Source: Terrimicrobiaceae bacterium (lineage in GTDB: Bacteria > Verrucomicrobiota > Verrucomicrobiia > Chthoniobacterales > JAATET01). From it: DNA of 35,250 nt. The DNA is taken from the NCBI GenBank assembly GCA_028713285.1, contig JAQTOP010000032.1, forward strand, positions 1 through 35,250. The letters run 5' to 3'. A program made the position numbers and the translations under genes. Under the pieces are notes generated by a model. It saw nothing but the letters and a program-made list of their open reading frames with translations. It did not search any database and was not told where the DNA came from. This document shows, piece after piece, positions 1-35,250 of this stretch; position 1 is the stretch's first letter; each line of letters opens with the position of its first letter.

Positions 1-2
1 TG

Positions 3-806
3 CTGGATCGGGCGCTCGCCGACGCGGAGCGCGGGCTGGGCGGGCGGGGCATCGTGCTCGATGGGGACGCCGCGGCGCATCTCGCGACGATCAGCGATGG
101 CGATGCGCGCAAATGCCTCAACGCGCTCGAACTCGCGGCGCTCACCACGCCGGCGGATGCGGGCGGCGCGATTCGCATCACGCTTGCAGTGGCCGAGGAG
201 AGCATCCAGCGCAAGGCGGTGGTATATGACGGCGACGGCGACGCGCACTACGACACGATCAGCGCGTTCATCAAGAGCATGCGGGGGAGCGATCCCGACG
301 CGGCGATCTACTGGCTGGCGAAGATGATCTACGCCGGCGAGGATCCGCGATTCATCGCGCGGCGCGTGGTGATTTGCGCAAGCGAGGATGTGGGTCTTGC
401 GGACTCGAACGCCCTTGTGGTGGCGACGGCCGCGGCCCAGGCGGTTGAGCTCGTCGGCCTGCCCGAGGCGCAGCTCAATCTCGCACACGCCGTCCTCTAC
501 ATCGCCACGGCGCCGAAGAGCAATCGCGCAACGCTGGCCATCGGCGCGGCGAATCGCGACGTGGGCGAGGGGCGCACGCTGGCCGTGCCCGCGCATCTGC
601 GCGACGCCCATTACAAGGGCGCGAAGCAGCTCGGCCATGGGGCGGATTACAAATACAGCCACGACTTCGAGGGCGGCTACGTGCCGCAGTCCTACCTGCC
701 CGAGGGCCGCAGGTATTACGAGCCGACCGAAAACGGGATGGAGAAACGGATCAAGGAGCGGCTGGACCATTGGCGCGCGCTGTTCGACGCGGAGCAGGGG
801 CGCTGA
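3..806 (+). CDS. rarA: Replication-associated recombination protein A (RarA/MgsA), C-terminal part
   Basis: The reading frame is open from the window edge, so the AAA+ Walker motifs lie outside. The 267 visible residues are the lid and C-terminal tetramerisation domain of the RarA/MgsA/WRNIP1 family. They include the sensor-2 stretch ISDGDARKCLNALE, the SDPDAAIYWLAKM and GEDPRFIARR segments, ASEDVGLAD, and the ending YKYSHDFEGGYVPQSYLPE. The family acts at stalled replication forks with SSB and RecA. An internal GTG at 54 is in frame but the conserved sequence extends before it, so the gene really begins upstream of the window. The 48-base gap to the next gene shows no clear terminator. Confidence 0.93.
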   Translation: MDRALADAERGLGGRGIVLDGDAAAHLATISDGDARKCLNALELAALTTPADAGGAIRITLAVAEESIQRKAVVYDGDGDAHYDTISAFIKSMRGSDPDAAIYWLAKMIYAGEDPRFIARRVVICASEDVGLADSNALVVATAAAQAVELVGLPEAQLNLAHAVLYIATAPKSNRATLAIGAANRDVGEGRTLAVPAHLRDAHYKGAKQLGHGADYKYSHDFEGGYVPQSYLPEGRRYYEPTENGMEKRIKERLDHWRALFDAEQGR

Positions 807-854
807 GGATTTCCGCTCGCGATTTCGGGACGCGGCGTGTTAGCTTCCCAAAGT

Positions 855-1271
855 ATGAGCGACCCGCTGCCGCCGTCCCTGCCGCCCGCGCCGCCGCCGG
901 CCCCTTCCGGTTCGTTAAATGAAAGTCAGTGGGCTATCGCGATCCATCTGAGCGCGTTGATCGGCTTCTTCGTTCCCGGGCTCTTGAACGTCATCGGTCC
1001 GCTGGTGATCTGGCTCTTCAAACGGCCAGAGAGCGCGCACCTCGATGCGGTGGGCAAGCGTGTGCTGAACTTCCAGATCTCGTATGCGATTTACTTTCAC
1101 ATGCTCTGGCTCGCCGCCGTCGTGCTCACCTACATTCTCATCGGTATCCTTCTTTACCCGGTCATCGGCCTCCTCGCCCTGGCGTGGCTGGCCCTGACGA
1201 TTCTCGGCGCGATCAAGGAGAGCAACGACGAGGCATACCGCTTTCCCCTGGTGATCGAGTTCTTGAAGTAA
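855..1271 (+). CDS. DUF4870 family small membrane protein
   Basis: A 138-residue protein with a proline-rich N-terminus (residues 3-24) followed by a Tic20/DUF4870-type membrane domain. The typical features are NESQWAIAIHLSALIGF, the kink GPLVIWLFKRPESAHLDAVGKRVLNFQISY, and two or three hydrophobic segments in the second half. The role of DUF4870 proteins is unknown. An upstream in-frame GTG at 837 would add six residues. The ATG at 855 is preferred because the family starts with a short variable tail, although no Shine-Dalgarno sequence is visible for either. It lies between rarA and the tmRNA gene on the same strand. Confidence 0.85.
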   Translation: MSDPLPPSLPPAPPPAPSGSLNESQWAIAIHLSALIGFFVPGLLNVIGPLVIWLFKRPESAHLDAVGKRVLNFQISYAIYFHMLWLAAVVLTYILIGILLYPVIGLLALAWLALTILGAIKESNDEAYRFPLVIEFLK

Positions 1272-1338
1272 CTCGCGCTCGCGCCACAAAAGGGGTTGCG
1301 CGCCACCGTCATCGCGCAGATAGTTGCGGGGCTACTGG

Positions 1339-1692
1339 GGGGGCGTATTGGTTTCGACTGATCGTTCGGTGCCAGGCCCGCATGCCGAGGATGATTCGTT
1401 GGCCTCGTTAATAATCGGATCAAACAAAATAAACGCAGATTACGAAGATCTAGCTCTCGCGGCCTAAGCGCCGTGACGTGTCCGGCCCGATGCCTGCTGA
1501 GGCTGGATGCGCATGCAGCAGGCTGGCTGGGAGGCGGGGCGACCGCGCCGCCCGGTGAATTCGACCACGTGGACGCTAGGTGAGGAGTGGCGTGACGGCC
1601 CGCAGCCCTTCTCCGAAATCAAGGACCGCCTAAGCATGTAGAAGGTCGCGCATAGCGCGTTCAGGACAGGGGTTCGAGTCCCCTCGCCTCCA
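1339..1692 (+). ncRNA. ssrA: Transfer-messenger RNA (tmRNA)
   Basis: A 354-base tmRNA gene in the normal, non-permuted order. The acceptor stem pairs GGGGGCG (1339-1345) with CGCCTCC (1685-1691). The third pair is G-U, the alanyl-tRNA synthetase identity element, and the discriminator is A1692. The 5' D-loop-like stretch TTGGTTTCGACTG follows. The tag reading frame is 1435-1467, GCA to TAA, encoding ADYEDLALAA, a typical hydrophobic -ALAA proteolysis tag. The 3' part has the conserved TAAGCATGTAGA and a T-arm with stem AGGGG/CCCCT around loop TTCGAGT (1668-1684). CCA is not encoded and six T follow directly. With SmpB the RNA rescues stalled ribosomes and tags the nascent chain. Pseudoknots were not fully drawn. 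Confidence 0.95.
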
Positions 1693-1857
1693 TTTTTTGC
1701 CCGTTTCCCGAAGGGGTGAAATTCCTGCAAGATTAGCTTGCAATCACGCGTTGCATTGCGGATTGCTACGTCAAGTTCAGTTCCCCAGCGGACCATCCCT
1801 CGGATGAGAAGCCCGGGAATGGAACTCAAAACCAAGCAACCTCATTCATCGTTTCTC

Positions 1858-2208
1858 ATGGGCAACCGGCTTTACGTCGCCAATCTGTCGTATCAAACCT
1901 CCGATTCCGAATTGGAGGAAATCTTTCAACAATGCGGCACCGTCTCATCGGTGCAGATCGTGATGGATCGTGACACCAACCGCTCGCGCGGTTTTGGGTT
2001 CATCACCATGGGCTCCGATGCCGAGGCTCAGGCCGCCATCGAGCAGCTCAATGGCAAGGATCTCGGAGGCCGCGAACTGCGAGTCAGCGAGGCGCGTCCG
2101 CGCGAGGATCGTCCTCCGCAGAAGCGTTCCTTCGGCGGTGGCGGCGGCGATCGTGGAGATCGCGGCGGCAAAGGCTTCGACCGCGGAGATCGCCAGAAGC
2201 GCTACTAG
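1858..2208 (+). CDS. Glycine-rich RNA-binding protein with one RRM domain
   Basis: A 116-residue protein with one complete RRM (residues about 4-80) and a short Gly/Arg/Asp-rich tail (about 93-116). RNP2 is LYVANL (5-10) and RNP1 is RGFGFITM (44-51), with the aromatic residues needed for RNA stacking. Such single-RRM proteins in cyanobacteria and Verrucomicrobiota bind RNA as chaperones, often in cold response; the target is not known. The ATG at 1858 sits just before the fold begins. An ATG at 1819 would add 13 residues, and neither has a clear ribosome site. A strong terminator hairpin follows the gene, and the tmRNA gene lies 165 bases upstream. Confidence 0.9.
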   Translation: MGNRLYVANLSYQTSDSELEEIFQQCGTVSSVQIVMDRDTNRSRGFGFITMGSDAEAQAAIEQLNGKDLGGRELRVSEARPREDRPPQKRSFGGGGGDRGDRGGKGFDRGDRQKRY

Positions 2209-2228
2209 CGCAATTTGCAAATTACTTG

Positions 2229-2269
2229 ATCGCGGCGCCCCCCAATCGGAGGGCGTCGCGATTGTTTTT
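2229..2269 (+). terminator. Rho-independent terminator after the RRM gene
   Basis: A 15-base-pair hairpin, with stem arms 2229-2243 and 2248-2262 around a four-base loop. It has one G-U pair and one C-A mismatch and is followed by TGTTTTT. It ends the plus-strand RRM transcript before the convergent membrane-protein gene. No T-run follows it on the minus strand, so it looks one-directional. Confidence 0.85.
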
Positions 2270-2297
2270 GGCGGTGAGGCGGTAATTGTCCGCCAGG

Positions 2298-2849
2298 TTA
2301 CCAAAGAGCGGCCGCGCAGATCACCAGGATGACTCCATACAGGATGCCTGCAATTGCGGCCTGCCGGTAGCGGGTCGTCGTGCCCAGCAGCCAGGCGATG
2401 AGATCACGCAGAATGTAGGGCATGCCCACGAGAAAGAGGCCGGCGAATATCCAGGCGTAGGCGAGGACGACGAGCACGAGGCGCGAAACCTCGGGTCGGA
2501 GAAAGGCGGCGTCGAGCAGGCAGTCCGCCGCCAGCAGGGCGAGGATGCCGAGCGCGCGCACGGCGAGGAATTCATCCACGAATTTCCAGGTAAGCGCCGC
2601 GCCGATGGGCACCGCCAGCAGCATCGGGCCGCGCAGCCGGGCGAACTCGCCGAGATCCATCGTCACGACGAGCCAGAAAGCCCAGATCGTACCGGTCAGG
2701 AGGAGTGCGGTGCCCAGCGTTTGAGACCGCGGGAACGCGCGCAGGAAAGGCATCACCACGCCCGGCGCGGCAATTGCAAATGCGTGGAAAAGAATGAGCA
2801 GCGCGCCGACGGCGAGGCCCATGAATTGGAGCGGGAAGGGATAGATCAT
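2298..2849 (-). CDS. Six-helix membrane protein, family not recognised
   Basis: A 183-residue, very hydrophobic protein with about six predicted transmembrane segments, roughly at residues 10-30, 46-63, 73-90, 95-112, 118-137 and 163-181. A conserved-looking charged loop DLGEFARLRGP lies between helices 2 and 3. No enzyme motif or transporter signature could be recognised. It lies 86 bases downstream of the RNase III gene on the same strand, so it may be co-transcribed. The ATG at 2849 is chosen because it opens the first hydrophobic segment. A GTG 12 bases upstream is possible. The frame stays open far upstream, but that part is antisense-type shadow of rnc. Confidence 0.75.
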   Translation of the reverse strand: MIYPFPLQFMGLAVGALLILFHAFAIAAPGVVMPFLRAFPRSQTLGTALLLTGTIWAFWLVVTMDLGEFARLRGPMLLAVPIGAALTWKFVDEFLAVRALGILALLAADCLLDAAFLRPEVSRLVLVVLAYAWIFAGLFLVGMPYILRDLIAWLLGTTTRYRQAAIAGILYGVILVICAAALW

Positions 2850-2935
2850 GAAGGATGGCACGGCATTCCGCCGGTGTCGGATGCGCATCGTGCCACGATC
2901 CCGCGGCAATTCAATGCTTTGACGCTCTCCAATTG

Positions 2936-3712
2936 CTACCTGGCGGTGGGAGCGCGCGGTCTTTTCGTCGCGGTTCGCGCCACCCATTTGCGATTCTCCA
3001 GGGCCTCGCCCGCCGCGGCCACCTCCGCTTGTTTCTTGCTGCGTCCGGACCCTCGCGCGAGTTCGATGCCTTCCCAGACGACGCGGCATTCGAAATTCTT
3101 TTGATGCTCCGGGCCGGATTGGGCCATGAGTTCGTAGAGCGGCGCGCTGGGTGCGATGGCCTGGAGGATTTCCTGCAGCTGTCCCTTGGGATTGATCTCC
3201 TCGGGTTCGCTCGCCATCTTCGCGAAATCCTCCTCGGTTTCGCGCAGGATGAAGTCGCGCGCGCAACCGTATCCGCCGTCGAGATACAGGGCTCCGACGA
3301 GCGACTCGAACGCGTCCGCGAGGGTCGATGCCCGCGTGCGCCCGCCGCTGGCGTCTTCGCCGCGCCCCATCATCAAATGTCCGCCCAGGCCGATGGCGGC
3401 GGCATGGTTCTTCAACCCGGCGCGGGAAACGACCCGCGTGCGCAGCTTGGTGAGGCATCCTTCGCTGGAATCGGGAAACATCGCGTAGAGATGCTCGGTC
3501 ACGACGAGCTGCAGCACCGCATCGCCCAGGAATTCCAGCCGCTGGTTGTCGAACGGGTAGTTTTTGCGCTCGAGCGAGATGCTCGAGTGGGTGAGGGCTT
3601 CGGCGAGCAGCAGCGAGTTGCGAAATTTATAGCGAATTCGCTCCTCGAGCGGATTCATCAGGGAGCGTGGAGTCGGGTGCTTGGGTAACATGGCGGCTCG
3701 GCGGTTGCTCAT
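2936..3712 (-). CDS. rnc: Ribonuclease III
   Basis: A 258-residue RNase III that cleaves double-stranded RNA during rRNA processing and mRNA decay. The catalytic endonuclease domain (about residues 20-165) contains the family signature NQRLEFLGDAVL (56-67), with metal ligands E60 and D64, and the second acidic cluster in LADAFESLVGALYLDGG (D133 and E136). A double-stranded-RNA-binding domain follows (about 175-243) with the helix GRSKKQAEVAAAGEAL. ATG codons at 3712, 3691 and 3658 are all in frame. The last, starting MNPLEERIRYKF, fits the usual family length best, but no Shine-Dalgarno site decides between them. The gene continues the minus-strand run into the membrane protein at 2298. Confidence 0.95.
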   Translation of the reverse strand: MSNRRAAMLPKHPTPRSLMNPLEERIRYKFRNSLLLAEALTHSSISLERKNYPFDNQRLEFLGDAVLQLVVTEHLYAMFPDSSEGCLTKLRTRVVSRAGLKNHAAAIGLGGHLMMGRGEDASGGRTRASTLADAFESLVGALYLDGGYGCARDFILRETEEDFAKMASEPEEINPKGQLQEILQAIAPSAPLYELMAQSGPEHQKNFECRVVWEGIELARGSGRSKKQAEVAAAGEALENRKWVARTATKRPRAPTAR

Positions 3713-3812
3713 CCGCGCGAGCGATCATGCAGATGGATGCCGAAGGTTCGACGCAGGTTGCCCCGCCGTATTCCGGGATGTCAATTGCCTTCGGGGTTCG
3801 AATCGCGCGCGA

Positions 3813-5333
3813 TCAGTGGTCGGGGAGGCGATAGAGCGTGAGGTGAGGCTGGAGGTATTGGAGCGTGCCTGCCGGGCAGTCGAAGAGCAGTTCGCCCTCC
3901 GAAAAGAGCCGCTCGTAAAACGCGCGCCGCCTGGTGTAGTCAGCGGCGCCGTCCGCCGTGGCGGTGTGGTCCGTCAGGAAAAAGCGCCCGTAGTCACCCT
4001 CGGCGACGGCGACGTAGCGCACTCCCTGCGCCCGCAGCGCGTCGATCGTGCCCTCATCGGCGGCGAACAACTTGCCGCGCAGTTTGTAGGGCACGCCAAG
4101 AGCCTGGAGGTTCACCCGCTTGTCCTGCACGATCACCGTGCCCTGGGGGACATGAGTGCCGAGATAGTCGGCCAGTGCGGCGCGGCCCTCGTGACTGAAT
4201 CCCTCGCAGTAGGCGGTGAATCGCGGCGCCTGCACATACAATGCGGCGACGATGAACGCGAGGCTGAAAAGGCCGGCCCACGTCGAACTCAGGATGGGCC
4301 GGCCATTCCAGCGCCAGCGCGGAAACGCGGCGGCGCCGAATGCCGCGAGCGTAAGCAATATCGCCGTCGCCGGGAGGAAGTAGCGGTGATGGGTCTTCGG
4401 CGAAAAAGAGAGCAGGATGGCGAACGCCAGCGGAAACGCCGCGAGCATCCACTCGCTCAAGGCGACCTCGCGGCGGCGCGCAAAAAAGACCACCGCATAC
4501 ATCCCGAGCAGCACCCAGATGGCCGGATTGGTCGCCTCGCGGAAGACGGCGCCATACACGCCATGCGGCACGGAGCGGGTGATGCCCTTGTGGCCCTCAA
4601 GGACGAACTCCATCTCACGCGTGAATCCAGCCGCAAAGGGCCTGGGATGCAGAAGAATCGGGAGATTCGCGGCAGCGAGAACGGCGATCAATCCCAGCAG
4701 GGCGAACGCGGAGGATTTCAGAAATCCGGGGGACCGCCGGTGGTGCCAGAGCATCCACACGGCAAACGGCGCAGCCACCACGCCGATGTATTTGCCAGAG
4801 ATCGCAAGGCCCAGCGCGGCGCCGAGCAGGAACGCCCGGCGCAAACATGGCACGCGATCGAAAAGAGTGAGCGCGAGAAAAAATCCGCTCAGTCCGAACA
4901 GCAGGGCGGGATCTTCCTTGAAGTAGTGCGCGAGCTCGAACAGCTCGTGGTTGGTCACCAGCAGCGCGCCGGCGGCGAATGCGGCCATCGGCCCGGCGAC
5001 GATCGAGGCGAGAAGGACGAGAAAATACACCGCGCCGCTTGTGAAGAGGGCGGAGACCCAACGGCCCGCGACGGTGACGGCTTCCGTTTCCTCGTTCGTT
5101 CCCGCGACGGTCATCAGGAGCCGCGTCGCCGCGATCATCAGCATGGGATGATGAAAATTATATTCGCCGGTGATGATCTGGCGCGCCTTCGACGGCTCGT
5201 CGGGATGGTAGGCGGAAGGAAACGTATTCGACTGCGTGCAAATCCCGAGCATGAGGAGCGCGAAGGCGGCGGCGAGGATGCGCGAACGCCAGGTCGTGTT
5301 GCCGGTCGATGGATAGGAAATGGAAAGCGCCAT
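3813..5333 (-). CDS. GT39-type membrane glycosyltransferase (ArnT/PMT-like), copy 1
   Basis: A 506-residue polytopic membrane protein of the dolichyl-phosphate-mannose protein mannosyltransferase/ArnT fold, which moves a sugar from a polyprenyl carrier to a periplasmic acceptor. After the first helix the conserved acidic loop is YHPDEPSKARQ (HPDE at 43-46), the position of the catalytic acid in GT-C enzymes. A second loop carries AHYFKEDPALLFG (135-147). About ten helices lead to a soluble C-terminal domain with QDKRVNLQALG and GTIDALRAQGVRYVAVAEGDYG. It shares these motifs with the protein at 6245-7810, so the two are paralogues. Donor and acceptor cannot be told from the sequence. It starts divergently from the secreted protein gene at 5464. 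Confidence 0.85.
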   Translation of the reverse strand: MALSISYPSTGNTTWRSRILAAAFALLMLGICTQSNTFPSAYHPDEPSKARQIITGEYNFHHPMLMIAATRLLMTVAGTNEETEAVTVAGRWVSALFTSGAVYFLVLLASIVAGPMAAFAAGALLVTNHELFELAHYFKEDPALLFGLSGFFLALTLFDRVPCLRRAFLLGAALGLAISGKYIGVVAAPFAVWMLWHHRRSPGFLKSSAFALLGLIAVLAAANLPILLHPRPFAAGFTREMEFVLEGHKGITRSVPHGVYGAVFREATNPAIWVLLGMYAVVFFARRREVALSEWMLAAFPLAFAILLSFSPKTHHRYFLPATAILLTLAAFGAAAFPRWRWNGRPILSSTWAGLFSLAFIVAALYVQAPRFTAYCEGFSHEGRAALADYLGTHVPQGTVIVQDKRVNLQALGVPYKLRGKLFAADEGTIDALRAQGVRYVAVAEGDYGRFFLTDHTATADGAADYTRRRAFYERLFSEGELLFDCPAGTLQYLQPHLTLYRLPDH

Positions 5334-5342
5334 GTCGTGCGG

Positions 5343-5362
5343 GGGAGTAATTACCTACTCCC
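5343..5362. promoter_or_regulatory. Perfect inverted repeat in the divergent gap
   Basis: GGGAGTA and TACTCCC pair perfectly around the six-base spacer ATTACC. The site sits 10 bases upstream of the minus-strand GT39-type gene and about 100 bases upstream of the plus-strand pectate-lyase-like gene. No T-run follows on either strand, so it is not a terminator. An operator for a dimeric regulator or a 5' leader hairpin is possible. Confidence 0.4.
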
Positions 5363-5463
5363 GTCAGCAAATACGCTCAAAAAAAGTGGCTTGCCCGGCC
5401 GGCGGTCCGACGGCGAGGATTTGCCCTCGCACCGGCGGGCGACTCCTCCGCAACGAGCCACCC

Positions 5464-6234
5464 ATGAAATTTACGAGTTCCATTCATCTCGCAGCGCGTT
5501 TTGCGGGACTGGCCGGATGTCTGGCCCTCACGATGACGAGCGCATTCGCCGATGGGGAAAGCGCCGAGGCCCTCGGCCAAATGTTGAAGAAGAAGCCGGC
5601 AAAGATTCGGAAGATCAACGCCATCCAGTATTTTCCGCAGGATGGACGGCGCGTGACGTTCGGAATGGACGGGTTGCTGTGGAAGGGGCCGGGAGACTGC
5701 AAGAGCCAGAGGGAGGCAATGTCTGCCATCATGGAGCTCGATGGAAAGGGCGTGACGGTGCGCCGGGCTTACATCCTCGAAGCGCCCGATGGGGTGCACG
5801 TGAAAAATAGCGATTGCGTGATCGAGAACCTCGTGTTTCCCGACGTATGCGAGGATGCGATCACGGCCGACAACGCCGACCGGCTCGTGATCCGGAATTG
5901 CGTGTTTCGCGGCGCGGATGACAAGGCGATCCAGTTGAATCGCGGACGCGACATCCTGATCGAGAATTGTTACTTCGAAAGCTGCGCGAAGCCGGTGCGC
6001 GTGAAGGCGGGCGTGACCGTCACGGTGCGCAACTGCGTGGCGAAGGACTCGTCGGTTTTCGTGCTGGCCGATGGCGACGGAGCGGTCGCGACCGTGGAGA
6101 ATAACCGCGTCGAGAAGAGCAGGCATTTCGTGGGCGCCAAGAAAGGGGCGACGATCCGTCTGGGAGAGAACCAGACTTCGCAAATCAAGCTTGGCAACGA
6201 GATCGTGAGCGGCGGCAGGATCGTCGGGCCGTAG
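5464..6234 (+). CDS. Secreted right-handed beta-helix protein, pectate lyase family 3-like
   Basis: A 256-residue protein with a Sec signal peptide (about residues 1-27, basic start, hydrophobic core, cleavage near SAFADG). The mature part is a repeating beta-helix. The stretch VIENLVFPDVCEDAITAD and then FRGADDKAIQLN match the core of polysaccharide lyase family 3, where acidic residues bind calcium and the lysine of the DK pair lies at the active site. A later RVKAGVTVTVRNC rung completes the helix. Length agrees with PL3 enzymes (about 200-250 residues). It may cleave pectate or another uronate polymer, but only the fold is well supported. It stands alone on the plus strand, with its 3' end 10 bases from the convergent copy-2 GT39-type gene. 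Confidence 0.8.
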   Translation: MKFTSSIHLAARFAGLAGCLALTMTSAFADGESAEALGQMLKKKPAKIRKINAIQYFPQDGRRVTFGMDGLLWKGPGDCKSQREAMSAIMELDGKGVTVRRAYILEAPDGVHVKNSDCVIENLVFPDVCEDAITADNADRLVIRNCVFRGADDKAIQLNRGRDILIENCYFESCAKPVRVKAGVTVTVRNCVAKDSSVFVLADGDGAVATVENNRVEKSRHFVGAKKGATIRLGENQTSQIKLGNEIVSGGRIVGP

Positions 6235-6244
6235 CCGCGGCCGG

Positions 6245-7810
6245 TCACGGAGCGGGGCGCACGTCGAAAAGGATGAGCCCCTGGCGGACATACGCGGTCT
6301 TGCCGGCGCGCGCCTCCCAGAGCCGTTTTCCCTGCTTGAACAACTGCCGGTAAAAAGCGACGCGCTGGGCGGTGGCCGGGGAGTCCCAGCCCGTCGTATG
6401 CTCGCCGGCGGAAAAATAGATGCCCCAGTCGCTCTCCGCGACGGCGATGTGCGTGACGCCTCGGGAGCGCAATGCGTCCAGCGTGCCAAGGTCGGCGACC
6501 GGTCCCAGCTTCGATGGAGACAGAATTTTCTGGGCGAAACGAAGATTTTGAACGTTCTCGTCGGGCCGGCTTTCGTTGGGAAGCTTCACCTGCTTGTCCT
6601 GCGCGATGACGGCGGAGGCGGGCAGGCGCTCGATGATGAAGCGAGCGAGCTCCCGCCGCGTGTCGGTCCGGAAATCCGCCTGCAATTCCGCCAGCGCGGG
6701 AAGGTTGGCAGAGATCATCCAGACGCCGCCCGCGATGACGACGACCCATTCCGCGCACCGGCGAGGAGCCGGCGCGGGGATGCGGGACGCCACGAGGGCG
6801 GCCGTGCGTCCGAGGCCGACGGCCGCAAGCGCGGCGAGCATCGCGGCGAGTGGATCAAAATAACGCAACGCCACCTTTCCCGAGAAGCTGGTCGCGATCC
6901 AGTATACGCCCGGCATCAACACAATCGCGATCTCGACGGACCGCGGACGGCGGCGCTGAAAGGCCGGTGAAAGCAGGCCCAGCACGGCAAACACGAGAAT
7001 GACAACCGGCGTTTCGCGCAGCATCGCCCGCCAGAGATAGCTGTTGGGGATGCGCTCGGAGACGCCCGTGGGCTGCTCCTGGACCTTTTGAATCTCCGAG
7101 CCGAGGCCGGTGACGAAGTCCGCCAGGCCGAAAAGGATTTGATAATTGATCGCCGCCATCGCCAGGGCAAAAACGCCGAAGGCCGTGCCAACGGAGCGGC
7201 GCGCGCTCCATGTCACTTCGCCCGGTGCGCGCGAGATTTTCCGATGCAGGAAAAGCAATCCAACGGGCAGGAGGAGGATTCCGACGTATTTCGCGGAGGC
7301 CGCGAGCGCCAGCGCCAGGCCGAGAGCGCAAATGCTCGTCCGATTCGGACGGCGATCCAGCGTGACTATCGCGGCCGTGCAGGCGGCGAAGCCGAAAATG
7401 AAGACGGCATCCTCCTTGAAATGATGCGCCGCTTCCGTCACGAGCGGCGTGGAAGCAATCAGCAGGCCGGCGGCGAGACCGGCGGCCGGGCCCGCGAGCC
7501 AGACGACGGCGATCGCGAGCAGCGCGGCGGCTGCTGCGGCGAAGATTGCCGATACCCATCGACCGACCACGACGACCTCCTGCGGGCTGCGACGCGCGCC
7601 AGTGAGATTTGCGGCGACGGAGACCGTGTTCAGCAGGAGTTGCGGGTGATTGAAGTTTCGAGTGGCCTTGCGCACCTGCCGCACTTTGCCGGGTTCATCG
7701 GGGTGATAGTAAAAGGGATACGTGTTGTCCCGTGTGAAAAGGCTCAGCGCGACCGCGAACGTCACAAGAACGACGAGCCACGTGATTGCCGGGTGGGACG
7801 ACGCCTGCAT
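6245..7810 (-). CDS. GT39-type membrane glycosyltransferase (ArnT/PMT-like), copy 2
   Basis: A 521-residue polytopic protein with the same plan as the one at 3813-5333. The first periplasmic loop is YYHPDEPGKVRQV (HPDE at 36-39), followed by NFNHPQLLLN, VVGRWVSAIF and AHHFKEDAVFIFG (128-140). It then has eight to ten further helices and a C-terminal domain with QDKQVKLPNE and GTLDALRSRGVTHIAVAESDWG. The role is transfer of a lipid-linked sugar outside the cytoplasmic membrane; substrates are unknown. The ATG at 7810 begins one base after the TAG of the upstream gene, which implies translational coupling. A longer in-frame start at 7867 would overlap that gene. Confidence 0.85.
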   Translation of the reverse strand: MQASSHPAITWLVVLVTFAVALSLFTRDNTYPFYYHPDEPGKVRQVRKATRNFNHPQLLLNTVSVAANLTGARRSPQEVVVVGRWVSAIFAAAAAALLAIAVVWLAGPAAGLAAGLLIASTPLVTEAAHHFKEDAVFIFGFAACTAAIVTLDRRPNRTSICALGLALALAASAKYVGILLLPVGLLFLHRKISRAPGEVTWSARRSVGTAFGVFALAMAAINYQILFGLADFVTGLGSEIQKVQEQPTGVSERIPNSYLWRAMLRETPVVILVFAVLGLLSPAFQRRRPRSVEIAIVLMPGVYWIATSFSGKVALRYFDPLAAMLAALAAVGLGRTAALVASRIPAPAPRRCAEWVVVIAGGVWMISANLPALAELQADFRTDTRRELARFIIERLPASAVIAQDKQVKLPNESRPDENVQNLRFAQKILSPSKLGPVADLGTLDALRSRGVTHIAVAESDWGIYFSAGEHTTGWDSPATAQRVAFYRQLFKQGKRLWEARAGKTAYVRQGLILFDVRPAP

Positions 7811-7811
7811 G

Positions 7812-9563
7812 CTATCGGAGTTGTCCGGGAACGACCAACGTCGCCACCGGTCGCGCCTGCGAGTCATGGGTCCTTACTTCGATGTGAAGGTCGCCAGCGG
7901 GTTTGCCCGCCAGAGGCACGATCACCGCATTGCCAGCGATGAGGCTGGTAAGTGAGCGGTCGGTTCCCAGGGCGGCTGTGACCTTCGCGTCGCCGATCGC
8001 CCGGTCGAAAAATACCACCACGGAATGCGCCGAAGCGGAGATCGCGAAAGTCCCGGCGAACTTTCCCCGGGCGCCGGGACTTGGAGCGAGTGCCGGTCGC
8101 TGCGCTCCGGGTGGCATCGCGTAATTCATGGCAATCACGCGAATCGATCCCGGAACGCCCAATTCGACGCCCCGCGAGCTTGCCCGCCGCGCCTCAAAAT
8201 CGCGCGCGTCGTTGCGCGCGCCATTCGCCCAAATCCGGTGCGCATCCACGATGAGCGTTCGCGATTCTTCAAAATCGGTCCCTGCGGATTTTACGACGGC
8301 ACGGCCGGGAGCGAGGTAATAGCTTAGATACTTGCCGCTGTTCCCGTAGTCGATCGAGACGGTCGTTGGGAATGCCGCATCGATGGCGGCGGCTGCGAGC
8401 GACCAGTTTTCGATGGGCGTATAGCTGAAGTGCGCGACGGCCGTCGCGGACCTGGCGCCGAACCACAGCGCGGCCGCGATGGCCGCGAGTCGGACGATGG
8501 GCCGCGCGGGAAACAGGCGGAGCAGCTCGCCCGCCGCCATCACCGCGCAAAATGCCAGCGGCAGCATCGCGCACGTCGCCATCCGCAGCGGGGGCGTTTG
8601 CAGAAACAGCATCGCGCCGAAAAATGCCAGCGTCGCGGTCATCAGGGCGCGCAGCGCCGGGGCGACCGGACGGCCCGGCGGCACGGCGAAGCTCGACAGA
8701 CAGGCGCCGGCGAAGAGAAGCAGGCTCTGCCACGACGGACCGGTGAATCCATAAACTCTCAACGCGCGGAAAATGCCCTCCACACTTTGGAAATCGCCCT
8801 GGGGCTTGTCCGCAAATTCGTGCGTCTCGTGAAACAGTTGCGTGAGAACCGGCGCGTAGAGCAGGAGGACGGACGCCGCTGCGCCGACGCCCACCAAAAA
8901 GACCGGCCAGCGGCGATCCAGCAGCCAGATGGAGAGAAGGAGCGTTCCGCCGAAGAAAAGATACCCCGGGACGGTGTAAGTGCCGAGCGCGGTAAGTCCG
9001 CCGAGTGCGATGCACCAGCCGAGCCGGCGCGTTTGAAAAAACGCGACGGTGCAGGCGCAGGAGAGCGCCGCCGCGAGGCACAGCAGGCCGTAGCCTCGCG
9101 CGAGCAGGCTCATTTCGATGAGCGCCGCGGAGCCGGCCCATGCGGCCATCCAGAGCGCGCTCTCGAGGTAACGCCGGGTGCGAACGGCAAAGATCCCCAT
9201 CGTTCCGATGACTCCGATGGTGGCGAGATAGCTGAGGATTCGCGCGCGCAACGGCTCGATGCTCTCGCGACCGGGGAGGATCGAGTTCAGCAGATTAAAG
9301 AGAATGTGATTCTTTGGCGCGTTGTAATGCGTGGCGACGTGCAGCGGCCCCTTCGCGCTGTAGGAAAAGATCGTCCCAAACTCGTCCGTGGTGAGCGATG
9401 TGGTTGCGAGCGCGTGAAACAACAGCGCGACGTGCGCGAGAGCGGTCGCCGCAACCACGGCGGCAAGAATCGGCTCGAGGCCCGCGAAACGTCCCGGAGT
9501 CGGGGCGGCGGAGGATGGCGGTCGCGAAGGCAAGCGGGCATGTGAGCAAATCGGCGCGGCCAA
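7812..9563 (-). CDS. Large membrane protein, GT39-like glycosyltransferase
   Basis: About 583 residues. The first loop after helix 1 reads TTSLTTDEFGTIFSYS, where the DE pair occupies the place of the GT-C catalytic acid. THYNAPKNHILFNLLNS follows, similar to the NxxHxLL segment of other family members. Some ten transmembrane helices are visible, then a periplasmic C-terminal region with a beta-rich ending. It probably transfers a sugar from a polyprenyl phosphate. No ATG exists in frame near the N-terminus; TTG at 9563 or 9533 are the best candidates, so the start is uncertain. The frame stays open to 10625, but that extension lies antisense to the GT2 gene and is not coding. It is coupled to the gene at 6245-7810. 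Confidence 0.75.
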   Translation of the reverse strand: MAAPICSHARLPSRPPSSAAPTPGRFAGLEPILAAVVAATALAHVALLFHALATTSLTTDEFGTIFSYSAKGPLHVATHYNAPKNHILFNLLNSILPGRESIEPLRARILSYLATIGVIGTMGIFAVRTRRYLESALWMAAWAGSAALIEMSLLARGYGLLCLAAALSCACTVAFFQTRRLGWCIALGGLTALGTYTVPGYLFFGGTLLLSIWLLDRRWPVFLVGVGAAASVLLLYAPVLTQLFHETHEFADKPQGDFQSVEGIFRALRVYGFTGPSWQSLLLFAGACLSSFAVPPGRPVAPALRALMTATLAFFGAMLFLQTPPLRMATCAMLPLAFCAVMAAGELLRLFPARPIVRLAAIAAALWFGARSATAVAHFSYTPIENWSLAAAAIDAAFPTTVSIDYGNSGKYLSYYLAPGRAVVKSAGTDFEESRTLIVDAHRIWANGARNDARDFEARRASSRGVELGVPGSIRVIAMNYAMPPGAQRPALAPSPGARGKFAGTFAISASAHSVVVFFDRAIGDAKVTAALGTDRSLTSLIAGNAVIVPLAGKPAGDLHIEVRTHDSQARPVATLVVPGQLR

Positions 9564-9626
9564 GTAAACTCTGGCCCGGTCGCGGACGTTCGCGGTAGAA
9601 CCTGCGTTCTGCGCCGCGCTTCCGCC

Positions 9627-10571
9627 ATGAAGTTGATCATCCAGATTCCATGCTACAACGAGGAGCAGACCATCGGCGTCGCGCTCGCCGAGCTGCCGCG
9701 CGATCTGCCGGGCATCGACCGGATCGAATGGCTCGTCGTGAACGACGGGAGCTCGGACCGCACGTCGCAGGTGTGCGCCGAGCTGGGCGTGGACCACGTG
9801 ATCGACCGTCCGCACCTCGGCCTGGCCCGCACGTTCATGGCCGGCATCGAGGCCAGCCTTGCGCGCGGGGCGGACATCATCGTCAACACCGACGCGGACA
9901 ATCAATACAACGCCGCCGACATACCGAAGCTCATCGAGCCGATCTTGAAGGGCGAGGCGGACATGGTGATCGGAGCGCGGCCGATTCGCGAGATCAGCCA
10001 CTTCTCGCCGGTGAAGAAACTGCTGCAATGCGTCGGCAGTCTCGTCGTGCGCCTTGCCAGCGCGACGACGGTCGCCGACGCGCCGAGCGGCTTCCGCGCG
10101 ATCAGTCGCGAGGCGGCCATGCAAATGAACGTTTTCAACGAATACACCTACACCCTCGAGACGATCATCCAGGGCGGGCAAAGGAACCTCCGCATGGTTT
10201 CCGTGCCCGTGCGGACGAATGGATTTTTGCGCCCGTCGCGCCTTTTCAGGAGCATCCCCGCCTACGTCTATCGCTCGATTTTCACGATCTTCCGCATCTT
10301 CGTCGTCTATAAGCCGCTGCGATTTTTTGCCCTGCTCGGGGCGATTCCGTTCGGGCTGGGCGCGGTATTGATGGCGCGCTGGGTGTGGATCTGGCTGGTC
10401 GTGGATTCCGAACGGGCCCATGTCCCCAGTCTCATCGCCGCCAGCCTGCTCGTGGTCGTCGGTGTGCAGGCCTGGGTGCTCGGATTCATCGCCGATCTCA
10501 TCGCGGTGAACCGCCGCCTGCTCGAAGATATTCAACTCCGCCTTCGCCGCAGCGAATTCAACCGTCCGTGA
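9627..10571 (+). CDS. GT2 family glycosyltransferase (polyprenyl-phosphate sugar synthase type)
   Basis: A 314-residue enzyme with a GT-A domain (about 1-210) and two C-terminal membrane helices (about 231-257 and 267-290). The start IIQIPCYNEEQTI, the NDGSSD nucleotide-binding motif (39-44), DAD metal motif in NTDADNQYN (89-91) and the acceptor-side RTNGFLRPSRLFRS are typical of DPM1/ArnC-like enzymes. Such enzymes load a sugar from a nucleotide donor onto undecaprenyl or dolichyl phosphate at the inner face of the membrane. It would supply the GT39-type proteins in this window with their lipid-linked donor. It heads a four-gene operon, and its TGA overlaps the GTG of the next gene. Confidence 0.92.
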   Translation: MKLIIQIPCYNEEQTIGVALAELPRDLPGIDRIEWLVVNDGSSDRTSQVCAELGVDHVIDRPHLGLARTFMAGIEASLARGADIIVNTDADNQYNAADIPKLIEPILKGEADMVIGARPIREISHFSPVKKLLQCVGSLVVRLASATTVADAPSGFRAISREAAMQMNVFNEYTYTLETIIQGGQRNLRMVSVPVRTNGFLRPSRLFRSIPAYVYRSIFTIFRIFVVYKPLRFFALLGAIPFGLGAVLMARWVWIWLVVDSERAHVPSLIAASLLVVVGVQAWVLGFIADLIAVNRRLLEDIQLRLRRSEFNRP

Positions 10572-12178
10572 CCGTCCCCTCCGCCCGCGACCGCTTTGCC
10601 CGCGAGGCTCTGCGCTGGATTCCAAAAATCCTCACGCTGCAGGATCGCAACCGCCACAGCCCGACCTACGGCTGCTTCGACCGGAACTACTGGCAATACA
10701 AGATCATCGATTTCCCGAGCGGGATGGCGCAGGAGTTCACCTATCCGCTCGCGCTCGCATGGGCCTGCGGCGTCGAGGGCAACGCTTTCCACGGGCAGGC
10801 CGCCCTGCGGGACTGGGCCGAGGCGGGCATGGTCTTCGCGGCGCGGAGCGCGCACGCCGACGCGTCGTGCGACGATTATTTTCCCTACGAGAAGGCGGGC
10901 GGCGCGGCGGCATTCTCGCTGCTCGCGTGCGCGGAGAGTTACAAATTGCTCGGGCTGCAGAACTGCGAGGTGCTGCAGTTCTTCGAGCGTCGCGCGAACT
11001 GGCTGGCGCATCACAACGAGAGCGGCCAGCTCACGAACCACCAGGCGCTCATCGTGCGGTGTTTCGATTGCGTCGGCGATCTGCTCGGCTCGGACCAATG
11101 GGCAAAGGCCCGGCAGCAGCGGCTCGATCGCGTGCTCGCGTGGCAGAATGCCGAGGGCTGGTTCCAGGAATACGAGGGCTGCGACCCCGGCTACCACACG
11201 CTCACCATTTCGCTGCTCGCGGAGATTTACGAAAGGACGCCGACGCCCGGGTTGCGCGACTCCCTCGCGCGCGCGGTCGCCCTCGCGGCGGAGTTCGTGC
11301 ATCCCGACGGATCCTTCGGCGGCGAATACGCGAGCCGCAACACCTACAACTTTTTCCCGCACGGCTTCGAGCTCTTCGGCCGCCACGATCCGTCGGCGCT
11401 CGCAATCAACGACCGCTGCCTCGCCGGCATCGCCGCCGGCCTCGGCCCGTGCCATGCGGACGATCACATCGTCGGCCATCACACGTGGAACTACCTGCTC
11501 GCATGGCGCGATTTCGTGCCGGAGCGGCCCGCGAAGCCGCCTCGCGCCGAGGGGCGCGCGCATTTTCCGAATGCGGGCCTGCTGATCGACCGGCGCGGCG
11601 GCGCGGAGCTCTACGTCGCGCTGAACAAGGGCGGCGTCTTCAAATTCTTTCGCGATGGAAAACTCGTCGCGTCCGACACCCAGGTCTCTCTCGTGCTCAA
11701 GGATCGGAAGTCGCGCAACGCCGTCGCGCATCTGGTCGGCGATTACCCGCACGAGATCGAGGGCGGTCGCATCGCCGTGCGGGGCGAGATGGGCTGGGCC
11801 AAGCAGAAAAAAATGACGCCGTTCAATCTCATCGTGCTGCGCCTCATCATGCTCGGCGGCGGCCGGTTTTTTCCGGACCTCATCCGCAAGCTGCTGCAAA
11901 AACTGCTCATCACCGGACGAAAGCCCGCGCCCTTCCGCTTCGAACGCGAGTTTGTGTGGGACGACGGCCGCCTCACCGTGCATGATCGCGTCGAACCGAC
12001 GGGAAACGGGGATTGGAAGGCCGTCCGCCAGGCCGGCATCGGCTGCGATCAGACATCGATCTACGTCGTGATGAGCCGCACCTTCCAGGCCGGGCAAATG
12101 CTGCCGTGGATCGACCTCACCGAGCGCGTCGCGAAGCTCCGGCCCGGCGGGGCGCTCGAAATCACCCGTTCGCTGTGA
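10568..12178 (+). CDS. Unassigned 536-residue protein, alpha/alpha-barrel (heparinase II/III-like) suspected
   Basis: No confident family assignment. The N-terminal two thirds (about 1-320) looks like helical hairpins of an (alpha/alpha)6 toroid: repeated amphipathic helices and conserved aromatic or His motifs such as FPYEKAGGAAAFSLLACAES, HHNESGQLTNHQA, FQEYEGCDPGYHTLTIS and DGSFGGEYASRNTYNFFPHG. The last 150 residues look beta-rich (RRGGAELYVALNKGGVFKF, ERFVWDDG-type strands). This plan resembles heparinase II/III and related lyases or hydrolases acting on uronates. It has no signal peptide and no membrane helices, so it would act in the cytoplasm. The GTG start overlaps the GT2 stop by four bases (GTGA), and the stop overlaps the next GTG. 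Confidence 0.7.
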   Translation: MTVPSARDRFAREALRWIPKILTLQDRNRHSPTYGCFDRNYWQYKIIDFPSGMAQEFTYPLALAWACGVEGNAFHGQAALRDWAEAGMVFAARSAHADASCDDYFPYEKAGGAAAFSLLACAESYKLLGLQNCEVLQFFERRANWLAHHNESGQLTNHQALIVRCFDCVGDLLGSDQWAKARQQRLDRVLAWQNAEGWFQEYEGCDPGYHTLTISLLAEIYERTPTPGLRDSLARAVALAAEFVHPDGSFGGEYASRNTYNFFPHGFELFGRHDPSALAINDRCLAGIAAGLGPCHADDHIVGHHTWNYLLAWRDFVPERPAKPPRAEGRAHFPNAGLLIDRRGGAELYVALNKGGVFKFFRDGKLVASDTQVSLVLKDRKSRNAVAHLVGDYPHEIEGGRIAVRGEMGWAKQKKMTPFNLIVLRLIMLGGGRFFPDLIRKLLQKLLITGRKPAPFRFEREFVWDDGRLTVHDRVEPTGNGDWKAVRQAGIGCDQTSIYVVMSRTFQAGQMLPWIDLTERVAKLRPGGALEITRSL

Positions 12179-13746
12179 GCCGCGCCGCCGCTTTTTTCAA
12201 TCGTCATCCGGCGGTCCGCGACGCGCTGCTCTGGGGGTTGCCGGCGGTGGCGTTTGGCCTGGTGCTTCGCGCCATGCTGCTGGCCTGTCAGCCGCTCGCC
12301 TTTTGGGGCGCGGACTCGGAATCCTACTACAGCTTCGCGCACCGCCTGCTTCACGACGGCGTGGCATCCATCCCGGCGAAGCGGCGCTTTTTGTATCCGA
12401 TCCTTTTGCTCCCGGTCGCCGCGCTGCCGGGCGCGCCCCTGCGCTCGCTCGCATGGATTCAGCATGCCATGGGACTTCTGACGATCTTCCCTCTCGCGTA
12501 TGCCGTGCGGAAAATTTTCGACGGCTGGCGGTGGTGGGTCGTTCCGATCACGGCGATCTATGCCGGCCTGCCGATCCTTCTGTGGTATGAGCAGGAGCTG
12601 CTGGCGGAGGCGTTCTTTTTCGCGACGCTCACGTGGGCGTTCGCCGCATGGGTGGCATGGGAATCGCGTGCGCATCGCGGCGACCGCGCTCCGGATTTGT
12701 GGTGGATTTTTTTCGCGTGCCTCGCGCTGTGCGCCCTCACGAAGCCGGCCTCCCGGTTTTTCTGGCCCGGACTGCTCGTTGGTCTTTGCTATGTCCGCGC
12801 CTGGCGGCTGTTGCGCTGGCCGCAATGGACCGCGTTCGCCGCGCTGATCGCGGCGACCTTCGCGATGGGCGAGGGAAGTCAGGCGTCGCGTCTGCTTTAC
12901 ACCTCCGCGTTTCCGCTCACGGTGCTCGACTCGCCGCGGCACGCGGACCTCAAGGCCGAGATCGCGCCATTCGTGCGGACCGCTCGCGGGCACATCGATT
13001 ATTATTACGAGGAGGACGAGGGGCCCAAAGCCTTCCTGCGCGGCGGCTTTCGCTCGGGCCCCTTTCCCGCGTGGCAGGCCATCGAGCGCAAGAGCGATGC
13101 CGCGCTCTCCGCCGCGATGCGCGATCTCGCCATCGAGGCCGCGCTTTCGAAGCCGCACCTGCTCCTCTACATCGCGCTCCAGCGCGCCGTCGCCGCGCTG
13201 AACTGGACCGTCTTCAAGCTGGACCGTTTCGATGCCGGCTACTTCGCGGAAAAGTATCGGCCGGATTTCGTCAATCTGGTGAGAGAGGGCCGGGTGAAGA
13301 AGCTGGCGATGGCGCGAACGGCCTTCGGACTGCCGCCGTCCGCCGGGAGTCCGCAGTTCGCCGACATTCTTGAGCGAACCCGGGCGCCCGGGCGCGATGG
13401 ATTCGAGCAGGTAATGCGGGGATATGTGGAATGGGTGTCGGCTTTGGGCGTGTTTGTCGCCGAGCCGGTTGTCGGGGATTTTCGCCGCACGCTCTGGCAA
13501 ATGACGCCCACGCCGCTTGGCTGGGTCCTGCTCGCCGGCTGTCTGCTGTCGATTGCGCTGCCCGCGTTGCGCCCGACGCTCGGCGTCTGGCTGGTGATCG
13601 TGATCGGTTATGCGATAGGGGTCCACCTCCTTGGCGGTTCGAACCCCCGCTTTCTTGCCCCCGCCTGGCCGCCCCTTCTGCTCGCGCTCTTCGCGCCGCT
13701 GGAAATCCTCTTTCGCCTTGCGCGCCGGCGGCCGGTTTTTCGATGA
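12175..13746 (+). CDS. Polytopic membrane protein, GT39/GT-C-like glycosyltransferase
   Basis: A 523-residue protein with about ten membrane helices. The first long loop has FWGADSESYYSFAHRLLHDG, with an acidic D-x-E cluster where GT-C enzymes hold their catalytic acid. RRFLYPILLLP and a second loop WYEQELLAEAFFF follow. A large hydrophilic domain occupies about residues 250-420, and the C-terminal helices end with GGSNPRFLAPAWPPLLLAL, typical of ArnT-like proteins. It probably transfers a sugar from a lipid carrier. Start is GTG at 12175, overlapping the preceding TGA; the end overlaps the next ATG by four bases. These overlaps support a single operon with the GT2 gene. Confidence 0.8.
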   Translation: MSRAAAFFNRHPAVRDALLWGLPAVAFGLVLRAMLLACQPLAFWGADSESYYSFAHRLLHDGVASIPAKRRFLYPILLLPVAALPGAPLRSLAWIQHAMGLLTIFPLAYAVRKIFDGWRWWVVPITAIYAGLPILLWYEQELLAEAFFFATLTWAFAAWVAWESRAHRGDRAPDLWWIFFACLALCALTKPASRFFWPGLLVGLCYVRAWRLLRWPQWTAFAALIAATFAMGEGSQASRLLYTSAFPLTVLDSPRHADLKAEIAPFVRTARGHIDYYYEEDEGPKAFLRGGFRSGPFPAWQAIERKSDAALSAAMRDLAIEAALSKPHLLLYIALQRAVAALNWTVFKLDRFDAGYFAEKYRPDFVNLVREGRVKKLAMARTAFGLPPSAGSPQFADILERTRAPGRDGFEQVMRGYVEWVSALGVFVAEPVVGDFRRTLWQMTPTPLGWVLLAGCLLSIALPALRPTLGVWLVIVIGYAIGVHLLGGSNPRFLAPAWPPLLLALFAPLEILFRLARRRPVFR

Positions 13747-14735
13747 AGCGCCTGCTCTCACTCGTCATCAGCCTCGGCATCCTCGCGGTGCTCTACTGGC
13801 GCATCCATCCGGAGAAGGTCATTCCGGTTTTCGCGAATTGCTCGGTGCCCTGGCTCATCGCGAGCCTGCTGATGGTCGCGCCGCTCACGCTGCTCACCTC
13901 GGCCCGGCTGTGCCAGCTCATGCCGCGCGCGCATCCGCTGGGCTTCCTCGAGGCGAACCGCCTCATCCTCCTCGCGAGCGTGCTCAATCTCGTGCTGCCC
14001 TCGAAAATGGGCGACATGGCGAAGTCGGTCTTCATGGCGGATCGCGGCCACCTGCGCGGCCCGCTTGCGCTGGCGCTTGTCGTCTTCGAGAAGGCCTGCG
14101 ACCTGCTCTCGCTGCTCGTCTGGTGCGTCTTCGGGCTGCTGCTTTATCCCAGCAAGGACGCGCTCTTTTGGGCGATGACGCTTGCGGTGGCGGCGGGATT
14201 TCTCGGTCTCGCGCTGCTGCTCGGCTCGAAGACGTTCGCCGGCTTCTGCTTCGGGCTGGGGGAGCGATTTGCGCCGGGAAAGGTGCGCGGAAAACTCGCC
14301 GCATTGCACGCCTCGTGGATCGAAATGCACGGCTATTTCTGGCGGGACAAGGCGCAGCTCGCGCGTATCGCGGCGAACTCGCTGTTCATCTGGTTTCTGC
14401 ACCTCGTGCAGATCTGGATGTTCACGCTCGCTCTGCGGACCACCGTGCCGTTCCTCGCAAATCTCGCACTCTCGCCGCTGGCGATCCTCGCCGGACTGCT
14501 GCCGCTCACCTTCGCGGGTGTCGGCACGCGCGACGCGGCGCTCGTCTTCTTCTACCAGCCCTACATGCCGGCCGCCGCGGGTGCCGCGCTCGGGGTGCTT
14601 TGCACGCTACGCTACGTGCTGCCCGCGCTGCTCGGATTGCCATTTCTCGGCCCTGCCATCGCGGAGATGGGTGGGCTGAAAAGACTCATGCAGCGGAGGG
14701 CCCCGCAGGGCGAATCCGGAGCGTCGTCTCGATGA
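13743..14735 (+). CDS. Flippase-like / LPG synthase TM family membrane protein (UPF0104)
   Basis: A 330-residue protein with about eight helices, belonging to the lysylphosphatidylglycerol synthase transmembrane/UPF0104 (AglD-like) family. Diagnostic stretches are NLVLPSKMGDMAKSVFMADR near residue 85, VVFEKACDLLSLL, and PLTFAGVGTRDAALVFFY near residue 260. Family members are found beside polyprenyl-sugar synthases and are suspected to flip or transfer lipid-linked sugars or to act on lipids. The start ATG overlaps the previous stop (ATGA). It closes the operon begun at 9627. No clear terminator follows. Confidence 0.87.
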   Translation: MKRLLSLVISLGILAVLYWRIHPEKVIPVFANCSVPWLIASLLMVAPLTLLTSARLCQLMPRAHPLGFLEANRLILLASVLNLVLPSKMGDMAKSVFMADRGHLRGPLALALVVFEKACDLLSLLVWCVFGLLLYPSKDALFWAMTLAVAAGFLGLALLLGSKTFAGFCFGLGERFAPGKVRGKLAALHASWIEMHGYFWRDKAQLARIAANSLFIWFLHLVQIWMFTLALRTTVPFLANLALSPLAILAGLLPLTFAGVGTRDAALVFFYQPYMPAAAGAALGVLCTLRYVLPALLGLPFLGPAIAEMGGLKRLMQRRAPQGESGASSR

Positions 14736-15057
14736 CCCCGCATTGCGCTGATAGGCGGACCACCTCTACAGCGCAGGATTCGGTTCGGGCTTGGCGGAAG
14801 GAAGCGCGGCATACTGGCGCCTGGCTTTTAGACCCATTCTTATAGATAACCGGACATTCATAGCGGTTCTGATTGCGAGGCTGGAAGCCTCGCTGCACAC
14901 GCTGGAAGCGTATGCTCCCCCATGGATCCCCTGTGACCACTCCACGCAATAGATCGTCCGATTATTTGTGAGCGTTGATATTAGACCTCTCGGATTCGGG
15001 GCCGAGTTGCGAAACGTCACGGGCAACGTCCCGACTTCACCTGTGACTGGGTATTCG
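14736..15057. other. Gene-free stretch between operon end and IS scar
   Basis: No credible coding frame is seen on either strand. The only structure I can support is the pair of small palindromic repeats at 14875-14915. Base composition is more AT-rich than the flanking operon, fitting a decayed accessory region. Confidence 0.6.
14875..14915. repeat. Pair of adjacent small palindromes with identical GGA loop
   Basis: The first hairpin pairs GCGAGGCT with AGCCTCGC around GGA (14875-14893). The second pairs GCACACGCT with AGCGTATGC, with one mismatch, around GGA (14895-14915). Both share the core GCTGGAAGC. Repeats of this style occur in intergenic regions of Planctomycetes and Verrucomicrobia as dispersed elements; whether others exist on this chromosome cannot be seen here. 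Confidence 0.55.
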
Positions 15058-15330
15058 TCAATGAAACGGACGCACCTCTACCGCGGCCCGACAGGCGATG
15101 GCGGCCTTGCGGCCCCACGCCAAAGCCTCGTCCAGATCAGCGGCTTCCAGTATCCAAAAACCGCACACGTGTTCCGCGGTCTTCAGCCAGGGTCCGTCGG
15201 TGATGCTCACCTCGCTATCAGGCTGCAACCGCAGCGATTTCGCACTGGCTGCCGGGTGCAGGCCGCCCGCGAAAACCCTGATGCCGGCCGCCTCCATCTC
15301 GTCGTTGAGCGCGTCGATATCGCGATCCCT
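15058..15330 (-). pseudogene. YCII-related (DGPF) protein, 5' end lost at an IS element
   Basis: The remaining 90 residues are the C-terminal two thirds of a YCII-related domain protein. They run from RDRDIDALNDEMEAAGI through GGLHP and ITDGPWLKTAEHVCGFWILE to ADLDEALAWGRKAA and VEVRPFH. The family hallmark DGP is present. The usual N-terminal strand (of the type MKYMLLIY) is missing: the homologous frame stops exactly at the terminal repeat of the IS at 15331. The long open frame up to 15489 is element sequence. Family members are small dimeric proteins, often beside ECF sigma factors, with mostly unknown function. The gene is broken. Confidence 0.8.
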
Positions 15331-15354
15331 TGGCCTGACCCGAAAAGGTGGACA
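15331..15354 (+). repeat. Left terminal inverted repeat of the IS3-family element
   Basis: Starts TGGCCTGACCCG and ends GGTGGACA. It matches the reverse complement of 16359-16382 at 19 of 24 positions, with the outer seven and inner six identical. Confidence 0.8.
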
Positions 15355-15394
15355 GATCAAAAGTGTAGTTTTGCGATAAGAAAGCAGAACGAAG

Positions 15395-16353
15395 ATGAAA
15401 AAGAGCAGATTTAGGGAAGAGCAGATTATAGGAATATTAAGAGACGGGCAGAGCGGAATGACGGTGAAAGCGGTGTGCGCAAAGCACAACGTGGCGGAGC
15501 GGACGTATTACGGATGGAAACGCAAATACGAAGGAATGGAAGGGACGGAGGTGCGCAAAGCGAGGGCGCTGGAGGAGGAGAATGGGCGCCTTGAAGAGGC
15601 TGGTGGCCGACCAGGCGGTGCAGATTCAGATCCTGAAAGAGGTGAACGCAAAAAAATGGTAAGCCCGTCGGCGAAAAGGCGGGCGGTAAAAATGGAAGTG
15701 GAAGCCGGGGTTGGAGGAACGGCTGGAGCCTGCCGGGCGCTGGGCTTGGCGCGCTCGAGTTACTACCGGATTTCGACCCGGAGCCCGGAGCGGGAGGCAC
15801 GGAGAGGGGAGATCGTGGCGTTGAGTGAAAAGCATCCGCGCTACGGGTATCGAAGGATCACGGCGATGCTGGATCGGGCGCAGCCGGGCCGGCGGATCAA
15901 TGTGAAAGCCGTGCAGCGGGTGCGAAGCAAGGAAGGCTTGCAGGTGCGGCGCAAACAGCGGCGGATGAAGCGCCTGGGGCTCTCGACCAGCGAACGGCAG
16001 CGGGCGCAGGCCAACAACGCGGTGTGGAGCTGGGACTTTGTGTATGACCAGACCGAGAACGGGGAAAGCTTCCGCGTGCTCACGTTGATTGACGAATACA
16101 ACCGGCGGTGCTTGGCCACGCATGTCGGGCGCTCGATCAAGGCCCGGGACGTCATCACCGTGGTCGAGGCGGCGTTCTTGCGTTACGGCAAGCCGCTTCA
16201 TCTGCGCAGCGACCGCACAGCTCCCTCGGTTATCAAACCCCCGAGGAGTATGCCGCGCGCGCCGTCAACTTGCTCCGGTCGGCCTCCGGCCTCCCTCCGC
16301 AAGTTGACGGCGAATCCTCAACAAACCCGAAAACCATAGCCGAACTACATTGA
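15395..16353 (+). pseudogene. IS3-family transposase OrfA-OrfB, frameshifted and deleted
   Basis: OrfA begins MKKSRFREEQIIGILRDGQ with a helix-turn-helix and WKRKYEGMEG. After LEEENGRL an extra base near 15591-15593 shifts the frame; the expected leucine zipper KRLVADQAVQIQILKEVNAK lies one frame over and ends at TAA 15660-15662. Seven A (15650-15656) form the usual -1 frameshift site, and the OrfB ATG is at 15656. OrfB has the HTH_21 region and the first catalytic Asp in WSWDFVYDQTENG. At about 16210-16213 the sequence jumps from HLRSD straight to RPHSSLGYQTP in another frame. About 70 residues are lost, including the DDE glutamate. The protein cannot be an active transposase. Confidence 0.9.
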
Positions 16354-16358
16354 TAATG

Positions 16359-16382
16359 TGTCCAGCTTTCGCGGGCAGGCCA
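16359..16382 (-). repeat. Right terminal inverted repeat of the IS3-family element
   Basis: Read on the minus strand it starts TGGCCTGCCCGC and ends GCTGGACA, the counterpart of 15331-15354. It lies just after the OrfB remnant stop at 16351-16353. Confidence 0.8.
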
Positions 16383-16490
16383 CCGGTCGGTTTTAATCGC
16401 TTTGCAATCAATACCAATGCTCCGGGAAACACCGTGAACGTCAACCTCGACAACATTACCCTGTCCACCAACTTCCCCGGCCTGCCCTGA
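16383..16490 (+). pseudogene. 3' remnant of an unidentified gene next to the IS
   Basis: An open frame runs out of the right end of the IS element to TGA at 16488-16490, encoding about 35 residues with RFAINTNAPGNTVNVNLDNI and STNFPGLP. The alternating, Asn/Thr-rich pattern looks like the last strands of a secreted beta-sandwich (lectin-like or anchor-type) protein. It has no start of its own. It does not continue the YCII gene on the other side, so two different genes meet at this IS. Confidence 0.5.
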
Positions 16491-16637
16491 AGGAAACGTC
16501 CGGATGCCAGGTCTTATCCCTCGCCCGAGCCGATCCTGCCACTCGCCGACGCGATATTTTCCAGCGGGCGCAAATACAGATCGAACCCGGCGGACAAGCT
16601 GCTATGGAATCTGTTGCATCCAGCGGGGACGGGCAAA

Positions 16638-17876
16638 ATGACGGCGGAAGAAGTCTATCGAGCTTATGAGGAGCGATCGTGGCGGGCGCTCGCCCAACGC
16701 GCCCGCTTGAAGGGCGGAGCGTTTGTCGTCGGTCGGCGCGAAGGCGCGTATGTCTGGGATCTGGACGGTGAGCGACGCCTTCTCGATTGCGCGCTGTCCG
16801 GAGGATTGCACAGCCTGGGCCACAGGGCGCCCGAGATTCTGGCCGCGCTGCGCGGGGCGCTCGACAGCGGTCTGGATGGCGGGTTGTGGTTGTTCCCCAC
16901 TCCGGAACTCCTGTCCTTCCAGGATGCGCTGGCCGCGGCAGCGCCCGCTCCCGCGCTCGACCGCAGCGTCGTGACGCTGAGTTCCACGGCCTCGATCGAT
17001 CTTGCTGTCCATTTTGCGTCGAGAGTCACCGGTCGCAGCAAAATCCTGGCATATCGCCAGGGCTACCACGGCCACGCAGGATTTGCGGCGATGGTGACGG
17101 GATCCCGGGAGGAAGGCATCTTCGAATATTACGGCCTGCCGAATGTCGTCGCGCGCTTTTTCGAACGCTACGGCGATCTCGAAGAAATGTCCGCGCTCGT
17201 CACCCCGGACGTCGCGGCGGTCGTCCTCGAGCCGTTTAATTACGAGACTTGGGAGCCCGCGCCCGCGGATTTTCTTCCCGCGCTACAGGCGCTCTGCAGC
17301 GAGAGGGGCGCCCTGCTCATTGTGGACGAAACGCGAACGGGCCTCGGGCGTTCCGGAAAGTTCTGGATGTGCGAGCACTGGGGCCTGGTTCCCGACATCC
17401 TGATCACAGGAAAGGGGCTCGCCGGCGGCCTCTACCCGGCGAGCGCGCTACTCACGACGACCGCGATCTACGACCGCTGCATCAACGAGCACCAATACGG
17501 CTTCGCCAGCAGCATGGGCGGCAACGAGATCAGTTGTGTCGTTGGCCAGAAGGTCGTGGAGATTTGCAGGCGCCCGGAATTTTATGAAGGAATCCGCAGT
17601 CTCGAGACTCGGTTTCGTCTGCGGTTCGGCGACCTTTGCGAACGGTATCCAGGCGTCTTTGCGCCGGGAGTCCTTCTCGGCGGCATCGTCACCATCGGGC
17701 TGGTCGATGCCTCTCTCGGCCCGGCTGCGGCGCAATTCCTGTTTGAGCACGGGGTGCTTTGTCACAGCGTATCGGTTGTCGCTCCCGCGCGTGTGAAGTT
17801 TTTTCCGATTCTCACGGGCGCTCCAGACATCGCGGATGAGGTGGCTGACGCTTTGGAGCGGTTTGCCCGTCGCTAG
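16638..17876 (+). CDS. Class-III aminotransferase (PLP-dependent)
   Basis: A 412-residue fold-type I enzyme. The PLP lysine is K259 in DILITGKGLAGGLYP. The cofactor-binding Asp is D230 in LLIVDETRTGLGRSGKFW, and the phosphate/ring region includes YHGH at 143-146. It aligns along its length with class-III enzymes such as acetylornithine, omega-amino-acid or glutamate-1-semialdehyde aminotransferases. SSTASIDLAVHFA replaces the common GSEA-N-A motif, a small oddity. The substrate cannot be read from the sequence. An ATG at 16614 is also in frame, but 16638 is favoured by the G-rich stretch just upstream and by family length. Its stop codon overlaps that of the convergent M81 gene. Confidence 0.9.
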   Translation: MTAEEVYRAYEERSWRALAQRARLKGGAFVVGRREGAYVWDLDGERRLLDCALSGGLHSLGHRAPEILAALRGALDSGLDGGLWLFPTPELLSFQDALAAAAPAPALDRSVVTLSSTASIDLAVHFASRVTGRSKILAYRQGYHGHAGFAAMVTGSREEGIFEYYGLPNVVARFFERYGDLEEMSALVTPDVAAVVLEPFNYETWEPAPADFLPALQALCSERGALLIVDETRTGLGRSGKFWMCEHWGLVPDILITGKGLAGGLYPASALLTTTAIYDRCINEHQYGFASSMGGNEISCVVGQKVVEICRRPEFYEGIRSLETRFRLRFGDLCERYPGVFAPGVLLGGIVTIGLVDASLGPAAAQFLFEHGVLCHSVSVVAPARVKFFPILTGAPDIADEVADALERFARR

Positions 17877-19390
17877 TATTTGCCGAATATTTGCGGCTGA
17901 ACCCAGGCGCCGAGGTCGAGCCGGACGCCCTGCCTTAGATTGCGGTAGGGGAAACTGCTGTTGCGGCACGGATTGGCGCCTGGAGACTCGACCATCAGAA
18001 TTTCGGCGGCAATCGGCTCGAAATCCGCGCGGAAGTGGACGGTGCTTTTGACGGCCAGGATCGACTGCTCCAGCGGCTCGATGCCCAGCGCCCGAAAGAG
18101 AGCCAGGTCCAGGCATTGGAAACGGTTGCTCGAGACGACGACCCGGACATCGCAGTCGCCGTCCAGCACTTTCAGATGGGCCATGCGTCCGAGCGACATC
18201 GTTCCGCCGTTGAATATCGCGCCGGTTCCCTCGATCTCGCCGTCGGAGAGAGCCTCGATGCGAAAGGTTCCGCGGAATGGAACGGCGTCGTATCCGAATC
18301 GACTGCCGAGCTGGGTCGTGAGTTCGGCCCCGACGCCGGCGGCGTGGGCGGCAGCCGCGATTTCGGGATCCCAGATCAAGCCGAGCGCGGCCTTGCAAGC
18401 ATGCGCATCCACCAACGCCCGCAGGAGGCCCGTCGTATCCGAAGTGCCGCCGCAGCCGGGATTATCCTGGACGTCGGCGAGGACCACAGGCCGGCCCGGG
18501 CAGCCCTTTCGTGCGGCGTGGGCGACAGCCTCACCGACCGGGAACAGGCGGTTGTCAAAGGCGCCTTCCGCGGCAAGCAGATCGTCGCGCAGTCGATCCG
18601 CAGTTTCATCGACCGCCGTTTGATCGAGGCCATAGATGACCACCGCCGGGCCGCACTCGAAAATATCCGCGGCGGGAAATCCGGCTCCGATATCCGCGCT
18701 CAGGACGGTCGCCGCCGTGCGCGAGCGGAGAGAGCCGTAGAGGGACCGGAAGGGCTCCGCGTCGGTGCATTGCGCGCTGAGGGGAATGAGAAAGGGCAGT
18801 TTCCGGAACGCTTTGCGGAGGGGTCGGCCCGAGATTATCCGGCGCAACAGCAGCTCCCGGCAGCGCGCGCCGGTTTCGATCATGTCGATGTGAGGGTAGG
18901 TGCGATAGATCGTGATCGCGTCGGAAAGGTCCACCATCTTCGCCGTGATGTTGGCGTGCATGTCCAGGCTCACGACGATTGGAAGATCGGGGCCGGTGAT
19001 CTCCCGGATGCGCTCCAGCAGCTCTCCTTCGCCGTCCTCGTGGGATTGCGTGACCATCGCGCCGTGCAGGTCCAGGAAGACGCCGGCGAGTCCCGGGGCG
19101 CTGGCGATTCCCTCGCAGATCGCGCCGGAAATCCAGTCGAACGCAGCGTCGGTTACCGGTCCCGCCGGTTCGGCGCTCGCCCAAATGGTGGGCGCCGGCT
19201 CGATCTCATCACTGCGCAGAAAACCGCCGATTGGAATATTGAGCGGGCGGAAGACTTCGATGATCGCAGCACCTTTCGTCAGGGCCGGCCATCCATCGGC
19301 CTTTTCGAATTCGTCGAAATCCGTGCCGAACGGGGCGAACGAATTGGTCTCATGCTGGAAACCTGCGATGGCAATCCGAGGACGATCCAT
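17873..19390 (-). CDS. M81 family metallopeptidase (MlrC-like)
   Basis: A 505-residue protein of the DUF1485/MlrC family, the zinc peptidase first known from microcystin-degrading sphingomonads. Diagnostic features are the start RIAIAGFQHETNSF, LDLHGAM (D107, H109), SLDMHANIT (D143, H145), YPHIDM (H167), and the C-terminal domain with DVQDNPGCGGTSDTTGLLRAL. Length is normal (about 490-510). Most members outside sphingomonads have unknown substrates and sit beside transport or amino-acid genes. Here the class-III aminotransferase is its convergent neighbour. The ATG at 19390 directly precedes the conserved first strand. No signal peptide is evident. Confidence 0.9.
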   Translation of the reverse strand: MDRPRIAIAGFQHETNSFAPFGTDFDEFEKADGWPALTKGAAIIEVFRPLNIPIGGFLRSDEIEPAPTIWASAEPAGPVTDAAFDWISGAICEGIASAPGLAGVFLDLHGAMVTQSHEDGEGELLERIREITGPDLPIVVSLDMHANITAKMVDLSDAITIYRTYPHIDMIETGARCRELLLRRIISGRPLRKAFRKLPFLIPLSAQCTDAEPFRSLYGSLRSRTAATVLSADIGAGFPAADIFECGPAVVIYGLDQTAVDETADRLRDDLLAAEGAFDNRLFPVGEAVAHAARKGCPGRPVVLADVQDNPGCGGTSDTTGLLRALVDAHACKAALGLIWDPEIAAAAHAAGVGAELTTQLGSRFGYDAVPFRGTFRIEALSDGEIEGTGAIFNGGTMSLGRMAHLKVLDGDCDVRVVVSSNRFQCLDLALFRALGIEPLEQSILAVKSTVHFRADFEPIAAEILMVESPGANPCRNSSFPYRNLRQGVRLDLGAWVQPQIFGKY

Positions 19391-19521
19391 GGACTGCCTT
19401 CAGTTCACCGGCGGGTCCCCGAGGTGCGCAGCGGTCGAAAAGTCGCGGTTTTCATGCCGGAACGATGTGGAGTGCCGGACGGAAAGTCAATCGCGGGCGC
19501 GCAGCCGCCGGGCGCGAAATC

Positions 19522-20514
19522 CTAGGACGGGTCTTCCCTTGATTTCGCGAGGAACTCTCCAGGCGGCCCCGCCAAATCGTCGATGGCGGAGCGGACGGAT
19601 TCGGTGGAAATTTCCGCCATGGAAGATCGCTGGGGTGCTGAGACCACGCGGGAGTTTGTGCCGCGGGGACGCCAGTGGAAGGGGTCCGTGGGGCCAAACA
19701 GGACGACGAGCGGAGTGCCGAGGGCGTCGGCGAAATGCGCGGGAGCCGAATCGACCGCGCAAAGGAGGCGCGCCCGGGCGAGGACGGCGGCGGTGCCGAG
19801 CAGGCTGAGCTTGCCCGCGAGATCGAGGCAGTCGCAGCCGGAACATTCGAGGGCGCGCTGGATGGCGTCGAGGTGGGCGCGCTCGGCGGAATCCCGAGCG
19901 CCGGTGAGCACGACGGGCAGGCAGTGGTCGGTGCGGAGGTGGGCGATCACTTCGGCCCAGCGCTCGGGGAGCCAGTATTTCTCGGGGCGGGCGGTCCCGG
20001 CATGAACGACCGCGAATGGGGTGGCGATGCCGCCGGCGGCGAGGGTTTGATCGGCTTCAGCCTGGGCCGCCGCAGGCAGACGCAGGGCGAGGGGGACGTC
20101 TTCGACGTGAATGTCGAGAGCCCGCAACAGGTCGGTGTGGTGATCGGCCGTGTGGCGGTCGCGCACGGAGGAGGCGACGAATTCATTGTAAATCAAACGG
20201 CGCAGCGGCTTGCGCGCAAAGCGGGCCCAGGTGATGCGCCGCGGCGCCCGCGAGAGCGCGGTGACCACGGCGGAGCGGTCGTTGCCGGTGAAGTCGAGAG
20301 CGATGTCGAACCGGGTCGTGGCAAGCGCCCGCCAGAAATGATCGCCGCGGACGAGGATGCGGTCGGCATCGAGCGCGGGTGCGAGCGCGGCGGTCGATGC
20401 GTTGAGGGCGAGGGTGAGACGGGCTTGCGGCGCGTGCTCGCGCAGGGCGGAGAGGACGGGCGTGGTTAGCAGTGTGTCGCCGATGCGCTTGAGCTGGATG
20501 AGGAGGATGCGCAT
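19522..20514 (-). CDS. GT9 family glycosyltransferase (heptosyltransferase-like)
   Basis: A 330-residue GT-B enzyme of the ADP-heptose:LPS heptosyltransferase family. The N-terminus MRILLIQLKRIGDTLLTTPV is the family hallmark. The donor-binding half contains VVHAGTARPEKYWLPERW near residue 168 and VDSAPAHFADALGTPLVVLFG plus TDPFHWRP near 260-290. It probably adds a heptose or related sugar to lipopolysaccharide core. The ATG at 20514 lies four bases after the stop of the upstream GT4 gene, so the two form an operon. Which heptosyltransferase (WaaC, F or Q) it equals is not decidable. Confidence 0.9.
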   Translation of the reverse strand: MRILLIQLKRIGDTLLTTPVLSALREHAPQARLTLALNASTAALAPALDADRILVRGDHFWRALATTRFDIALDFTGNDRSAVVTALSRAPRRITWARFARKPLRRLIYNEFVASSVRDRHTADHHTDLLRALDIHVEDVPLALRLPAAAQAEADQTLAAGGIATPFAVVHAGTARPEKYWLPERWAEVIAHLRTDHCLPVVLTGARDSAERAHLDAIQRALECSGCDCLDLAGKLSLLGTAAVLARARLLCAVDSAPAHFADALGTPLVVLFGPTDPFHWRPRGTNSRVVSAPQRSSMAEISTESVRSAIDDLAGPPGEFLAKSREDPS

Positions 20515-20518
20515 GGGG

Positions 20519-21703
20519 TCAGCCTTTCATCCGCAGCGCGCGGTCGTAGGCGTCGAGGAGCCGTTCGCGAAAATGGTCCCACGTGAATTGTGCGGCGACG
20601 CGTTCGCGGCCCGCCGCGCCGAGACGGGCGGCGAGATCGCGGTCGAGGTGGAGCCGCTTGATCGCGGTCGCGAGCGCATCGGGATCGTTCGGCGGGATGA
20701 GGAGTCCGTTTTCGCCGTCGCGGACGACATCGCCGGCCTCGCGGGTGGTGATCTGCGGCAGGCCGCAGGCGGCGGCCTCGTAGGTCGCCTTCGCGCTGCC
20801 TTCGCATTCGCTGGGCAAAATATGGACGGACGCCTGACGCAGCTCGGCGGCGACATCGCGCACGAAGCCGCGCACAATCACGCCGCGCGGGGCGTCGGCG
20901 AGCAACGGGGCGATTTCCCGGGTGGGCTGGCCGACGAGCACGAGTTCGGCATCGGCGAGATTCAATTGCTTCCAGACCGCGAGCAGATGGTGGACGCCTT
21001 TGCGGCGGCTGAGCGAGCCGACAAAAATGGCGCGGAATTTTTCCGGCGGTGCGGGGGCGGGGGTGAACTTTTCGACATCCACCCCGCGCGAGGTGAGGAA
21101 GAGTTTTTCCTCGGGAATGCCGGCAACGAGGAAGGTTTCCCGCGCCTTTTCGGAGAGCACGAGCAGCAGCGTGGCGCGGGCGTATTCCTCCATGATCTGC
21201 TGGCGGGTGACGAGCAGGCGGTTCAACACGCTGCGGGGGAAGGGCGCGGCGTCGCGCTGGATTTCGCTCCAGGTTTTGTCCTTTTTGATTTTTCCCTTGT
21301 TTCGATGCCAGGTGGGAATCTCGAGCACCGACGGAATGCCGAGGCGGTTTGCAGCGCGCAGGGATTCGATGCAGTCGCCGGACCATGTGTGCAGGAGGTC
21401 GCAACGGGGCCGCCCACTGGCGAGCCGCCGGGCCGTGCGCCGGTCGAGGGCATGCTTTTTCGCGCCGATGTAATACTCGCGCGGCAGGAAGGAGAGCAGG
21501 CGCGCGGGGTGGCGGTCGAGGAGTTCGATGCGCGCGGAGGGAATCGCGGATTGATGGTTCGCGAAGGCAATGGCACGGGCGAGAAAACCGCCGCGCTCCG
21601 CGGCAAGGAGTGACTCCGCGGCGACCTGGTCGAGGCCGGCGCCGCCAATGCCGGCGGCAATCGAGTAAAGCAGGGCGCGGGGCTGGCGGCGGTCGGTGGT
21701 CAC
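20519..21703 (-). CDS. GT4 family glycosyltransferase
   Basis: A 394-residue GT-B enzyme. The N-terminal Rossmann half carries IGGAGLDQVAAESLLAAERGG; the C-terminal half has AIFVGSLSRRKGVHHLLAVWK and the donor-binding segment LPSECEGSAKATYEAAACGLPQ, whose EGSAKATYEA corresponds to the EGFGLxxxEA (E-x7-E) motif of the family. Such enzymes act in the cytoplasm on lipopolysaccharide or other surface glycans. GTG at 21703 opens the frame; no stronger start is close. It is divergent from the second GT4 gene, with only 52 bases between the two starts. That gap holds a perfect inverted repeat. Confidence 0.9.
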   Translation of the reverse strand: MTTDRRQPRALLYSIAAGIGGAGLDQVAAESLLAAERGGFLARAIAFANHQSAIPSARIELLDRHPARLLSFLPREYYIGAKKHALDRRTARRLASGRPRCDLLHTWSGDCIESLRAANRLGIPSVLEIPTWHRNKGKIKKDKTWSEIQRDAAPFPRSVLNRLLVTRQQIMEEYARATLLLVLSEKARETFLVAGIPEEKLFLTSRGVDVEKFTPAPAPPEKFRAIFVGSLSRRKGVHHLLAVWKQLNLADAELVLVGQPTREIAPLLADAPRGVIVRGFVRDVAAELRQASVHILPSECEGSAKATYEAAACGLPQITTREAGDVVRDGENGLLIPPNDPDALATAIKRLHLDRDLAARLGAAGRERVAAQFTWDHFRERLLDAYDRALRMKG

Positions 21704-21720
21704 GAACGGGCGAATTCTAC

Positions 21721-21741
21721 GGCGCTTTTTTCAAAAGCGCC
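21721..21741. promoter_or_regulatory. Perfect 9-bp inverted repeat between divergent GT4 genes
   Basis: GGCGCTTTT and AAAAGCGCC pair perfectly around TTC. It lies 17 bases from the minus-strand GTG at 21703 and 14 bases before the plus-strand ATG at 21756. In this short divergent gap it could be an operator or a leader hairpin acting on both genes. Read on either strand it carries T and A runs inside the stem rather than after it, so a normal terminator is unlikely. Confidence 0.45.
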
Positions 21742-21755
21742 CTACCATTTTGACG

Positions 21756-22844
21756 ATGAAAATCGGTCTGGTGCGCCGGGGATATTCTTCGACCGGGGGC
21801 GCGGAAGCCTATTTGCGTCGGCTCGCGAAGGGATTGATGGCGATGGATCACGTGCCGGTGTTGATCGCCTCGCACGAATGGCCGGAGGGCGACTGGCCGG
21901 GAGAATACGTGGTGCGCGCGGATGGCGGCTCGCCGATGCGGTTCGCCCACGATGTCGAGCGGGCGGCGGCGAGGTGCGACGTGGTGTTCAGCCTCGAGCG
22001 GATATTTCATTGCGACGTGTATCGCGCGGGCGATGGCGTCCATGGCGCATGGCTCGAGCGGCGGGCGAAATTCGAGGCGCCGTGGCGGCGATGGGCGCGT
22101 GCGCTGAATCGCAAGCACCGCGAGCTGTTGCGGCTGGAGGCGTGCGTCCTTTCGCCGGAGCGCACGCGGCTGGTGATCGCAAACTCGCGGATGGTGCGCG
22201 ACGAGATCGTGGAAAGATACGGATTTCCCGCCGGGCGCATCGAGATCGTGCCGAACGGCTATGACGCGCCGCCGGTGCCGGAGGGGCTGCGCGAGCGGCG
22301 GCGGGATGAGCTGGGGATCTCGCCCGGCGCATTCGTGGCATTGTTCGCGGGAAGCGGCTGGGAGCGGAAGGGGCTGCGGCACGCGATCGAGGCGGTGCGT
22401 GGCCTGCCCGAGGTGACGCTGCTCGTTGCAGGGCGCGGCGATGCCCGCGGGCTCGACGCGGCAAATGTGCGGTTCGTCGGGGCGCGCGCGGATTTGCAGC
22501 CGGACTTCGCGGCGGCGGATGTCTTCGTGCTGCCGACGATTTACGATCCGTTTTCCAACGCCTGTCTCGAGGCGCTTGCGGCGGGGCTGCCGGTGATCAC
22601 GACCCGGGCGAACGGATTTGCGGAAATCCTCACCGAGGGCGCGCATGGAACGACCGTTGCGCCGGGTGACGTGGGCGCGCTTCGAGCTGCCTTGCGGGAC
22701 TGGATGGATGGAGCCCGCCGGTCCGAAGCGCGGGCGGCGTGCCGGGAGCTGGCAGCGCGTTATTCCGTGGCCGAAAACACGACGCGGACGCTGGCGGCGA
22801 TCACGCGGGCAGCAGCGCGCGAAGAACCGCCTCCGTGTCGCTGA
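21756..22844 (+). CDS. GT4 family glycosyltransferase (WaaG/RfaG-like)
   Basis: A 362-residue GT-B enzyme most like the lipopolysaccharide core glucosyltransferase WaaG. It starts MKIGLVRRGYSSTGGAEAYL, where STGGAE forms the glycine loop. It has the conserved DVYRAGDGVHGAWLERR, then VIANSRMVRDEIVERYG, IVPNGYD, GSGWERKGLRHAIEAV and the donor motif DPFSNACLEALAAGLPVITT, with the E-x7-E pattern family members share. The ATG at 21756 is the first to match the fold. Its 3' end overlaps the convergent HAD phosphatase gene by 44 bases. With the GT9 and GT4 genes beside it, it marks a lipopolysaccharide core region. Confidence 0.9.
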   Translation: MKIGLVRRGYSSTGGAEAYLRRLAKGLMAMDHVPVLIASHEWPEGDWPGEYVVRADGGSPMRFAHDVERAAARCDVVFSLERIFHCDVYRAGDGVHGAWLERRAKFEAPWRRWARALNRKHRELLRLEACVLSPERTRLVIANSRMVRDEIVERYGFPAGRIEIVPNGYDAPPVPEGLRERRRDELGISPGAFVALFAGSGWERKGLRHAIEAVRGLPEVTLLVAGRGDARGLDAANVRFVGARADLQPDFAAADVFVLPTIYDPFSNACLEALAAGLPVITTRANGFAEILTEGAHGTTVAPGDVGALRAALRDWMDGARRSEARAACRELAARYSVAENTTRTLAAITRAAAREEPPPCR

Positions 22845-23505
22845 GATCCCCAAAGAGGAAGTCGGGCTGGTGCGCTTCGAGCGCGGCAATCGGATAATTT
22901 CCCGTGGCGATGGCGACGGTTTTTGCGTCGATGGCGCGTCCGCATTCGATGTCGCGCGGGGTGTCGCCGATGACGAAGATGCGCTCGGGCGGAAATTCCT
23001 CGCCGTGGCGGTCGAGCGCGCGTGCGCGCGCAAAGCGGCCGAGTTCGTTGCGGTCGTGATGGTCATCGGCGAAGGCGCCGAACTCGAAATAGTCCCACAC
23101 GCCGTAGTGGGCGAGTTTGATTTCCGCGCCCCGGCGGAGATTGCCCGTGAGCAAGGCAAGGACGCATTCATCGGATCGATCCGCGAGGCGCTCGAGCAAA
23201 TCGACGATGCCGGGAAGCAGCGTGCCGCGATGCCGGGGCATGCGTCCCGCGAGATGATGGAGGTAGCAATCGAGAAGCGCCGAGACGTTTTCGGATGTGG
23301 CCGCGAGGGCGTGTTTCTCGAGGAGCTTGCGGGCGATGAGGGCGTCGGTCGCTCCGGCGAGCGTGATGCCGGCGAGATCGTCCGCGATGCCAAAGCGGTC
23401 GCGCATGGCGTCCTTCAAGGCATTTTCTCCGGCGCCTCCCGACGTGAGCAGCGTGCCGTCGATGTCGAACAGGAGGAGGTGGCGTGCCTTACTCGGCGCC
23501 GGCAT
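22801..23505 (-). CDS. HAD-superfamily phosphatase (phosphoglycolate phosphatase-like)
   Basis: A HAD hydrolase of about 234 residues with a helical cap. Motif I is LLLFDIDGTLL (nucleophile D and acid D two residues later), motif II is LALLTGN, and motif III/IV is FVIGDTPRDIECGRA. It resembles phosphoglycolate phosphatase and other small-molecule phosphatases; the substrate is not known. The ATG at 23505 and one at 23520 both lie inside the end of infC, so the start overlaps the upstream gene by 17 or 32 bases and translation is probably coupled. The 3' end overlaps the convergent WaaG-like gene. Confidence 0.88.
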   Translation of the reverse strand: MPAPSKARHLLLFDIDGTLLTSGGAGENALKDAMRDRFGIADDLAGITLAGATDALIARKLLEKHALAATSENVSALLDCYLHHLAGRMPRHRGTLLPGIVDLLERLADRSDECVLALLTGNLRRGAEIKLAHYGVWDYFEFGAFADDHHDRNELGRFARARALDRHGEEFPPERIFVIGDTPRDIECGRAIDAKTVAIATGNYPIAALEAHQPDFLFGDLSDTEAVLRALLPA

Positions 23506-24127
23506 CCTTGTGGTCGTCATCCGCCTCGTCTTCCACGTCCTCGACGTAAGCTTCGTCGGGCGCGGTGAAGCGGCGTTTGCGCTTGTTGGCGGGGAGCGGG
23601 CTGAGCGTCATGCCGAGGGACCGGCCCGCCATCTTCGGCTCCATGTCCACGTGGGCCATGGTGGCGAGGTCCTGTTTGACGCGCTCGAGCACGGCCCGCC
23701 CGATCTCCTGGTGCGCCATTTCGCGGCCGCGGAACTGGAGGCCGACCTTGAGCTTGTTGCCCTTGTCGAGAAATTCCTCCGAGTGGCGAATCTTGGTCAT
23801 GTAGTCGTGTTCGCTGATGTTCGCGCGGAACTTGACCTCCTTGACCTTGCTGACGACGTGCTTGCGTTCCTTTTCCTGCTTGGCGAGTTCGTAGCGGAAT
23901 TTTCCGTAATCGACGATGCGGCAAACGGGCGGCACCGCATTCGTGGCGACCTCCACGAGATCGAGTCCGTAGCTCTTCGCCTTCTGGATCGCATCCTCGA
24001 CGCGCAGGATGCCGAGTTGCTCTCCGGTGGCGGCAACGACGACCCGGACTTCGCGCACGCGGATGCGCTCATTGATGCGGTGTTCGGGTTCGCGGTTGTC
24101 GCGGCGTTGAAAGGGTCTGGGTTTAAT
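23489..24127 (-). CDS. infC: Translation initiation factor IF-3, probably with an AUU start
   Basis: A complete IF-3 with both domains. The N-domain has RINERIRVREVRVV, GEQLGILRVEDAIQKAKSYGLDLVEV and PPVCRIVDYGKFRYE; the C-domain has KEVKFRANISEHDY and FRGREMAHQEIG. It keeps the 30S subunit free and proofreads the start codon. The first ordinary start in frame (GTG 24058) would cut off the conserved INERIR. Upstream, before an in-frame TGA, there is no ATG, GTG or TTG. ATT at 24127, followed by AAA, gives KPRPFQRRDNREPEHRINER and a 212-residue protein. AUU is the known autoregulatory start of infC in other bacteria. ATC at 24148 is the only rival. The acidic C-terminal tail is longer than in E. 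coli. Confidence 0.9.
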   Translation of the reverse strand: MKPRPFQRRDNREPEHRINERIRVREVRVVVAATGEQLGILRVEDAIQKAKSYGLDLVEVATNAVPPVCRIVDYGKFRYELAKQEKERKHVVSKVKEVKFRANISEHDYMTKIRHSEEFLDKGNKLKVGLQFRGREMAHQEIGRAVLERVKQDLATMAHVDMEPKMAGRSLGMTLSPLPANKRKRRFTAPDEAYVEDVEDEADDDHKDAGAE

Positions 24128-24447
24128 GGGAGTGCGTAATTGGGTTGGAGGTGCGATTCAAAGAATCCTGCGGCGGAGAGTGCCAATGGCGCGCGCAGGT
24201 CGAATGGAAATCCGTGCCGGATGGGGGCGCGTGCTGGATGGGGGCGCGTGCCGCGCGCGCAAGCTGTCGGTGCTCATCGAAATGAGTCAGCTCTTGCGGA
24301 TGGAAATGGACATGGTCACTCGTCGAAAAAATCGCGATTGCGCGCGAAGCGGCATGAAAGTGCGGGAGGCTTCGGGCGCGCGCAAGCCGAAAATGCATGG
24401 GAATCGCGGGCTGGCCGGGGCCATTTCACCGTGGAAATCCTGGCATC
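24128..24447. other. Gene-free leader region upstream of infC
   Basis: About 320 bases between the chromate transporter stop and infC. No convincing coding frame, tRNA or terminator was found. A 17-base tandem duplication lies at 24220-24253. Since infC autoregulates in many bacteria, a structured leader could sit here, but I see no recognisable fold. Confidence 0.5.
24220..24253. repeat. Tandem 17-base direct repeat
   Basis: Two adjacent copies of GATGGGGGCGCGTGCTG, the second ending CCG in place of CTG. It lies about 95 bases upstream of the proposed infC start on the minus strand. Confidence 0.6.
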
Positions 24448-24978
24448 CTAGCGCAGCAGGACCAGGCCCAGCACGCCGCCGGCGAGAATCAGCAGGGCGG
24501 GGTTGATTTTTTTTCCGAAGTAAAGGGCGATGAAAACGACCGCGGCGAAGGCGAGGCAAATCTGGCTGTCGCGACCGACGATGGCGGTGCGGGCGATGGC
24601 GATCGTGCCGGCGAGCATAAGGCCGACCACGATGGGCGCCATGCCGCGCTGGATGGCGAGACGCCACGGCGAGTCGGCGAAATGATCCCAAATGCGCGAC
24701 GTGACGATGGCGATGATGCAGGCGGGGACAAAGAATCCGGCGAAGGCGACGAACGCGCCGAGGAAGCCCGCGACGCGGTAGCCGATGACTATGACCATGA
24801 GCATGTTTGGCCCGGGTGCGAGCTGGCCGATGGCGTAGATGTCGCGGAACTGGCTGTCACTGAGCCAGCCCTCGTGCTCGACGGTGAGCGACTTCATCTC
24901 GGGCAGCACGGCAGTGCCGCCGCCGATCGCGAGGATCGAGAGCAGCGAGAAGACGCCGAGGAGGTGAAGGAGCTTCAT
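24448..24978 (-). CDS. Chromate transporter half-protein (ChrA family), second of the pair
   Basis: A 176-residue ChrA-family domain. It carries the family pattern FSLLSILAIGGGTAVLPEMK near the N-terminus, GWLSDSQFRDIYAIGQLAPGPNM, then about five membrane helices. Short-chain ChrA proteins occur as gene pairs whose products together equal the long fused transporter, exporting chromate (or a natural anion) from the cytoplasm. Its partner lies 24 bases upstream on the same strand. Start ATG 24978 opens directly before the first conserved helix. Nothing in the neighbourhood shows chromate regulation. Confidence 0.9.
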   Translation of the reverse strand: MKLLHLLGVFSLLSILAIGGGTAVLPEMKSLTVEHEGWLSDSQFRDIYAIGQLAPGPNMLMVIVIGYRVAGFLGAFVAFAGFFVPACIIAIVTSRIWDHFADSPWRLAIQRGMAPIVVGLMLAGTIAIARTAIVGRDSQICLAFAAVVFIALYFGKKINPALLILAGGVLGLVLLR

Positions 24979-25002
24979 GATCGAATTCCGAGCGGAGGGA
25001 TT

Positions 25003-25638
25003 TTAGTCGGCGGGTTTCTTGTCGATGCCGGAGCGGTCGGGGGAGAGGGGTCTGGCGGGATGGGGCCGGTAGAGGAGGATCGCGAGCGGGCCGACGGTGA
25101 GGAGGACGTAGAGCAGCGGGACGTGGACGAAGCTGACGAGCACGAGCGTGAGGGCGACGAGCGTGACGTCGAGGCGGTGCTCGAGCTGCTTGTGGCCGAT
25201 CTGGAGCGTGACGGCGAGGAGCAGGCCGACCGAGGCCGCGCCGACGCCCTTGAGCACGGCGTTGATGTTCGCGTTGCCCGAATTGGACGCGTAGAAAATG
25301 CCGAGAGCGAGGACGATGGCCGCGCCGGGAAGCGTCATGCCCGCGAAGGCGAGCACCGCGCCGGGAATGCCGCGCAGGCGGTCGCCGACGATCACGCTCA
25401 TGTTCGTGGCGTTGAGTCCCGGGAGGGCCTGCGAGATTTCCAGCGCGGCGAGGAATTCCTCGTCATCGAGCCACTGTTTTTTCGTGACGAGGCTGGCGCG
25501 CAGATAGGCGACCACGCCGCCGCCGAAACTGGTCGCGCCGATGGCGAGGAACGTGAGAAAAATTTCGGCCAGCGAAATTTTCTCCGACACGCCGCCGTCG
25601 GAAGGCGGAGGCGCGGGATTTGACGCGGGATCAGCCAT
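25003..25638 (-). CDS. Chromate transporter half-protein (ChrA family), first of the pair
   Basis: A 211-residue ChrA-family domain. A hydrophilic tail of about 20 residues is followed by LAEIFLTFLAIGATSFGGGVVAY, QWLDDEEFLAALEISQALPG and LNATNMSVIVGDRLRG, the hallmark of the family. Four to six helices follow, with a Pro/Arg-rich C-terminal tail. ATG at 25638 is used; a TTG just before it is also in frame. It lies 12 bases downstream of the CYTH-like gene stop, so the minus-strand run from 27878 down to 24448 may be one transcript. Confidence 0.9.
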   Translation of the reverse strand: MADPASNPAPPPSDGGVSEKISLAEIFLTFLAIGATSFGGGVVAYLRASLVTKKQWLDDEEFLAALEISQALPGLNATNMSVIVGDRLRGIPGAVLAFAGMTLPGAAIVLALGIFYASNSGNANINAVLKGVGAASVGLLLAVTLQIGHKQLEHRLDVTLVALTLVLVSFVHVPLLYVLLTVGPLAILLYRPHPARPLSPDRSGIDKKPAD

Positions 25639-25650
25639 CAAGCCGCAGGC

Positions 25651-26514
25651 TCATTCGTGATCGGGCGCGGTGCGGCCGCCCAGCTTGTAAACCATGGCGG
25701 TCTTCGTGGTGCCGAGTTCCACCCATTCCGGAGCGCGGGTCTGGACGGCGCGGTAGAATTCCTCCGAGAGGACTTTCGCCTTTTGGTGAATCTCGTCGAG
25801 CCGGTGGAAGCGGGCCTGGAAGGCGAACTCGCCGACCAGTGAGGTCTCGGAGGCGCGGTTGCGCCAGATGGCGACGGTCGCCTTCGCTTCGAGGCCGTGC
25901 CCGAAGTCGAACGAGCCGGGATCGACCTGCACCTCCTCGACGGCGACGTTGTTGACGAGTTCGATCTTCGTCTTGGGCGAGATGTCGATCTGCGCGAGGG
26001 CCGGGAAAACGCGGGCGATGTCCTCGAGGCCCTGGTCGAGCACGACGTTCGGCGAGACGAGCACGCAGTTGTGCGAGAAGAGGCTGCGGATGCCTCCAAG
26101 CTGGTCCTTGAGCGGAAGCAGCTCCTCCTTGAACTTTATCCGGCTCTCGCCTTCGAGGCGCGGATGGATGTCCACGGCGGCCGCGGCATCCATGTCGGGA
26201 TGGCGGAATTTGATCGCGAGCTCGTGATCGGCCTGGGGCCAGCCGTCCTTGTAGAACGTGCGTTTGCGCAGGATGAAGGCGTTGCGGTAGAGGTCGAACG
26301 CGTCCGTGTCGTAGAACAGCACCTCGCGGATCATGCGGTGGAAGGCGTGGTCGTTCGTCTGCACCTTCACGCCGCAGTGGTGCGCGATTTCGCTGAGGAT
26401 TTTCCAGTATTCCTCGAACTGCTCGGGCCGGGTAAATTTCCCGGGCTTGAGCAGGATTTTGTATTCCCGGTAGTGGATCTTGTCGAGGGGGTGGCCGTCG
26501 GTGGGCGTGCTCAT
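25651..26514 (-). CDS. CYTH/VTC-like domain protein
   Basis: A 287-residue soluble protein. It begins KIHYREYKILLKPGKF, which resembles the ExExK-like first strand of CYTH/triphosphate-tunnel enzymes. It continues with FYDTDAFDLYRNAFILRKR (67-85) and HELAIKFRHPD (97-107), the usual strand pair with alternating basic residues, and later acidic and basic strands (SRIKFKEEL, KTKIELVNNVAVEEVQVD). These would line the tunnel that binds triphosphate or polyphosphate. The function could be triphosphatase, adenylate cyclase or unknown. Several hallmark positions are only approximate, so the family call is tentative. The ATG at 26514 is the best start. Confidence 0.6.
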   Translation of the reverse strand: MSTPTDGHPLDKIHYREYKILLKPGKFTRPEQFEEYWKILSEIAHHCGVKVQTNDHAFHRMIREVLFYDTDAFDLYRNAFILRKRTFYKDGWPQADHELAIKFRHPDMDAAAAVDIHPRLEGESRIKFKEELLPLKDQLGGIRSLFSHNCVLVSPNVVLDQGLEDIARVFPALAQIDISPKTKIELVNNVAVEEVQVDPGSFDFGHGLEAKATVAIWRNRASETSLVGEFAFQARFHRLDEIHQKAKVLSEEFYRAVQTRAPEWVELGTTKTAMVYKLGGRTAPDHE

Positions 26515-26534
26515 GGGATGGGAGGGAATTGTGG

Positions 26535-27878
26535 TCAGATGAAGAACGCCCGGCAAACAACAATTGACGCGATTACGCCGGCGAGATCGGCAATGAGGCC
26601 CGCCGGCACGGCATGGCGGGTGCGGCGCACGGCGACGGAGCCGAAATAGACGGCGATCACGTAAAAGGTCGTCTCGGTGCTGCCCATGATGGTGGCCCCC
26701 ATGTGCGCGATGAGGCTGTCCGGCCCGACCTGGCTGACCAGGTCGCGAAAAAGCCCGATCGTGCCGCCGCCGCTGAGCGGGCGCATGAGCACGAGGGGAA
26801 GGAGCTCGACCGGAAAGCCAGTCGCGTGAAGCGCCGGACCGAGGGCATTGGCGATCATCTGGATGCCGCCGACTTCGCGGAACATGCCGACCGCGACGAG
26901 GATGGCGATGAGGAACGGGATGATGCGAATGGCGACCTGGAAGCCCTCCTTGGCGCCTTCGACGAATTCCTCGTAAACCGGAACGCGGCGCAGCGCGGCG
27001 TAGAGCGGGAAGAACGAAAGGAGGAAGGGAATGGCAAGGGTCGAAATGGCCTCGATGGCGGCGATCACCGGGGACTTCCCGGGAATGCGCGCCGCGTGAC
27101 GCGTTCCATCCGCGCCGGTCGTGGAGCTGAACAGCGAGTGCTCGACGATGTGCCATGCCGCGTAACCCATGAAAATGAAGAACGCGACGAGGATGAGCCG
27201 GGCCCAGAGGGGAAGCGGATGGTGGGGCGGATCGATCTCGGTCGGCGCGTCGGCAGCGGCGGGAGCAGGTTGAGGATCGATGGCCGGTGGAAGCTGGTAG
27301 GCGGGAAGGCGCTCGAGGAACTTCACGGCGGTGATGCCGGCAATGGTCGAACAAACGGTGGCGACGAACGCGGTGCCGATGATGGCGGTGGGCGCGGTGG
27401 CTTTGGCGGCGACCAGGATGCCGACGACGGTCGCGGGGATGAGCTGGATCGAACTCGTGTTGATCGCTAGGAACGTGCACATCGCGTTCGTCGCGAGGCC
27501 GGGGCGCGGATTGAGTTTTTCCAAATCCTGCATGGCGCGCAGGCCGAGCGGGGTGGCGGCGTTGTTGAGGCCGAGCATGTTCGCGGCCATGTTCATCATC
27601 ATCGATCCCATCGCGGGGTGGCTCGGCGGAACGTCGGGAAAAAGCCGAACCATGATCGGACGGAGCGCGCGGGCGAGGACGGCGACAAGGCCGGATTTCT
27701 CGGCAAGGCGCATGATGCCAAGCCACAGGGCCATGAACCCAATCAGCGGAAAGGCGGTCTCGATGACGGCCTTCTGGCACGCGGCGAAGGCGGCGTCGGT
27801 GAGCCTGGGCATCTGGCCGGTGGCGCCGGCGAGCAGGACCGCGGCGAGCACGAGGCCGAGCCAGATGTAGTTGAGCAT
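26535..27878 (-). CDS. Fused SpmA-SpmB type nucleoside-recognition membrane protein
   Basis: A 447-residue membrane protein formed of two nucleoside-recognition (Gate) domains. The first half resembles spore maturation protein SpmA: ETAFPLIGFMALWLGIMRLAEKSG, HPAMGSMMMNMAANMLGLNNAATPLGLRAM, and FLAINTSSIQLIPATV. The second half resembles SpmB: EGAKEGFQVAIRIIPFLIAI, VLMRPLSGGGTIGLFRDL and GATIMGSTETTFYVIAVYFG. A hydrophilic linker joins the halves. In Bacillus the two are separate and needed for spore core dehydration; in non-sporulating bacteria the function is unknown, possibly nucleoside or ion transport. ATG 27878 is the natural start. Confidence 0.9.
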   Translation of the reverse strand: MLNYIWLGLVLAAVLLAGATGQMPRLTDAAFAACQKAVIETAFPLIGFMALWLGIMRLAEKSGLVAVLARALRPIMVRLFPDVPPSHPAMGSMMMNMAANMLGLNNAATPLGLRAMQDLEKLNPRPGLATNAMCTFLAINTSSIQLIPATVVGILVAAKATAPTAIIGTAFVATVCSTIAGITAVKFLERLPAYQLPPAIDPQPAPAAADAPTEIDPPHHPLPLWARLILVAFFIFMGYAAWHIVEHSLFSSTTGADGTRHAARIPGKSPVIAAIEAISTLAIPFLLSFFPLYAALRRVPVYEEFVEGAKEGFQVAIRIIPFLIAILVAVGMFREVGGIQMIANALGPALHATGFPVELLPLVLMRPLSGGGTIGLFRDLVSQVGPDSLIAHMGATIMGSTETTFYVIAVYFGSVAVRRTRHAVPAGLIADLAGVIASIVVCRAFFI

Positions 27879-27921
27879 TGCCGCGTTGTATGGGGCGCGG
27901 ATTTGAGGTTCAAGGATGGCG

Positions 27922-28734
27922 ATGACTTTCGTTTCGGAATTGCGGCCCCCTGATCCGGCTTTTTTCGCGTTCACGCCGGAGGTGAGGGCGTCGCTGCGGG
28001 GCGACGACCGGTTTCTCGTTTCGTATCCCCGCTCGGGCAACACCTGGATGCGCTACGTGCTTACGGCGGGCTGCCTATTGCAGCGCGGCGAGGAGCTGCC
28101 CATGTCGGAGGCCGGTATCGCGCGAGTGTTCGAGTTGACGGCGCTTGTCGTTCCCGATCTGCACGCCACCGCGCTCGATCCGGAGCCGCATCCGATGAGC
28201 GGCGTCCGGCACCGTGTGATCAAATCGCACAACGTCCGGGAGGTGTGCGCGCACGAGGTCGTCTATTTGTTCCGCCGGCCCGAGGATTCCCTCCTGTCCT
28301 ACGCGCATTATGCGGGGCGCGCCGGCGAGGGGGCGGATCGCTTCGTCATCCGGCAGGTGCGGACGTGGGCGGCGGAGGCGGAATTTGCCCTCGATTGTCA
28401 TCGCGAAAATCCCGGCCGTTTTTCGCTGATGAGCTATGAGCGGATGCTGGAGCGCACATCCGAGAGCGCCGGCCTGATTGCGGAGCGGCTTGGCATGCGG
28501 ATCGCGGCGGCGCACCTGGAGCGCGCAATCGAGTTGAATGATTTTCGCCGGCTGGCGTCCTTCGAGCAGCAGGCGGGAGTCAAAGCGAAGCTCGCGCCTG
28601 CCGGAGAATTCTTCAGGCGGGGAGGGGAAGGATCGGGGCGCTCCGAGCTGCGACGTGAAACGATCGAGATCGTCCGGACAAAGGCTCAACCGACTTATGA
28701 GAGGTTGTGCGAGGCGGCTGCGGACGCGGTCTGA
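27922..28734 (+). CDS. Sulfotransferase domain protein
   Basis: A 270-residue cytosolic-type sulfotransferase. The PAPS-binding 5'-phosphosulfate loop is FLVSYPRSGNTWMRY near residue 30-45. The 3'-phosphate region is VYLFRRPEDSLLSYAHYAGR near residue 115, and KSHN (near residue 100) supplies the K-x-H type catalytic pair. It would move sulfate from PAPS to a sugar or other acceptor. An ATG at 27916 is also in frame, but 27922 has AAGG six bases before it and is preferred. It is divergent from the SpmA-SpmB gene. No PAPS synthesis genes lie nearby. Confidence 0.85.
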   Translation: MTFVSELRPPDPAFFAFTPEVRASLRGDDRFLVSYPRSGNTWMRYVLTAGCLLQRGEELPMSEAGIARVFELTALVVPDLHATALDPEPHPMSGVRHRVIKSHNVREVCAHEVVYLFRRPEDSLLSYAHYAGRAGEGADRFVIRQVRTWAAEAEFALDCHRENPGRFSLMSYERMLERTSESAGLIAERLGMRIAAAHLERAIELNDFRRLASFEQQAGVKAKLAPAGEFFRRGGEGSGRSELRRETIEIVRTKAQPTYERLCEAAADAV

Positions 28735-28740
28735 GATCGC

Positions 28741-29982
28741 TCACGCCGGCCAGAGCAGGAGAACGGCCCCGCCGCAGGCCAGTGCGGTCCCGAATGCAGT
28801 GGCGATGCGACCCGTGAGGGCGCGGGGCCCGAGAGCGGCGACGATGCCGAATTTGAAGACGAAATTGGACATCACGGCGACCAGGATGGTGCGCCAGGCG
28901 GTTGGAAGTTCCACGCCGCCCGTGCTGGCGAGCTGCGCGGTCGAGAGCGTGATGGCATCCATGTCGGTGAGCCCGGAGATCACCGCGACGACGTAGAGAC
29001 CGCTGGAACCGAAGTGGTCCTCCGCCACGGCGACGGCGAGCAGGATGACCGCGTAGAGCGCTCCGAAGACGAAGGCTGGCTTGAACTCGGCGGGGTTTTC
29101 CGGCTGGGGCATCTTCGCCGCCTGTTTCCCGCTGGAAAGATACAGCGCGGCGGAAATGATGCAGCAAGCGGCAAGCATGGCAGCGAGGGGAGGAGCGATC
29201 CCAGTGAACGAACCCGACGCGACGGCGCCGATCTCGACGAGCACCCGTGCGACGGAGACGGCGGACGCGATCATGATGACGAGCGCGCCGAGTGGTGCGA
29301 GAGTTTGCTCGGAGGCCGTGCGGCGCGCGTAGCTTGCGGTCGTCGCGGTGCTCGAGATGAGTCCGCCAATGACTCCGCCGAGCAGCGAGCCCGTCCGCGC
29401 GCCGAAGAGCTTGTAGGCGACGTATCCGCAAAGGTTGATTCCGACGATCAGAACGACCATCAGCCAGATTCTAAGGGGACTCAGGATGCCGTGCGGACCG
29501 TAGCCCTGTTGCGGGAGGACCGGCAGGATGATGAGCGTCAGGACGACAAACTGCATGATGGCGAGCATGTCGCGCTCGCCAACTGCCGCCGCAAAACGGT
29601 GCATCGGATCCTTGAAGTGGAGGAGGACGGCCATGCCGCCGCCGAGGACCACGGCGACGGCCATGTTGCCCACCACGAGGAGGGCGCCGAGCGCGTAAAG
29701 AAGCAGGGTTGCCACCTCGGTGGTGATCCCGGGATCGATCTCCCCGGTTTTCATTTTTGCGAGATTGGCGACCACGACAACGGCTGCGAGGGCGAGCAGC
29801 CCGGCACCGATGATCCAGCCGCCTTGCCGCTGGGCGATCTGCGCGCAGACGGTGCCGAAGAGCGCGATGAAGGGAAACGTCCGAATGCCGGCAATCGAGC
29901 GGTCGGTGCGTTCCCGCTGAAGGCCGAGTAGAAGCCCCAACCCGAGCGAGACCGCGAGTTGCTGGAGGGTGAGGGAGTCCAT
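28741..29982 (-). CDS. MgtC/SapB N-domain plus DUF4010 membrane protein
   Basis: A 413-residue polytopic protein. The N-terminal MgtC/SapB-like domain shows LGLGLLLGLQRERTDRSIAG and IRTFPFIALFGTV; the C-terminal DUF4010 part shows LIVGINLCGYVAYKLFGAR, GLISSTATTASYARRT and GLTDMDAITLS. Family members are inner-membrane proteins of unknown transport role, sometimes linked to magnesium stress. The ATG at 29982 starts the first helix. The frame stays open upstream to 30558, but that part lacks family similarity. A magnesium-type P-ATPase lies nearby, though not adjacent. Confidence 0.88.
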   Translation of the reverse strand: MDSLTLQQLAVSLGLGLLLGLQRERTDRSIAGIRTFPFIALFGTVCAQIAQRQGGWIIGAGLLALAAVVVVANLAKMKTGEIDPGITTEVATLLLYALGALLVVGNMAVAVVLGGGMAVLLHFKDPMHRFAAAVGERDMLAIMQFVVLTLIILPVLPQQGYGPHGILSPLRIWLMVVLIVGINLCGYVAYKLFGARTGSLLGGVIGGLISSTATTASYARRTASEQTLAPLGALVIMIASAVSVARVLVEIGAVASGSFTGIAPPLAAMLAACCIISAALYLSSGKQAAKMPQPENPAEFKPAFVFGALYAVILLAVAVAEDHFGSSGLYVVAVISGLTDMDAITLSTAQLASTGGVELPTAWRTILVAVMSNFVFKFGIVAALGPRALTGRIATAFGTALACGGAVLLLWPA

Positions 29983-30141
29983 CGGCCGAATATATGACAG
30001 GCATGCAGGATTTCGAGCTTCCGGCGTTCTTCCGCGCGTCAGGCCGTGGGAATTGACACGCTGGGGAAATGAGAAGAGCATTCTGATTGTTGACGCAACG
30101 CAACCCGCTTCGGAGGGCTGGGAAACCTTCGAGGCATCCCT

Positions 30142-30444
30142 ATGAACATCCTCACCCGATTTTTCCATCGGCTGAAAGCCCTGAGCTACGCCCGGCGTGC
30201 GGCGCGCCTGCAACGGGATCTCGCCGAATATGTTCTCATCGAGGAATCCCATATCACCTTTTGCCTCCATCGCGCCGCATGGCATCTTGCGCGGTCTGGA
30301 GTCCAGCCGCAGCACCGGCTTGAAGCGCAACCCGTTGCCGCCCGCGTGACGGCTCCAGGTCGAAACGGGCATAAACCTTCCACCACGGCGCCTGCCGAGC
30401 GGGATGGCGCCGCGCGCGTCGATGACGCGACGATCAGACTTTAG
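30142..30444 (+). CDS. Small hypothetical protein (100 residues)
   Basis: No family recognised. The start is well supported: GAGG at 30131-30134 lies seven bases before the ATG. The first 55 residues look helical and basic (FFHRLKALSYARRAARLQRD), and the rest is Pro/Arg/Ala-rich and disordered. Third-position GC is lower than in the neighbouring genes, so the C-terminal part may not be under selection. The surrounding stretch 29983-30625 otherwise holds no gene; a TTGACA at 30053 could be part of a promoter, but a clear -10 box is missing. Confidence 0.4.
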   Translation: MNILTRFFHRLKALSYARRAARLQRDLAEYVLIEESHITFCLHRAAWHLARSGVQPQHRLEAQPVAARVTAPGRNGHKPSTTAPAERDGAARVDDATIRL

Positions 30445-30610
30445 GATCGAGGGCGCCCGGTTCGCTCTTGTAACCCGGCGGGCGGATTTTCGGCGGCGGT
30501 GCTTTGCGTGTGGCGCAGTCCCGGCGGGAAATGACAAGTGTGGATGCGCATTTTCCACGAGATGGAGAGCGCGCCCGCCGTCCGAGGCGATCTTTTCGTG
30601 AACAGCTCAA
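30445..30610. other. Gene-free stretch before the primase-like gene
   Basis: No coding frame, repeat or terminator is visible. It probably contains the promoter of the primase-like gene, but no convincing -35/-10 pair was found. Confidence 0.5.
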
Positions 30611-30615
30611 GTGCG

Positions 30616-30620
30616 AAGGA
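30616..30620 (+). promoter_or_regulatory. Shine-Dalgarno site of the primase-like gene
   Basis: AAGGA five bases before the ATG at 30626. This favours 30626 over the in-frame ATG at 30620 and GTG at 30611. Confidence 0.6.
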
Positions 30621-30625
30621 TGGGA

Positions 30626-32068
30626 ATGACGCAGATGCTGAGAGATTACTATCGGGAACCCGAGGTGCGCCGGTGCATCCAGGAGTTTCTCGGAGGCGAC
30701 TGCATCGAGCACGCGAGCTGCCAATACATCACGGCCGACGATACCGTCGTCGCGCATCGCAGGCCGCGTGAGCCGGCGGAATTGCTCGAGAGCCTGGAAC
30801 AGGGATTGGATATCGGGCGTTCGTTGTGGGATCGCGAGTCGCTGATCGCGCATCTGGACGTCGAATACGTCAACTTCGATTTTCCGTCGGAAGCGTATTT
30901 GGAACCGGAGCGGATTTTCGATCTTCAAGAACCGGTCGAGCGGGCCATCGAGAGGCTGCTCGCGGAATGCGGCATCGCGCCGCTCCACGTGCTAAGCGGT
31001 CGGGGGCACCATTTCGCCTGGTCCATCCGGCAGGATTCCGACGTCTTTGAACGTCTGGCTGGTTTGGGGCACGTTTCCCCATCGCAGGGGGAAGTCGATT
31101 CCCAACCGCATCCGCCCCACGGGGAGTCCGTTTCCCCCGCGATCGGCGCGGCATTTTCCGGGCTTGGCCTTGTGATGGAGTTTCTCGCGCACCGGGTGAA
31201 GGAGCTGGCGGCGCCGCGATGCGCGATACCCGTCGAGCTGACGGCCGTGGAAGTGGGACCTTCCGCGCACGGGCGCGAGATGATCTCCGTCGATATTTCC
31301 GAATACGGCGATCCGCTCCACACGCGGACGGTGCGGGTGCCTTTCGGAATTTATTTCAAGCCCTGGCAGCTTCGCCACGAGAGCGGCCGGGAGCTGTCGC
31401 CGCTGGTTTTTGTGCCTCTGGTGATGACGGACGTGCACCGGGGCATCGTCATGATGCGCGATCCGTGCATGGCGGCCGACCTCGCCGGCCGCGTCTCGAC
31501 GCGAATCCCCGACCAGAGCGAGGGCATGCGGGCGCTCGCGTCAAAATATGTCGAATCGTCGCTCAAGGGATTTCACGATTGGTTTTATTCGCAGGAGCAC
31601 GACCCGCCGGAGAGCTGGTCGTGGACGTATGACCGCACGCCTCTGGACGTCCTTCCGGCGTGCGCGCGAAACATTCTGCTCCAGCCGAACGACCTCCTGC
31701 TGCGGCCGGGCGGCATGCGCCTCATCACCCGCGTGATGCTTGCCCTCGGCTGGCATCCGCGCCATATCGCCGGCCTCATCCGCTCGAAGTTCGAGCGCGA
31801 CCACGGGTGGGGCGATCAATGGCTGGAATACAGCCCGGCGGTGCGCGCGGATTTTTACACCCGGGTGTTCGCCGGATTGTTCGTCGTGGGCCGGGACGAC
31901 CTCGTGGATTTCAACTGCCAGTCCTGCAGGGAAGAGAAGGCGTGCCCCGTGCCGAACTGCTCCGAGAATCTGGAACTGTTTCGCAAATCGGCGCTGGCGC
32001 GGAGAAAATATGACCACCTGGCCCATCGGCCTTTCAACCGGCTGTTTCTACCAGACGAGCATCTTTGA
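30626..32068 (+). CDS. Archaeo-eukaryotic primase (PrimPol)-like protein with cysteine-rich C-terminal domain
   Basis: A 480-residue protein of no known name. Three signatures of the archaeo-eukaryotic primase superfamily appear in order. The first is motif I, a DxE in IAHLDVEYVNFDF (D78, E80). The second is motif II, LSGRGHHFAW (S124, H128/H129). The third is an Asp in ISVDIS (D223), followed by TRTVRVPFGIYFKP (R237, P239), the nucleotide/template stretch after motif III. This matches the layout of human PrimPol and PriS. The C-terminal half has LPACARNIL (C346), the helical GWHPRHIAGLIRSKFERDHGWG, and C431, C434, C440, C445 in CQSCREEKACPVPNC, likely a Zn or Fe-S site as in PriL. Residues 148-175 look like a low-complexity insert. 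The last 59 bases overlap the next gene. Enzyme activity is inferred from motifs only. Confidence 0.7.
   Translation: MTQMLRDYYREPEVRRCIQEFLGGDCIEHASCQYITADDTVVAHRRPREPAELLESLEQGLDIGRSLWDRESLIAHLDVEYVNFDFPSEAYLEPERIFDLQEPVERAIERLLAECGIAPLHVLSGRGHHFAWSIRQDSDVFERLAGLGHVSPSQGEVDSQPHPPHGESVSPAIGAAFSGLGLVMEFLAHRVKELAAPRCAIPVELTAVEVGPSAHGREMISVDISEYGDPLHTRTVRVPFGIYFKPWQLRHESGRELSPLVFVPLVMTDVHRGIVMMRDPCMAADLAGRVSTRIPDQSEGMRALASKYVESSLKGFHDWFYSQEHDPPESWSWTYDRTPLDVLPACARNILLQPNDLLLRPGGMRLITRVMLALGWHPRHIAGLIRSKFERDHGWGDQWLEYSPAVRADFYTRVFAGLFVVGRDDLVDFNCQSCREEKACPVPNCSENLELFRKSALARRKYDHLAHRPFNRLFLPDEHL
32001..32004 (+). promoter_or_regulatory. Shine-Dalgarno site of the TIM-barrel gene, inside the primase-like gene
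   Basis: GGAG five bases upstream of ATG 32010, within the coding end of the primase-like gene. It fixes the start and implies translational coupling. Confidence 0.65.
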
Positions 32069-32855
32069 TTGTCTGGAGACCATCCGCGAGAGCGGCTTCA
32101 GCATGATCGAAGTCTGCTTCGCGCCCGCGCATCTCGACTATCACGATCTTGCCGCGGTGCATCGCGCGGCGGCGCGGATCGACGAGCTGGGGATGGAGGC
32201 CTATTCGTTCCACGCGCCCTTCGCGAGCCACCTGGACATCTCCTCGCTCGATGCCGGCGAACGCGAGGCTGCTCGCGCGGAGATATTCCTGGCGGTCGAG
32301 GCTGCCGCCATTCTCCAGGTGCATTACTTCGTCATTCATCCCGGCCCCGAAAGCGAGATCATCCCGCCGCAGAGCGAACGGCTCCGGCGGATGGAAAACG
32401 TCGTCGAGGTCCTCAACCGCGTGGCGCAGCGCTGCCAGGAATTGGGCATCGAATGCGTGCTCGAGAACAAGCTGCCACATCTGCTTTTCGGCAAGACCAG
32501 CGACATCCTGTGGATTCTGGATGCGCTCGACAGCGTGAATGTGGGAGTGTGCCTGGATACCGGCCACGCCTCGTTCTCCGGCGACATTCACAGTTTTTTG
32601 CAACGGCTCACGGGACATCTGAAAATGATCCACGCCCACGACAACGGCGGCCATTTCGACGACCATCTGCCGCCCGGCGACGGCCGCATCCATTGGGAGC
32701 GCCTGTTGAGCGAGTTGGGGGCGGGCGGCTTTCGCGGCGCGTTCATTCTGGAACTCGCCAGCGCGGCGGACTCCGCCGTCACGATGGCGAACGCCCGCCG
32801 GGGCCGGGCTCATTTGCGCCGAATCTCGCGCCGCCTCGCCCTGGCGAAGGCGTGA
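32010..32855 (+). CDS. Metal-dependent TIM-barrel protein (endonuclease IV / xylose isomerase-like fold)
   Basis: A 281-residue AP_endonuc_2-type barrel. Metal ligands of the fold can be placed in order: H68 (SFHAPF), H110 (FVIHPGPES), E152 (VLENKLPH), D183 and H186 (CLDTGHASFSG), H208 (KMIHAHDN), the loop DDHLPPGDGRIHW (H219, D224, H228) and E248 (FILELAS). HLPPGDGRIHW is most common in sugar phosphate isomerase/epimerase members, but endonuclease IV shares the ligand set, so DNA or sugar could be the substrate. ATG at 32010 has GGAG upstream and lies 59 bases inside the primase-like gene, in another frame. The 3' end overlaps the convergent P-ATPase by 77 bases. Confidence 0.85.
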   Translation: MTTWPIGLSTGCFYQTSIFDCLETIRESGFSMIEVCFAPAHLDYHDLAAVHRAAARIDELGMEAYSFHAPFASHLDISSLDAGEREAARAEIFLAVEAAAILQVHYFVIHPGPESEIIPPQSERLRRMENVVEVLNRVAQRCQELGIECVLENKLPHLLFGKTSDILWILDALDSVNVGVCLDTGHASFSGDIHSFLQRLTGHLKMIHAHDNGGHFDDHLPPGDGRIHWERLLSELGAGGFRGAFILELASAADSAVTMANARRGRAHLRRISRRLALAKA

Positions 32856-35250
32856 GCGGGGCGTTGCCTCCGTTTCGAGTCCGGCGGTAGAACCAGCGCT
32901 TCGCGACCTCCGCGGTCGCGACGTAAAGCAGCACGATCAACGCGATGATCGGATAAAAGGCCGCCGGCATGGGCTGGAAGCCCAGCGCGCCGGCAAACGG
33001 CAGATGCGGGGTGAGCAGCGCGACGCAAACGATTGCCGCGGTGGCGATCGCCAGGAGTCCGCTCGGACGGCTGGCAAAAAGCGGCCGGCGGCTGCGAATC
33101 ACGAGCACGATGAGCGCCGCGGAGACGATGGATTCGATGAACCAGCCGGTTCGGAATTGCTCCATCGTCGCGCCGAGGTGGAAGAGAACGACGAACGTGA
33201 GAAAGTCAAAAACCGAGCTGACGAGGCCGAAAACGATCATGAAGCGTCGAATGAATGCGACGTCCCAGCGGCGCGGCAGCTCGACCAGTTCCGGATCGAC
33301 GTTGTCGCCGGCGATGGTCATTTCCGGGAAGTCGGTGAGCAGATTGATGAGCAGAATCTGCGCGGGGAGCAGCGGCAGGAAGGGCAGGAACAGCGAGGCG
33401 CCGGCCATGCTGAACATGTTTCCGAAGTTCGCGCTCGTGGCGATGAACACGTATTTGAGCGTGTTGGCGAAGGTGCGGCGCCCCTCGCGCACGCCATCGA
33501 CGAGCACCTCGAGATCGTGCTCGAGCAGAACGAAATCGGCGGCCTCGCGCGCGACATCCACCGCGCTTTCGACCGAGAGGCTCACATCGGCGCAATGCAG
33601 GGCGGAGGCGTCGTTGATCCCGTCGCCCATGTAGCCGACCACGTGGCCTGCCTTTTTGAGCGCCTGGATGATCTGCTCCTTCTGGCTCGGCTCGACCTCG
33701 GCAAAGATGTCCACCCGGCTCGCGCGGTGCATGAGCGCCTGACCGCTCATTCGCGCGAGATCGGGACCCGTGAGGATGCGGGCGTCCTTCAGGCCGATTT
33801 CCCGGGCGACGTGCGCCGCGATGAGAGCGTTGTCGCCGGTGATGATCTTGAGCTGCACGCCGAGCGCGTTGAGTTCGCCGATGGTTTTGGCCACGCCCGC
33901 CTTGGGCGGATCGGACAACACGACGAACCCGAGGAACACCATCCCGCGCTCGTCTTCGCGCGTGATCCGCGTCTGCGACCCCATGTCGCGCCAGGCGACG
34001 CCGAGCACCCGCCGGCCCTGGTCGCTCATCTCGCGCCAATGCCGCTCGATCTCCGGGCGCGCGGCTTCGATTCCCGTGAGCGAGCCACCGTCCATTTCGG
34101 CCTCGGTGCATGCTTCGAGAATCTGCCGCAGGGCGCCCTTGGTGACGAGCACGCGGCGTCCGTCCTTTTCGAGCAGGATGCTGAGCCGCTTCCTCACGAA
34201 GTCGTAGGGCACCTCGTCGAGCCTGGACCATCCAGGCGCGCCGGGAACCGTGCATTTCCGGATCGCCTCGTCGATCGGATTCACGAGGCCGGTCTCATTC
34301 GCGGCATTGAGCCAGGCGTAGAGCAAAGTCTTCGGGCTGTCGCGGCCCAGGGTGTCGAGCGCCGCATGCACCTGCACCACGCCTTCGGTGATCGTGCCCG
34401 TCTTGTCCGAGCAGAGCACGTTCATGCTGCCGAAGTTCTCGATCACGGCCAGCCGCTTCACGATGACCTTTTTCTCCGCCATGCGCCGGGCGCCGTGGGA
34501 GAGATTGATGCTGATGATTGCCGGAAGAAGCTGCGGCGTGAGGCCGACGGCAAGCGCCAGCGCGAACAGGAACGAATCGAGCACCGGCCTCTGGAAGAAG
34601 ACATTGAACGCAAAGATCGCGATGACGAGAAGCAGCGTGACCTCCGCCAGCAGGTAGCCGAAATGCCGGATGCCGCGCTCGAACTCCGTCTCCGGCGGAC
34701 GCAGGCGCAGGCTGTCAAATACCTTGCCGAATTCCGTCTCGCCCCCGGTATGAACGGCGATGGCCTTTCCGGTCCCGCTGATCACGTTCATGCCCATGTA
34801 AGCGGCGTTGGTCCGCCGGGCGAGCGGGGTGTCCGCCGGCACCACGCCCGGCGCGGTCTCGACGGGATAGGTTTCGCCGGTAAGCGCCGCTTCGCTGATG
34901 AACAGGTCCCGCGCCTCCAGCAGGCGGCAATCGGCGGGGATGATGCTGCCGGCCGAAACCAGCACCACGTCGCCGGGGACGATTTCCTCGACGGCCGCGA
35001 GGATCTCCGCCCCGTCGCGCAGCACGCGCGCCCTGGCCTTGACCGTCGCGCGCAGCTTCGAGACGGCATTCACCGCGCCATGCTCCTGCCAGAATCCGAG
35101 CAGCCCGCTGACGAGCACGATCGCCAGAATGATGCCGGCGTTCGTCGGATCCTGGAGAAACAGGGAGAGGATCGCGGCTCCGATGAGTATGAGAATGATC
35201 GGGCTCTTGAACTGCCGGAGCAGGAGGATCCATGGGGTCGCGCGGGTTTC
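32779..35250 (-). CDS. Mg2+-type P-type ATPase (MgtA/MgtB-like), N-terminus outside window
   Basis: 823 residues are visible and the frame is open through the window edge, so perhaps 70-80 N-terminal residues are missing. RQFKSPIILILIGAAILSL opens the first visible helix. Further signatures are SEAALTGETYPVE (actuator), VLCSDKTGTITEG (phosphorylated Asp), YDFVRKRLSILLEKDG (nucleotide domain), KIITGDNALIAAHVAREIG and GYMGDGINDASALHCADV. VGLTPQLLPAI in helix 4 corresponds to GLTPEMLPMI of MgtA, with Q in place of E. EGxRTFANTLKYVFIATSANFGNMFSMA is typical of magnesium P3B pumps, which import Mg2+. The tail after KRWFYRRTRNGG is basic and proline-rich and overlaps the TIM-barrel gene. Confidence 0.93.
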   Translation of the reverse strand, partial: ETRATPWILLLRQFKSPIILILIGAAILSLFLQDPTNAGIILAIVLVSGLLGFWQEHGAVNAVSKLRATVKARARVLRDGAEILAAVEEIVPGDVVLVSAGSIIPADCRLLEARDLFISEAALTGETYPVETAPGVVPADTPLARRTNAAYMGMNVISGTGKAIAVHTGGETEFGKVFDSLRLRPPETEFERGIRHFGYLLAEVTLLLVIAIFAFNVFFQRPVLDSFLFALALAVGLTPQLLPAIISINLSHGARRMAEKKVIVKRLAVIENFGSMNVLCSDKTGTITEGVVQVHAALDTLGRDSPKTLLYAWLNAANETGLVNPIDEAIRKCTVPGAPGWSRLDEVPYDFVRKRLSILLEKDGRRVLVTKGALRQILEACTEAEMDGGSLTGIEAARPEIERHWREMSDQGRRVLGVAWRDMGSQTRITREDERGMVFLGFVVLSDPPKAGVAKTIGELNALGVQLKIITGDNALIAAHVAREIGLKDARILTGPDLARMSGQALMHRASRVDIFAEVEPSQKEQIIQALKKAGHVVGYMGDGINDASALHCADVSLSVESAVDVAREAADFVLLEHDLEVLVDGVREGRRTFANTLKYVFIATSANFGNMFSMAGASLFLPFLPLLPAQILLINLLTDFPEMTIAGDNVDPELVELPRRWDVAFIRRFMIVFGLVSSVFDFLTFVVLFHLGATMEQFRTGWFIESIVSAALIVLVIRSRRPLFASRPSGLLAIATAAIVCVALLTPHLPFAGALGFQPMPAAFYPIIALIVLLYVATAEVAKRWFYRRTRNGGNAPLTPSPGRGGARFGANEPGPGGRSPS

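Follow-up and report, generated by a model that had tools for sequence, protein, structure and literature searches.

The window, by which we mean the whole stretch of DNA analyzed (35,250 nucleotides), contains four forward-strand open reading frames that are joined by four-base stop/start overlaps, as the initial annotation had described, and under this overlap reading GTG starts are required for genes 2 and 3. The genes and junctions are as follows:

9627-10571, + strand: gene 1, GT2, a polyprenyl-phosphate-sugar synthase-like glycosyltransferase, 314 aa (PF00535, 7.6e-21)
10568-10571, + strand: GTGA stop/start overlap, gene 1 to gene 2 (sequence)
10568-12178, + strand: gene 2, AA, a predicted toroid plus beta-sandwich enzyme with the uronate lyase/dermatan sulfate epimerase fold, 536 aa, GTG start
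12175-12178, + strand: GTGA stop/start overlap, gene 2 to gene 3 (sequence)
12175-13746, + strand: gene 3, a predicted GT-C fold glycosyltransferase, 523 aa, GTG start (fold, with invariant Asp47 and Glu139)
13743-13746, + strand: ATGA stop/start overlap, gene 3 to gene 4 (sequence)
13743-14735, + strand: gene 4, a flippase-like membrane protein, 330 aa (PF03706, 4.8e-29)

Four-base gene overlaps are a common arrangement in prokaryotes and are therefore weak evidence on their own. An antisense ORF of 521 aa spans 10532-12097, and because long spurious ORFs are frequent in this GC-rich window, ORF length is a poor proof of coding, so the coding claim for the cluster is based on homology. In relatives, junctions shorter than 60 nt were found between GT2 and AA in 27 loci and between AA and the flippase-like gene in 29, with the start codon overlapping or nearly touching the preceding stop in 18/27 and 18/29 of them, respectively (the GT2-AA row of L056, a gene-order artefact, was omitted from this count). 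Further glycan genes are present elsewhere in the window.

Gene 1 is probably a lipid-phosphate sugar synthase of the DPMS/ArnC-like type, as the initial annotation had proposed; its nearest solved structures were dolichol-phosphate-mannose synthase (DPMS; 5mlz, 4.5e-13) and ArnC (9hwj, 5.4e-6), and its DAD motif aligned with that of DPMS, while the best NCBIfam match was AglJ at 106 bits, under the AglJ cut-off of 325. For gene 3, the AF2 model (pLDDT 91.6) matched Pmt4 (Z 20.4), PglB (Z 19.6) and ArnT (Z 18.2) in VIA, and Asp47 and Glu139 were invariant across 25 relatives, those within the order sharing 20-61% identity, so that the predicted GT-C fold agrees with the transferase suspected earlier. 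Gene 4, for which a flippase had been considered possible, falls in PF03706 and also matches TIGR00374 (49.4 bits, above the cut-off of 43.2), the flippase role itself being one that excerpts of PMC5898192 ascribe by inference to the PF03706 family.

AA had no Pfam match at E ≤ 1 and no NCBIfam match above cut-off. A Pfam scan of 75 AA members gave Pec_lyase as the best match (5.3e-5), in 5/75 sequences at E ≤ 1 and none for the AA of the window (P0001); searches of PDB sequences with the AA profile or the single sequence returned nothing at E ≤ 10, and no published description of AA was found among the top-ranked literature matches. The AF2 model (pLDDT 87.7, pTM 0.90) was closest in Foldseek to degradative lyases (1rwa, E 9.9e-9, TM 0.57 by query; PL33; exoHep), with GH127 and GH88 toroids matching too. 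In VIA, the model aligned with 6hzn over nearly its full length (Z 19.8, rmsd 5.9, 433 residues, model range 4..536) and with 9o3q across 409 residues (Z 19.5). AGE-type toroids scored highest by Z (21-23, toroid only; best 3vw5, Z 23.2, rmsd 3.1, 296 residues), and 6hzn ranked 37 among the matches listed; further PL8-type and AGE families could match without appearing in that list. AGE enzymes have no beta-sandwich, whereas the AA model has a second domain beyond the toroid, and this order of a toroid and then an antiparallel beta domain is that of the uronate lyase/dermatan sulfate epimerase superfamily (PL8, PL12, PL21, PL33 and DS-epi1). The prediction for AA is thus a two-domain fold like that of uronate lyases and human dermatan sulfate epimerase, and AA resembles the animal enzyme that produces iduronic acid. 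Three features within AA bear on its location and active site:

11036-11041, + strand: Asn157-His158 codons, invariant in 75/75 AA sequences
11192-11194, + strand: Tyr209 codon (PGYH), aligned with the heparinase catalytic Tyr
11798-11917, + strand: residues 411-450, a hydrophobic/amphipathic helical insert in the beta domain (model and homologues)

The insert is modeled as helices 418-429 and 436-449 (local pLDDT 64-75, then 90); a hydrophobic window was present at this position in 39/75 homologues, P0001 being amphipathic there, and membrane contact is possible. N-terminal hydropathy revealed no signal peptide in the 75 AA rows examined, some of which start up to 24 residues late; when upstream codons were then added, a hydrophobic stretch appeared in one row (L022), ahead of its likely ATG.

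Tyr209 was invariant in 75/75 AA sequences and retained in the paralogue AA2, and would correspond to the catalytic toroid Tyr of the superfamily. An hhalign comparison of AA with 32 heparinases chosen by hmmsearch (prob 82.8, E 9.4e-6) aligned it with the heparinase PGYH Tyr, which in HepIII (4mmh) lies within the P-x-YH segment. In 21 controls, reversed or shuffled and covering no other toroid families such as AGE, prob was ≤0.6, and a strict-pattern subset of 2/32 heparinases gave prob 0.5 and no useful match. The neighboring Asn fits less closely, with an N-to-Y spacing of 52 in AA versus 54 in 20/32 heparinases (in those 20, Asn is followed by His in 5 cases and by Trp in 15), and hhalign set Asn157 three residues off the heparinase Asn. 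AA2 carries Gln in place of His158 and Ser in place of H388. By alignment only, the beta-domain His and metal motif is absent from AA, the HxHxD stretch of L116 aligning to a gap at N353-K354-G-G, and no His was invariant within residues 323-387 of the 75 sequences; for this reason AA was not placed in any PL family. H388, which is invariant, was considered as a beta-domain catalytic His and rejected, since AA2 has Ser there and the position is too distant along the sequence.

The initial annotation had treated all four genes as one conserved set. The gene 3 GT-C adjoins AA in just 2/88 loci (tblastn, E ≤ 1e-10), and the conserved unit is instead the triad of GT2, AA and the PF03706 flippase-like protein, with AA, to which the initial annotation had assigned no role, as its hallmark. 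The triad ranges over Verrucomicrobiota, Cyanobacteria, one acidobacterium and a few Proteobacteria. Across the 88 loci holding an AA relative, AA identity was 42-84% in all 88, GT2 was present in 49, with 47 at ≥52% identity and the other two at 27-29%; the flippase-like protein was present in 47, with 46 at 44-83% and the remaining one at 32%. Gene scattering in relatives, which the initial annotation had named as evidence against its proposal, was found in part: among the 65 loci flanked on each side by 1.2 kb or more of sequence, 23 held AA alone and 31 held all three genes. In the 25 genomes whose AA locus had a missing or diverged partner, GT2 was mostly found elsewhere (24/25), as was the flippase (21/25), and scattering therefore occurs without loss of the set. 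In one locus (L178), AA2 occupies the operon slot of AA, with GT2, the flippase and a related GT-C retained.

Co-occurrence was also evident among 194 cyanobacterial genomes at cut-offs of E ≤ 1e-30 for AA, E ≤ 1e-60 for the flippase and E ≤ 1e-120 for GT2 (the last set after a gap was seen in the match list). AA was found in 17 genomes, the flippase in 17 (15 shared with AA) and GT2 in 17 (16 shared with AA), all three occurring together in 15; Fisher tests for the co-occurrence of AA with its partners gave 2e-18 and 3e-21, uncorrected for phylogeny. The association persisted in genomes where the genes are unlinked, as they are in many cyanobacteria. A further 51/194 genomes held GT2 at 41-56% identity with no AA or flippase at these cut-offs, which indicates that this kind of GT2 is able to work without AA.

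A gene 3 homologue was present in 9/9 AA-bearing relatives versus 8/88 others (P = 1.7e-8), and one genome (G077) had five such homologues beside its triad. GT-C-like ORFs, defined as at least 380 aa with 7 TM, lay within 6 kb of 18/22 three-gene loci versus 4/21 others (P = 5e-5), with a modest rise in density near the loci (0.72 per 10 kb at 0-2 kb versus 0.38-0.42 past 6 kb). A Pfam scan of 47 GT-C-like proteins (44/50 neighbors plus three from the genus of the window; two neighbors from L045, one from L047, one from L071 and two from L073 were omitted) matched 16 to PMT_2, 5 to PMT and 4 to GT87, with overlaps possible, and at least four of the 47 matched unrelated membrane families. The GT-C partner thus differs between lineages, and the GT-C end appears exchangeable.

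That the triad forms a glycosylation module is fairly secure, and we infer its chemistry as follows. By homology, GT2 would transfer a sugar from a nucleotide donor to polyprenyl phosphate at the cytosolic face; AA, cytosolic and possibly touching the membrane, may then alter the lipid-linked sugar, with Tyr209 as acid/base; the PF03706 protein, judged by its family, would flip the modified lipid-sugar to the outer face; and a lineage-variable GT-C, as its fold and invariant acidic residues suggest, would attach the sugar to an external acceptor. The pathway imagined in the initial annotation is largely supported for the synthase, the GT-C and the flippase family, but not as a conserved four-gene set. 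We consider the chances roughly even that the triad is a polyprenyl-phosphate glycosylation system of the three-component kind, with its own sugar-modifying enzyme built in. More tentatively, and at somewhat less than even chances, AA may be the founding member of a cytosolic, membrane-associated enzyme family with the lyase/DS-epimerase fold that acts on polyprenyl-phosphate-linked single sugars. Its product would be an L-iduronate-type donor, for example, or one inverted in some other way, to be flipped and then taken up by interchangeable GT-Cs, and the swapping in of AA2 paralogues would change the sugar. The single likeliest chemistry, C5 epimerization of a lipid-linked uronate, is itself rather doubtful. 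One triad genome (G003, 99% complete) had no TIGR03026 or PF03721 match and thus no usual UDP-uronate route was seen in it, which counts against a uronate substrate; in genome G114, the UDP-sugar dehydrogenase matches (TIGR03026/PF03721) were fragments only. The missing beta-domain His/metal motif, the offset Asn157, the Gln of AA2 at position 158, the top Z of AGE toroids, the GT2 homologues in genomes with no AA or flippase and the modest rise in GT-C density also speak against the main reading.

The affinity of AA to degradative lyases (1rwa, PL33, exoHep) and to GH127 and GH88 toroids, together with the retained lyase Tyr, would fit an editing lyase or glycosidase that clears stalled or wrong lipid-linked sugars or oligosaccharides and recycles polyprenyl phosphate without making a new sugar. 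A beta-eliminating lyase requires an O4-linked uronate, however, and a single lipid-linked sugar contains none; the strict, high-identity co-occurrence with GT2 and the flippase suggests a required step rather than housekeeping, so that we regard such editing as unlikely. It is likewise improbable that AA acts before or apart from the lipid stage, as an AGE 2-epimerase-like enzyme on a nucleotide sugar, free sugar or cytosolic glycan whose product GT2 merely uses: the high-scoring AGE toroids (3vw5) and the lack of a signal peptide in the examined rows favor this, but AA has a beta-sandwich that AGE enzymes lack, its hydrophobic/amphipathic insert is conserved, and 6hzn and 9o3q also cover its C-terminal half.

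The unlinked genes in many cyanobacteria (AA alone in 23/65 loci) and the other glycan genes in the window could instead reflect an ordinary conserved glycan cluster, in which GT2 would produce the lipid sugar, a different lipid would be the cargo of the flippase-like protein, and AA would act on a polymer of the capsule or sheath, leaving the lipid-linked sugar untouched. Against this stand the one-to-one co-occurrence of the triad even when unlinked, the tight operons across several phyla and the swap of AA2 into the same operon slot, and we give this explanation little credence. Our preferred reading remains a lipid-linked sugar modified by AA before export.

The predicted functions of the cluster resemble those of the ArnC-ArnD-ArnEF-ArnT lipid A pathway, which comprises a GT2 acting on undecaprenyl phosphate, an enzyme acting on the lipid-linked sugar, a flippase and a GT-C; we claim no ortholog relation, and ArnD, a deacetylase-type enzyme, and ArnEF, which are small transporters, differ from AA and the PF03706 protein. 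The three-component system for extracytoplasmic pentofuranose glycosylation in Citrobacter youngae O1/O2, as outlined in excerpts of Kelly et al. 2024 (PMC11127046), parallels the proposed one in having a lipid-phosphate sugar synthase, a flippase, a GT-C and an auxiliary cytosolic epimerase proposed to modify the undP-sugar before export, and swapping the modifying enzyme alters the sugar. According to the same excerpts, that system uses an unrelated PRPP-dependent synthase, a flippase of the MATE type and an epimerase of the SDR or DprE type, in contrast to the GT2, PF03706 protein and lyase/epimerase-fold protein of this cluster. DS-epi1 and the PL8/PL12/PL21/PL33 lyases, as portrayed in parts of PMC8006597 and PMC11848413, share with AA the toroid plus antiparallel beta fold and the catalytic Tyr (Y261/Y294/Y291, Y209 in AA). 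The same parts give them a beta-domain His and metal site (in DS-epi1, H450, H452, E470 and N481) and polymer substrates, whereas AA is without the His/metal motif, shows no signal peptide and is encoded in a lipid-sugar operon. Excerpts of PMC13308652 present Agl32, from Halobacterium salinarum, as a C5-epimerase that works on a lipid-linked glycan ahead of its export, and place genes for AglJ and a flippase near it in other haloarchaea; compared with AA by that description, it has a helical domain only, is AGE-like and is without the DS-epi1 residues.

If the preferred reading is true, a dedicated route for placing an altered sugar outside the cell is common to bacteria of several phyla, among them many filamentous cyanobacteria, and polymer epimerase/lyase chemistry is applied to a monosaccharide bound to a membrane lipid. 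A family without a Pfam entry would then be tied to a step in surface glycan assembly, and AA would offer a bacterial counterpart for comparison with human dermatan sulfate epimerase.

Apparent AA-flippase and GT2-AA fusions in L076 and L047 were rejected as long ORFs in a different frame from the partner. A recent transfer between Cyanobacteria and Verrucomicrobiota was also rejected, as the genus of the window, family f6 and the cyanobacteria formed separate supported groups in the AA tree (75 rows), in which one SAR116 row on a long branch was placed among the cyanobacteria.

The initial annotation had described four open reading frames with three four-base overlaps, and this arrangement was confirmed in the window sequence, which is the entire contig C58 of a 3.53-Mb genome in 157 contigs. 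Pfam scanning of the four operon proteins matched the GT2 and the flippase-like protein (PF03706), and matched neither gene 2, the alpha/alpha toroid plus beta domain protein (AA), nor gene 3, the GT-C-like protein. The following features surround the operon:

3813-5333, minus strand: PMT_2/PMT (GT-C type) membrane protein by Pfam, opposite strand, just upstream of the operon
5320-6234, plus strand: right-handed beta-helix/pectate-lyase-like protein, amid the GT-C genes
6245-7867, minus strand: PMT_2/PMT (GT-C type) membrane protein by Pfam, opposite strand, just upstream of the operon
about 7812-9599, minus strand: third upstream membrane protein, opposite strand, no Pfam match
15395-16339, plus strand: remnant of an IS3-type transposase, lying downstream of the operon
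19522-22844 and 27916-28734: further glycan genes, comprising a GT9 (minus strand), two GT4 (one per strand) and a sulfotransferase

Homologues of the third upstream membrane protein adjoin the GT2, AA and flippase genes (the triad) at three other loci (L072, L083 and L084). The integrase core match of the transposase remnant ends early, with the remainder seemingly in another frame.

To define the conserved unit, genome contigs were scanned for AA relatives and 104 were confirmed; the best 80 of these 104, classified by hand from their record titles, comprised 70 from Cyanobacteria, five from Verrucomicrobiota, one from Acidobacteria, two from Alphaproteobacteria (SAR116, Propylenella) and two deltaproteobacterial or Thermodesulfobacteriota sequences. 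In a set of 97 related genomes that includes the window's own, AA was present in nine. When the window proteins were mapped onto the AA loci, AA was found at all 88 (best identity 42-84%), GT2 at 49 (mostly 52-82%, two at 27-29%) and the flippase at 47 (mostly 44-83%, one at 32%), in the order GT2, AA, flippase and often adjacent. Gene 3 was found at only two of the 88, at 61% identity in the same genus and 35% in genome G032, so that the four genes proposed as a conserved set gave way to a conserved unit of three. Within the window's genus, the four-gene order recurs in G001, and AA is followed directly by the flippase in G002 and G003; at the two deltaproteobacterial loci, diverged GT2-like and flippase-like genes adjoin AA. 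In Moorena, short extra AA-like matches lie downstream of an intact AA (L040 18070-18297; L041 16499-16669 and 18472-18606), perhaps as decayed duplicates.

Scattering of the genes in relatives, which the initial annotation had named as grounds for refutation, did occur: of the 65 loci flanked on each side by 1.2 kb or more, 31 held all three genes and 23 held AA only. Loss did not follow, since GT2 was found in 24, and the flippase in 21, of 25 genomes searched (the 23 AA-only ones plus those of L067 and L080), both at 55-68% identity; the set stays together in genomes despite the scattering of its genes. Among 194 evenly drawn cyanobacterial genomes, AA occurred in 17, the flippase in 17 (15 common to both) and GT2 at a strong level in 17 (16 common with AA), with all three in 15; the strong level (E ≤ 1e-120) was picked after a gap was seen in the match list, and co-occurrence P-values are uncorrected for shared ancestry of the genomes. 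At the preset 1e-60, GT2 was found in 68 genomes, the other 51 of which carried it at 41-56% identity and lacked both AA and the flippase at the cut-offs, all but two of these being 1.6-2.3 Mb.

The GT-C end was more variable. The gene 3 model (pLDDT 91.6) matched Pmt4 (Z 20.4), PglB (19.6), ArnT (18.2) and AftB (15.0), and Asp47 and Glu139 were invariant in gene 3 and 24 relatives. Gene-3 homologues occurred in 17 of the 97 relatives, namely 9/9 with AA and 8/88 without, and G077 carried five on the triad's contig. In the wider set of loci, a GT-C-like ORF lay within 6 kb at 18/22 with all three core genes and 4/21 without, an enrichment that is only modest when judged by distance alone; by Pfam, the 47 GT-C-like proteins included PMT_2 in 16, PMT in five and GT87 in four, and some of the 47 were unrelated transporters admitted by the transmembrane filter. 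The pathway suggested in the initial annotation, in which GT2 would make a lipid-linked sugar, the flippase export it and a GT-C protein transfer it outside, was supported in part, with three genes as its conserved unit; AA may alter the sugar before export.

The alignment of AA (75 rows) contained many invariant polar residues, and the AlphaFold2 model of the protein (pLDDT 87.7, pTM 0.90) showed a beta domain alongside a toroid. Foldseek returned 42 matches at E ≤ 0.001, led by chondroitin AC lyase (1rwa, 9.9e-9), GAGase II, PL33 hyaluronan lyases, exoHep and xanthan lyases. The highest VIA-align scores belonged to AGE-type toroids (Z 21-23), which covered AA only up to about residue 322; among the 50 matches listed, the whole model was spanned by human DS-epi1 (6hzn; Z 19.8, rmsd 5.9, 433 residues, rank 37) and chondroitinase 9o3q (Z 19.5, rmsd 6.9, 409 residues, rank 46). 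Profile alignment with 32 Verrucomicrobiota heparinases (probability 82.8, E 9.4e-6, AA 139-371; 21 reversed or shuffled controls at 0.6 or below) placed Tyr209 on the heparinase PGYH tyrosine, the equivalent of which is described as the acid/base in PL12, PL21 and PL33 in passages of PMC11848413 and as the proposed base of DS-epi1 in passages of PMC8006597. As modelled, AA has the lyase/DS-epi1 fold and may share part of that chemistry. It is credited with the fold and not claimed as a PL family member, because in the profile alignment the beta-domain HxHxD stretch had no AA counterpart, falling in a gap near Lys354 (almost invariant, 74/75 rows), and Asn157 was three residues off.

A hydrophobic N-terminal segment was absent from all 75 AA rows as aligned, and adding upstream codons yielded such a stretch in one row, ahead of the likely start. 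Residues 411-450 form an insert that is amphipathic in the window's AA, whereas 39/75 homologues have a hydrophobic one; both features, as indirect evidence, would suit an enzyme at the inner membrane face. A C5 epimerase requires a uronate. Of the 34 AA-bearing genomes searched, 33 had an NDP-sugar dehydrogenase, which says little because 13 of 14 control genomes also had one; G003 (99% complete, triad present) had none by either family (TIGR03026, PF03721). This lowers the uronate reading, and C5 epimerisation of a lipid-linked uronate, the likeliest individual chemistry for AA, is accordingly given a rather low probability. The nearest known design to the triad, going by excerpts of PMC11127046, is a three-component system with an auxiliary epimerase; in archaea, as excerpted in PMC13308652, a different enzyme, Agl32, performs C5 epimerisation of a glycan that is still lipid-linked and not yet exported, a step of the kind proposed for AA. 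No description of AA was found among the matches listed in open-licence literature. The triad probably encodes a pathway of a known kind with a strongly conserved, uncharacterised enzyme at its centre.

In one genome, G429, GT2 and the flippase matched strongly and nothing passed the cut-off for AA. The operon there (L178) runs GT2, GT-C, FrhB/FdhB-type Fe-S protein, AA2, flippase, where AA2 (L178:8307-10103) is a paralogue in the AA slot, adjoining the Fe-S protein, which had no relative among the other loci compared. Over 357 residues, AA2 and AA share 27% identity (profile E 1.6e-59). Of the 105 positions that are the same in 74 or more of the 75 AA rows, AA2 retains 61, including Asn157, Glu201, Tyr202, Asp206, Tyr209, Arg257, Asp298, His304, Lys354 and GG; His158, Asp299, Glu253 and His388 differ. 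In this one genome, the swap suggests that the exchanged part is the middle enzyme and not the loading or flipping step. At at least six other loci, the triad has a GT-C neighbour that shares 42-46% identity with the L178 GT-C protein.
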